Of a stretch of DNA of 64,000 nucleotides, positions 1-64,000 are shown piece after piece. Within the stretch, counting starts at the first letter, position 1. The number at the start of each line of letters is the position of its first letter. The notes under the pieces were generated by a model, which did no database searches, had not been told where the DNA came from, and saw only the letters and a list, made by a program, of their open reading frames with translations. The DNA lies in NCBI RefSeq assembly GCF_026210795.1, contig NC_089439.1:3038001-3102000 (forward strand). Direction: 5' to 3'. This DNA comes from Rhizophagus irregularis. Taxonomy: Eukaryota; Glomeromycota; Glomeromycetes; Glomerales; Glomeraceae. Made by a program: the position numbers and the translations under genes.

Positions 1-324
1 GTTGAGTGGTGGTTAAAAGTTTCTTCATCACGCAAAAAAGCGTCAGGGCTCGGAAAGATTCCCCAACGGGTTCCAATGCCTTGAATAAAAGAACGTGGTT
101 GGAAAAAATTGCAATTGCCTTCCAATCGTTTTGCGTTAGATAAGCTTACTCACGAGAACATGGGAGTTTACCAAATTATTGAAGAACTCAAAAAATCTAC
201 AAATACGATACGCACAAAGAGAATGGGCCAGCTGGAAGAAATTTTTCGTCGCGTTGATGGGGATGAAAATACGCATAATAGTTATTTGAATAAGACTATT
301 CAGGTTATCATCAGATTATTGTAG
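1..324 (+). mobile_element. transposase-like C-terminal fragment
   Basis: An open stretch enters from the left edge and ends at a stop at 322-324. It reads as a basic segment with VEWWLKVSS near the start, then NMGVYQIIEELKKSTN and an Arg/Lys-rich tail. The layout (short spacer, 'xxVYQxIEELKK', basic tail) resembles the very C-terminus of MULE-like or related DDE transposases, after the catalytic domain. No catalytic residues are in view, one interruption lies early in the stretch, and no terminal repeat was found. It could equally be the end of an unrelated lineage-specific gene; the family call is a guess. Confidence 0.28.
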
Positions 325-1179
325 TTAAGATAGCGTGTTATGTAATAGATTAGTGTACGAATTTGTAGAAAGTCACAAAAAAGAAAAAATAGTAAAAAAT
401 TACCTTAGTTAATACTATAGTCTGAACAAGAAGGAACAATTATCTCGTATTTCTTTTCTATGTAACGATGTTCCTCATTTTTCAGGCGGAGCTTGGGCAA
501 AGCTCAAAACAGCTCAGCTAATAGCACGAAGTTGCTATCTAAAAGATGTGTAGATTATAGACACCTTTATGACTATAGTAATTGTATCCTTTATGTAAGG
601 TATATTTATCTTTATTTTTCGTTATTTAATAAAGTTGATCTTGTGATATTTTTTGTCCTACACAAATCGATAATGATGAAAAGCTAACTAGAAAACTTTA
701 AAAATATTTACGAGATGCATTACAGTATAAAAAGTGTCAACACTTATGATCGAAAAAAACGAAGGTGAGAACAACGAAAACGAGAATTAGAATAACAAAA
801 TGAGAACGAGGGTGTTGTCGTGTTTGATGAGGACAAAAAAGGAACGAGATTAAGATTCTTTTTGTAGAGAACTAGTATGAGGATCTATTCCAGAAGATCA
901 TAGTCTGGATGAATCATTTCTCGTGTTATCAGATATTCTCGGTTTTCTGAGATCATTTACTTCATTATCTCATAATAGTGTTCACAATAATTGGAGAATT
1001 TTGTTCGCATTAGTTCAACAGACCAGATATGTCTCGTGCAGATTGTGAGTTTCGTATGTTTTTATTTGTGATGTCATGAGAAAAAATATTCGCAGCTAGA
1101 TAAACTAATTAACACTTGTTTGTTAAATTCTGTCCATTCCATTATAGGTAATGTGTCGCCATCACGAAGCATCTCTCTT
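325..1179. other. gap without a recognisable gene
   Basis: AT-rich sequence with short broken open stretches. About 890-1045 on the plus strand reads as a degraded protein-like segment (IPEDHSLDESFLVLSD) that I cannot assign. GTATCCTTT at 584-592 looks like a U12 donor but has no gene around it. Confidence 0.4.
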
Positions 1180-1456
1180 ATCGGAAGGAGAGGAAAAAAT
1201 AATTAATAAAGTAGATTTTTTTTTAGAAAAAAAAATACGAGATTAAACTTTTGCGACGATACAAAAAATATGAAATAAAAGATTAAACCGAGATGAGTGA
1301 ATGGCGAAAGGTTGAATAAAATAGTCTGAAATAAATTTTTAATTTTCGAAAAGTGAACCGAAAATGATTTATGGTGGCGAATTAACATGAATACAATTAT
1401 ATGACGAATAAAATGTAAATCTATTATTAATTCAGTAAATTCCACGAATGTGTACA
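1180..1456 (+). repeat. direct copy of the fork head gene 3' end
   Basis: This block aligns nearly end to end with 3650-3976. Shared blocks in order include AATTAATAAAGTA, AATATGAAATAAAAGATTAA, GCGAAAGGTTGA/ACGAAAGGTTGA, TTTATGGTGGCGAATTAACA and TCTATTATTAATTCAGTAAA. The second copy is the 3' UTR and last codons of the fork head gene at 3959-5924. Homology stops a few codons inside that reading frame. The copy is diverged by small indels and point changes and carries no coding sequence of its own. It shows a local duplication about 2.5 kb apart, in the same orientation. Confidence 0.85.
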
Positions 1457-2199
1457 TGTGAATTGACCAGATCTACCTTTATTGATACAGGATACAAATA
1501 AATTACATGATTTGGCTCGTAGCCGCGAGAAATGATGTAATGTCTAAGGACTTCGTTTACCCACATAATCCCACTCCACGATTCGGTTTTATTGCCCCAA
1601 TCATCGATATTCTGGATAGAAAAAAATGGTCATCAGCGTCAGTTAGTAGAGCCCCCACCGAAAATTTATGTTGTTCGCATTCCCGTATTGCTAATAAGAC
1701 CTTCAGAAAACCTGAACGAGGAATTGGATATTCTCTGAAGGCGCAACCGAAATATTCATACCTTATTTGCGTAATGTTTTGCCTTCGTCTCCTATAATTT
1801 CATCAACTAGCTTCTTTTTAAGCCATACATTTTTTTTGTTTGGGCTCGGAGATAATGATATTAAGTTGGGTAAATATAAGGTCGGACACTAAAATACAAT
1901 AGTGTGGAAAATATGAGGAAGGTCGGTAAAAGCTCATAATCATTCAGTCTTTAAGTTTCAGCCATTAAATTCTTACTATGTCTTCCTTCAAAATCATTCA
2001 GCTCTTCCACTTCGTTAACTGTCGATGTATATGTATATATTGACACTACACATTTTTGTTTTACTCTTCACCCACACCTCTTCCGAAGAGTCAACTCCGG
2101 TACGAGTATATTTGTCGTTTTTGTATATTGTGCAATTGAAATTCTATTTGTGACAAACCTTTTTGGTGTCTGGTGGCCTTGGAATTTCAAGTGACAAGT
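1457..2199. other. gap without a supported gene
   Basis: An open frame at 1507-1797 on the plus strand (about 96 codons) has moderately complex composition, but I recognise no domain. The remainder is AT-rich with no clear signal. Confidence 0.35.
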
Positions 2200-3080
2200 T
2201 TTGTGTCTCGACCTGAAATTATAAAACGTCTCGTAAAGACCTGATCGTTCTATCATGTGATCTGCGACCAGAAAATCCCGGGTTGCGTTGATATCTTTGG
2301 ACGAGGCACTAAAAGTAAAGATTATTGTTATCATTATATTATTGAAAAATGTACTTATTGATCCAGCTTCTCAATTTTATAGTTGAATTAAAAGATCTAA
2401 AGTGGGTAAGACCTTTAAACGTGCTTCTGCTATTTACAAAAAGAAATATGGAAAGCCACCGGTCATATGTCAGCTGTTTGGTTCATAAGAACCCAGAATT
2501 CTTGACATTCTCCAGGATGATGCAAAACACAGTGCTGATAACAAAAAGTACATTGTTGTGTTTGTCAGTAGTGAGTGGAACGTACCCGAAGAATGCAATG
2601 TAAGTGCCAACAAGGTTTTCTTATTTACAAGCGTATTTGTTGATCGATATTTTTATTCTTAGCCCGTGCATATAAACCAGTGATTGAAATAAATTCTATG
2701 AATTTTGTTGGTGGGCGAATTGTGGATTTGAAATCTGTTGCAGATAAGTTTCACGAAGGGCAGTCCTTTGAAGGTATTTTTGGTTTTGATATTTTGCATC
2801 TAACGAATTTACGTAATTTTGCTTTGGATTAATTCTTTTTAGATTTAAAAAAGGAAATTGTTGATGCAAAACTCCTTCAAAACTATAAGCATTATGAAAT
2901 GGGAAAGCGTATCATCAGTGCTCTATCAAAAGAACTTGATCGTACTACATTTGAGAGATTTTTTGATGAACCCGAGGAAGCCAATGAAGTCTTGGAGACA
3001 AACGTATTTGCATATCACCCAGAAAAAGATACTTGACTTTTCAGTCGCAGTCAGTAGAATCCTATATTCATTAGAGTTTA
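2200..3080 (+). pseudogene. decayed P-loop/AAA-type NTPase gene
   Basis: Pieces of one protein family lie in order on the plus strand. They are FVSRPEIIKRLVKT near 2200, GKTFKRASAIYKKKYGKPP and an ILDILQDDAKHSADNKK segment at 2405-2600, VGGRIVDLKSVADKFHEG near 2710-2760, and DLKKEIVDAK through EVLETNVFAYHPEKDT at 2843-3035. From memory this matches a family abundant in Rhizophagus genomes, with an N-terminal P-loop ATPase region and this C-terminal layout. The copy is broken: in-frame stops lie within the first two blocks, a frameshift follows EKDT, and the Walker A block is not visible. At least one GT-AG intron survives (acceptor near 2842). It is a dead host-type gene, not a mobile element. 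Confidence 0.6.
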
Positions 3081-3649
3081 TGATTTATGTTTTTATGAAA
3101 TATAGGATTTGCATAGAATTTTACAAAATAATATGTATATTAATTAATAAAGCTTTTATTGCTAATGGTTCATAAGAGCATAAATTTTATTATTTTTCGA
3201 TAATGTAAAATAATGAGTAGTTAGATGCTATCAAAGAGGGAGGGGTACGCGGATCCTAGGCCATTTAATGCGAGTCGCAGCATCTTTGCTTCTTATAAAT
3301 TTCTACAGCTAACTTGTTTTGAATTTTTATTTTTAGTAACAATAAATGATCAGCCCAATACAGTATTTTATTAGGTTAAATGGTAATTCATAAGAGGTAT
3401 AAGATGTGACATTTAAGAAAGTCAATTAACTATCAAAAAAATATATACGTTATATCTTAAGGAAGTTTTTTATTATAATTTTTACGATCTTTCTTATTCG
3501 AGTCTAAGAGAAAAATAAAGTCTATTTTCAATTCTAACATTAATTCATTTTTAATCGAATAATAGCACAAAAAAAAAAAAAATATATATATATATATATA
3601 TAATATATATATAAAATAAAAAAAATTAATTTGAAAAGAACGATAAAAA
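3081..3649. other. AT-rich gap with simple repeats
   Basis: No gene seen. It contains a poly(A) run followed by (TA)n at about 3568-3615, next to the 3' flank of the fork head gene. Confidence 0.5.
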
Positions 3650-3976
3650 ATAAGGAGGAGAAAATAATTAATAAAGTAAAAAAGAATTATATACAGCGAA
3701 ATTTTTTTTTTTAGAAATAATAAAAATACGAATTAAAATTTAAATTTTGCGATAATACGAAAAATATGAAATAAAAGATTAAACCCGAAGGAGTAAATAA
3801 CGAAAGGTTGATGATTAAAACAATTAATAATTTGATAAAATAGTCTTTGAATAAATTTTAATTTTCGAAAAAGTGAACCGAAACGATTTATGGTGGCGAA
3901 TTAACATGAAAATAAAAAATTTAGTATGTACATACAATTATATGTCGTAAATCTATTATTAATTCAGTAAATTACG
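3650..3976 (+). repeat. second copy of the 1180-1456 duplication (fork head 3' UTR)
   Basis: This is the parent-like copy: the 3' UTR of the minus-strand fork head gene, running into its last codons (stop at 3959-3961). It is about 50 bp longer than the other copy because of small insertions. Confidence 0.85.
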
Positions 3977-5924
3977 GATCTTCATTGAACCAGCCACTGA
4001 CGAATTAGTCGAATGAATATCACTAATTGCTGGATGTTCATTATAATAATACTCCATTTTAATTTCTCTTTTAATTGATGAATCACTACTTATATTCCAT
4101 TCAGAACCTGGTCCACTACTTCTCGATTCAACAGGATAAGGTGATATATCTATATGTAAATTGGAATGATCCGACGAAGGATTACTTACATCTGTTGTAT
4201 CAGTTATATTGAATACATCACATCTTCCAGAATTTGACCCGCTTGCATTCACATTCACACTTGAAGCATAATTTGAAGGTGAAGGAGAAGTTAAATTTGT
4301 AAAATTTGGTTCAGATGAATGTCTTTTCGGAACATAAAATTTTTTTTGGGTTAAACTCGATGATAAAGGAGGTGTCATTAAAGACGTAGAAGAGGAAACA
4401 GACACTGGAGAGGGAACCGTTAATGTTAAAGGTATTCGTTCTCCATTATTTCCATTATGAGAGGGATAATGATATTGTTGTTGATGATTTAATATATGAT
4501 GAGGATGATGACGATAAGTACTTTCACTATCATCTTCAACTTCAACCAATCTACCCGCCATATTATTGTCAGATGGAGAAGTATCACTACCACCACTATC
4601 ATCATCACCAAGTCCTGGTCCACCCATCCCTGGATGTATACCAACACCTACTTCACCAGGTCTACGTTTTTGTACTCCACCCCTCGCAAATACACCATCA
4701 TGATAAGCAGACATATATTCCGGGTCAATAGTCCAATAACCTCCTTTACCCTTGCTCGCTGCAGATGATGACGTTGAATGACCTAATTCGGTATCTGAAC
4801 GAGGTACCTTTTTAAAACACTTGTTCAATGAAAGATTATGACGAATTGTGTTCTGTTTGTTTGTTACAAAGATTATAAAATAAGGGGTGGGAAAAAAAAA
4901 GAAAAAAGAAAAAATTTGGGTAACACAAGTTAAAATAAATAGAACAACATTACTAAAAAAAATTAAACAAGTTTTTTTTTTCTTTTTTTATAATAATAGG
5001 GATTAATCAGGGGTTACCCTAGAACCAGTTTTAGGCCAAGAAAGGGATTGGCGCCCTTTGACTAACCTGCCAACCGGTATCATCCGCTTTGTACAATTGG
5101 GGATATCTTTCCATTATCCATTGATAAACTTCACGTAGTGTTAATCGTTTGTCCGGTGAATCTAAAATGGCCTGAGCGATAAGTGATGAATAAGAAAATG
5201 GGGGACGTCGTCTTCGTCTAGGAGGTCTATTATTTAGCTCGGGCGTGACAGTTACAAAAGGTTCGGATATAACATTTTGTGTTGTGTGACTTCTTTGAAA
5301 TGGACGTATCGGAGTATGAGATTGTTGTGTTGATGATGGTTGATGTGTTGATGATGATTGTAAACTATATATCGGGGATGGTTGTTGTTGTGATGAATAA
5401 TTTTGTTGAAGTTGTTGTGTAGTTCTACGTGGGGACGGTTGTGCACCCGGAGAATTTTGTTGTGGATATTGTGAATAAGAAGAATAAGCAGGTTGAGAAT
5501 AATAAGTAGTTTGTGGAGATCTCTGCTGTTGTTGATGTTGATAATATGAAGGTTGTGAAAGAGGAGGTTGTGATGGAGGATTTTGAGTAGGAGTTGATGG
5601 TTGAGGAAGAGGTGAAGGTAAATAAGTGAATGAGGACGTTGAAGAAGAAGCAGAGTAAGGAGTTGAAGGAGAGTTACGATATTGTTCACTTGAAGGACTT
5701 TTATATCCAAAATTATCATAAGAAAGAGTACTGATGGGAGGTAAAGTTGGAAGTGTATTCATATTTGAACGCGGTGACTGGTAAGTAACAGTTAGTTGAT
5801 GTTCTTCTCGTTCGTGTCGTAAACGCGAAGATAATATAGTAGTCAAAGGTGGTTGTGGTATAGAAGTAGTTGAAGTAGAATAAGTTGTAGAAGAAGCGTT
5901 ACCAACGTTTGGGTACCGCGACAT
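3959..5924 (-). CDS. fork head (FOX) transcription factor
   Basis: Two coding exons, 5067-5924 and 3959-4852, are joined in phase 0 across a 214-bp GT-AG intron and give 583 aa. The fork head DNA-binding domain spans roughly residues 240-335. It starts [15 protein letters not shown], continues [15 protein letters not shown] at the exon end, and resumes [18 protein letters not shown] in exon 2, ending [13 protein letters not shown]. The intron therefore cuts the domain just before the recognition helix ([11 protein letters not shown]). About eleven extra Ser-rich residues separate the DNA-contacting helix from the GKGGYW wing. The N-terminal 230 residues are Ser/Gln/Pro-rich low complexity and the C-terminus is Ser/Asn-rich, as in fungal activators. 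It acts in the nucleus; target genes cannot be read from sequence. The start is the first ATG (5922-5924). The assignment to the FOX family is secure, the subgroup is not. Confidence 0.93.
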
Positions 5925-6606
5925 GTAGTTTATAAAAAAAATAACAACCTTGTCATATATATAGTCCCTCTATATACAAATATTATTATTATATAATTAT
6001 TTTTTTTTTTTGTTTTTTTATGTAATATATATATAATATATATATATATATGTATTTATATATATATTTATATTTATATTTATATATATTTTTATAAAAT
6101 AAATAAATAAATTTTTTATTTATTAGTAATTATTATTAAAAATATGCCGAAAATGAAAAAAAAAATTGATGTTGAGGGGGTGGGGGTCCTTTTTAAAAAT
6201 CAAGATAAAATTGATTCAAAGAGAAGACAAACTTTTCGTGTTGAAGTAAATTTTTTAAGGGGGGATGATATGCATAAATAAACTTTTGAAAAAAAAAATT
6301 ATAAATACACAAAAAAACTTTGACCCCAACCAAAAAAAGTGAGATAAAAAAATAATAAAAAATAATAAAGAGAAAAAAAAAAAAGAAAAAACTGAAAAAA
6401 AATCGGAATTCGGAATGTATCAAGTAAAAATGGCTGAACAACCCAAATTTATATATAAGTTTGTTAAATATTTGTTTATTTATTGACTAATACAGTGTTG
6501 TCTACTCCTTCAAGATAAGGAAGTTAAAAAAAAAAAATAGTTTAAAAAAAAAAAATTATAATACATACAATATAAATAATATAAATAAAAAAATAAATAA
6601 ATAAAA

Positions 6607-6638
<32 letters not shown>

Positions 6639-7707
6639 AATAATAATACATCATCATAAAGTATGTTTTTAGTTTAATAAACAATTTGTAGCTAATTTTG
6701 TATACTATCACGTAGTAAAAAAATATATAAATATCACATAAAACTTAACATATGGAAAATATGTACCACACATTTCTAGTTAAGCGAATCAAAGCCTAAA
6801 ATTAATAGTTTTTTTCCGGAATTGATATCATAATGAGATTGATTTGCTTGTTTGATAATTATTGTTTGTTATTTATATGAATGAATGAAAAAAGAATAGT
6901 ACTAAATCAAACGGACAAACCCGATAAACCGCTCAACGGTGGTTTTCCCCGCTTAATATACTTAATTTACCTAAGGATGATCAATCCTTATTACATTTAC
7001 GCGCGAAAATGGAGTCTTTTATTATTTTATTTTGTAAATGTAAATTAAATAATTAAATAGAATTTCTTTTTTTATTTGTAACAAACAGAATTAAAAAAGG
7101 TTGGAAAAAAGTTTGGGCGTAATGGTGATACGATACTTAAGTAATTTTTAATTAAAAGAAAAAAAGTAATATTTATTTTATTTAATAGATGTAATAGGCT
7201 CTAAAGATGTTCTAGGCAATCTTATAATTGTGATACAAACCAGCGTAACAAATAAATTATAATATATGAATTGCATGTTTTTTTTTTTTACCTCGTGTGA
7301 TGTGCAGATATGACTAACATGAAACGTTTGTTTCTTGTAAAGTTGTACTAAAAATTTTAATTATGTTGTGATCATTTTTTGTTTTTTTTTTCTTTTTTCC
7401 TTTTTTCACTTATCCCGTACGCAATCCGTCATTCCGATCGCTCACAGTTATAGTAAATTTGGTTGAAATGTTTTTCTGGGAAACAACAAACAATTTTAAA
7501 CTTCAAAAGAATAATTAATTTTTATCACAGGTTTGAAAACTTGATTTGGTCAAAGTTTATAAATAAATTTTTTTTTTTAAAGATAGCAGATAGGGTTTAA
7601 AAGTGGAAATTCCGTAAAATAAAAAAAAAAATAAATAAATAAAATAAATAAAGAAAAAGAAAAAGAAAAAAAAAAGAAAGAAAAAAATAAAATAAAATAA
7701 AATAAAA

Positions 7708-7738
<31 letters not shown>

Positions 7739-9152
7739 ATACATATATAATAAATACATACATTTAGTACATATATAATTATATGTATTAATTTTTTTTA
7801 TTACAATATATATTTCAAGTATTTTATTATATATATATTTTATTATTTAATAACGGAATAAACGCGGACAGTGCGTTAAATGGATTAAAGAAATCAAAGA
7901 AACAATAAAAATAATAATAATAAAAAAGTGAACAAACAAACAATTCCTATTAAACAATCACTCATCAAATCACTAAATTAACTTTTATCGGAAAAGAATT
8001 ACTTGAATCAATATATGCGGTGTTTCTATGCTATTAAATTTGTGTAAATATAGTGTAAAGCCCTATCAGATTTACATAGAATAATAAAATGTGATAAAAT
8101 AAAAGCTTGTTGATTCGCTCGTAAAATTACTTTCATTTTCACCGCGCATACAAACATAAACATTAAATATGTACATCTAATTAATGTAGCACGTGACTAT
8201 TTAAAATATACCTGCGCCGTGTGGAGTCACAATTATAATTTCGGGAAAGAATCCCAAGCCAGGTTAGTTAAAGCCGTCATCAGATTTCGCAAATAATAAT
8301 TTTTTACATTTTACGTTAGAATTTTTTTGGTACGCCCGATTTGTGTCATGCGAAATCATTTACCCCGCTTTTTTTTCCTTTCTAACAACGGCTGTACTAC
8401 GGACGAAACCGACATGATGGCAAATCCAATCCTAATTTGTAAAAGAAAACAGATCACTTACATTTTTTTTTTTTTTTTTAATGAGTCTCAGTTGGCACCA
8501 AAAGGGCACATGTTAAATTTTAATTTACGATATTAAAAAAAACAAACATTTTCTTATCGGAATTTTTTCTCTAATTAATTGTTGCATATAAATTTATCTT
8601 TCTTTTCTTATCCAAAATTTTAAATTTGATTATAAACAAACAACTTTGATATTTATAGAAAACAACTGTTAAGTAAAAAATTTACTGCGTCCGGATTTTT
8701 TTTTTTTTTATTTTTTATTTTTTTTATTTTTTATTACAATTGATAACCTCATTAGGAAAGAAAGCGTTTTCTCGTTGTCATCATAATTTTGATTGTTATC
8801 TTGAATAATCCCGAAAGTGATTTTATTAAAATATATAAAATTTCCTAATTTATAATTATAAATAAAAAAAATTTTTACAATTAATAATTTGTATAATTTG
8901 TTATGAAACATTGTTTTAAAAAAATTTCATTTTCACCTCGCTCAAAACGATAACAACAAAATAAAAAAAAAGGTAATGATGATCTTAAGGTCATTGTAAC
9001 CAATTCATTCACGTGATTATTATATTAACTGTCTATTCACGTGATGTTAATAACGAAAAAAGCCTCGCAAATATTTTTTTTTTTTTAGTCTGTATATACT
9101 TGTCAAATATACGTTCTCTATTACTTTTTTTTTTTTTTTTTTTTACGAAACA
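5925..9152. other. 3.2-kb divergent intergenic region, low complexity
   Basis: It lies between the divergently transcribed fork head and ARID genes. It holds (TA)n near 6030-6090, (AAAT)n at about 6565-6650 and 7690-7745, and many A/T homopolymers. Open frames here are homopolymer translations. CACGTG boxes occur at 8190-8195, 9009-9016 and 9037-9044. I see no RNA gene or coding exon, though a non-coding first exon of either gene could lie here. Confidence 0.6.
9009..9044. promoter_or_regulatory. paired TCACGTGA boxes upstream of the ARID gene
   Basis: Two perfect TCACGTGA palindromes (9009-9016 and 9037-9044) are spaced 28 bp centre to centre, 109-144 bp before the start codon at 9153. The sequence is the classic bHLH/bZIP E-box of the Cbf1/USF type. 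Binding by such a factor is inference. Confidence 0.5.
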
Positions 9153-12073
9153 ATGAATAAACGTACTCGTGGAAATAGACCGATCGAGGCTTTTCAGTTT
9201 AATCAAAGAGACAATAGCCCTTTAGCGCCACGCGCTATTAAACCGATCGAGGACAACATTGAACGAACACCTGAATATCTTTCCTTCATGAAAAGTTTAG
9301 AGGACTTTCATAAATCCCATGGGTAAAAATTGGAAACTAAAAGTTATTTTCCTTCTGGAAACAAGTTTCCAATGAGCCATCTATTTCCTTTAATATTCTA
9401 AAGTCACAACTATCTCACTTTTCCTTGAAAATTTTTTGATAAATCAACTTTATTATCAGTACTACCTTACAAAGAGAGCCTGTTTTAGGTTCCAAAAAGT
9501 TGGATCTCTATAAAATTTATCGAATGGTAATTGCGAACGGCGGTTGCGAGAAAATTTGTGCCGAGAAAGCATGGAAAAAAATTTGCGAACCTTTCAATTT
9601 TCCTCAAACTTGTACAAACAGTGCTTACGTGATGAAGAATGTTTATATTAGATTTTTGGAAGCTTATGAATTAGAAAATCATTGGGGTAAGCCGGTCCCT
9701 TATGGAGGTCTACCTCATCGACCTGGTCCTCCAACTCCTCAACCGCAAGAATTATCATCTGCTACTCCTCAAGGTAATATTACTCCACCAAGAAGAGTTA
9801 ATTCACAAGATAATATGAAAAGTTTACAATCAATGCGTACCATACAAAGTTTACAAAGTGTAAAAGGTATATATATATATATAAAAATTACAAATTTTTA
9901 TGTTTTTATTAAAAATGTTATATTTAAAATTTTTATTTATAAATTAATTAATTAGATCCTGGAACTCCTGTTGTTCAATCCTATACTAGTTATGATCAAC
10001 ATAGTATTATAATCGATCAAATTATCGATAACGATGAAATAGAAGAAGATGGTATGATATATATATATATATATATATGTTTTCCAAAAGTTTATTTTTT
10101 TTTTCAAATTTATTTCAAATAATTTTATTAGGTTCTCTTTTGGGTGGAGGAAATAGTAATCGTATTCTTCTCGCTTTAAAATCTCAGTTACCTAATGAAA
10201 TTGATTGGGCATTTGAAGTATTGATAGAACTTTCAGAAGATGAAAGTATCACTTTTTACATGGATAAAATCCCCGGACTAATAGATAATCTTCTTACGTT
10301 TGTGGCTCCTTTTTATAAGGATATGCGAAAACTTACGGAACTGGCTAATGTGAATATTAAAGAAATGGGAAAAGATTTTGATTATATTGAATCTACGATT
10401 AAAGAATATTTTAGTTCACTAGCAAGAATTGAACAATTAAAGCGTATAATGCAAATATTTCTAATGTTTCGAAATCTTTCATTTTTGGAATATAATGCTG
10501 AAATGATGGCTACTTATAAGCCATTACGAAGATTCCTTATTGAAGGACTTAATTTACCTGAAATTACTCGTTTTTCGGAGTTAAGATATCATTGTTTGGA
10601 AACTGTAGAAAATATGTGTAAATTTATAGTATTGAAAAGTGGAAGGGAAGAACTTCTTTTAACATTACCAAAAATGATTTATTCCAATGATTCTGCTTTA
10701 ATCATTCGTAGTATTCGAGCCTTGACACTCTTAGCCTCCAACGAAAACAATGTAGAATTCATGCGGGAAATCGATTCTGACATGGTGGAACGTTTAGTCC
10801 AATTTTTACTAATCGATGATGATGAAGAATTAATTATTGCTGTATTGGATTGGTTTTATCATTATTCTACTTATGAGGAATCAGCTTGTAAATTAGCTCA
10901 AACGGCTCCTGGCAATTTCATACGACTTTTAATAAATTTTTTAAGACATGGAGCAAGTGATGAGAAATTCCTGCAAAATCAAAAACTTCCCGAAAAACGT
11001 CCATTCCAAATTCACGGTGAATTTGAAAACTTTTCGGAACCACATCGTACAATAGAATGGTATGCTTTTGTTTCATGATAGAAGAAACCTGATAAACTCG
11101 AGATTATATATATATATATATATATATATTTATTTATTTATTTTATTTTATTTTTATTTTTTTTGTTAGGCTAAAAAAGTATTATGAAGAATCTCAATCA
11201 GATGGTGTTTTACAAACAGATATTTGGTATGCTTACCGTGATCAATTTACGAATTCATCCGTACCAATGATGCCAGCTGCAGATGTTATTAAGAATGTTA
11301 ATGTAGCTTTCCCGGATTCTTCTGCAATCATGACAACAACAGCGGATGGAGCATCAAAATATCCTTTCTATTTTTTAGTCTTTTAATTATCAAAGATTTA
11401 TTTATGTATATATGTATATTTTTTCTTAATTGAAACCTACGTATATGATCCAAGGAATTAAACGAAGAAGATTTCCGGAAGAATTACCTGGAACTGGTAT
11501 AGATTTATTTTTAATAAATGAGATTATGTTTGATTGTTAATATTTGATTCATATTCTGTTCATTTAGTTCCTACATATCAATGTCGATGGACTGATTGTG
11601 AAAATGATGCGTTTCAAATTGATACTGATCTGTATAATCATGTGCTTAATGATCATATTAATAAGGAGCAAGAGATTAATTACAACTGTCACTGGATGGA
11701 TTGTAAACGTTTCCCTTATGGTTCACCAGATCGGTTAGTCGTTATTGCCCACGTTAAAACTCATTTCCCTGTTGAACCAGAGATTGAATCAGAAGGAAAG
11801 AGGCGCAAAGTAAAGACTACGAAATCTTCTGTGAATAAATATGGTAAAAATAATGGTATAATCAACCATAGAATTTATGTATCATCCGATATGAATGGTG
11901 ATGCTCTCGGAATTCCATTAACAGCATCCTTGATACTTAGAAATTTGTCTGTTTCAAGGAAAAATCTACATTATTTTGCTGCCTATGAACAAGAACTTAC
12001 AGAGATGTTGGCTAATTGTGTCGGTTTGTCCAAGCATTTAGCCGAAACATTAAGTAATTTGAGATCAGTGTAA
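9153..12073 (+). CDS. RSC9/ARID2-like chromatin remodeller subunit (ARID + C2H2)
   Basis: Seven coding exons: 9153-9322, 9460-9866, 9956-10051, 10132-11059, 11170-11358, 11441-11496 and 11568-12073. They give 783 aa with every junction in frame. Residues about 38-128 form an ARID DNA-binding domain (TPEYLSFMKSLEDFHKSHG, KLDLYKIYRMVIANGGCEKI, NSAYVMKNVYIRFLEAYE). A long helical armadillo-like middle region follows (exon 4), then a short KYMIQGIKRRR segment and two C2H2-type zinc fingers from about residue 619 (CRWTDC and CHWMDC with paired His). This order matches the Rsc9/ARID2 (BAF200) subunit of RSC/PBAF-type SWI/SNF complexes, which slide nucleosomes in the nucleus. The intron between exons 5 and 6 only keeps frame if read as an AT-AC U12-type intron. 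The start is the first ATG after the poly(T) tract; an intron interrupts the ARID domain early. Confidence 0.9.
11359..11440 (+). other. U12-type AT-AC spliceosomal intron
   Basis: The intron begins ATATCCTTT at 11359-11367, a perfect match to the minor-spliceosome 5' splice site. It contains a TTTCTTAAT branch-site-like motif at 11422-11430 and ends AC at 11439-11440, about 11 nt after the putative branch A. Removing these 82 nt joins TCA-AA to G-TAT and gives ASKYMIQGIKRRR in frame. No GT-AG pair in the interval restores the frame: the only nearby GT (in TTAGTC) leaves the wrong phase for the only AG (CCAAG) after the last stop. Confidence 0.85.
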
Positions 12074-12900
12074 TATTTGTAATATTGAAGATTTTATAAT
12101 TCTTTTAAAAATTTAAAATTTTTTTTTTTTTTTTTTAATAAATAAAAATTTTCATTGTATTAAATTATCATCATGCGGATATAGTTAACAATATTTACAT
12201 TCCATGTGTAAAATTAATTATAGAAATTATAGAAATGTATACTAAACAATATTTAATTTACTTTCAATTTAACCTATTATTTCATAATGCATACTAATGT
12301 ACACTTAATATATTATCCTAAAATTAAATTCCATTGTTTGATCTTTTTCATTTTTTTTTCAAAAAATTATTGTTTTGTCGAAATATTGTTCATAGTTTAT
12401 ACAATTCGTTCTAATCAGATTTATTTTTTTTTTATTTTTTTTTACTTAATTTAGGAATTAACGAATCGAACGAATCGGATGTTTTTTGAACTTTAGTAGT
12501 AATTATAACATTGTATCACATGTAGTACTGTACAATTTTAATTGAGATGATTTGATAACTGATTATCACTTGATATGTTGATTGTTGATTGTTGAGGCTG
12601 TTGTAGTATACTATACAAAAATGACACGCGATTTTCATGCTTTAAGCGGCTAGAATAATTTAAGTATTGTTTGTTGTCGATTAATTCCTTATATGGAATT
12701 ATAAACTTTGTTAATGTATTGTTAATGAATTTGTAGTTTAATTTATTTGCATAACAGATAATTTTAGATCTTTTTTTTTTTCCTTATGATAAAAATTTTA
12801 TTTATATGATGTACCTCGCCCCATCAAAAAAAAATTTTGAAGATCAAACTTAAAAAAAAAAAATATTAGATTATTCTTCAATATTTTTTCAAAAATAGAT
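12074..12900. other. intergenic region
   Basis: ARID gene 3' flank and desaturase promoter: AT-rich, with poly(T) tracts. No further gene or structured RNA noticed. Confidence 0.5.
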
Positions 12901-14887
12901 ATGCGTCATACTAATGTCGATTCCAATTCTCAGCTGCGTTCGGGTAAAAAACTTACCTGGGAAGAATTAGCTCAACATAATAAAGCTGATGACGCCTATG
13001 TCGCTATTCGTGGCAATGTCTATGATATCACCAATTTCATAAAGAGACATCCCGGTGGTGAAGATATTTTGCTATTTGCTTCTGGAAGAGATGCAACTCA
13101 GGTATATTATTTAATTACTTAAGTATAAGATCCTATTAATATTATCACAGTATGGTTAAAGATTTTTGTAAATTTGTTTATAGGCATTCGAGACATATCA
13201 TGAACTTGGAAAACCTGATCTAGTCCTTAAGTAATACTATTTTTCTGGATCGGCAAATTTTTAAATTGATACTGACCAGAATATAAATTAATCAAATTCT
13301 TGTTATAGAAAATATTTCATCGGAACTTTAATAAGTAATGAATTACCCGTTTTCTTGGAACCGAGCGAGTTTCATCGAACGGTTAAAAAGGTAAATTTTA
13401 CATATATTAAATGTATATTACCGATGTTGGAACCATTTCTAATGTTTTATTAATAGAGAGTCGAAGAGTATTTTCGAGTAAATCAAATCGATCCAAAGGT
13501 AGAGCAAACCAAAATTAAATTTATTTCCTCTTTTTGTCATTCTAATTCTTCTTTTTTTTCATCCAGAATCGAATTACCATTTGGATCCGTTATGCTATTA
13601 TTTTCGGCGCTTTTATTGGGTCATATAATGCTCAGTTTTTTGTTCCATACATTGTGGAGAGAACATGGTTGCAAATAATATTTGCAATTGTTTTGGGATT
13701 TGCGTCTGCTCAAGTATGTATTTAAGACAGTTTTCTGATGAATATATATAAATATTGATATTGATATTGATATATATTGTACATTCTTAATTAGATCGGA
13801 TTAAATCCCCTTCATGATGCGTCCCATTTTTCAGGTTAGTGTCCTATTTATATTTCTTATTTTTTTAAGAAGCAAAATAATAAGATTGATTTTATTTGTT
13901 TCATAGTTACAAATGATCCATTTGTTTGGAAGATACTCAGTGCTACACATGATTTCTTTAATGGAGCGTCAAATCTTGTATGGATGTATCAACATAGTCT
14001 TGGTCATCACATTTACACAAACATCGAAGGTGCTGATCCGGATATAGTGACTAGTATGTTATTTGTTAAAAAAAAAGGGTTGATTTTTTATTTTTCATAA
14101 TTATAATTATTATTATTAAATTTATTGTAGGCGACCCGGATATTCGAAGAATTAAATTAGGACAACGCTGGTATTCTCGTTATATAAACCAACATATATT
14201 CGTACCATTCCTTTATGGTTTATTAGCCTTTAAAGTTCGTATTCAAGATATTATTATAGTATATATAGTAGGATCTAATGATAAAATAAGGATAAACCCC
14301 CTGAATACTTGGCATACAAGTGTATTTTGGGGTGGAAAAGCATTTTTCATTTTATTTCGAATTATAATTCCTCTAACCATTATATCCGCGTGGAAGGTTG
14401 CTACACTTTTCGTGATCACCGATTTGATCACATCTTACTGGTTAGCATTAACATTTCAAGCCAACCATGTTGTGAACGAAGTAGAATGGTAAATAATAAA
14501 AGTGAATTTCATGTTCCTTTCTTTAAAAATGAGCGATTATGAATTTTTATTTAATTTTATTGTAGGCCACTTCCTGATGAAAAAGGATTAATTCAAAAAG
14601 ACTGGGCAGAAATGCAAGTCGTCACCACACAAGATTATGCTCATGATTCATATTTTTGGACATCAATTGTTGGATCATTAAATTATCAAACTGTTCATCA
14701 TATATTTCCTCAAATTTCTCAACATCGTTATGGCGAAATTACACCTATAGTTAAAGAAACATGTAAAGAATTTGGAATTCCATTTTATTACAAGGAAACT
14801 TTTTGGGAAGCGTTTGGATCTCATATTGAACATCTTCGTTTAATGGGGTTACCACCACAGTCAAAAGACGACATTAAATTAGATTAA
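12901..14887 (+). CDS. delta-5 fatty acid desaturase (cytochrome b5 fusion)
   Basis: Nine coding exons: 12901-13101, 13184-13230, 13309-13390, 13457-13498, 13567-13713, 13795-13834, 13907-14053, 14131-14488 and 14566-14887. They give 461 aa. An N-terminal cytochrome b5 domain carries the haem motif HPGG (residues 50-53). The three di-iron histidine boxes are HDASH (180-184), QHSLGHH (215-221) and QTVHH (396-400); Gln as the first residue of the third box marks front-end desaturases. Stretches such as NPLHDASHFSVT, VPFLYGLLAFKVRIQDI and LALTFQANHVV are close to the Mortierella alpina delta-5 desaturase as I remember it. That enzyme makes arachidonic acid from dihomo-gamma-linolenic acid in the ER. 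Hydrophobic segments flank the boxes as expected. Specificity (delta-5 rather than delta-6 or sphingolipid delta-8) is inferred from this resemblance. Confidence 0.93.
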
Positions 14888-15122
14888 TGACAACAAATTT
14901 TTATTATAGAAAGTATATGTACATTATCGTATTTTAAATTTATTTGTATTTTTATATTATAAATAATAATCTAGCTTATTTATTAGGTACAACACATATT
15001 TATTTGGTTTGAATATGTAATTTAAAATAGGATATTTTCAATTTTTTAATGCATGACAATAAAACAATGAAAATAACCCCTTTTAAAAATAAAAAAAAAT
15101 AAAATAAAAAAAAAAAGAAAAT

Positions 15123-16262
15123 TTAATTTGATTCTATAGTATTAGAAGAGGGCCCTCTACCACCTCCGGATAAAGATCTCCAAAAATTTCTAATTGAAAA
15201 ACCACTTCTCATATAACGATAAAGATGAATTCCAATTCCCCAACTAAAACCTTGAAAGAACGGAAGCAAAATTTGGTGGTGAAAAATATTCATAGCAATC
15301 TCACCAAGACTAGAATTTTGTCTATGACGAAAATCTAAATTTTGACGTCTTAATAAAATTTCAGGTATATGGGTACGAGGTAAATGATTCCTATTACTAT
15401 AACTGTTACTATTGCTATCATTAGCGTTTATATCTACTACTCTATTGGTTGGAGGAGTAAAATCATACAACGTCGGACTTGGTGGATCATCATCTGTTTC
15501 TACAGCTTTAGTTATAATAGGTGTTAATTGAATCCTACTTCCATCATAATCTTCATTCTCGTTGTCATCCAAAGGAGCAAGTATTTGTGAACGAGTTTCA
15601 CCTGGGGCTGGCACAACAGGTAAATCAAGATCAAAGTATTCATTTCGATTCGGGGAATTTGAATTAGAATCCATAACATCTCCTGTAGGCATTGATTCTA
15701 TGCTATTATTATCCTCGGAATTCTGTGAAGGTGATGAAGGCGTACGAACATCAGGACTAACAAGCATTCCACTAGACATGCTTAAAGAATTTTCTGATGC
15801 AGTATCATCACTGGTGTGAATTGAAGATACCATATGATCACTATCACCATTATCTTCCCTATTTACGAATAATAATTCTTGATCGTCATAATCTTGGTGT
15901 TCTGATGACTCAATATGTTCCAAGTCTTCTTCATCTTCATCATCTTTTGATTCTTGTTCACTTTGAGTGGTTATAATATTATCATTATCCTCTGTAACCG
16001 ATAAATTCGGTTCTGTTAAAGGATCATCATTATATTCTTTATTCTTCTCAATTGCAGTTACAGAAAAAGGATCATCAATATATTCTTTATTCTTCTCAAT
16101 TGCAGTTACAGAATCTGTACTTTGAGATTCCTTGTCCAATAAAGAACCCGTTGAATCTCCTGTATTCTCATTAAGAGAACCCTCGGCAGAAACTGAATTG
16201 ATTTCAATTTCACTCTTTAAATTACTAATATTATCTTCTTGGCGAGTTGAGGGAATATCCAT
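15123..16262 (-). CDS. acidic protein with a C-terminal Mim1-like membrane segment
   Basis: A single exon of 379 aa starts at the ATG 16260-16262 and is divergent from the Y14 gene (240 bp between starts). Residues 1-300 are acidic, Ser/Asn/Glu/Asp-rich and probably disordered, with an in-frame tandem duplication of 16 residues (SVTAIEKNKEY twice). The only hydrophobic segment lies near residues 325-350 and contains LLPFFQGFSWGIG, then basic residues. The LLPF-x-x-G-x3-G-x-G pattern is the one I recall in fungal Mim1/TOM13, the outer mitochondrial membrane insertase (LLPFLNGMMLGFG in yeast), where the G-x3-G motif is needed for oligomerisation. An acidic N-terminus before one membrane helix also fits. 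The match is short, so the function is a hypothesis; the gene itself is well supported by its long open frame. Confidence 0.75.
   Translation of the reverse strand: MDIPSTRQEDNISNLKSEIEINSVSAEGSLNENTGDSTGSLLDKESQSTDSVTAIEKNKEYIDDPFSVTAIEKNKEYNDDPLTEPNLSVTEDNDNIITTQSEQESKDDEDEEDLEHIESSEHQDYDDQELLFVNREDNGDSDHMVSSIHTSDDTASENSLSMSSGMLVSPDVRTPSSPSQNSEDNNSIESMPTGDVMDSNSNSPNRNEYFDLDLPVVPAPGETRSQILAPLDDNENEDYDGSRIQLTPIITKAVETDDDPPSPTLYDFTPPTNRVVDINANDSNSNSYSNRNHLPRTHIPEILLRRQNLDFRHRQNSSLGEIAMNIFHHQILLPFFQGFSWGIGIHLYRYMRSGFSIRNFWRSLSGGGRGPSSNTIESN
16021..16116 (-). repeat. 48-bp in-frame tandem duplication inside a CDS
   Basis: Two adjacent near-identical 48-bp units (16021-16068 and 16069-16116) in the acidic protein gene encode the repeated SVTAIEKNKEY block. 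The period is a multiple of three, so the frame is kept. Confidence 0.9.
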
Positions 16263-16386
16263 AATTTTAAAAACTACTTACTGTATCAGTATTGATCATA
16301 ACATTTCAAGTTCTTAGTTTAACTAACTAACCTTAGTCTTCACTTTTATAATTTCGTATTGTTTGTTACACATGATTTGTACATCG

Positions 16387-16392
16387 CACGTG
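16387..16392. promoter_or_regulatory. CACGTG box in a divergent promoter
   Basis: GCACGTGA sits about midway between the starts of the acidic-protein gene (16262, minus) and Y14 (16502, plus), 110-125 bp from each, so it could serve both. Confidence 0.4.
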
Positions 16393-16501
16393 AACATATG
16401 ATTACACACAATACAAAAAAAAAATATAAGCTTCCACTATATCTTGTGCAGTGCAGAACGAAAAGATAAACTTTAAAAAAAAGGAAATAATATACATAAA
16501 A

Positions 16502-17536
16502 ATGTCATCCGAAGGATACGAAATTGATATACCTGTAGTCGATGAAGACGACGCAATGCTGATCGATGAAGGTATATTAAATATTATTTACTTAATGTTA
16601 AGTAGAATTATCTTGGTTGAAACCAAATATTTTTGTTTTCCTTAGTTATTAGTTTAATATTTACGTTTTATTAAGGTGCTTACGATCAGTTTTCACAGAG
16701 CCTCTAACTATTATTATAAAACCAATTTTTCTTTTTTAATTGAATTAATTTATATCTTATATTTATATTTAACCTAATTTATTAGACACTAAACCAGCAG
16801 TCAAACGAAAAGGTCGTGGTTTTGTAAACGAATCGAAAGGTAATTTGATCGATTTTTTTTTATTGTTATTTAAAAAAAAAGCAATAAATAGAAATGATAT
16901 TTTCTTTTAAAAAAAAAATAGAGTCAAGAGATGGAGTAAGATCTGGGGATAAGTATGATCAGTTTGAATCTGCAGCAGATGATGATGCTGCCAGTGGACG
17001 CGCTCAAAGATGTAAGGATTTATAAATATTCTGTTGAATTCGTTGTAATTTTTGTTCATTAAATAAATTATCGATTTTCTCATAATTTAAGCTGTTGAAG
17101 GATGGATTGTATTAGTCGTAGGTCTTCATGAAGAAACAACAGAAGACGAAATTACGGATAAATTCGCAGATTATGGCGAAATCAAGAATTTACATCTAAA
17201 TTTAGATCGAAGGACGGGTTTTGTTAAGGTACAAAATAATATTAGGAATAATTAATATTTATACACCGAATAGAATAATAATTTATAATTTAATAGGGAT
17301 ATGCGTTAGTTGAATATGAAACATTTAAAGAGGCAAAAAATGCAATTGATGAAGTTAATGGAACAAAGCTTCTTGGTTCTGTATTACATTGTGATTTCGC
17401 TTTTATAAGAGCACCTATTGGAAGTGGAGGTGGTGGTACATCATCCGAGAGAGATTCAAGAGATCGGGCATCTAATAAAAATAGAACGGGAGGTAGACGG
17501 CGTGGAAGATCCTCTAGTCCATCAAGAAGACATTAA
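16502..17536 (+). CDS. RNA-binding protein Y14/RBM8A (exon junction complex)
   Basis: Five coding exons: 16502-16571, 16786-16839, 16922-17011, 17092-17228 and 17297-17536. They give 196 aa. The N-terminal third is acidic, then [18 protein letters not shown] opens a single RRM (about residues 74-152) with RNP1-like [14 protein letters not shown] basic Arg/Ser/Gly tail follows ([13 protein letters not shown]). The KGRGF segment before the RRM and the whole order match Y14, the Mago partner deposited upstream of spliced junctions in the nucleus; it acts in mRNA export, localisation and decay. Its presence fits an intron-dense genome. Length is close to animal Y14 (about 170-180 aa). Confidence 0.93.
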
Positions 17537-17748
17537 AATTTAATCATAAAAATTTTATTCATAAAAAATACGATCTATAACAAAAACAAAACATATTTTA
17601 TCGGAGGTGAGTGAAATTAGTCGCTTATGGTACATAATGTATCAAGAGCGTATTGTAGCAAGTTGCATTTAGTTTATTTATGTTATTAAACCATTTTCAT
17701 AATTCAAAAATAAATAGAAAAGAAAGCAACAATAAATAAAGTTTTTTG

Positions 17749-19458
17749 TTAACCACCAAATTCCAAATGACCTTTAACAGCACTACCAACATTAGTTAAA
17801 TCAATCAAAAAAGTATCATGACCATACATTGAATCTAATTCATAATAAGTAACATCTTCATTTCCACCCATTCTCAAACATTCAGCAATTTCTTTTTGTT
17901 GCCAGCAAGGAAATAAGATATCAGATTGTACACCCAATATTAATGAAGGATGTTTTATAATTGATAACCCTTGTACTAAATCTTCCAATTCATTCTTATT
18001 TACATTTGATGCTAATGATGAAATATGCTTTCTCTCACTTGTTGATTTTAGAGAAGATTTTGTGAAAGATTCTTTTGACAGTGATGATGACGTATCACAT
18101 ATAACATGATGTGCATCATTATGTGATCTTGCATTAAACAATTTCTTTGTATTTGCAGAACGTAGGCGTTTCAATTTTTCTAGTACGGAACCTGACATGT
18201 CAAATATATCCATTGCTTTCGATATGTAAAGTAATGAATTTGGATCATATTGCAAACAAAATCTCTCTCCCTGATGGTCTAAATATGTTTCTATTAGGAA
18301 ATCAGGGCATAATGCTGGAGATTGCTCTTCGAATTGTCGCTTTCTTCCAAAGCGTTGTTCCCATTCTGGTCCAGATCGATAACTGATAGTGGCAATTTCA
18401 CGTGCCAATTTCATTCCAACGTGTGGTGGTATAGAATTATAATAGAAACCTTTATTCCAATTCGGATCTGCCATTAAAACTTGTCTTTGTGTATGTCTTA
18501 AAGCAATAGAATATGGGTGTGATCGTGCACATGCGGAAATACTAATCAAGCGAGATACACGATCGGGATATAACCAAGCAGAAGCTAAAGATTGCATTCC
18601 TCCCATACTAGAACCAACACTTGCATGTAATTTATTAATTCCTAGATGATCTAATAATAAAAATTGAGCTCGGACCATATCAAAAATAGTCAAAATAGGA
18701 AATCTTGTTGCGTATTTTTCACCATCAGACGGGTCGATAGATGATGGACCTGTCGATCCATAGCATCCACCAATCACATTGGTACATATAACAAAATATT
18801 TATTCGTGTCGATCGAGAGTCCAGGTCCTATAAAATTCTCCCACCACCCAGGCTGAACATTTTTTTCATGACTTTTAGCGTGGCTGCTTCCAGATAATCC
18901 AGTTTGAATTAAAATTGCATTGTCTTTTTTTTCGTTTAATTCTCCCCATGTTTCATATGCAATGCCAAGTTCGGGTAAGACACCGCCATAATCACACAAG
19001 AACGGTTCGTTATGATGGAAAAGAGAATATCCAGAAACAATTTTGTCATAAGCTGGTTCAGGGCCTCCATCTAAAGATCGAGTACGAGTCGTCAATTGAT
19101 CTATACATGGAAAACTTAAAGGAGGATTTGAACTTTTTTTCTCCCCCTCGAGTATGTTTGGTGGAAGTTCCTGTTTCTGTTGTTCTAATGAAGGTGGAAA
19201 TTCAAAGCTACTTAATGGAAGTGCATTATTATCCTTCGAAGAAGTATAAAGACCTATTAATCAATAGATTATGTTATTTATTTATCGTTACTAAAGATAA
19301 TATCAAAACAACGTACTTGTTCTTCGTATAAATTGTGTTGTTAAATGTTTATGAGTTAATAAATTTGTTGTTCGTTGATCGCGAAATTGTTTTGCAGTTT
19401 TTAGACAAATATTATTTGATTTTAGATGATGAAAAATATCGCGAAACAAAGTTGCCAT
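17749..19458 (-). CDS. mitochondrial serine/homoserine O-acyltransferase (MetX family, CYS2-like)
   Basis: Two coding exons, 19317-19458 and 17749-19253, give 548 aa. The first exon encodes an Arg/Lys-rich, acid-poor leader ([15 protein letters not shown]...) typical of a mitochondrial presequence. The body is an alpha/beta hydrolase with [17 protein letters not shown], the nucleophile elbow GSSMGG (Ser near residue 263), an Asp in GVQSDILFP and the catalytic His in YGHDTF. The segment [29 protein letters not shown] and the leader recall the fungal mitochondrial branch (S. pombe cys2, Aspergillus cysA), which acylates serine for cysteine synthesis. Cytosolic MET2 homoserine acetyltransferase is the alternative. 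About 90 residues between the lid and the last catalytic block are Ser/Lys-rich and look like an insertion. It converges on the Y14 gene. Confidence 0.85.
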
Positions 19459-20229
19459 TGCTAAATTAATTAAATTAATAAAAGATTATAATCTCTATTC
19501 ATATATATAATTTTTTTTCTATACCCTAAATCATTAGTAATCTCGGTCGAAAATCTGGCTATCACGTAATATGTTTATCAAATTATGCCATTTTTGGCGC
19601 AGCTTATTAGTCAGAATCCCATAATTCAAATTATTAAATAAAAATTCGGGCATTCTATAGCATAGATTCTACATCGACTGTACTTTACAGGATCTGTATA
19701 TAGTCAGTCACCCGTCTTTGTTTTCCAACTCAGACACAACGTTAAGGCTGGATGATGAAGTATAGTACTCTATCCGTAAAGGGATGTGTGGAATCAAAGA
19801 TCTCCAAATTTCCTTCGGGATGTTTGGAGATTATTTGATTCCAGTTGATGAACTTGCCCATAACTTTTCCAGCTATGTGGCGAGGATAGCAGTACAGTCT
19901 GACAGTCCTAAAAAAACTTTTTTTGCTATTATTTATCGGGTTTGGGAAGGGAGAAAGAGGAAAAATAATAATCTTTTCTTTTCATTGTGAAAATTTTGCT
20001 GGCGAAATACATTAGTTATATGATATACATGATATTACATGAGATAGAACTGATCAATTACAAATAGTAAATTATTTAATATTTTTTTTTTCGTTTGTAA
20101 GCCACACCAAAACAGTCTTCATATTATATAAATAAATAAAAATAATTTTTTTTTTTAACGCTGGTCTTAATTCCAATTCTCGTGAATATTAATTTTTGAA
20201 AAATTTTTAAGTATTACGTGGCCTTAATA
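19459..20229. other. gap with an unassigned coding remnant
   Basis: Upstream of the acyltransferase. An open stretch at 19784-19990 (plus) reads KDLQISFGMFGDYLIPVDEL and onward, with protein-like composition for about 50 codons. I cannot assign it and no splice-linked partner was found, so it is probably a relic. Confidence 0.35.
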
Positions 20230-21920
20230 TTACCGATATTATTATACCTATCAAACAAAGACAATCAACAAATAGCAATGATATCAATGATTCTACCTAG
20301 CTTTCAACAGCAAACTAATTTATCTAAAAGTTCTTCCGGATTTTCTCAAATCCGCTTTGTCATCTTTTTCATTATCGAACAAACTCAAAAGTTCAAATAA
20401 AACGCTGTCCGTCTAGAATCAATAATAATATCTTCATAAGATAAATGATTCTGGAGCTTTTCAAGAGGATGAGGTAGTTTATCATTTTATTATTCAAATG
20501 TAAACATTTTGTGCTTTGTTTCGTTCTTTATTAAACGTTGGTATAAAGAAAAAGAAAATAACCAGATTCTCATGTTGCAATAACATTTATATATATGCTT
20601 TATTTTAGTTATATTTCGAATCTTTGGAATCGCAGGCTTTAGCTGAACCTTCTGAAGTTCCGTACATGATAGCTGGTCGTTTGTTCCTTCAAACTTCACC
20701 TGCGTTACCTCCAAATTCAAATTCAAAAAACGAAGTCATCTTTTAGCCAAAATCGTTATGATTTAAGATATTCTTTTATTACTAAACAAAATCTCATATC
20801 AAACAATAATAATTTGATATCACAATCGAGAAGAGAGTCATCCTTCATTAATACCAATGGTATTAATAACGGATATATTCAATAGATAGTTTTATTTAAT
20901 ATATAACCCTATATTTTCACGCTCCAGTTTGTCCTCAGTACTCGCATTTTTCCCTGTTCTTCAAGAACCTGGAGCTGACCTGACAATCCTTCTCTGTACG
21001 TCTGAGTTGCTGGCCCAGGACCTACTTCCGGATCTTCTTCCCTTTGGTCATTGGTCTGCGAGACCTTTTGTCCTCTGGTCAAAATGAATAACAATAGTAC
21101 AAATATACAATCCACTAATTTACCAAGTATTACAACAGGTTCACCGAAAAAATTACCTATCAACTCGATGATATCACCTATTATGTTTCAACTTCAATAG
21201 CACCGGAATTTGAATCTTGGAAGTAACCTAGTATCTTCCGAAATGATAATATGACCTTCAACAAATATTCTTTCAAGTGTATCTCCTATCACATCTTCTT
21301 TAATGGAACTGAAAAAGAAACCCAATCACTACACACGATATCATCAAATCTGATTTCAATAAAACTATGTCAACATTTCCATCCGGAACAATTCATTCAA
21401 AGAGTCCAAGTCCAGGTCTTAAACCTAAGTTTTCAGGCATGGCGGACGAGGTTGCTAAAATATTAGCAACCATATCAAATTACCGGAGTATTCTGGAAAG
21501 AACAGCACAGTAAGGATATTAAAAGGAATATACGTAATAAATCCGATCATTAATGTAGTAAAATATATATTTTTTTTCTTTAAAAACGGCTATCATAAAT
21601 TAATTTCTAAGGTCTTTAGGAATTTCGTATCGTCTGATGTTCATTGAAACAGGGTTTGATAAATTGAAAAAAGTTGTACCTTATCAGCCGATTTAAAATA
21701 GAAGTATTGATGAAGACGGAAAAATTACTAAAAAGAATAGTGGAAAGCCTAGCGAGAAAACCATTAACAAATTGTTTTATTAAAGAGGGGTATGTTAATA
21801 AATTTTCAATAAAAGACCAAAAAGGAAGGGTGAACTTGTTCAGATATTAAGAAACGAGACTGATGAGCTTAAAGCAACAAACAACGAAGAAAATTCTGTT
21901 AATAATGGGATTTTTTAATA
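20230..21920 (+). pseudogene. decayed transcription-factor-like gene, probably bHLH
   Basis: Plus-strand fragments in shifting frames read as Ser/Asn/Gln-rich protein: QQQTNLSKSSSGFS near 20310, SFSQNRYDLRYSFITKQN near 20730, and MNNNSTNIQSTNLPSITTG from 21085. They are followed at 21640-21900 by FDKLKKVVPYQP, SIDEDGKITKKNSGKPSEKTI and ETDELKATN. The last set has the spacing of a helix-loop-helix (helix 1 ending in VVPYQP, a loop, then helix 2 with K-TI), as in fungal bHLH factors with low-complexity N-termini. Several stops and frame changes separate the pieces, so it is almost certainly dead. The bHLH call rests on one short block. Confidence 0.42.
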
Positions 21921-22274
21921 TGAAATTTAAACATTGCAATATCTAGCAATGAAAAAAAATAATATTTATACATGAACATCATTCATTAAGAAATTTGTAA
22001 ATAGAGAAAAATTCCACATAATCTGCTATTTATTAGTTTTTTGTAACATAATTGCACATTATTCTTTTAACAAGTTAATTAAATTTGGTATTTTCTTTTT
22101 AATAAAGTAAATAATACTTAATTAGAAAATCAATGATTATATACATAATAAACATTTTTTTTGTCTGCAAAACGTTTCTAGGTCAATTCATAATACGCAT
22201 TTTTTATTTAATATTAAAACTTTTTCACTTTTTCTACTTTTTACTAAAGTAAAAGGATAAATAGTAATTGATAA
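21921..22274. other. intergenic, AT-rich
   Basis: 3' flank of the uL18 gene; nothing further seen. Confidence 0.5.
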
Positions 22275-23850
22275 TCATTCTTCCTCTTTTTCTATTGACC
22301 GTTTGTAAGCTGTGATCTTTTGTTCAATCTTATTTCTTCTCTGTTTAAGATTCAATCGATATTTCTTATACTAAATGGTAGATAATAAATTAGTTACGTA
22401 TAAAATTGGTTGCTAAAAAATGTAATTAATTTACCTTCTTGGAAGCTTTGTAGTCCTTCTTCTCTGTAGGTTTAAATACAGGATCCGCACGAATATTAGC
22501 GTGTGCATCTTTATATACTTTTTCAAGATCATCCGCACCAACCCCAGCTTCAATAAACTTGGAAAATTGTTTTTTAAATTTATCATCATCTTCTTCCTGT
22601 AGAATACGCATAAAATCGGCTACATGGCCACCATAAATGTATTTACGAAGGACTTCTGTATCAAGCGTTTTTGATTCGGCATCGTAGCCAGGAAACCGAT
22701 TTTCACCGTGAGGAATGAAAATACCACCATCACTTGCACCTTTAAGAGCTGCAAACACTTTAGATCCTGTAGATGTACGTTTTAAGCCTACATCCAAGAA
22801 AGCTTTAAAAGGGCGTGGAGCATCTTCAAGTTCTTCAATGGGTGCTACTTTACCGTCCGGTTCAGTGATGCCTAGATACTTGTCGGCTAATCCAAGTTTG
22901 GTGAGAACTCTTCGAGCTGCAAGCAATCCAGTGGCGTACGCTAATAATATTAAAATGTATTAGAACTAATCAATAAGCCTATAATCTTTTAATCCTTACT
23001 TACTTGCGGCCCAATTTGTAAGTCCAATTTTAATACCATATTTTTTTAATTCATGCGAATAAGCGGCCGTTAGGACAAAGTCTCCATCAAGTTTCGCATA
23101 AATAATTTGAACAATGACGTCCGTATTGGTGAAACGAACTACTAATCGGTATTTTGGAGAATTATACTTATTCTTTGCCTGTACAACAAGTCTTTTACGA
23201 GCATAATAATCGGTCTTGCCCTCTGTGAATCATAAAATAATTTAAAATTAAATATGATAAGATTTACTTGACAAATAGATAAATGAAAATTATTTAATAT
23301 CTAATTCTCGATCAGATAGGAGCAAAAGACTAAAGACTTTTGATCAACAAAAAAAATTCAGCTGAACTATGATATCATCATTATAGCTAGATTAAAATAA
23401 AGTTTTGACTTCCTTTTGTTACTACAAACATGCTCGTGTTTGCAATTGAACTTACCGCGTCTTCTACGATATTTGACCTGGTATCGCTTGAAATAAGCTA
23501 TTAGATAATAAAATATTATATTAATTATTGTATCAATAAAAATAAATAATAACACAATAAATTAATAATCTACCCTTATTCTTTACTGTCTTGACGAATG
23601 GCTAAAAGATTAAAGATTATCATAAGATTTTTGATTAATGCTTATTTTATTAATACGCAAAAATATCCAATTACACAAAAGAATGAATTCAAATCGATGG
23701 ATGATTAATTTTAATTAAATCAAGAACATTAAAATTTACAAAATTATTATTTTTTTTTCATTATGTTTAATTATTTTGATTCTCTTTCAAATATCTCTCT
23801 GATTATCATTCAATATAAAGTGTATTTATATATTTATGAAAACTTACCAT
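22275..23850 (-). CDS. RPL5: 60S ribosomal protein L5 (uL18)
   Basis: Six coding exons: 23848-23850 (only the ATG), 23574-23601, 23456-23497, 23004-23222, 22435-22940 and 22275-22370. They give 297 aa, the usual length. The protein begins [20 protein letters not shown] and continues [30 protein letters not shown] and [18 protein letters not shown], ending in a basic/acidic tail. uL18 binds 5S rRNA and enters the large subunit as the 5S RNP with uL5. Exon 1 holds nothing but the start codon, so the first intron follows ATG directly. A C/D snoRNA lies in the intron between exons 3 and 4. A TCACGTGA palindrome sits about 117 bp upstream of the ATG. Confidence 0.97.
23307..23386 (-). ncRNA. intronic box C/D snoRNA (LSU rRNA 2'-O-methylation guide)
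   Basis: It lies in the 233-bp intron (23223-23455) of RPL5, sense to the host gene. Read 5' to 3' on the minus strand: box C ATGATGA (23381-23375), a 13-nt segment, box D' CTGA (23361-23358), a C'-like TTGATCA, then an antisense element and box D CTGA (23315-23312). The 18 nt immediately before box D (TTAGTCTTTTGCTCCTAT) pair without a break, with two G-U pairs, to LSU rRNA ATAGGGGCGAAAGACTAA. One nucleotide before box D', CATAGTTCA pairs with LSU TGAACTATG. A weak TCTAG/TTAGA stem flanks the boxes. The rRNA sequences are from memory. Double-guide structure and a ribosomal-protein host intron are both typical. Confidence 0.85.
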
Positions 23851-24668
23851 GCTGGCGAGGCAATAGACCTATTGGAAGAGGAGGAAAAAAAAAAATCAAA
23901 AAAATTTGGTTTTTATGTCACATGTCGGATCTATTGATTAGTCGTATACGTCATGAACGTTGATAATCACGTGATTTTTAAAATCATTTCTAATATAGTA
24001 TAAACCGCTCAACACAATGTTACATAAACCAAATTTAGCGACACCTGCTTGAATAATGCTCAAATCAAGATGAATGGAATTTATCGCAATGTGTGTTGTG
24101 AAGATAATACGGATAATACGTTCGTCCTCCTATTTTTATTTTTTTATTTTTTATTTTTTTTTATTTATTTATTCAAGTGGTTAAAAATAACAAGTCTTCG
24201 TTTTTTTTATCTCAATAATTTTGATGATAATCAAATATAGAAATTGTACAAACTACTGAATCCCGTAATTCATGTGACTATGTGAACATGTGAACAATGT
24301 CAAGAATGGAAATTCATTTGGTAATTTCATTATCAATTTGTGTTTTCGTGTGTCATTGTTAAAAATAATTTATATAATTTATGTATTGAAGCATATTGAA
24401 GCATCCATTTATAAAAAGGAAATTTTTTATCCATGTACTTGTAAAATTATGATCGACATCACGTCTTGTGCACCATAAGTAAAGTTTTGACGGCTGTTTC
24501 TCTTTTTTTTTTCTTCCCTATAATAAAGATCGCGACCACTATAGAATATTTTTCTTTCATATAACTTCAAACGTCTTAATAAAGGTTAATAAAGCGAATA
24601 GGCGTATATTGATAAATACCATTACAATACCTATAGACTTTACTCCTCGACCTAGGTACTTTAAAAAT
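23851..24668. other. divergent promoter region, RPL5 / sirtuin
   Basis: AT-rich. It holds TCACGTGA at 23967-23974 and a cluster of CATGTGA/ATGTGAAC words near 24270-24295. No gene seen. Confidence 0.5.
23967..23974. promoter_or_regulatory. TCACGTGA box upstream of RPL5
   Basis: Perfect 8-bp palindrome about 117 bp before the RPL5 start codon, the same distance class as the boxes before the ARID and Y14 genes. Confidence 0.5.
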
Positions 24669-26331
24669 ATGGAGAAATTGATTTTAAACCAGCAGAATAG
24701 ACCGCGGTTACTAGAAATTATACAGTACATCAAAAGTGCAAAAAACATCGTTGTGATCGTAGGAGCCGGAATAAGCGTGTCAGGCGGTATACCCGTAAGT
24801 AAATTTAATTCTGCACGAGCTATTTTAGAAAGGATAAAAGCTTTTATAAAGATATAACGCGCTTTAGAACATAAAAATAAAGGCTGACTGTTTTTGATAT
24901 AATTATAATTTTGAATTAACTTATGTTAGGACTTCCGGTCCCCCGATGGCCTATTTGCTGAGATAATGAAACAGTATCCCGGTGTCTTCTCTTCGGGTCG
25001 CGATTTATTCGATTTATCTAGGATTTTTATATCTTCAAGGTCATTAACGACGTTTTATAAATTTATGGCTTTGTTAAAACAACAAGTCATTAGTGCAAGA
25101 GTAACGGCTACACATCATCATTTTGCAAAGCTAAATAATACTAATAAGCTTTTGCGAGTATATTCACAAAACGTTGACAATTTAGAAGAACGTGCTGGAC
25201 TCACCATAAATGATTGTAATAATATACGGTCTTCCGATCGTATTGTAAAATTACATGGTGAAATTGATAACGTATGGTGTAATATATGTCATAAAACTTT
25301 CCCATTTTCGTCGGATGTTATTAATGCATTTAAAGATGGAACCCCCCCAGAATGTCAATATTGTATGGAACAAGGTGAATATCACAATTGTTTGAGATTT
25401 AAATTATTGCTATTGAAAATTTTCTCAAGTAAATTTATTTATAGCGGAGAAGGCAAAAATATCCGGGAAAAGAGTTCGAAATCCCAGAAGTCCAATGCTT
25501 CCAAGGCCAAATATATTACTGTACAATGATTTTGAAAGGACAGTTGGAGAAGAAATTGGTCGGGTCGCTTATCATGATCAACGTAAAGCTGACTGCCTAT
25601 TAATAATGGGAACGTCACTTAAAGTTTCTGGATGTAAAAGTTTAGTCAAAGATTTTTCTAAAGCGGTCCACAACAGAGGCGGAAAAGTGATATTCATTAA
25701 TACGACTGAAGTGGCGACAAATAATTGGGAAGGTGTTATCGACGTTCATATTCAAGGAGCGTCCGACGATTGGGCCGAACTCGTTGAGGCCGAGCTCGAA
25801 AAAGAGCCAGCAAACAAGAAAAGAAAACGATCATGCGAAGATGATGGACAGAAAATAAAAGAGGGAAAGCTAAAAAAACTTGCCAATAAAGACGATAAGG
25901 TTGTAGGAATTAGGCAAGGGCAGCCAACCCTTCAATTTAAAAAACGAAGTAAGCTTCAAGGTATTAATTTTTTATATATAAATATGCTAATGATAGATTT
26001 ATAAGTTCTAATTTTCGAAAAAAAAACTAAATTAGAAGGTAAAACAAAGAGGTCCAGAGGTCGAGAAGCAGATGATAATGAAGAGGAGCGGAAAATTACC
26101 AGAAAACGACACAAATCCGCTGACAGTGACGATAAAGTTGCGGTAACGAGCAAGGTGAGCCGGAATTCGGGAAGGCGTATTAAAACACAAGGTAAGATTT
26201 ATATCTAATATGATGGATATATTAAATGGCTGTGCTGAGTTTAAACAAGTTTTTTATTACATTTGTCTTATATATATATATATATATATTTATTTAAAAA
26301 AATCACTTTAGAAAATAAGCGAAGACATTAA
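24669..26331 (+). CDS. NAD-dependent sirtuin, Hst3/Hst4 type
   Basis: Five coding exons: 24669-24794, 24930-25374, 25445-25960, 26036-26191 and 26312-26331. They give 420 aa. Sirtuin motifs in order: GAGISVSGGIPDFRSPDG (residues 33-49, split by intron 1), SQNVDNLEERAG (121-132), catalytic His in KLHG (His151), a zinc ribbon with CNIC (159/162) and CQYC (184/187), then LLIMGTSLKVSG and FINTTE for NAD binding. The LKVSGCKSLVKDFSKAVHNRGGKV stretch and PRPNILLYND resemble fungal Hst3/Hst4, which remove H3K56 acetylation in chromatin. After residue 300 comes a long Lys/Arg/Asp-rich tail with possible nuclear signals (KKRKRS), spread over exons 3-5. The start is the first ATG in frame; an in-frame extension upstream lacks ATG. 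Confidence 0.92.
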
Positions 26332-27352
26332 GAACGTTAGAAATTTCACCCTTTATGATAGGGACATTGTAATTTATAATGTCGCTAATACCATCTTAGT
26401 ATATAATGTTTGAACAATCAAGTAGGATATTACAATAATATAATGTTGATAGAGATAATTGTTATATAATTTTGAGAAAGTCAAAAGTAACAGTAATATT
26501 AATAGTATGATGTCCCCTAAGCTAAATTGATATAAATTAAGGACATTATATTTATATAAGAATAATTTCATGTTGCATAAAATAGAAAGTAGATTAAAAT
26601 TAATGTGTAAATAATAGTTGTGACGGTTCTGGAAACCAGCACACAAAAAGTAGAAAGTAGAAAACTAGAAAAGCTGTAATAAAGCTTAGAAAAATTAATC
26701 GATTTATCATAATAAATATTTTTTTTAGTTAATATTTTGATTGTTGGTAAAATAATATATATTTTTTATATTTTTCCACGTAATTTACATGTATTTTATT
26801 CGAAAGATCATCAATGTATTTTGACAATCTTCGGATTATATCGTGCACATAACATCGAATGACAACAAATTCCGATGAAATTTGCTGCGGGTATGTAACA
26901 TTTTTCAAAGTGGACGTCATCAATATGTTTCAAAAAATTGCCATTTTTGGTTACTGGCTTAAAGCTAGATAGGCATATAAATATACCTTGTGATGAACAT
27001 TCAGCAAATCACAAGAGTAACTGATTGTTGACGCCCTTCATTCCCATCTACCACTCATTCTCGTTTGACCTCTCCACTTCTTATTGGACTAGAAACCACC
27101 AATACCAATACAAGCAGGTAAACTAAAGGCTGTTCACTAGCCAGGAACTTGAACTTCACAATTTCATTGAACTTTCGTTTAATTGGAGTTTACAAAAACT
27201 CTATCAAAGTTCAATACTTTGTCTTTACTAATATATATTTATTTTCATAAATTTAAAAAACATGTTTCAGACCAAATTCATCCTACTTTTCAATCATCCT
27301 TCTTTTGTGTACAAACATATTCTTTGCGATTCATCAGTTTATTCTAATATAA
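26332..27352. other. intergenic region upstream of HAP2
   Basis: AT-rich. The last 350 bp are less AT-biased and pyrimidine-rich near 27040-27100, consistent with promoter and 5' UTR of the next gene. No coding region seen. Confidence 0.45.
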
Positions 27353-28329
27353 ATGGATATTAAAGAACAACAGCCCGAAACTACTGAAGAACAAAGAGTT
27401 GCGGTGGAGGCTCAATCAAATGGCCAACCACAAGAAACCGACCAGCAACAAGACCAGCAGCAACACACAAGATATGATATTGCGTACGCTAATCTAACTC
27501 CCCCTAACCAAACTGTAGTTGTTGATCCAGTAAGTTTAATATTTCCTTAAAACGAGAATACGAACTGAAACTTAGATTTATATTCACTTGGTTTTTTTTT
27601 GTTAGTCTCTCCAGACTGATCCAACGAAATCATCTGGGTCTTTTGGCGCAGTTAATTATCATCCACCATACAGTTTGGTAAAATAAACATTTTTTAAATT
27701 TAATGCGTTTGGTATAATATCGTGTAAAAATTTAGTTTGAACTTTCCATTCAATATTTAGATTATGAGTCCAAGCCCTCATCAGTACGTTATTGGTACTT
27801 CCAGTACTCCCCCTGCAGCAACATCGGGAATGGATGAACAGGAAGAACCTCTTTATGTAAATGCTAAACAGGTAATGAAAATATTCTATTATAAAGATTT
27901 TTAAAATATCTATTTTTAAATTTTATTTTGAAATTCCTTATCAAATAGTACCACAGAATTTTGAAACGTCGAGCTGCTAGGGCAAAACTTGAAGCAGAAA
28001 ATAAGATACAGAGGGGACGAAAGGTTCGTCATCTTTACTATCGTTAAAATTTCATCAAATCAATAAATGTCAATCAAACAATTAACATACGTATGTTTTA
28101 TATATAGAAATACCTCCATGAATCTCGTCATAAACATGCTATGCGACGACCTCGTGGACCAGGTGGTCGCTTTCTCACTGCGGCTGAAATTGCTGAATTA
28201 GACCGACAGAAAAAGGAAGAATCGTCTTCTCAATCACAAGACACTCAACAGCAAAACGGTTCTGGAGAACCTTTGAATCAAATCATTCCGACAGTAGAGA
28301 ACGGTATCAAACAAGAAGTTCACAAATGA
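27353..28329 (+). CDS. HAP2: CCAAT-binding factor subunit NF-YA/HAP2
   Basis: Five coding exons: 27353-27529, 27606-27677, 27761-27871, 27949-28023 and 28108-28329. They give 218 aa. The N-terminal half is Gln-rich. The conserved core begins PLYVNAKQYHRILKRRAAR (about residues 113-131), which binds the NF-YB/NF-YC dimer. A short linker follows, then KYLHESRHKHAMRRPRG and GPGGRF (146-167), the A2 helix that inserts in the CCAAT minor groove. Three of the four introns fall next to conserved blocks. It is a nuclear sequence-specific transcription factor; the Ser/Gln-rich tail is variable in the family. Confidence 0.96.
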
Positions 28330-28803
28330 GAAAATACTGAAAAAGTCGTATTCTCTCTTTCCTTCACTTATACTGTTAGTTAAAATTATTATTCTTTTTT
28401 TTTTAATCATCTAGAGAGAGTTTAAATTTTTTTTTTCTCATATTTTATTTCCTTTTTTTGGAGTGGGCGGAATTTCAGACATTTTTTTTTTTGTTTCAAA
28501 TACAACTTCATTTATATAGACTTTTTAATACTAGTGATTAGTTACTTATTATAATACGAAGTTCTTTTAAATGTTTATTGAACTGACAATAATTGAATTA
28601 TTTTCGGTTCCGAGTTTTATACGTTTATAATAACGGATTCTTTTTAATAAAATAATCTCAATTTGAATTAAAAATATTATTATTGATTTTAACATTGAAT
28701 CATTTTTATTTAAAAAAAACCCTTTAATTTTTTTTCGATAATATTTTACACAGAGAAATTTCTATCTAATGGAATGAGGTATAAAAAAAAAGCGATTTAA
28801 CAT
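28330..28803. other. convergent 3' flanks of HAP2 and VTC4
   Basis: Poly(T)/poly(A) tracts and AATAAA-like words; no gene. Confidence 0.5.
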
Positions 28804-31374
28804 TTATACATTTTGCATATTAAACACAAATGGTTTTGAATGTTCTGAATAAAATGAGGAAGTATCAACATTATTATATGTATTGATATCATTGTTGAGA
28901 TCTTCGCTACCTTCAACCTTAGTAGGATTGTACTTCAAATAGAAGTTAAGCCCTATAGCAAAAACTAGTGAAATACAAACCAACGGAGGTGCAAGGACAT
29001 CATCTAATATAAATACATTATTATATAATTGTTATTATTATTATTAATGAACTAAGTTTAACATAAAAATTAAAACTTACCATAAGGACCAGGTTCTCGA
29101 TTATTGATCATTGTAAGTCTCTTATTATATTTTATTAATGAATATATAAGCGCAGCGACACTAATAATTGCGTAAATAAATCCACACATGTACCCAACTC
29201 TATCATCACCACTAGTATTAAATAATGCTAAAGAAAATGAGCCCAACAATACACTAAATCTCATCCAGTGGAAAAAGGTTCTCTCGTTGGCAAAGAAAAC
29301 TTTTGGTTCCACACGTACGGGCGTAATAATCTTATGCGGCATACTAATATTTGGTGGCAAAATAACTTCTTCGGGTCCTGAACGTTTTTTTCGTTGAAAT
29401 ATTTTACGAATAGTTTTAACACCCATCGGTCTTTGTTGTTCGTCCTCTTCCTCCTCTTCCTCTTCTTCGAGTAAAGAAGCATCTTCGTTACCTCTTGCTT
29501 CTTCAATATTATAGTCAACAGCTTTGCCTTTGTTTTTCCTGTCTCTTCTACCACCTACAACTTCGACGTTAATAACGTTTTTTCCTGACATGGTACGCTT
29601 TGGACGTGCTACGTGTGAAGTAGATGATTCAGGATAATCCTCCTCCTCCTCTTGTGATTGACGAGCATTCGGTGGTTTTAATATATCTTTATCAATATTT
29701 GGTAACTATATATAATAAAAAAAAAATTTAAGTTAAAGCTATCAATGTAGAATGAACAAAATATACAATTAAATTTACGAACCCAATATGGAAGAGAAGG
29801 TGCATGGGAAGTAAACACTGTGGCAACTCCGTGAACATATTTCGAAAATTGAGGAGCTTCTTCAACTAAATGACTACTAACTAATTCTTTAACCCAAGCC
29901 GGCTCCTGTTCTCCTTCATCTAACTTGAGTTTGACTTCCAATACGGCGAAAGGAAATTTAGCACATTCAGTTGATGGTAATTTACTAAACATATCGCCAT
30001 CAATATCATTGCGACGCCACTCATCTTCCCCACGACGGCGTGTATTGTCAAAATTATCCTCGCGAACCATATAAAAATCAGTATCGAGTGATATTCTGAC
30101 ATGCTGATCGCCAGGAATTTGAAATGCCATACGGTTATAATAAGTACGAAGAACAGGCGATAAGTTCTTTTCCTTGATGATATCTTGTATATCTTTGATT
30201 AGTTTTTGAAATTGTTGAATATCTTCATCTGTTTTTGAAGGATCTTCCTTCATTTTATTGATCGCTTTTTCCATTGCATATTCTCCTTTTAAGAAAGCAT
30301 TAACATGCTTCTCTTTTATCAAGAATCTCTCCTTGACTTCATCTTCTCCCTGTTCACGTATTTTCCTCTCCACAAAGATGTCTTTGGTGTTCTTTTTATT
30401 ACCATACCATCGTAACCTTATAATTTGATCACCAGGTTTACGATCAACTTTATCTTGATAAAGTTCAAGCACTTCATTATCGAAATATATAGAAGTAATC
30501 GAAGAATCAGTACCAGGTTTATAAACCAAAACGGGAAGATGACGAAGAATAGAAGTTTTAACTTCCATTATATTGTCCTGATGCACCCAATATTTATTCG
30601 TTTGAATTAAGGCTCTCTCTTCGGATGTAGAAGGTTTCCATGATGTCGACAAAGCTGAAAAATTAGGGGTGGATGGTCGTACATCGGATTGATCACCTAA
30701 CCCTTGATGAACAATGTGATACAACCTGGAAAGTTGAACAATTATTGGCTCAAAGGTTTCTTTATAGAATGGGCACGCGTTCAAACGGACGCTGAACATG
30801 GCACGCAGATTGTAACTTGTACGTCTAGAAATAAAATAAATAAAACTCATTAGACTCGTAAGCGAATAAATTTGAAAATAATAGTTTTTTTCGCTACCTG
30901 TCGTGCTTTTTAATAATTTTCATTATGCCCGTATAATTTAAACGGGCGTATTTTGCGAGCTCATTCAGCTCCTCGGTGATGTCATTAATCTCCCGTTCAA
31001 CTTCGGCATATCTATCCGGCACATTCATAGAAGGGACATTGCTTATAGATGCGACGGAATTTTCACAATGTTGAACACGACCCTTGATTTCTTCATATTT
31101 CGAGTTTTGGAAAGCATAAATCTAACAGAATAGTATAAGAGAAAAAATTGTCAATGAATTAATAATTAGCCATTGATATATACAAATGCTTTCTAATGCC
31201 GACCTTTTCCAATTCTTTGTCCAACTTCTCAACAAATTCACTCTCATCTTTTTCCGTATATCCTCCTTCCTTTTTCTCCCCCCGTTTGAGATGTTTTTTT
31301 AAACCGTCATAATCAAGATAATATTCATTCCATTCACCGTAGAGGGCCACTCGAAGCTGACTACCGAATTTCAT
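28804..31374 (-). CDS. VTC4: vacuolar transporter chaperone 4, polyphosphate polymerase
   Basis: Five coding exons: 31204-31374, 30898-31121, 29783-30824, 29081-29705 and 28804-29003. They give 753 aa (yeast Vtc4 is 721). The protein starts with an SPX domain (MKFGSQLRVALYGEWNEYYLDYDGLK), which senses inositol pyrophosphates. The central tunnel domain has the catalytic residues of the Vtc4 type: IIRLRWYGNK, FVERKIREQ, ERFLIKEKHV, FAVLEVKLKL and FSKYVHGVA. An acidic, then basic linker follows, then a C-terminal DUF202-like membrane region with three hydrophobic helices (MRFSVLLGSFSLALF, YMCGFIYAIISVAALIYSL, LVCISLVFAIGLNFYL). Vtc4 makes polyphosphate from ATP at the vacuole membrane and moves it into the lumen. 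Conserved catalytic residues separate it from the accessory Vtc2/3 paralogues. In mycorrhizal fungi this pathway stores and carries phosphate to the plant. Confidence 0.95.
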
Positions 31375-31841
31375 GATTTACAACTGAATTTTTTAAAAAA
31401 TTAAAGACGGAAACAGCGTACAATTTCTATTAAAAATTATAAATATTATAGTCTTATCGAATTAAATAACCAGAATATATATACGAACAGCTTCCGAATG
31501 AATTAAAAATTAATACGCCAAAACCTTTTATACTTTTTTTTTCGACTTATGATGTCGTCGTACAATTGAATTTAACCCACAGTTTATTCATTTATAAAGC
31601 TCGTGAAATCAAAATTTTTACGCCTATTTCAGCCTAAACGTTATATAGTGGAATAATCTTACTTCCGATCCAAAAAAAGATTAATCGTTGTTATAAAATA
31701 ATCTTAACTCTAATAAATAATTCTCACACAAAAAAAAACATATTTGGCATATCAGATATTTGAAAGCAATGTCAATTTACCATCCATGATCATTATTAAC
31801 TACAAACCAACCTCCAAAAATTTTTTTTTTCGTTTCATAAT

Positions 31842-31872
<31 letters not shown>

Positions 31873-32156
31873 AAAATAAAATAAAATAAAATAAAAAATA
31901 ATATAATAGTAAAAATTTGTACCAAGAATAACGGTTATAATAAAATAAAGAAATAATATATAAAGATGATATAGATATAAAAAAAATACAATCTACAAAG
32001 AAATTATACATTTAGAATTATATTTTACAGAAGTAGCAGGAAGAAATAAGAATTTGTTTTTCAAAATGCGCAAATCCTATGCGAAATTTAAATCAAAGTC
32101 ATATTTCCTTTGGCTATATTCTGTTAGTTTTATTTTTTTTTTCTTTTATATTTCAA
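31375..32156. other. intergenic region
   Basis: VTC4 promoter side and 3' flank of the DUF2433 gene. It contains a poly(A) tract of more than 25 at about 31851-31876. No gene. Confidence 0.5.
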
Positions 32157-35100
32157 TTATTGACCATTTTGCATATTGCCACCGTTATTATTATGAGAAT
32201 TATTTCCATGACCACCACGGTACCCTCTATAATTATTCCCATATCCTCCACGACCACGACCGCGACCACGCCCACGTGATCGATTATCATATGATCGATC
32301 GTCAACTTTATTAATCTTTATTGGTTGTTGTCCAAATGTCTTTTTGTCAAATAAAGGTTAAAAAATTAAAAAAACCGTGATTAAAAAAAAAAATAAATTT
32401 AAACAAATAAAAAACTTTTGTTAATACCTGGCCATTTAATTGAATTGCATTTTCTAGTGATGCAGTATCACCAAAATCTACATATGCAAAATTTCTCTGA
32501 CTGCGTGTTTCGCGATCATGTATCAAACGAACTTTAACGATCTAATTATGTTGAAAAAGATATGTAAATATGTATATTTAATGATTAATTTAAATTTAAA
32601 TTTTAAATTTAAATTAAAGAATCGTTACCTGAAAACTATAACCTGACTGTGCGAAAAAATCTTTAATATCGTCCTCGCTTACAGGCGGTGTAATGTTACC
32701 AAGATAAACAGAAAGTTGGTTTTTCGAATTAGCGCGACGATTATTATTATTATTATTATTATCATATTGACTGCGATTTTGTGGTACAGTCGTATTATTA
32801 TTATTGGTGCTACTAGGACCTTCTTCGCTGTTTAAACTACTATTAGTTTGAGCTTGGTTTGACTCATTCATATCTGACTGTTTCCAATTTTCTTGTTGCG
32901 TTTGTTCAGCCCAATTACTGCCACTTTCCCCATTCCCATTTGCTTGATTAATATTATTTTCTGAAACAGTGGTATTGGCGGTATCGTTATTGCTATTAAT
33001 TGTAGCTATAGTATCTGTCTGGCTGCTACTACTAACATCACTTCCGGCAACTTTTGATGGAATATGTTTAGAGTTATCAATATTAGTGATAATTTTTTGT
33101 GATGTTGAACCTTCGTTTGGAGGAGATGATGACTCATTACTCCATGGTTTCCAATTATTAATCTCATTTGGTGATGTCGTCTGTGTTGGAGACGATGTCT
33201 GAGGAGCTAAAATAGGCGATGGTGCAACACCTATGTGTGATTGCTGAGGAACAAGAGCGGGAGAAGGCTGCTGCCATTGTGATGGATTCCTCCTAGTCTG
33301 ACGATCCATGGGAGAAGGACTGGTAGGAGCACCAATCAGAGTACCTTGTGGTGCACCCGTAATCGGATTAATCGCTGGAGCTCGACGATAAGCGAAATTG
33401 AAACCTAAATGTAATTTATGTAATTTGTAAATAATCGATTAAAGAAATTATTACCATTAATATTTTTATGGTTTATAATATTTATCATTATAAAAATTAT
33501 TCTACAAAGTATTTTGTGTTTACGTTTACGACAAATGATCAATTGGAATACCTTGTGCTTTTATTTCAGCCGAGACTCTGCCTTCTTTGATATCCAACAA
33601 TACCCAACCAAATGCAGCGTCCGGTAAGTTAAAATTCCACATATTTTTAAATGTGGGTTCTTCTCTGTTAGCCGATGGAACTCTCTCTACAACAGTGAAA
33701 GCATTTTGTAAAAGAATTCTCTGAGATTCACTATACATTGATTAATAATCAGGATTTATTAACAACGTATTAAAACAAAAACATGATAAACTATAATCAA
33801 ACATTAAATAATCCTTACTTGATACATCCTTCAACTTGATTCTTAACAGACTGCCACATCTCATGAAAAGTTTTTCTGGAGCTTTCTAATTTAGCACAGA
33901 AATTTGCTTGATCACTTTGTACAGAAAACTCGTTATATGAAATACCGTAACGGAAATGAAGCCCAGCAGAGATAGTAAAATCAGCCTATAAAAAAAGAAA
34001 AAATGATTTTTAAAAAATATTTTATATGCAATATTCATTCAGTTAGTATAACAAATCTTACACGTAAAACAACAGATAACTGTGCTAAGAGCCCTTCACG
34101 ACCGGGACTACCATGTGTGACAAGAACCCTTGTTTCGGTTTGATCGTATACCTGAATTTATAACGTAAGAAATAATTAATGAATAAAATAGAAAATGAGA
34201 TATTAAATAAACGTTACTTACTTTTTGAGCTGTGTCAACTAATTCACCAATCTGTAAAATAGTCGTCCACATAGTTCCATGTCCTCCGGCAATCGTTGCA
34301 CTTCCTTTTTTGTAATAATTTATTAAACTAAAGTGTACATTCAAGAGTTACCTTGTTAGATTAATAAAATTGCTTACCTTCGCCATTATCAAAAAGTTTA
34401 TGATGAACTACAGCACCACCTAATCCGAATAATCTTAAACTTACGCCACCAATGTCAATTACATAAGTATTAGCTTCATCTAAAATATTTAAATTGTGCA
34501 CTTTGTATTCTCCTGTCCTGAATTTCTCTAAAACGACGACATCCTCGCATGCACCCCATACTGTGTATAATGGAACATCAAGTTTTTTCTTTCCGTCCCT
34601 GAATAGTGGAAATTCAGATAAAAGAGGCCCAGGGGACTCAAGAATTACGTTACGTAATTCTTGTGCACTTGTAGAACTATGAAGAAGTTTGATTCTTAAT
34701 TGTGGAGGTATGATGGTACTATAAGTTACAAGATGCCGTAAAGTTCTAAAAATAATATTATTAGATATGAACTTTATAGTCCCTGTACTAAAAATCGAAC
34801 AAGCAAAATAAAGATCCATGCTTTAATTACTTATCGCTAATTCTTCCAAGACTACTCTCGTCTGTAAAGGAAAAAATATTTATTTACTTATAGAATACAG
34901 TAAATTTAATGATATTTCAGATAACGTACCATAAAATCCGAAATCACCAGAATGAATAATAGCAATGGCACCAGTTTCTTTTGCAAGTTCATTCAATTGA
35001 GAAATATTGCCTGTTAATTTGAAATTTTTAATTAATCTTCGACATATTTTTGGACGTGTTTAAATATTGAAAGCAAGATAATCCACACCGATTGGAATTT

Positions 35101-35596
35101 TACTTACCTCTTACATCTGCAACACAAATAATTCTACCGGCTTCTGTACTGATTAAACCTGCGCTACCTATCGGAAGGTTAGATGTATTAACTGATATGC
35201 CATTTGGAATGTTTCGATGTACGTTGACGTGGTTCGTTGAAGGTTGTTCTGATAGAGACGCACCGTAGCCAGGCGAAATCCCTACAAAAAAAAAAGAAGA
35301 AAAATAACAATAAAAAATTAGCGCGACTGTTAATAAGTGAGTGCAATATTTTAAAAAATTTAATAAATAATGTCACAAATACCGTTTTGGCCGTTTGTCT
35401 GATATGTATTCTGAGCGTAAGTACCGTTCCAGTTACGAGCCTGTGCCGCTGATGTTGAAGCAGAGGCTTGTTCATAGCTTTGCATGTCCTGAGCTGGCAT
35501 GTTATTATTTTCCCAGTTTTGGTTTACTTGGTTATTATAAGTGTTATATGGTTGATTCGGGTACTGTTGTTGCTCTGTTCGAGCGTATTCTGTCAT
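32157..35596 (-). CDS. DUF2433-RRM-RGG RNA-binding protein
   Basis: Twelve coding exons: 35383-35596, 35108-35281, 34930-35010, 34831-34861, 34378-34745, 34222-34304, 34062-34151, 33819-33985, 33552-33730, 32629-33404, 32428-32541 and 32157-32339. They give 819 aa, all junctions GT-AG and in frame. The N-terminus is Gln/Asn-rich. Residues about 110-460 form a metallophosphoesterase-like region of the fungal DUF2433 type ([44 protein letters not shown]-like block, [22 protein letters not shown]). A long Ser/Asn/Gln-rich linker precedes one RRM (RNP2 VYLGNI, RNP1 RNFAYVDF), and an Arg-Gly tail ([11 protein letters not shown]) ends the protein. D-x-R-G-N and H-x-G-D blocks are metallophosphoesterase signatures, but activity is unproven. 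It probably acts on RNA; the process is unknown to me. Confidence 0.88.
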
Positions 35597-36828
35597 TATA
35601 AGGAAAAATACTTGATCCCAAACTTTATTTCCTTAATAAGTATTTATGCGTTACTTTACTGGAACGAAATGGTTGAGAAACGACAAAATTCTTTGAAAAA
35701 TATGGAAATTGTATAATACAGAAGATGAACACAAATGTAGGACACTGAAAAAGTCGCGAGAGTACTACGAAGAATCCAGGAGTCGCACAGTCGGTTTAAA
35801 AAAACCTAATCTCGTGATGTGTCAATTATCACGTTTACTATATTTACTATTGTTTATTGTTCATTTTATATCACAGCCAAGCCACATAATGAACTTCTAA
35901 AGCCACTGTGACAGTGTGACAAATGTGACAAAGCCACAAAAAAAAACAAGAATGCACACAAATCAGGATTGATCGTTACATTGATACTGCGGCGAGAGTC
36001 AATTCAAATAATGTTTTATGCCGACTCTCGACTCTAATCGAGGATATCACAAGATCACGCGGAAAAAATTTTTTTTTTTTTTGAACAATAGAAATCAAAA
36101 ACTTAATTTTTTCCATCGAACAAAAACGGAATGAATATAATGCACAATTGCAAAAATAAACTTTCCATTTAATTGATTTTTGATTTTCACAACAAAGTAA
36201 TAATAGATGATCGGAATCAATCTTTCGTATCGAAAAAAAAATAAAATTTGTGCAATAATTCGATGAACAAGCCACACTATTACCAAAGAATTATAGTATA
36301 TAAAGTGTTAGGTTCAATGAAAAAATTTCTATTATAAAAAACTTCTATTACAAATATTATTTCTTTCGTAAGCAACGAAAACGAACAATTATAAGATTGT
36401 TGTGGACGTTAAAAAATTTTCTTCCTTTAAATATTCAATTGTTCTCTTTCACCCAAAAATGTAGAAAATGGGGTATGTTGCAGGGGAATTTCAAGATCTA
36501 TCTACGACAATCACCTGCAGCTCCTCAGCCAATCCAATTTGAACGAAAATAATGACAAAATGTTCAAATGTTTGTTATACCAAGTTTAGAGCCCCCGTTA
36601 AAAGAAATTTTACTTTTTTACTTTTTGGTTCACTTTTCTTCAAGCCAAAAAACCACCTTTGTCCATTCGTTCTTTATTTGTAATATAGTTTCAACACAAA
36701 CTTTAAAAAGTAATAATAACAAAACCCAACAAAATAAGGTTTCTCATATACTTGAAACTTGCAAATATTTTTGCAAGGAGCTATTTATAAAAAATACAAT
36801 AGTAACTTCCTATTCATTGGTTTACCAT
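35597..36828. other. divergent intergenic region, DUF2433 / BTB genes
   Basis: Short GTGACA/TGTGACA words recur at 35905-35930. An in-frame ATG at 36568 extends the BTB frame upstream by 87 codons of unlikely composition, taken here as 5' UTR. No other gene. Confidence 0.45.
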
Positions 36829-39082
36829 ATGACTTCAAACCTTGTCAAAGAAGATAATATAGCAGATATCGAATTTACACAGTTGCTTGAAGATTTTAGC
36901 TTAGCTTCCAACCTGGATAATATTAGTTCTAATCACGCTGCAACGTCAACAACAGCAGCTCAACAAAATCGAACTTCACCATTCACTATGTCTCCTCTCC
37001 TCACCTTAACTCAAAAGGAGAGTGGGAACACGAGAGATTACATTAACGATATTGTTTCTTCGTCCGTTTATCCTCCACCCGCACAGGATCCTCAAAGGGT
37101 ATTACGTCAAATGATGAGCCTTTGTAAACATATTTATTCAAGAGGTTTAATTGAAGGAAGCGGAAGTGATGTAACAATTAAGGCATTTGATAAAGACTAT
37201 CATTTACATAGAATCATTCTTTATCAAAATTCATATTTTTCCGTTTTACTCGAAGGTCCGTGGAAAGAAAGTGGGCAAAAAGATATAGAACTTCGATTTG
37301 ATGATGAAAACATCACACGTGATGCATTTGAAATAGCACTAGGACGTTTATATGGTAGATTAGATGAAGTTATTTTACCTTCACAGGTACTGAGTCTTCT
37401 CGCTACTGCATCTTTCCTTGACCTCCAAGATTTATGTGAAATGTGTGTTGAGGTGATATTAAGAGATATTAAAGAAGATACTGTGGTACATTATTTAACT
37501 TTTGCAACTTCACATTTTTATGGTACACATTCAGAAAAGATTACGGAATCATGTTTTACTTATCTATGTAGGGAAGGATATGATAATTTGAGGCTTAGGC
37601 CTGCTTTTTTGACATTGCCCGCTGAATGGCTTAAGAGGGTGATTGAAAGTGATGCATTCTGGGTACCTAGTGAATATGAAAGGTATTTGTTTGCAAGGGA
37701 TGTTGTTAGTAAAAGAAGGAAGATTGCGGCAGAACAAAAAAGACATAATTTAGTGTCTTCTTCACTAGTGAATTACACAGATTTAAGTAATTTATCTTCG
37801 GACATTTCTTTTCCCACTTCTCCCACATCACCAACAATTACAAATTCTCCCATTAAAGCAAAAAGATTTCCAGATTCGACATTCTCTTATCACACAAGAA
37901 GGTCTGCATCAGTTAGCACATTAAGTTCCATATGTTCATCAAATTCTCTGCAGGCTGAAAGCGATGAAGCAATTTATACTGCTATATTCACTTATGCAAT
38001 ATATTATGCTCACATGGCCTTTGAAGAATTAACTGCAATTTCACATGATTGTGACAGTATAACAAATGTCCCATTAGCTCCAGATTATATATTAAAGGAC
38101 GCTCTATGGCATCAAATAGATTTGCGTAATAAGATTGAAAACGCTGCTGAAACTGATGTAACATTGGGCATATCTTCTTCCGAAATACCTCCTAGTTCGA
38201 CTGGAGTTCATTTTGAAATCCCATCGGACGATACTACACATATAGGAGAAGCATTGACCGGTTTAGAGGACATGATTGGAGGTGGAACGAAAGCAATGAA
38301 GGATGGCGAAGGTAGAGGAAGTGTGGAATATTCATTATTCGCTCCTTTCAGATTCAGTGTTGAATTTGCGGATGTCGCGAAATTAAAAGAAAAACAGCGA
38401 GTTTATTCAGGAACAAAATTTTATGCAGGGTAAGTAGAAAATAACGAAAGGGAATTTATGAAATTTTGTTTATTCACTAAAAAATTTTTGATATTTGTAG
38501 ATCTAATTGGAATATGTATATTCAGAAAATAAAAACTCCCCGTAAAGGTATACAACTTGGAGTATATTTGCACCGTCATTCAATGCCTGATCCAAGTTCA
38601 TCTTGTGGAAATAATACAAATTCTTCTACAATGGTGAATGGATCATCCACCAATAAGAGTTCACCATCATCATCACCAGGAACCGAAGAAAGATATCGTC
38701 AAACTATTCACATGAAAATTAATAACGAAAAAAGTTTTTCAAGATATGCTGATAAGAGAAAAACGGTTAGAACTTGGTTCAAAATTTTTTGTCCTGCCAG
38801 AGGTCCTAGCCATGTTTTAACCCAGTTCCAGAGTAGTCCTGATAATTTTGCATTAATGCAAAGTTGGGTAGGTGAATTATTTTATTAATTTTATCTCGTT
38901 TCTTTTATTTTAAGTTTTTTATATTTTAGATATGCTCTTTGATTTTATAGGGATGGCGAAGTTCGAGTCTCTGTCAAGATGATTATCTTTTGGACGTTCG
39001 TGATTTTGATAGTTCATCATCATCAATAACTAATAATTCTTCTTCAACATTAAAATTTTCTGTTGTAATGGGACATGTATAA
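36829..39082 (+). CDS. BTB/POZ-domain protein
   Basis: Three coding exons: 36829-38429, 38501-38867 and 38951-39082. They give 699 aa from the ATG at 36829; an upstream in-frame ATG at 36568 would give 786 aa. A BTB/POZ fold occupies roughly residues 110-215 (SGSDVTIKAFDKDYHLHRIIL, SYFSVLLEGPWKES, LPSQVLSLLATASFLDLQDL). A BACK-like helical stretch follows (VVHYLTFATSHFYG, LPAEWLKRVIESDAFWVPSE). The layout resembles germ-cell-less/BTB-type substrate adaptors that link targets to Cullin-3 ubiquitin ligases, but no substrate domain (Kelch, MATH) is visible. The C-terminal part has Ser/Asn-rich loops and a segment ending KFSVVMGHV that may be a folded beta domain. A Cullin-3 role is inference from the family. 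Confidence 0.88.
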
Positions 39083-39346
39083 AATATGAAATATGGTTAG
39101 ATTATAGTTATCACTTTTTTATAAAAATATATAATTTATAAATATCTTAGTTTAAATAGAAATCAATTTTTTTTTAATTGTATTATATAGACTAACTAAA
39201 TCCAACTAAATAAATCACTATAAAGTTAAATTGTTAACCCAATTTTATAAGCATTTCTTTGCCTAGCTCTCTGCCATTTTTTTTGAAAATGTTTAATCAA
39301 AATTGCAAACCCGAAAAATAAAAATAAAAAAATAAAAAAAAATTTA

Positions 39347-40986
39347 TTATTTCTTCTTGAATCCAAACTTAAAAGCTGATTTTTGAGTCTAAAAAAATTT
39401 TAAATTTTGTTAATTTTTAATAATTATATGTATACTTATATGTACATAAATACCTCTGAATTATCTGCGGACGATTTTCCGATTCCAAATATTAATTTTG
39501 ATTTTGGCGTACTATTAGGTAAACTTACAGTTTCTGGCACGGTACTATGATTATTTGGTTGATCTATAGTCGTGGTCCAACCGTCGGATTTAAATGCTGA
39601 TGACGATGATGATGAATTCCATCCACTTGTGTTACTTGTTGTTGTTGCACGTACAAACTTCCAACCACTTTGTTGGCTACTTGTTGAACTAGATGAATTA
39701 GAAGATGAACTTATATCTACAGTAGTCCAACCTCCGCCACCTCCTTCTGAACTTCTACTATTTATGGAAGATGAAATGGTGGCGATATTGCTGACTGAAT
39801 TATTATTAATAATATCTTTATCAATAGATTGTTTGCTGCCTGCTCTTTGAAGTGCAGCTTGTTGCATTCTTGCCAATTCTTTTTCTTCTCTCTTACGTTC
39901 CTTTTCTCGTTTTTTATCCAATTTAGCTGTTGGGCGATTACTTTCTTTCATTTCCTTAAATCGCTATAAAAATAATAAAATTATTCATATAATAAAAATG
40001 TTTGTCTTTCTTGATAAGAATATTGATAATTATTACCTTACGATGATTATGATCGTACGAACTCAAATGGGTCTCATATTCTGAGATTTTTGTATATTGT
40101 TTATCACATAACGCGCAATAAAAAGCTGCATTGATGTTTTCTAATTCCTTTTTGATAGATTCTTGTTTTTGAACTTTATTCTATAATTAAATAATGATTT
40201 GAGAAATAAATAATCATTAAAAACTCGTTTTTTTTAAAAAAAAAGAACTCACTTGTCTTTGAACGCGTTCTTCTTCGGTTTCTTCTGCAATTTTTTCACT
40301 ATCTAAAGCTTTACGTTTTGCGGTGCTAGTAGCATGATAATAATTTTCTTCTTCGAGTTTACCCACGCCTAAACTATCAGATTTAATGTCTATTCGAATT
40401 GGTTCTTTTCTACCTATTAATTGTTTAATTAAATCAGGTAAAATCAATAAATAATTAAAAAATTATCAATTATATAAATTGATGCTAATATAAATATTTA
40501 ACCTTGTTGTGAACTTCCAAGACCTTGACCAGCTTTCCAACCCATTTTCATCAATAATTTATATCCTATATTACTTTCTGGTAAATGCTCATCCATACTT
40601 GCCATATCTGTACTCGACAAATCAAGATATGATTGAGGGACATGACCACGAGGAAGTGAAAAAGCATCCTCTTCTTCAAGTAAATAATCATCATTATTTT
40701 CGGTTTCCGTCTCATTTTTCTGTTAAAAAACAATATTTTGTGCGGATATAAAATGACATTTTGGAATGATGGGGAGTATAAAGAAAAAAGAGAGGCTAAT
40801 GGTAATATTATGATACTTTTTTCGTGAACAAATTGTAACTTGAATATAAAAAACGCCTGCTTTTTTTAACGGATTTTTTAATAACTTTTAAACCAAAAAA
40901 AATTTTTTTATCAATATAATTTATAGTGAACTAACCTTTTTGCTATGTGTTCCTTTAGGAACTGTTGGATTTCCAGGATCGTACAT
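39347..40986 (-). CDS. G-patch and C2H2 zinc-finger protein (GPATCH8-like)
   Basis: Six coding exons: 40936-40986, 40503-40719, 40253-40413, 40037-40180, 39454-39963 and 39347-39388. They give 374 aa. A G-patch ([28 protein letters not shown], about residues 68-97) is followed by an acidic/basic linker. A single C2H2 finger of the RNA-binding type comes next ([30 protein letters not shown], about 164-192), then a Lys/Glu/Arg coiled-coil-like stretch. The C-terminal half is Ser/Asn-rich with repeated SGW/DGW motifs. G-patches activate DEAH-box helicases such as those of splicing. The G-patch plus zinc-finger order matches animal GPATCH8. The short first exon (17 codons) and the final exon (13 codons) are supported by frame and splice sites. 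Confidence 0.88.
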
Positions 40987-41106
40987 TATAATTTAATAAA
41001 TTCTTGAATTCTTGTATAAACTGCGTATCAATAAATTTGATCCATTTTCCTCAATATAATGTCAATACGGCAAGTTTCGTGTAACAATAATAATAAAAAT
41101 CGACGG

Positions 41107-41219
41107 GGTGTATGATATTAACGTACGAACTGGCCCGAGTTTTAGAGTTATGCACTTGCACGAGATAGCGTTTAGCATTAAACCCCGGCCAGTTCGTACA
41201 TAAATATCGTATACACACG
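41107..41219. repeat. foldback (inverted-repeat) sequence
   Basis: Perfect 13-bp inverted arms GTACGAACTGGCC (41123-41135) and GGCCAGTTCGTAC (41187-41199) sit inside longer imperfect arms. Outward, GTGTATGATATTAAC matches GTGTATACGATATTTAT on the other strand. Inward, CGAGTTTT matches GGGGTTTA. Total length is about 113 bp, with a roughly 35-nt centre rich in GCACTTGCACG. It could be a MITE remnant or a promoter palindrome: it lies 120-230 bp upstream of the G-patch gene start. No target-site duplication was found. Confidence 0.7.
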
Positions 41220-41275
41220 TGACCGGTGACATTTAAGGGGATAATTTTGAGGGCAATGTGATGAATATTTTTAGG

Positions 41276-41283
41276 TCACGTGG
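41276..41283. promoter_or_regulatory. TCACGTGG box
   Basis: TCACGTGG lies about 90 bp before the start of the decayed gene at 41372. A second CACGTG is at 41216-41221. Both are 230-300 bp upstream of the G-patch gene. Confidence 0.35.
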
Positions 41284-41371
41284 GGTAGAAAATTTGTTGG
41301 TATTATTGGTGTTACCGGGGAAGATATATATAACTATTAACTACACGTCTAACGCGCTATTCAACTAGAAA

Positions 41372-43575
41372 ATGTCAAACTTTTTTGAATTATCATCAAA
41401 ACCTTGGACATGTGAAAAAATTGCGGCTCACTACTACTTTGAAGACGATGCTCGTATTTTCGATCGTATTAAAAAAAATCTTACGTTACGTCCTAACATG
41501 AAGACGAATTCGCACTGCTAAACAAAACAGCTTGTAACATCCGACTAGAAGGTATGTTTTCTGGAAAGTACTGCCATTAATAGTGACTGAAGGAACCGAT
41601 ATCTAGCTGGGAAACTGCTTGTCGCCTGGCCGAATTTCTTCAAAATACAGAAACCATTTTATGCTTATTTCTGCGAAAATGCTAATTATTGGTCTTTTTT
41701 TTTATAACTAAAGTGTGAAAACTTGTTTAGCCTTTGACATGATCGGGGTGAGCTTAATGATTTCTCCGGTTGCTAATCTTTTCAACAAGCACTCATTTCT
41801 TCTGTTATACAATATACAGAGAGAAGCTACCATTTCTACTTACACAGATGGAGCAAATCTATGGTGAAGACGATATTAGAGAACTTAAAGGCGTACCTAT
41901 GGAACCTGAATACAATTTTAAAAAATATTTGAAGCTGATTATGAACCTACGGAGAATAAAATCCATATTTTTCTGTCATCGCAGCCACAACTAAGAGTTG
42001 CTAGCTGCATTGGAGAAACTTGAATTTTGTTTGCGAGAATTTCAACATTAGAAGAAGATGCATTGTTCTGCGAGGATGATGTATCTAAAGTAAATTGAAA
42101 ATCTTTCGCATAGATATTCTTGATAACATTGACCATGTATCATCTTTTAAGCAACCCCTTGATCTGGAAAAGGATGGTGTAAGTATAAAGTTTCAACTTC
42201 CATCTGCATATTATCTGAATTCCTTATAACTTTTTTTCGCAATCATGGGCTTACCCGATTATATATTATTTTATATTATTTTGTAGACCAATCCAAGAAC
42301 CCCAGAAGACAAGGTAGCTGTATTTTCAAAGTGTATAGCCCGCAATGAAAACTCTTTCTCACCTTTAGAATGTGTACAGAAAAGAACCGTTACATTTGAA
42401 GAAGAAGAGTCCTCCACCTCAGCCATGTCCTACATCCCAGCTATTCCAGTAGAGTCTCCCACTTCAATCGATCCATCTAATTCAAAATCAGCGGTGCATA
42501 ACCAACCTCAATATGAAGAGGATCACACCAAGTATATTATAACTAGTGATACAACTAGAATATATATATATATATATATATATATAGGTCAGTATGAATC
42601 AACTCGCAAAGATAAATAGTTTGTAAAAATCTCATATAATTTTTTTTTACTATTGCATGTTTATTTAGCGAAAGGACAGGCCGGAAGTGCAAGATAAGTA
42701 TGAAACGGATGATAATGACGAAGAAAAAACAACTTCAGAAGATAATATTGAATGGAATAAAGGTGAAGAATTGAAGATCATGAGAATAAAAATGATGGTG
42801 GAAACGATGATGTTGATAAAGAAACCTGTGCCAAAGTTGCATTTCGTCAATCATTCGAAAAAATACCAGAAACAACAAAGTTAAAATTAAGCTCTGGTAG
42901 AGTAGTTGAGGATTTACTTTTTAATTACGTAAAGGACAATGATTACGAAGAGTAAGTATTCAAAAAACTTGGCTTTTTCTATAATTCTAACACTAATACT
43001 GTATATCTTTTATATTTTTTAGTCATGCGCATTCTTTTATCATAAATTGTGATAATCAAGGTATTAGAGAGTTGTTCAATGATGAAGAATGGAAAGCATT
43101 CCTGATGTTCCATCTAATATTGCAGAAGAAATAGTCAAATACGGAAATAAAAACCTGAGAATTACGTAAGGAAGTAATGACATCATATCTGCCAGACAAT
43201 GTTCCTTATGATAGTAGCCAACACCACGACTTAGAATGGATTCAAACATCAATAAGAACTATAGTGGGTCTATATGAATATTGGTATACTGTTGCTTTAT
43301 TTGGAGCTTGTATATACATATTAATGCTAATTTTTTACATATCGGACGTTCCATCATATGCAAGCTCCGAAAGAGCCGTACTAAAAAATGCAAAAAAAAT
43401 TGACAGGAAGGAAAATAGATGGCATTGTGTATTTGATAGAAAATTACATGAAATGGGAGCGATAGAAGGTATAAGATCTTACACTGGAGTACATGACAAA
43501 AAAATATCTAAATATTTTAAATTGCCAAAGACATCACGAGATATGCTAGTTATAGCCGTTGATTATCATGAATAA
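41372..43575 (+). pseudogene. decayed multi-exon gene of unrecognised family
   Basis: Starting at an ATG (MSNFFELSSKPWTCEKIAAH), successive coding blocks read ISSWETACRLAEFLQNTET, REKLPFLLTQMEQIYGED, FEADYEPTENKIHIF, TNPRTPEDKVAVFSKC, VVEDLLFNYVKDNDYEE, FIINCDNQGIRELFNDEEW and a last open block at 43177-43575 (ASSERAVLKNAKKIDRKENRWHCVFDRKLHEMGAIE). Blocks are separated by what look like old introns, and the reading frame is lost several times: a one-base shift ends the first block, and stops fall in the second, third and sixth. The last block has the feel of lineage-specific Rhizophagus proteins whose C-terminus carries 'KKIDRK-x-D/W' and 'LGxxE' motifs. I do not recognise a domain and propose no function. 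Confidence 0.5.
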
Positions 43576-43867
43576 ATTTCAAGTTTTTGGAATTATACAC
43601 CTTGGACTAAAAATCTTTAAAAAGATCTTCCACTATATGAAGTGCCGAGTAAATTTTCTACTGATGAATTTAAAGATTTTATATATAATATAAGAGATTG
43701 CTAGCACAATACTCTCTGGTCATATTATTAAAAGAAAATTTATAAAAAGATTTTAAATGCAAATTTTTAGTTTCAATATACAAATATAAGGTAAAAAGTT
43801 TATTTTATTGTATATTTGTTTTAGTATTATTTCTAATCGTCTTGACTTTATTTAATATAGATGATAG

Positions 43868-45260
43868 TAAAGAATAATATACGAGTTCTATGTATGGAAG
43901 CTAATGGAAAACTTTATTGGACGAACTTTTAAACCTCAAAACACTAATTTAAAGAATCACCTACATTAAAAAGTGCATCAGCCAAAGCAATCACAGTAGC
44001 GGCATATTTAAAAATGGAAATAATAGCTATTTTATTGGTAAATTACGTGATATATAAAAGAATTATATAATAAATAATATTCAATTATGATTCCATGTAA
44101 AACTAGATGGAACAGTCATTACTATTATTTTAAAAGTTTAATTCGATCTAAACAGGCATTAAGAGTAATATAAATTTCTTAAATTTAATATTATTTGATT
44201 CATTGTATTTAGTTAATTTATTATTTCTAATAATGTTTTTTAGAATTGGCAATTCGGCATAAGCATTCACAATCTACACCAGTAGAAGCAAGTTCTTTAA
44301 TATCAAATAATGCCAATGAAATTTATTTGAACAAATTGGTGGGATATAATAGAATCTTTGCAAGAAGTTTTATTACCTTATTGTGGTATTTAAAATAAGC
44401 TTCAAAGTGACAAAGCACATCTTTTTTAATTACTTCATGCTTTAAGATATTTTATTCAATTTTGAATCAGTTTTCAGATGTTGTGTTAGGCGAAAAAATG
44501 ATAGAATGATTAGAAAAACAGTGGTATCAATGGAAGCAGTCATTACCATCCAAAGTATTGGCTTACATATTTCAATCCTAGGATGAAAATTTATCATTTA
44601 CTACATTGAGATGTTATTTAATAATACTATTACAAAGTATGGTTTCAGAAAAAATCAACCTACTTATTGTTAGATTTTGAGAATTATCACCAAAAAATTG
44701 AACCATTTGATGATGAAACTTTTGGTCAATTTGGTGGAAATCAAGTCCTGGAAGTATATTGAAGGTGATTATAAAGAATTGGCTGGTATTGCTTTAAGAA
44801 TTTTTGGAATCTATATAAATGCTGTTTCAGTAGAATGCTGAATGCATGTGGTTATCTATGGAATTTTACACACAAATCATTGTAACTGATTAAATGTAAG
44901 TTTAAATTAATAAATTTGATAATATTTATTTAAAATATATTAATTTAATTATTTTTTTAGAATGACAAAGTTTTATTAATAAGTAAACTTCATGCATCTA
45001 TTAATTTTTCATTTAGAAAAAAAAAATTGCAAAAAAATGAAGTAAAAGCCTTTTGATTTAAATGCTAAACCAGTTGATGATTCTGCAGAAAATTTACAAT
45101 AAAATCCTACAGATAATAATAATGAAATTATTGGAGATGAAAATATTATAACTTCTGAACATTGGAAAAATGAATTTGTTTAATAATAATCAATGTTAAT
45201 AGAAGAAGAGATATCATGATTGGAAGAAGAAGTCTTCACTTTTTCCTATAATAAACTTTA
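43868..45260 (+). mobile_element. decayed hAT-family transposase
   Basis: Degenerate pieces appear in the order of a hAT transposase. They are the end of a BED zinc finger (TNLKNHLH) near 43945; CKTRWNSHYYYFKSLIRSKQ near 44095-44155; DVVLGEKMIE and EKQWYQWKQ near 44480-44540; and the hATC dimerisation region YIEGDYKELAGIALRIFGIYINAVSVE near 44755-44835, then MGFLHTNHCNRLN-like remains. Many stops and frame changes interrupt it (at least six by eye), so it is long dead. Terminal repeats and an 8-bp target duplication were not found. Confidence 0.75.
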
Positions 45261-45376
45261 TCTTAAAAAGTAATCCAATATAATTTTTATCTTAAAATAT
45301 TAATAATTAAACAATTAGTATACTAACTATACTTATTGTTCTAATTCAGTTTAATTATAATTAAACTTCAAAAGTA

Positions 45377-46841
45377 CAATCAACTCCCTCTATAATCACT
45401 CCCGTTATAGTCACATTCTACTATATAGTTACACCAGTTGAATGTTCAAAACACTTTATTATTAAAATCTATCCTATATAGTCACAATCTATCTATAGTC
45501 ACTATTATATATACCTATTCTCAAAAATCTTATATTAAAAAAAACCGTTTATAATCACAGTTATATAAAGAATATATAAAATAATTTGGCATCTAATAAT
45601 TGTACAAAGATGTACCATAGCTTGTTAGAATTGTCTCACTGAGACAAATCAAATGGTGGTATTTTTATCCTTTTACTATCACTGGCTGATGAGTTATTCA
45701 ACAAAATGTTAAACATCAGCATTATAATATTTCTTGATTTACGTTTACTGCGCCATTTAACATTTTGCTAAATTTCTTGGTACCTTGTGATTATAAAAAG
45801 ACGATTAATAGCTCATTGGAATCGCCTCATCAAGACGAATCGAATGGTGGTAATCTCATCTTTCTGTGATCAATATTGACGGAGTTACTACTTAAACATT
45901 ATTTATTATTTTTTAATTTCAGAAATTGATTTAGTGATTGGATTTTGGTGTATCTTATACCATTAGATTCGTTTCATCAAGACGAATTGAATGGTAGTAA
46001 GCTCATCTTTCTGTGATCAATATTGACGGAATTACTACTTAAACATTATTTATTATTTTTTAATTTCAGAAATTGATCTAGTGATTGGATTTCGGTGTAT
46101 CTTATACCATTAGATTCATTTCATCAAAATGAATCGAATGGTAGTAAGCTCATCTTTCTGTGATCAATATTGACGAAGTTACTACTTAAACATTATTTAT
46201 TATTTTTTAATTTCAGAAATTGATCTAGTGATTGGATTTCAGTGTATCTTATACCATTAGATTCGTCTCATCAAGACGAATCGAATGGTAGTAAGATCAT
46301 CTCTCTAGGATTAATATTGGCAGAATTATTACACAAAAACCATTTGTTATTTTTTAATTTCAGAAATTAATTTAGTGATTAGATTTTGTTGTATTTTATA
46401 CCATTAGAACCGTCTCATCAAGACGAATTGAATAGCGGTAAGATCATCTCTCTATGATTAATATTGGCAGAGTTACGATATAATAAAGTTTTAAGCATAA
46501 TTTTGGCCAGAATTATGATATACAAATATAAGAAATTTTTATATAGTCATATCAGGACTCCACTAACTTATAATAAAGGTTACCGTAGAAAATTGGCCCT
46601 TCAATAGTTTTTGCCTTACTTTTCTTAAATTCTATTGGTTAATTAGTTAAAAAGGAAAAAAATCATAACAATGTAACATAAAATTTCCTTTTATAGTAAG
46701 ATCTGCAAAGAATTTTATATATGATTTTTACCTTAGGCTTGGAGGTGACCTATCTTATAGATAAGCAGGGTTCTGTCCTATTTCTTTATAATCACCAAAT
46801 ATAAACTGTCCCAAATGTGTGACTATAAAGAGAGTTGACTG
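45377..46841. mobile_element. non-autonomous pogo/Tc1-mariner-like element
   Basis: Terminal inverted repeats CAATCAACTCCCTCTATAA (left, from 45377) and CAGTCAACTCTCTTTATAG (read inward from 46841) differ at about four positions, and similarity continues as TCAC beyond. Each end is flanked by TA (45375-45376, 46842-46843), the target duplication of the Tc1/mariner-pogo superfamily. The 1,465-bp body has no transposase frame. Sub-terminal TATAGTCAC/GTGACTATA words recur near both ends, and the centre is a 147-bp tandem satellite. It must be mobilised in trans, if at all. Superfamily assignment is from ends and TA only. Confidence 0.72.
45625..46470. repeat. 147-bp tandem satellite with conserved hairpin
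   Basis: Five tandem units (hairpin centres near 45830, 45977, 46125, 46271 and 46417) have a period of 146-148 bp. A more diverged sixth copy lies near 45638. Each unit carries an inverted repeat around TCATCAA with arms such as ATTCGTC/GACGAAT inside CCATT...AATGG. It then has TGATCAATATTGACGGA, and a pyrimidine tract ending TTTTTTAATTTCAG that looks like a 3' splice site. Arms vary between copies but mostly stay complementary. Confidence 0.88.
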
Positions 46842-46925
46842 TATATCTCAAAATAATTTAGAATCAATAAAATATTTTGAAAGGTTAAAAAATGTAATTT
46901 TTTTAAATTGAAAATATTAGTAACT

Positions 46926-47120
46926 AAGGTTGCGGGCTAAACTGATTTTTGAATTTGGCAAAACGTCTAAATCTCAGTTTCGTCAATTTTTTTATAAGAG
47001 TTTATTATAGTTTTGTCATTTCATATGATTTTTATAGTCAAGTTTCGCCAAATTTTTATTAATATTTTAATATAGTTTTGTTAAGTTTTGCGTTTACTAT
47101 GGGGTTTCGCCTGCAACCTT
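46926..47120. mobile_element. 195-bp MITE with 10-bp target-site duplication (MULE-like)
   Basis: The left end AAGGTTGCGGGCTAAAC and the right end read inward AAGGTTGCAGGCGAAAC match at 15 of 17 positions. The element is flanked by perfect direct repeats ATTAGTAACT at 46916-46925 and 47121-47130. Duplications of 8-11 bp are characteristic of Mutator-like elements. There is no open frame inside; the body contains GGCAAAAC/GTTTCGCC words. An unoccupied diverged paralogue of the insertion site appears at about 47440-47490 (AAATATTAATAACTGTTATTAAT). Confidence 0.82.
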
Positions 47121-47130
47121 ATTAGTAACT

Positions 47131-49636
47131 ATTATTAATATTTTATTTTATTTTTTTTTATTACAAAACCCTTAAAATACTGCAAAATTAATAAAATATA
47201 CTAAAAGGTAAAATTAATATCTTATAATTACAATTATATAAAAAACATAAAGTTGCAATTATCAAATATGATTAGTAAAATCTAATTGTAACTATATTTC
47301 TATGATTAAAAGGTATTTAAAAAATAAAAAAAAGGTTTATTTTAACATTTTTTTTTATTATAGGACTCTTAGGACATTTTGAAATTAATAAAATACCTTA
47401 AATTGGTTTAAAAGATATTTATTAAAAAGTAAAAAGAAAGGTTTTTTAAAATTGAAAATATTAATAACTGTTATTAATACTTCATTTTTTTTTTATTGTG
47501 AAATCTTCTAAATACTTAAAAATAGCATTAAAAGATATTTAAGGCAATTTTTTTTATTTGAAAATATTTTGCATACTAGTTTCAAAAAATCAATAAAATA
47601 ATAATATAACATAAATAGATAAAAAATATAATAAAATATTAATATATTATAGTTTAATAAATAGATTTTTAAATTAATAAAATTTACAAATTGCTAATAT
47701 ATTTTTTTATAATCAATTCTATAAATAATGAATTATTTAATAAAAAGTTATCAATCAATATACTGATATGTTAAATAATAAATAATTTATTAAAATTTGA
47801 TTGTATTTAAAATAATATTCTTATATTAAAAGCTATTGTATTTTGATTTATACTATTAATTGATTATAATTAGCAATATGCATATATTCTCTTACCAATA
47901 TCTTCAATATCTTTTTAAATTACAATAATAATACCTATTAGCATCTAATTAGATACTGATTTGTTATTATCAAACCAGTAAAAATCAGCATTCTTAATAT
48001 AGAACCTAGCATTTAAACAGATAGCATTCTTAATATAAAACTTAGTTTATAAATAAAATAAAAATAAGAAGAAAATAAAGGTAATTAAATTAAAAAGTGT
48101 GTAGTAATTAGGTAGTAGTAATTAGATTATATATTATAAAGTAATATTCAGATTATAGAGTAGTAATTAAATTATAGAGTAATGATTGGACTTTTTGCAA
48201 ATAAAGAGGAAAAACTGCTAAAAAAAAAATTTTTTTTTTTAGTTAATGTTAATTCTAGACAAATTACAATATTTGGAGTATTTTTAATACAGTATATAAA
48301 TATAAATTTAATTTTTCTGGTAGTTTTTCCCCTTTCTATTACAGAGAGTCTATGTTCAGGTTACAAAGTAGTAAAGTAGTATTCAGATTATAGAGTGGTA
48401 CTATAACCTATTCTACAGTAAGTAATATATTACTTTTTGATATAATTATATTAAATAGTAGTATACCACTATATTAAATATTAAAAAAATATAAAATAAA
48501 TATTTCAAATATAACTTTTAATTAAAACTTTACTAATAAAAGAATAAATTAAATAAATTTAAGAATAATTTGTATTAATTTAAATAAAAATAATTATGAA
48601 TTTCATATATAATATTTAAATTGCAACATTAAGCAACTGAAGACTTTTAATATTTTAAAAAATACCAAAAAATATGCAAATTAATCATTTTTATAGCATA
48701 AAATTTTCTCAAAATCTCAAGCATTATAAATTCTTATATAATTTTTATATATTGGCTAATCATCTTGGTACTTTAAGAATTTTCTGTTAAAATTATCATA
48801 ACTAGGCTATAATGTTGTAATTAGGTAGTAAATATAATAATTATACTGTTTAAAAATGGTAGGATACTGGTAGGATACTGGTAGGATTTAATTTTGTACT
48901 AAGTTTTATTTGAAAAATAAAACCACCTTTAATAATGGATTATTATGACAAATAAAAGAGCCGATACCGAGACCAATAATTTAAAGATTGATCTACACAA
49001 CATAGATTTTCATTATAATTAATTAGTCTCGAAATAAAAAAAAAGTAATGTATTTATATTTAGGTTGTACGACTTTTCTATATATATAATGCGATCAAAA
49101 AAGTGTACCAATAAAAACAAATACAAAATGTTTAAAATGAATTTGTAAAAAAAATAGAACAAATTACATACTTTTACATATGTTTAATCATCCCTATATT
49201 TAACTTTTTTTTTTAAAAAAAAAAATGACGAATCTTTTTATATATTCGTTAATTTTGTGCATTTTCACGAGTTATTGTTATCACATTAAAGAGAATAATT
49301 ATGTTCGCGTGTGCATAATACGTCGTTTTTGCGTTGTTAGATTAATATGGCTTATAATATTATACCAATCATAACAAGTCCGAAAGGAGTCATAAAATTC
49401 CGGCTTATCAAGCACTTTTTTTTTTGATTAATAATACTTTATTGGTACAAAATGGAAGTATTCCATTTTCCGGAAGTTTACAAATTTAATTTGATTACTA
49501 AGTTGGATCGGATCAAGCAGATCGGACGTAATTATTATATATAAAGAAATGCTCGATACAAGGGAAAAAAAAAAAAAATTTGAAAATTTAAATTTCATAA
49601 ATACCAAAAATCCAACCTTTTATTATCGTTTAAAAA
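47131..49636. other. extremely AT-rich gap with degenerate local repeats
   Basis: Three diverged copies of an AT-rich segment (near 46880-46915 plus 47121-47200, 47330-47400 and 47440-47530) share AAATATTA..AACT..TATTAAT followed by poly(T). ATTCAGATTATAGAGTAGTA words recur at 48145-48180 and 48380-48400. An 11-bp unit GGTAGGATACT repeats about 2.8 times at 48858-48888. No gene until 49637; the last 300 bp are presumably promoter. Confidence 0.5.
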
Positions 49637-50785
49637 ATGTCTGTTCAAACAATTGTAATCGTTGGAGGCGGCTATGGGGGTTACGCAGTTGCCCAAAAAC
49701 TTGCCAGTAAATTTAATAAATCTCAATCTCATCAAATTATTTTAATTGAAAGAAAATCTCATTTTTATCATAGTGTTGCGGGATTAAGAACGGTAGTTGA
49801 AGATGGATTTGAAGAGAAAGTATCCATTCCATATGATCACTTATTTGATAAACATGGACAGGGTAAATTAATTCATGGTACTGTAATAAAATTAAACAAA
49901 AATGATCTTATTGTAAGAACAAATGATGGAGAAGAACAAAATATCACATTCGAAATCGCCGTGATTGCTACTGGAAGTAATTATCCCCGTCCTGCTAAAT
50001 TTGACGCAGAGAATAAAGAAGACGGTACTAAAGAGATTATAAGACAACGTGAAGCTGTGAAAAATGCCCAAAAAATTTTAATTGTTGGAGGCGGACCCGT
50101 CGGTATTGAATTGGCCGGTGAAATAGCATCCGTTTATGAGAATAAAAAAGAAGTTACACTTGTGCATGGAGAAGACAATTTACTTTCCCCTAATTTCCCG
50201 AATAAATTAAGAGATTCACTTGCAAACCAGCTTAAAGATTTAAACGTTAAATTAATTCTTGGGGATAGAATCGATTTTCAAAAAAATAATATCGGAGATG
50301 GATTATCGAAATTAACAATTACGACTGAAAAAGAGCAAGTTATTGAATCTGACGTACAATTTGTTGCTATTGGAGCAAAACCAAACACATCATTAGTTGA
50401 ATCATTAAATGGTTCTTTAGTAGACGAAAATAGTCATTTAGTTAAAGTTAAACCAACTCTCCAATTAGATTTAAATGACGAATATAATCATATCTTTGCT
50501 ATTGGAGATATCACAAATGTCCCAGAAACCAAATTAGCCTTTAGAGCTGGATTACATGCCGATTTAGTTAGCAAAAATATATCATCCTTTATAGATAATA
50601 AAAAATTGGAAGAATATAAACCTATGAAAGAAACTATGTTTGTTACTATAGGAAAGAAAGGTGGTGCAGGCCTTTTACCAATGTTTGGTGGATTGGTTGT
50701 CGGATCAATGATGGTTAGAAATTTAAAGGGAAAACATCTTTTTGTTGATAAATATCGGAAAGAACTTAATGCTCCTACACAATGA
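49637..50785 (+). CDS. AIF/FSP1-like FAD-dependent NAD(P)H oxidoreductase
   Basis: A single exon, 382 aa. The N-terminal dinucleotide fold TIVIVGGGYGGYAVAQKLA binds FAD, and a second one, KILIVGGGPVGIELAGEIA (about residues 150-170), binds NAD(P)H. ATGSNYPRP and the FAD-binding block FAIGDITNVPETKLAFRAG complete the pyridine-nucleotide disulfide oxidoreductase type 2 pattern. No redox CxxxxC is present. The proportions match the AIFM2/FSP1 (AMID) group and its fungal relatives rather than mitochondrial NDH-2, which is longer. Such enzymes reduce quinones at membranes. Residues 345-365 (GLLPMFGGLVVGSMMV) are hydrophobic and may contact a membrane. It has no introns, unlike most genes here. The start is the first ATG after an A-rich leader. 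Confidence 0.92.
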   Translation: MSVQTIVIVGGGYGGYAVAQKLASKFNKSQSHQIILIERKSHFYHSVAGLRTVVEDGFEEKVSIPYDHLFDKHGQGKLIHGTVIKLNKNDLIVRTNDGEEQNITFEIAVIATGSNYPRPAKFDAENKEDGTKEIIRQREAVKNAQKILIVGGGPVGIELAGEIASVYENKKEVTLVHGEDNLLSPNFPNKLRDSLANQLKDLNVKLILGDRIDFQKNNIGDGLSKLTITTEKEQVIESDVQFVAIGAKPNTSLVESLNGSLVDENSHLVKVKPTLQLDLNDEYNHIFAIGDITNVPETKLAFRAGLHADLVSKNISSFIDNKKLEEYKPMKETMFVTIGKKGGAGLLPMFGGLVVGSMMVRNLKGKHLFVDKYRKELNAPTQ

Positions 50786-51501
50786 ATTAATTAACTATAA
50801 TTATTGTGGATAGTATGAATTTTTCTTTTTTTCTTTATAAATTAATCTAATTTTTTAAATATAACCAGTTGTTATTATTAATAATTATATTATAATTAAT
50901 AAAATCAAACATTATTTTATATAATCATCTATCGCTATAATCGAATTATTCCGTTTATTATTAATAAAATACATTTCATTTAAAAAAGAGCAAATCCCAA
51001 TACTGTAAACAGTTTAACTAATCAGCATTTTATGATCATACCTATTGAAAAACCAATTCTAAATTCATTTTTTTTTTTAGTAATAATATGTCTTAAATGT
51101 GTGAATGCCAATATTGTAACTTGAAAATTGTGCTGTGAGGAATTTATGATATTAAAACTTTAACTCCAAGGTATCAAATATTAATCAGAAGTATTCTTTT
51201 AGCCTTTTAAATTCTCTGCAAAGGTGATGCTCACCATAAACCGGAACTTGTATAATTCCCAGTGGGTGTGAGAAATCAATTTCTTTAAGTTACTACAAAA
51301 AGATATTTGAGAGAAGTTTTATTCTTTATTGAAAATTAGAAAGAAAATTTCAATAACAAGAGAAAAAAATTTTAAAGTTCTTTTCTCATAAAAAAAAAAA
51401 ATTTAAACTAAAATTCTTTCAAATAATTAAAGTTATTTGTCAGTATTGCTAAAATTTTAATCCACTCTTATATAGTCAGAATAATTTACTAGGAACACAA
51501 C
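50786..51501. other. convergent 3' flanks
   Basis: AT-rich region between the oxidoreductase and the PAH gene. Nothing identified. Confidence 0.45.
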
Positions 51502-52521
51502 TTATTTATAGAAAAAATAAGCATCATCAACTGGTTTTGAGGCAATTTTGCGATTACGAGTACTTCTACGTAATCCTGTTTCTAATGAATTTGATGCTGG
51601 AGATGATGTTATTTCTTTCTTTTTTGTGGATGATGAAGGTTTTAATAAAGTAATGTTATTATTATCATCATTATCAAAACTCTCGATATTCTTAAAAGAA
51701 TTTTGTGGCGATGACGATGACGAGAGTGAAGAATTAGAAATAACTGTTGAAAGATCAGAAGCTTCTTTCTTTGATAAATGAGAATTTGTATAAAATTCAT
51801 TAATAAAAGCTGTCTAAAATAAAAGAATTTATGAAAAAAGAATAATAAAATGATTAAATACAATGGATTCATAAAAACTTTCTTATTAAATTCTGATATT
51901 TCGTATCGATACAATATAATTTACCTTTATACCTTGATGAATATTAGAAATGTTTTCATTCTCTAATTCTTGATTGATAATAATTTTATTTTCCTCACCT
52001 TCATTATTAACTATTATATGACTCTCACAGTCATTACCTGCGAAGAAAATATGACAAGTTACAAATATCATTAAATTATAATAAAATAATAATAATAATA
52101 ATAATAAAATATTACCTTGAAAATTCAATTTATTGTCATTTTCATTTTCAATATTGTCAATAACTAAATTTTGGTTATCTATGTTCATATTATTATTTTC
52201 TTTATCAATTAGCACATCATTTTTTTCTTCAACTTCTCGCTGTTGCGGTGTTATACAAGTTGTCGATGATGGTGATGTCAACAAATTTTTTTGTCTGGGA
52301 AAATAAATGTAAAATCCTTCTAATAATTCAGGATCATCTTTAAAAAGATTTTTAACAATATCATGACAAAAACTTTCACTGATTTCTTTTCTCTTAAATG
52401 ATCTCATAGTCTCGCAAAATTCATTAAATATTTTAGGTTTCTTACATCGATTCTTAACTTCTCTTAAATAGGCTAATGCAATTTCTATACCTTTTTCTTG
52501 TTTTAAATTTTGATGAGACAT
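51502..52521 (-). CDS. small protein with a Sin3-like PAH domain
   Basis: Three coding exons: 52116-52521, 51925-52037 and 51502-51813. They give 276 aa. Residues about 12-72 (IALAYLREVKNRCKKPKIFNEF, KRKEISESFCHDIVKNLF, DDPELLEGFYIYFP) have the length, spacing and hydrophobic pattern of a paired amphipathic helix. These are the four-helix modules by which Sin3 corepressors grip transcription factors. Nothing else of Sin3 is present (no further PAH, no HDAC-interaction domain). The rest is Asn/Asp/Glu- and Ser-rich with a basic block TRNRKI near the end. It could be a free-standing decoy or adaptor, or a remnant of Sin3; multiple intact exons argue for a live gene. Confidence 0.8.
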
Positions 52522-55500
52522 TTTTTTTATCTTGTTAAAACAAGAAAGGAGAAATAGTGTAAACAAAAATGATGTACAAAAAAAAAAAAGTTTAGTATTT
52601 ATATCAAATTTAGTTATTGGTTAATTAAATTTATCTAAATTTCAATTTCGATAAATACTTTTTTGAGAAACAAAAATTGCGTTATGTAATCATGTGACTA
52701 TATTACGTAATACGATTTTAATAGCGAAATTTATCAAATTTTTAAATACTATAATAATAAGCATAGTTCGTTATATGTCATGAGCATAAACTCGAATCTT
52801 TAATAAAGGAGATTTATCCAGTAATATATTGAATAAGTTGGATAAAGGTCACAGGGTATTAGAGATTACTAAAATTGATGATATATGACTATATTAAGTC
52901 GTCCCGTTGCTCTGCAGTTTTCATCCGTTTATCCATTTAGCCAATCCTCATTCAATATTTGGACGATTACCGAAATAACAATTCTTTGATTAATCATTAT
53001 AATTCAAACATTTATAAAAAATCGGACCAAAAGTTGAATGTTGCAACCCAAATGCCAAAATACTCAAATACTGAATTGATTCGTAAAAATTTTTGATTAA
53101 TTATAAATAAAATGATTTTACATTGAATAGCAAATTAATAATATGGTGAACTAATAATAATCAAACCTTGATAAACCAATTCTCCATATAACGACTCGGT
53201 AAACCAAAATTTTCAGCTTTATAATAAGACAATTTTCCCCAAAAATTTTTGTTAAACGGATAATAGTTTCTTAATGGATACTTTCTTTGGTGCTGCTTGT
53301 ATTGTTACCGCACAGTATATATATATATATATATATAATAGCTCGATACCACCAATCTTACACCTTACTTATTCATCTGATTGAATTTTTATTATAATTT
53401 ATGCAATAGATGTAAATTTTATATTCTTTTTTAACTTTAATTTCATTTCGAACCTTTTTGATATGAAAATCTATTAATCGGATAATGTCTTGCCTTATTT
53501 TTCCGATTTGTTTCTGCCTCTAATCCCATAATTTTCATTATCCCCTGCTTTATAAAGTAACTTATATTCCTTCTTTTCTGTTATTCTTTGAATTTAGCAT
53601 CACGTACATCAATTATTCATGTTATTTATTGATATCTTTTTATTAGTATAAATAAAATTCACGTGAATGGTGATCTAAAAAACGCGTACATTAATAAGTG
53701 TAATAAAGGTCAAATTCAAAAATTTATAAATCAATTCTTGATGTTAAACGCACCATTTTCACAACAATCTTCCAATCTTTCTTCTTTGTTCGATTCTAAT
53801 ATAGTATGTATGTAGCTGTTTATTGTTTACAATAAATATTAAAATTACAATAAGTATTAAATATATTTAGTTTCAAGTGAAGAAATATTCGTTACCACTT
53901 TTATAAACTAGAATATTTCGTTCGTCATATGGTCGTCAAGTTTAAAAGGACATATACATTATACAATATAAATAAGAATTTTTTAATATCGAACAAGTAT
54001 TCTAAGAATTTTTCTGCAAAATTCTCAAAAAAATGACTGCAGTAATTGCAGTATTGCAGTATTTGCAGTATTTTCATGAAAGATTGAAAGATGTAAGGGT
54101 TGTGAGTCAACCAAGTAAATAAAAGCAATCAACTATATAAATAGTTAATAGTTTAATATATACTTTTAGATGCATGGGTTGAATCAGATTCTAAAATTCG
54201 ATTCTCACCTATAAAAAAAGAACATTTTTTTTTTATTTATACTTGGTTGTCCCAACTTAAGTTCTTTATTGGTGTGCTTCGAACAATTTTAATAATAACG
54301 ACCAACCTCAATGTAACATGTGAAATCAATATAAATCTTTAATCCATGCAGATTTATTTATTAAAAAAATTGATCATCTTTTATCAATAAACTAAATTGG
54401 AATTTATTTTAAACATTCATATTCGTTTGTTTTTTTTTCGTGTAATATCATCTTTTTTTGGATTATGTATAATGAATATAATAGCAGATAGTAATAGTAC
54501 TATATTCAGTATAGCGAAAAGTAATTCGGGTAAATAATTTCCGAGTTTCCTAATCAATTGATTTTCAATAATGATTTTACATCAGGGAACATAAAAAATG
54601 TCGCGTTTTAAAAATGATCATCTTATTTAATTAATGAGATTTTATGATCTATTTATTTAATTAATGAGAAGTTCTCCTTGTTTTTAAGGAAAATAATTTA
54701 AATATTTAAATATACGCGTTAAGTAATTTTGAACAAATTCATTATTGTTCTTATTTTTCTTATTTTAATCATTATAATTCTTTAATTGTTGAAATTTTTC
54801 ATAGAACTGCGGTAAACGCCAGAATTATGCTGCGGTAAATGAAGTGCAGTGTATTGTCACAATGAATTACTTCTAGAATTCCACCACTTTTCATGTTGTT
54901 TATTTGTCCATCACCCATGTTGTGAAATATCACAACTTTTACAATTTAAGTCAAAATTTATTTTTATACGACAATATTATGAATTTAATGTCACTATGAA
55001 GTTCTATTCAATACTAATTTAAGAAATATTTAATTTAATCGTAAGGGAAAATCCGGCAATTTTAATGTTCTGAATGTTCTAAAAAAGGTAAACTAAAGTT
55101 TTATTTGGCAATAAGATCGAAAGTTACAATGTTCTCGCAGTAATTATGGGTAAAATTTAACCGATGTATGATTAATTTAATACCAAAAGGGTCCAACTTA
55201 TGACCGAACCGAAGTAATGTTTGGTAGCACACATCTCATCCGCAATCTCCCCGTCAAAAAAATAATGCGTGGGTTTGATTGAACTTTAAAATAAAACCAA
55301 TCTAATACTTTTTTCGTTGTATTTTTCCGCAGTATACATAAATAATAAATTAAAAATTTTTTGATTTCCTAATCGTGTGTCAACGTTACACTTTTTAATC
55401 ATTCCTTTAAAATATTATATGTATATAAATGTCAGCTATTCAGTTCTTTTGTTCTTTACACGGGAGTAAAAAAATTCTTTTTTTCAATGAATTTCTGATT

Positions 55501-55703
55501 AAATCTTTTTTACCACTCCGGTGAAAAATTAGAATTCTATTTTTGCTCTTAAAGAATTCATAATATTAATCATTGATAATTACCGTCTTGATTTATTTTG
55601 ATCTTTGAGATCAAGAGACGATAATTATTTAAATATTGCCCTCTCTCTTGTGGAAAAAAAAAAAAATTCTTTTTACGTATATAATAAATTAATAAAATTT
55701 AAC
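52522..55703. other. 3.2-kb intergenic region upstream of the ABC transporter
   Basis: AT-rich; (TA)n at about 53318-53338. A perfect TCACGTGA box is at 53659-53666, a TTGCAGTATT word repeats at 54045-54075, and TTATTTAATTAATGAGA is duplicated near 54630 and 54655. A TATA-like ATGTATATAAATG lies near 55420-55432, about 280 bp before the start codon. No gene seen. Confidence 0.5.
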
Positions 55704-58700
55704 ATGACAGATTTAAAAGATCAAAATAATCCAGAAGTTATACCTAGTGAAACTAGTGAAGAAATTATTGTTAAAGAGAGGTCTACAACTGCTGTGATAA
55801 CCTCAACTGATTCACCTACAGAAAAATCACAAACATCATCATCCGATGAGAAAACAGTTAATGATGTTGATTTCTCTGTAGTTGATGCTTTACCCCCACA
55901 ATCAAATAATGATGATATTAATCAAGATGAATCATTAAAATCAACTGAAAAAGGTGAAAAAACAAAAGACAGTAAGAAAAAAGATAAAGATAATAAAAAT
56001 GATGATAAATTACCTTTCTCTCAATTGTTTCGTTATGCTTCCGCGATTGATAAATTATATATGATACTAGGTATTATTTTTCTTCATAATTACATAAATA
56101 CTTTGTATTTCTGTTAATTTTACTCATGTTATAATTTAATTTTATTATTTTTATAAGGATCAATTTGTGCATTGGCTAATGGTGTCGCAATTCCACTTAT
56201 GACAATTATTTTTTCCGATTTCATTCAAGTTTTTATTGCTTTTAACACTGCCTTACTTTCAGGAATTGAGCTTGATTCTAAAAGAACTGAATTAGATGAT
56301 GGCATTAAAAAGAATTCAATTTACTTTATCATTCTTGGTTGTGGAGTTTTCGTTTGTGCTTATGGTCAAATGTTTTTTTGGATGACTGCTGGTGAAAACC
56401 AAGCAAAGAGAATCCGTCAATTATATTACTCTTCAATTCTTCGTCAAGATATAGCTTTCTTTGATACTGTACCAACTGGTGATGTTACCACTCGCATATC
56501 TGGTGATGTAAATATTTACCAAGAAGGTATCTCGGAAAAAGTTGGTTTAATCACTCAACAATTTGCTGTCTTCATTTCCGGTTTTGCAATCGCTTACTCC
56601 AAAGGTAAGGAAAGTTAATTTTTTTACCCCATTATATGAATATAAAGGTTAATAATAAAATATTGTATTAGGATGGAAACTGTCACTTGTACTTACCGCT
56701 ATAATTCCACTTCTTGCTATCGCTGGTGGTGTAATGGCCAAAGCCATTTCTGATGATGCTTCTAAAGGGCAAGGTATATTTATTACTGTCATGTTTAAGA
56801 GATTATTTCGTAATTTACACGTGAATTGTATGTATAATTCATTCTTATTTTTATAGATTCATACGCTGCAGCCGGGGCTGTTGCTGAACAAGTCTTATCC
56901 GGAATTCGAACTGTTATTTCATTCGGTGGTGAGAAACGCGAACTTGCTCGTTACAAGAATAAATTAGATGATGCATATAAAACTGGCGTTAAGAAAGCTT
57001 TTATATCTGGTACCGGTCTTGGCGCGATGATGGGTATTATGTTTGGAAGTTATGGCTTGGCTTTCTGGTTTGGAAGTATACTCGTTGTCCGTGGTGAACA
57101 AACCGGCGGTGAAGTTTTAAACGTTTTCTTTGCCATTATCATGGGTGGTACGTGATATTATATAACTTTTTGTTTTAAAGAAAGAAATTCTCTTTTTTTT
57201 TAAAAAAAAAAATTTTGTTTTCTTTGAATAGCTTTCTCTATTGGAAATGCAGCGCCACATTTCTCGTCTGTGGCAAACGCGTTAGGTGCAGCTAAAAATC
57301 TTTTTTCTGTCATTGAAAGAGTTCCTATTATAGATTCATCCTTAAACACAGGCAAAAAAATAAATAAATCCGAGTTTAAAGGACACATCGAATTCAAAAA
57401 TATCAATTTTCATTATCCATCACGTCCCGATGTACAAGTTTTAAAAGATTTTAGTTTGACAATTGAACCTGGTCAAACTGTTGCTCTTGTTGGTAGTTCA
57501 GGAAGTGGTAAATCAACTATTGTTGGTTTATTAGAAAGATTTTACAATCCTATTAGTGGAAGTATTACTTTAGATGGTGAAGATATTAAGAATTTAAATG
57601 TTAAATCTTTAAGGACTCAAATTGGTCTAGTAGGTCAAGAACCTGTTCTCTTTCCTGAAAGTATTAAACAAAATGTATTTTGGGGTGCTGATCCTTCTGA
57701 AAAAGAACCAACTTTGGACGATGTTATTGAAGCATGTAAGAAATCTAATGCTCATGATTTCATTAATGAATTACCAAAGAAATATGATACTTTAGTTGGT
57801 GAAAAGGGTGCTCTATTATCTGGTGGTCAAAAACAACGGTAATAATTTCACTTTTTTACTGCGCCACAAGAAATTTCACACGTTTAATTAATAATATTTT
57901 ATAAATCATTTATAGTATCGCAATTGCTCGTGCTTTAATTAAAGATCCTCCATTATTACTACTCGACGAAGCTACATCTGCTCTTGATACTGAATCCGAA
58001 AGACTTGTACAAACGGCACTCGATAATGCTTCAACAAATCGGACTACAATCGTAATTGCCCATCGTTTATCAACTATTAAACATGCTGATAAAATTGTTG
58101 TAATGTCTAAAGGTGAAATCATTGAAATTGGTCGTCATGATGAACTAATTGCCAAAGAAGGTGTTTACTATGGTCTTGTTAGAGCTCAAGAATTAAAAAC
58201 TGAACAAAATAATGAAGACGACGACGAAAATGATGATGATTCAAGTTTAAGCAGTAAAACTGAGAATGACATAGCTATAAATTTTGATGAAAAACATGAA
58301 AAGCATCATAATTTAACTCGTGTAACAACAAAAGCTTCGACTGTAAGATCCGGTGTTAAATCAGAAAAGGAAATCCTTGAAGAATCTGAAAAGGAAAAAT
58401 TAAACCAAAAAATGCCACTTGCAAGAGTATTTAGAGCAAATTTACCTGAAATATACCTCATAATCATTGGAACTATCGCATCAACTGTTAATGGAGCTAT
58501 CATGCCACTGTTCTCATTAGTTTTCGCTTCCATTTTAGAAGTATTTTCAAATGTTAATCAGTAAGTAATAAATAAATTAGATAGTTTAACAATTAATAAT
58601 TAAAATTAAAGATGTTTATCTTTTTTTTTCTTAGACCTGAAAAACTTCGAAGAGATGCAAATTTCTGGGCTGGAATGTTTGGAATTCTTGCTTTGGTTGC

Positions 58701-60639
58701 ATTATTATGCAATTTTTTCCAACTTGCATGTTTCATGATTTCAGCCGAGAGACTTACAAGGAGATTACGTCTCTTAACTTTTGAAGCGCTTATGAAACAA
58801 GAAATTGGTTTTTTTGATGATGAAAAGAATGGTACTGGCATCTTGACATCGAAATTGGCTGTAGATGCCAGTAAAATAGAAGGTTTAACTGGTTAGTTGT
58901 GTGTTCTATTATCATATAAATTAGTAACAGCATGTTTATTTATATATACAGTCTATTAAAAAAAAAAATCGGTTTATTAGGTTCTTTAATGGGCAATATA
59001 CTTCAAAATATGGCAAATATCGGGATCGGTCTTGTAAGTCGAAGTTTAATTTATTATTTGAAATTTCCTTAAAAAAGAAATTTATTAATCTACTTTTCAA
59101 ATAGGGACTCGCGTTTGCCTTTGGCTGGAAACTTACTTTTGTTATCATTGCCGCATCTCCTGTCGTTGCTATTTCTGGATTTTTGGAAATGAAAGCTCTT
59201 GCAGGTTTCGGTGCAAAGGTATATGCGTGTGTGCATTTTTTTTTTTGTTTATAAATTTTAGCTAAAAAAAACTTTAAAATTATTAGACGCGTAAAGCTTA
59301 TGAAGGTACCGGACAAATTGTTCAACAAAGTGTTTCCAATATGAGAACAATTTCAGCTCTTACCAGGGAAGAAACATTCAAAACTATGTACGCTGATGCT
59401 ATTAGAGAACCTCACAAGATTGCAATTAAAGGATGTATCCTATCATCTGTTGGATTTGGATGTTCTCAAGGTTCATTATACTTTATTTGGTCTCTTGCTT
59501 TCTGGTACGGAGGTCAATTAGTTATGTCAGGAGAATACAACGTGTAAGTACCTTCATTTAAAGGAAAAAAAAACGCAATGATATTTATGTATTAACGCTT
59601 ATTATTTTTGTCCCAAAGTCAACAAATGTTGAGAGTATTATTTGCAGTAGTTTTTTCCGCTATGGCTGTCGGTCAAATGAGGTTATTAGAACACTTATTT
59701 AGTTATTCAGTGTTTGACTATTTTTTTTTTTCGAAAAAAATTTCAATATTAATTTTTTTTTTCGCTTTTAATAGTACATTTGCACCAAATACTGCAAAAG
59801 CAAAAGTTGCAGCAATTTCAATTTTTGAAGTTCTTGATCGTAAACCAGAAATTGATGCTACGGATAATGAAGGAAAAGATCGACCTACACCAGTTAAAGG
59901 AGAAGCAAAATTTGAGGGAGTACATTTTAATTATCCAGCGAGACCTGATGTACACATTCTTAGAGGATTGGATATGTCAATTTATTCTGGTAAAACAATT
60001 GCGTTAGTTGGATCATCAGGATCTGGCAAATCAACTGTTATAGCATTATTACTTAGATGGTATGACGTTAATTCTGGAAAAGTTGATGTAGAAAAAGTTG
60101 ATGTAAAAAATTGGAATCTTGAATATTTAAGATCCAATATTTCATTAGTTGGACAAGAACCTGTATTATTTGATTTAACTATAGGGGAGAATATTGCTTA
60201 TGGTAAAGAAGGATGTTCACAAGAAGAAATTGAACAAGCATCAAAAAATGCAAATATTTATAATTTTATTACGAGTTTACCTGATAAATATGACACAAGA
60301 GTGGGAGAAAAAGGTACCCAATTATCAGGTGGACAAAAACAACGTATAGCTATCGCAAGAGCATTAATTCGGTCACCAAAATTATTATTACTTGATGAAG
60401 CCACCTCAGCTTTAGATTCGGAATCCGAAAAAGTAGTGCAAAATGCTTTAGATAAAGCTTCTAAAAATAGAACCACACTTACTATTGCACATCGTTTATC
60501 CACTATACAAGATGCTGATTTAATTTTAGTTTGTAAGAAAGGTAAAATTATTGAAAGTGGTAAACATATGGAATTAATTTCACAACAAGGTTTATATTAT
60601 GAATTAGTTAATAAGCAGACTTTAATAAAAAAGAAATAA
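55704..60639 (+). CDS. full-length ABCB (P-glycoprotein-type) transporter
   Basis: Twelve coding exons: 55704-56070, 56158-56604, 56672-56773, 56857-57147, 57232-57838, 57916-58560, 58635-58891, 58981-59033, 59105-59218, 59287-59543, 59619-59681 and 59775-60639. They give 1,355 aa with two TMD-NBD halves. NBD1 has Walker [10 protein letters not shown], signature LSGGQKQR (split by an intron) and Walker [16 protein letters not shown]2 repeats all three. A 120-residue acidic N-terminus and an acidic linker ([11 protein letters not shown]) precede the halves. Alternate donors exist at the end of exon 4; GTACGT gives the conserved [14 protein letters not shown]. The layout matches fungal multidrug or pheromone-type ABCB pumps (S. 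pombe Pmd1, Ste6 relatives) of the plasma membrane. Substrate unknown. Confidence 0.95.
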
Positions 60640-61184
60640 ATATAGATCATATTCCTTATAAATAGATTAATATTTTAGTAATAATCACTATAATCTCTAG
60701 GACATTTTTTTTTCATATAATATTTTAATATTTTTTTCTTAGTAAGATGATATAGCTTGAAAATTTCTTATAGGATTTTTTCTCAAAGTTTAAATAAAAA
60801 AGTTTCAATTTAGGGATCAAAAAAAAAATGAATATAAAAAATTATTCGTAATAAATACTAATTGATTTATTTATATGTATTTTAATCCGCGGATATACGG
60901 ATATACCTTTTAATGGAACGCAGCAAAATAATGATATTAGTAATAAACTCTTTATACAAGCAACTAAATTTACCTGGAATAAGAAAAGCATAATCGTTCA
61001 GTACTTCAGTGTGACCCGGTATTGCATTTGTACTACAATTATAACACGAGGTATAAATCTACTTTTTTATCATAAAAGCACACAAAGCATACAGTAATAT
61101 ATATGCACATTATATTAAAGATATTAAATATATAATTATTATAAAAATTATTATATCATTATTATATTATTTATTTGTTATAAA
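60640..61184. other. convergent 3' flanks
   Basis: AT-rich, no gene seen. Confidence 0.5.
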
Positions 61185-62680
61185 TTAAACACAAGATAAA
61201 TCTTTTCTTGCCGTATTTAATAAATCATTTACCTGATTAATTATATCAACATTTTCAGCACCTTCATTATGTGTAATATTCAAAACTTTTTGAGCGCATT
61301 CTAAAATATTAATAGATTCTTTAACAGATTCTAAACCATTTGTAATATCATTCCAATAACATTTTCCCAAAGTAAATAAATGTAAACCAATCATTGGATG
61401 ATATCTAGGATAAATTATTAAATAAATTGAAAGAATATAATTTCCAAGAATTGTTGATTGATACCATTGTTGTAAATCAATTTTATCATAAAATAATTTT
61501 GTAGTAAATGAAAATGAAGAAATATAAAATAAATTTGTTTTTGAATAATTTTGAAATAATATTGAAATTATCTCAGATAATGAATTTATATAATCATTAT
61601 CTGTCGTATTATTTTTTATATGTGATAATAAATTTGATAATATTAACTTTGTTACTTTAGAAAATTTTGATTCATTTTGTTCTAATTTAGATTCTGATGA
61701 TACCCAATTTTCAAGTGATGTATTAAAATCTTTTTTCGTAATTTCTTGATCTTTTTCTTCAATTAATTGATCAATTTTAGAAAATATACCAGAACATCTT
61801 TCTTGAACAGAACATCTTGAACATTGACATTCAAAGAAATATTTTTCTTGTAACATTTTCTTTCGAGTCACTCTATCTAACGCTACATCAATATAAGAAA
61901 TATTAATTTCTTCCCCAACATTTATAACTTCGATACATTTAATTATTTGTACTGCACCATCATACATTACGATCGCATTCGGTCGACAAGAATGATTAAA
62001 CAATGATCCTATTGGGAATCTAAAAAAAAAGGAAACCGATCAGCAAAAAAAAGAATGAAAGAATAAAATAAAATGATTTATACATACGTTCCTTCCCCGT
62101 ATACAAATAATTGATTATCATGTAAATTAAAATTATTACAATAAAATACACATAAATAATTAATTAAATCATCTTTAGAGATCTTATTGAAATTTAAATT
62201 TTCATATGTATTATTAGAAATTTTTTCAAAAGATTTTAAATTATTAATAGATTGTTCTGTTCTATGAGTCATTAATTTTAAGAATGTTTCAAATAAATAA
62301 TTTTCATTATTATTATTATTATTAAAAAATTTTTCAATTAAAATTGTAACTCTTTTTAACATTTCTTCATCCATATTATTTTTTGATTTTTTATAAAGAG
62401 GACAAAGTAATTTATGATGTGATATCCAAGATGATTTTTGACATGATCTATCGCAATAATAAACTCTTTGACATTTTGAACATGTTTGTAAATTATTTTC
62501 CTTCTTTTTTAAACATTGATCACATCTAATTTTATTATATGTTAAAATTGGAAATGATATTAAAGGATGTGATATAATTATCGTTTTTCCTATATCAATT
62601 TTTTTATTCGTAATTATTGAACGAAATTTATTTTCATTTTCTACTAATGATAATCCATTTTGAGATAAAAAAGTTTCCAT
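61185..62680 (-). CDS. SET-MYND (SMYD-type) protein methyltransferase
   Basis: Two coding exons, 62088-62680 and 61185-62019, give 475 aa. The MYND zinc finger inserted in the SET domain spans residues 53-93 (CDQCLKKKENNLQTCSKC, YYCDRSCQKSSWISHHKLLC). The SET core continues with SLFNHSCRPNAIVMYDG and GEEINISYID (SAM and substrate site), then a post-SET cysteine cluster (CQCSRC). A helical TPR-like C-terminus with low-complexity Asn/Ile stretches follows. SMYD enzymes methylate lysines on histones or cytosolic proteins; the substrate cannot be told. The start is the ATG at 62678-62680, right after a poly(A) leader. A TCACGTGT box lies about 66 bp upstream. Confidence 0.93.
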
Positions 62681-62745
62681 TTTTTTTTGAGTCAAAAAAA
62701 AAAAATTTTTTTTAAACAGAAATCATTGTTACACGGATCGTGATA

Positions 62746-62753
62746 TCACGTGT
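62746..62753. promoter_or_regulatory. TCACGTGT box between divergent genes
   Basis: Located 66 bp upstream of the SET-MYND start and 260 bp upstream of the F-box-like gene. Confidence 0.4.
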
Positions 62754-63012
62754 GTGGTATATAGCTTATTATCAGTAATTCAGTATCATAAAAAGTATAT
62801 TTTAACTTATTGTTTCTTTTTACGAACTTCCTACTCTTTCTATGAAAGATACTGTACATTCGACGTTCTCGAAAAGCACATTCCCAAATAATGATCAAAT
62901 TGGTCAAATCCTCGGATTAATGCATCTAAATTGGGGTGACAAATATTTTTAGGGGTTGTTGAAAATCATTAATAATTGGCGTAACTTACAGAAAAAAAAA
63001 AATTTCTGTAAA

Positions 63013-64000
63013 ATGTCTAACGAAGTATCCTCAAAATTAAATTTAATTATTTTAGAATGTTTTGATGATATATTTTCAAATTTTGAAAGGGATACGAAAG
63101 CATTATATTCATTTCTTTTAGTTAATCGGTTTTGGTGTAAAATTATAATTCCATTATTATGGAAATATCCATTTTCGATCACATCAAAAGGAAAAGAAAT
63201 TAAGACATTATCATCATTACTCACCGAGGAAGAAAAATTAGAAATTATTAAAGAAGGAATTAATTTACCACCAAAAGATTTCTCTTCAATGTTATTTAAT
63301 TATGCTTTATATATAAGAGAATATAATACTTCAACACTTTATCAATCAATTGAAGGATGGTATAAAGAAATTGTTTATAATGATTTTTATTTTAGAATTT
63401 CTTATACAACTCGTGTTAAAGCTCAATTAAAAATTATTTTTAAGGTATTTACAAAATTAATCATGAAAAATTCAACCAATATTAAAAATCTTTCCCTTTT
63501 ATCTCCTATTATTCAAAATGATATACCTGATGTCAATATTTTTATTAATTCTCAACCTGGATTTAAAAACATTGAAAATTTTGAATGGAATATTTCTTTT
63601 GATGCTCCTAATTTATTTTTTCTTATAAAATCACTTGAAAATATTTCTCATAACATTCAAGATTTAAGAATTTATGATAGTAATAGAATGTTATATAATA
63701 TAAGTAACAATGATAATTATATTGATTTAATTGTATCATTAATTAAAGCACAACATAATCTTACTTTTGTTTCATTTGATAGATTTGGTCCTGAGTTTGC
63801 CCCTATTCTTAAAATATTATCCATTCATTCAATTTCTTTAACCACTTTACAATTAAGTCATATTTCTAATGGTATATCATTAGCTCCAATTCAACAAATT
63901 AAAAATTTACAAAACTTTAGTTTATATAAATGTGATAATTTAAATGAAATTATTTTTAATGATTTTACTAAAACTGATTTTAATTTAAAATCATTAAATA
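63013..64000 (+). CDS. F-box/LRR-like protein, 3' end beyond window
   Basis: An open frame runs without a stop from the ATG at 63013 to the window edge, at least 329 aa. The first 45 residues (LIILECFDDIFSNF, ALYSFLLVNRFWCKIIIPLLW) have the F-box pattern: an Ile/Leu-rich helix, then 'LVNRFWCxxxxPxLW'. It continues with leucine-rich-repeat-like units (NIQDLRIYDSN, LTFVSFDRFG, LTTLQLSHIS, LQNFSLYKCDNL). F-box proteins choose targets for SCF ubiquitin ligases through the repeats. Rhizophagus genomes carry a greatly expanded set of such genes. This one is intron-free so far and divergent from the SET-MYND gene. Confidence 0.88.
   Translation, partial: MSNEVSSKLNLIILECFDDIFSNFERDTKALYSFLLVNRFWCKIIIPLLWKYPFSITSKGKEIKTLSSLLTEEEKLEIIKEGINLPPKDFSSMLFNYALYIREYNTSTLYQSIEGWYKEIVYNDFYFRISYTTRVKAQLKIIFKVFTKLIMKNSTNIKNLSLLSPIIQNDIPDVNIFINSQPGFKNIENFEWNISFDAPNLFFLIKSLENISHNIQDLRIYDSNRMLYNISNNDNYIDLIVSLIKAQHNLTFVSFDRFGPEFAPILKILSIHSISLTTLQLSHISNGISLAPIQQIKNLQNFSLYKCDNLNEIIFNDFTKTDFNLKSLN

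Follow-up and report, generated by a model that had tools for sequence, protein, structure and literature searches.

A predicted U12-type AT-AC intron in an ARID2/RSC9 gene of the glomeromycete Rhizophagus irregularis

The question raised by this locus is which spliceosome removes the AT-AC intron of a Rhizophagus irregularis gene that is otherwise interrupted by GT-AG introns. The initial annotation of the 64,000-nucleotide stretch of DNA that was analysed, referred to here as the window, placed a U12-type AT-AC intron at positions 11359–11440 within an ARID/RSC9 gene, and took it to imply that the fungus retains the minor-splicing machinery. Here, the structure of the gene, its splice signals and the minor-spliceosome components of the same genome were examined.

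The ARID2/RSC9 gene

The gene occupies positions 9153–12073 of the forward strand and comprises seven exons that together encode an intact protein of 783 residues (Table 1); the intact frame rules out a frame-broken pseudogene. Five of the six introns are GT-AG, whereas the fifth is AT-AC. ARID2/RSC9 proteins are subunits of PBAF/RSC-type chromatin remodellers, and assignment of the gene to this family, as first proposed, was borne out both by an ARID domain scoring well over the Pfam cut-off (83.9 bits against 24.1) and by alignment to ARID2 and RSC9 chains. The best matches among structure chains were to ARID2 (7vdv, 125.4 bits, mostly within the ARID domain), 23cp (106.7 bits) and yeast RSC9 (6k15, 68.3 bits), where 23cp, named as a putative chromatin structure-remodelling complex protein, was taken as an RSC9 relative. 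A C2H2 zinc finger (Zap1_zf1) scored 28.2 bits against a cut-off of 27.2, and the RFX DNA-binding region 21.9 bits, which is under its cut-off of 27; the latter region aligns to 23cp and yeast RSC9. An ARID domain, a central region, C2H2 fingers and, tentatively, an RFX-like region are shared with ARID2 of PBAF and with yeast RSC9 (7vdv, 23cp, 6k15), although the fungal protein is much shorter than ARID2 chain 7y8r_L (1835 residues).

A search of the genome with 462 of the 783 residues, the ARID part being excluded, returned three matches at E ≤ 0.001, all of them exons of this locus, and the gene is apparently single-copy. Neither genome_contigs nor viral_contigs, whose entries come from bacteria, archaea and viruses, contained a relative of exon 4. 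Elsewhere in the window, a Pfam scan that took in 10 of the 29 long frames assigned families to those at 3962–5969 (−), 17752–19260 (−), 22429–22959 (−), 29681–30919 (−), 36556–38430 (+), 49634–50782 (+), 51889–52620 (−) and 59596–60636 (+), the families being forkhead domain (in two pieces), alpha/beta hydrolase, ribosomal L5/L18, VTC domain, BTB, pyridine nucleotide-disulphide oxidoreductase, paired amphipathic helix and ABC transporter; no Pfam family was found for the frame at 25417–26001.

Table 1. Features of the ARID2/RSC9 gene, with positions in the window, and candidate minor introns at other loci of the genome
Feature	Position or locus	Strand	Remarks
Exon 1	9153..9322	+	Start codon at 9153
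Intron 1	9323..9459	+	GT-AG
Exon 2	9460..9866	+	ARID domain (residues 42–127) across exons 1–2
Intron 2	9867..9955	+	GT-AG
Exon 3	9956..10051	+	
Intron 3	10052..10131	+	GT-AG
Exon 4	10132..11059	+	Central region, aligns to ARID2 and RSC9 chains
Intron 4	11060..11169	+	GT-AG
Exon 5	11170..11358	+	Bulk of RFX-like region
Intron 5 of 6, predicted U12-type AT-AC	11359..11440	+	82 nt, phase 2; motifs, homology scoring
5' splice site	11359..11367	+	ATATCCTTT
Branch site	11422..11430	+	TTTCTTAAT, branch A at 11429
3' splice site	11439..11440	+	AC, branch A 11 nt away
Exon 6	11441..11496	+	End of RFX-like region
Intron 6	11497..11567	+	GT-AG
Exon 7	11568..12073	+	C2H2 zinc-finger region and C terminus, stop TAA
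PP2A-B55	L029		Alignment across junction
STK24/25-like kinase	L025		Alignment; junction GT|PYWMAPE
AKTIP-like protein, AT-AC	L027		Alignment
HEATR5/Laa1	L020		Pfam match range
Nucleoporin	L023		Pfam match range
GMPPA-like protein	L028		Alignment spans junction, weak at junction itself
Mtg1, AT-AC	L043		Branch site TTTCTTAAC; gapless alignment across DAR|IPLS

Splice signals and placement of the junction

The donor of the fifth intron matches the minor-intron donor [A/G]TATCCTTT at 9/9 positions. Its branch site has T in place of C at two positions of TTCCTTAAC, and thus matches at 7/9 positions strictly or at 9/9 if C/T is permitted there. With a ATATCCTTT donor, a TTCCTTAAC-like branch site and an AC end, the intron resembles the AT-AC (A-type) minor introns of animals and plants, but differs from their consensus at those two branch-site positions. 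The donor, the branch site and the branch adenosine 11 nt from the end proved exact to the base with respect to the initial annotation, and the in-frame product given there, ASK-YMIQGIKRRR, was reproduced when the intron was removed, which also restores the end of the RFX-like region: the 5' exon end ...TCAAA is followed by GTATATG..., with lysine encoded across the phase 2 junction AA|G. Conversely, retention of the intron, the length of which is no multiple of three, adds eight codons and then a stop (ASKYPFYFLVF*), so that the product would be 605 residues long and lack the zinc fingers.

Motif frequency was assessed at two stringencies. The strict motif, consisting of a 9/9 match to ATATCCTTT, a 9/9 match to the branch site (either pyrimidine being accepted at positions 3 and 9, and either purine at position 8) and an AC at the right distance, occurred once in the window, both strands being counted, and in none of 100 first-order Markov windows. 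The loose motif, with at least 8/9 at each site, was not enriched, since 7 distinct donors (13 rows) were present in the window, whereas simulated windows averaged 5.97 and reached 13 at most, and so proves nothing. Support for the intron rests instead on a strict match that is located where protein homology requires a junction.

This requirement was evaluated by scoring 661 candidate introns in the region (96 GT-AG, 63 GC-AG, 219 AT-AC and 283 AT-AG), with donors at 11180–11479 and ends up to 11492, by summed alignment to one stretch each of yeast RSC9, the RSC9-like chain 23cp and ARID2. The AT-AC pair at 11359–11440 headed all 661 candidates with a score of 264, the runner-up scoring 253 and retention 213. 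When cuts with any dinucleotides were allowed (donors 11330–11394, ends 11400–11474), two others scored 266, several scored 264 and some lying about 8 bases away still scored 262; homology alone therefore places the junction within approximately 10 bases, and its exact position is set by the splice motifs. In the alignment to yeast RSC9 (6k15_M), GASKYMIQGIKRR lies opposite GKKRFVIKGIQPR and the junction is gapless, while that to 23cp has a one-residue gap three residues ahead of the junction, and the alignment score of ARID2 over the RFX-like and junction region was negative (−1.4 bits).

Minor-spliceosome components and further minor introns in the genome

Rfam and Pfam families were run against the genome to which the window belongs (146,748,485 bases, 32 contigs). 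All four of the minor snRNAs by which the initial annotation proposed to check its reading were found above the Rfam gathering scores, namely U12 (68.9 bits), U11 (two copies, 71.9 and 55.5 bits), U4atac (55.0 bits) and U6atac (79.9 bits), whereas none of 14 control genomes, those named being bacteria and archaea, gave a match to these models above cut-off. The view that this fungus keeps the machinery is upheld by the four snRNAs, and was already in print for R. irregularis. Among the minor-spliceosome proteins, the U11-48K zinc finger scored 32.5 bits against a cut-off of 21.1; this is weaker evidence, since one control genome also passes the 25-position model. The SCNM1 finger gave matches below cut-off only.

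Both U11 copies start with TAAAAGGGTGTGT, and if G-U pairs are counted the AAAGGGTGT stretch within it is complementary to ATATCCTTT over the full nine bases; TCCTTTCT from position 11362 can pair with AGAAAGGA of U6atac. U4atac and U6atac share 16 consecutive pairs, and an Sm-type site is present in both U11 copies and in U4atac; a simple pattern did not find one in the U12 match. Duplex energies were unremarkable among 2903 gene windows, with ranks of 235 (U11a), 283 (U11b) and 187 (U6atac) for the donor and 1806 for the branch site with U12.

The sequence ATCCCATAA was observed at positions 19617–19623 (+) of the window, 5' of a U3 snoRNA at 19674–19907, and lies some 55–70 bases upstream of the U12, U4atac and U6atac genes, the window's U3 and six over-cut-off U2 genes (L001, L004, L005; L046–L051); it looks like a promoter element that the small nuclear RNA genes of this fungus have in common. 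Five of the six U2 genes are on one contig and so are probably copies of each other. TCCCATA occurs four times in the window, counting both strands. The better U11 copy (71.9 bits) has the variant CCCACA at −54, whereas none was seen ahead of the 55.5-bit copy, which may be less active for that reason (L002, L003).

Further minor introns were sought with two patterns, of which TATCCTTTN{25,55}TTCCTTAAY gave 14 matches in the genome against 9 when reversed, and ATATCCTTTN{25,55}TTTCTTAAY gave 12 against 12, one of them being the window intron (L037). Because these counts exceed the control by little or not at all, splicing the matches and testing the products for homology was the sole informative route. 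Follow-up of this kind covered L018, L020, L022, L023, L025 and L027–L030 among the TTCCTTAAY matches and, besides the window intron, L039, L041 and L043 among the TTTCTTAAY matches; three others of the latter group, L034–L036, have near-identical matched stretches. Clear homology across the junction was found in 5/14 of the TTCCTTAAY matches, by alignment in L029, L025 and L027 and by Pfam match range in L020 and L023. The spliced frames of L018 and L030 are open and belong to no Pfam family, L039 has an open frame with no family above cut-off, and in L041 the match to inositol polyphosphate kinase begins only at the junction. In L022, an EF-hand under the Pfam cut-off begins past the junction and a weak chain match extends across it; an AT-AC minor intron just ahead of the EF-hand is probable, in a frame that may resemble a calcium-channel tail. 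In all, clear junction homology supports at least six further predicted minor introns, those in the AKTIP-like and Mtg1 genes being AT-AC; a seventh, in the GMPPA-like gene, is weaker. One of the six, that in Mtg1, has a TTTCTTAAY branch site like that of the ARID2/RSC9 intron; its AC was picked between two by homology. The branch A of the Mtg1 intron lies 24 nt before the terminal AC, a spacing among the longest of those observed.

Alternative explanations and significance

The motifs, their geometry, the protein homology and the four minor snRNAs of the same genome agree with the U12-type class originally assigned, and together they uphold the reading of 11359–11440 as a U12-type AT-AC intron of the ARID2/RSC9 gene, which is almost certainly correct. 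In minor splicing generally, U11 recognises the donor before U6atac does. At this intron, ATATCCTTT would be recognised by U11 and later by U6atac, and TTTCTTAAT by U12, and splicing as predicted from the sequence would then join AA|G to form the lysine that precedes YMIQGIKRRR; a protein made with the intron kept would stop after 605 residues, short of the zinc fingers.

That the AT-AC motif arose by chance, and that the major (U2) spliceosome uses a GT-AG or GC-AG pair nearby, is very improbable. Some GT-AG pairs do leave an open frame, but the best of the 96 scored 213, which is the score of retention, and the best of the 63 GC-AG pairs scored 223, as against 264 for the AT-AC pair, and splicing at such pairs was rejected on these scores; the earlier statement that no GT-AG combination gives the in-frame product accordingly holds for the 96 pairs scored. 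Furthermore, none of the GT donors listed fits GTRWGT, better-looking ones, such as GTATATATG at 11406, lie beyond the stop, and the absence of the strict AT-AC motif from all 100 simulated windows argues against a chance origin. Introns of the U2-dependent AT-AC class have an ATAAG-like donor. Membership of the intron in that rare class, with removal by the major spliceosome, was rejected on the donor form ATATCCTTT, is opposed also by the U12-type branch site and its spacing of 11 nt from the 3' end, and must be deemed extremely improbable, even though major AT-AC introns exist and AT-AC ends alone cannot decide the spliceosome, as stated in the available text of PMC8280824.

A U12-type intron is also compatible with an additional role, in which slow splicing and retention tune the level of full-length ARID2/RSC9 or gives a short form without zinc fingers. 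Such a role might be suggested by a length of 82 nt, which is not divisible by three, by the immediate end of the frame upon retention and by the fairly high basal retention of human AT-AN minor introns that is described in the available text of PMC8280824, but no mark of regulation was seen in the sequence of the intron, and the proposal seems unlikely. The same text reports that CENATAC promotes AT-AN splicing in human cells. In the present searches CENATAC (PF14968) gave no match in this or any other genome searched, a result that has no positive control, is a weak negative for that reason and shows nothing alone. At least three AT-AC minor introns in the genome have homology support (11359–11440, L027 and L043), and the idea that the AT-AC minor introns of this fungus, including that in ARID2/RSC9, are spliced without CENATAC, by some other route for handling A-type introns, is quite unlikely.

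As regards novelty, the available text of Larue and Roy 2023 (PMC10639083) reports 205 minor introns in R. irregularis, equivalent to 0.272% of 75,377 annotated introns. The four minor snRNAs are reported there too, as are orthologues of ZMAT5, RNPC3, SNRNP35 and SNRNP25; for Basidiobolus meristosporus the count is 249 minor introns. Like the published R. irregularis minor introns, the ARID2/RSC9 intron has a 5' splice site and a branch site of the kind known from animals and plants, and the genome analysed here likewise has all four snRNAs, with the U11-48K finger as a candidate minor-spliceosome protein. The published text presents intron counts, with no per-intron list against which 11359–11440 could be matched, and literature searches on the minor introns of the fungus and on an ARID2 minor intron turned up no report of this one, the public intron table lying outside the search. 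A minor spliceosome in a glomeromycete is already published (PMC10639083), then, and the ARID2/RSC9 intron adds one example. It offers a clear case, within a single fungal gene, of a predicted minor intron, and since the zinc fingers of a remodelling subunit require its correct splicing, the gene would be a good test gene in which one RT-PCR could read the efficiency of minor splicing. More generally, gene models that allow only GT-AG introns may shorten such genes.
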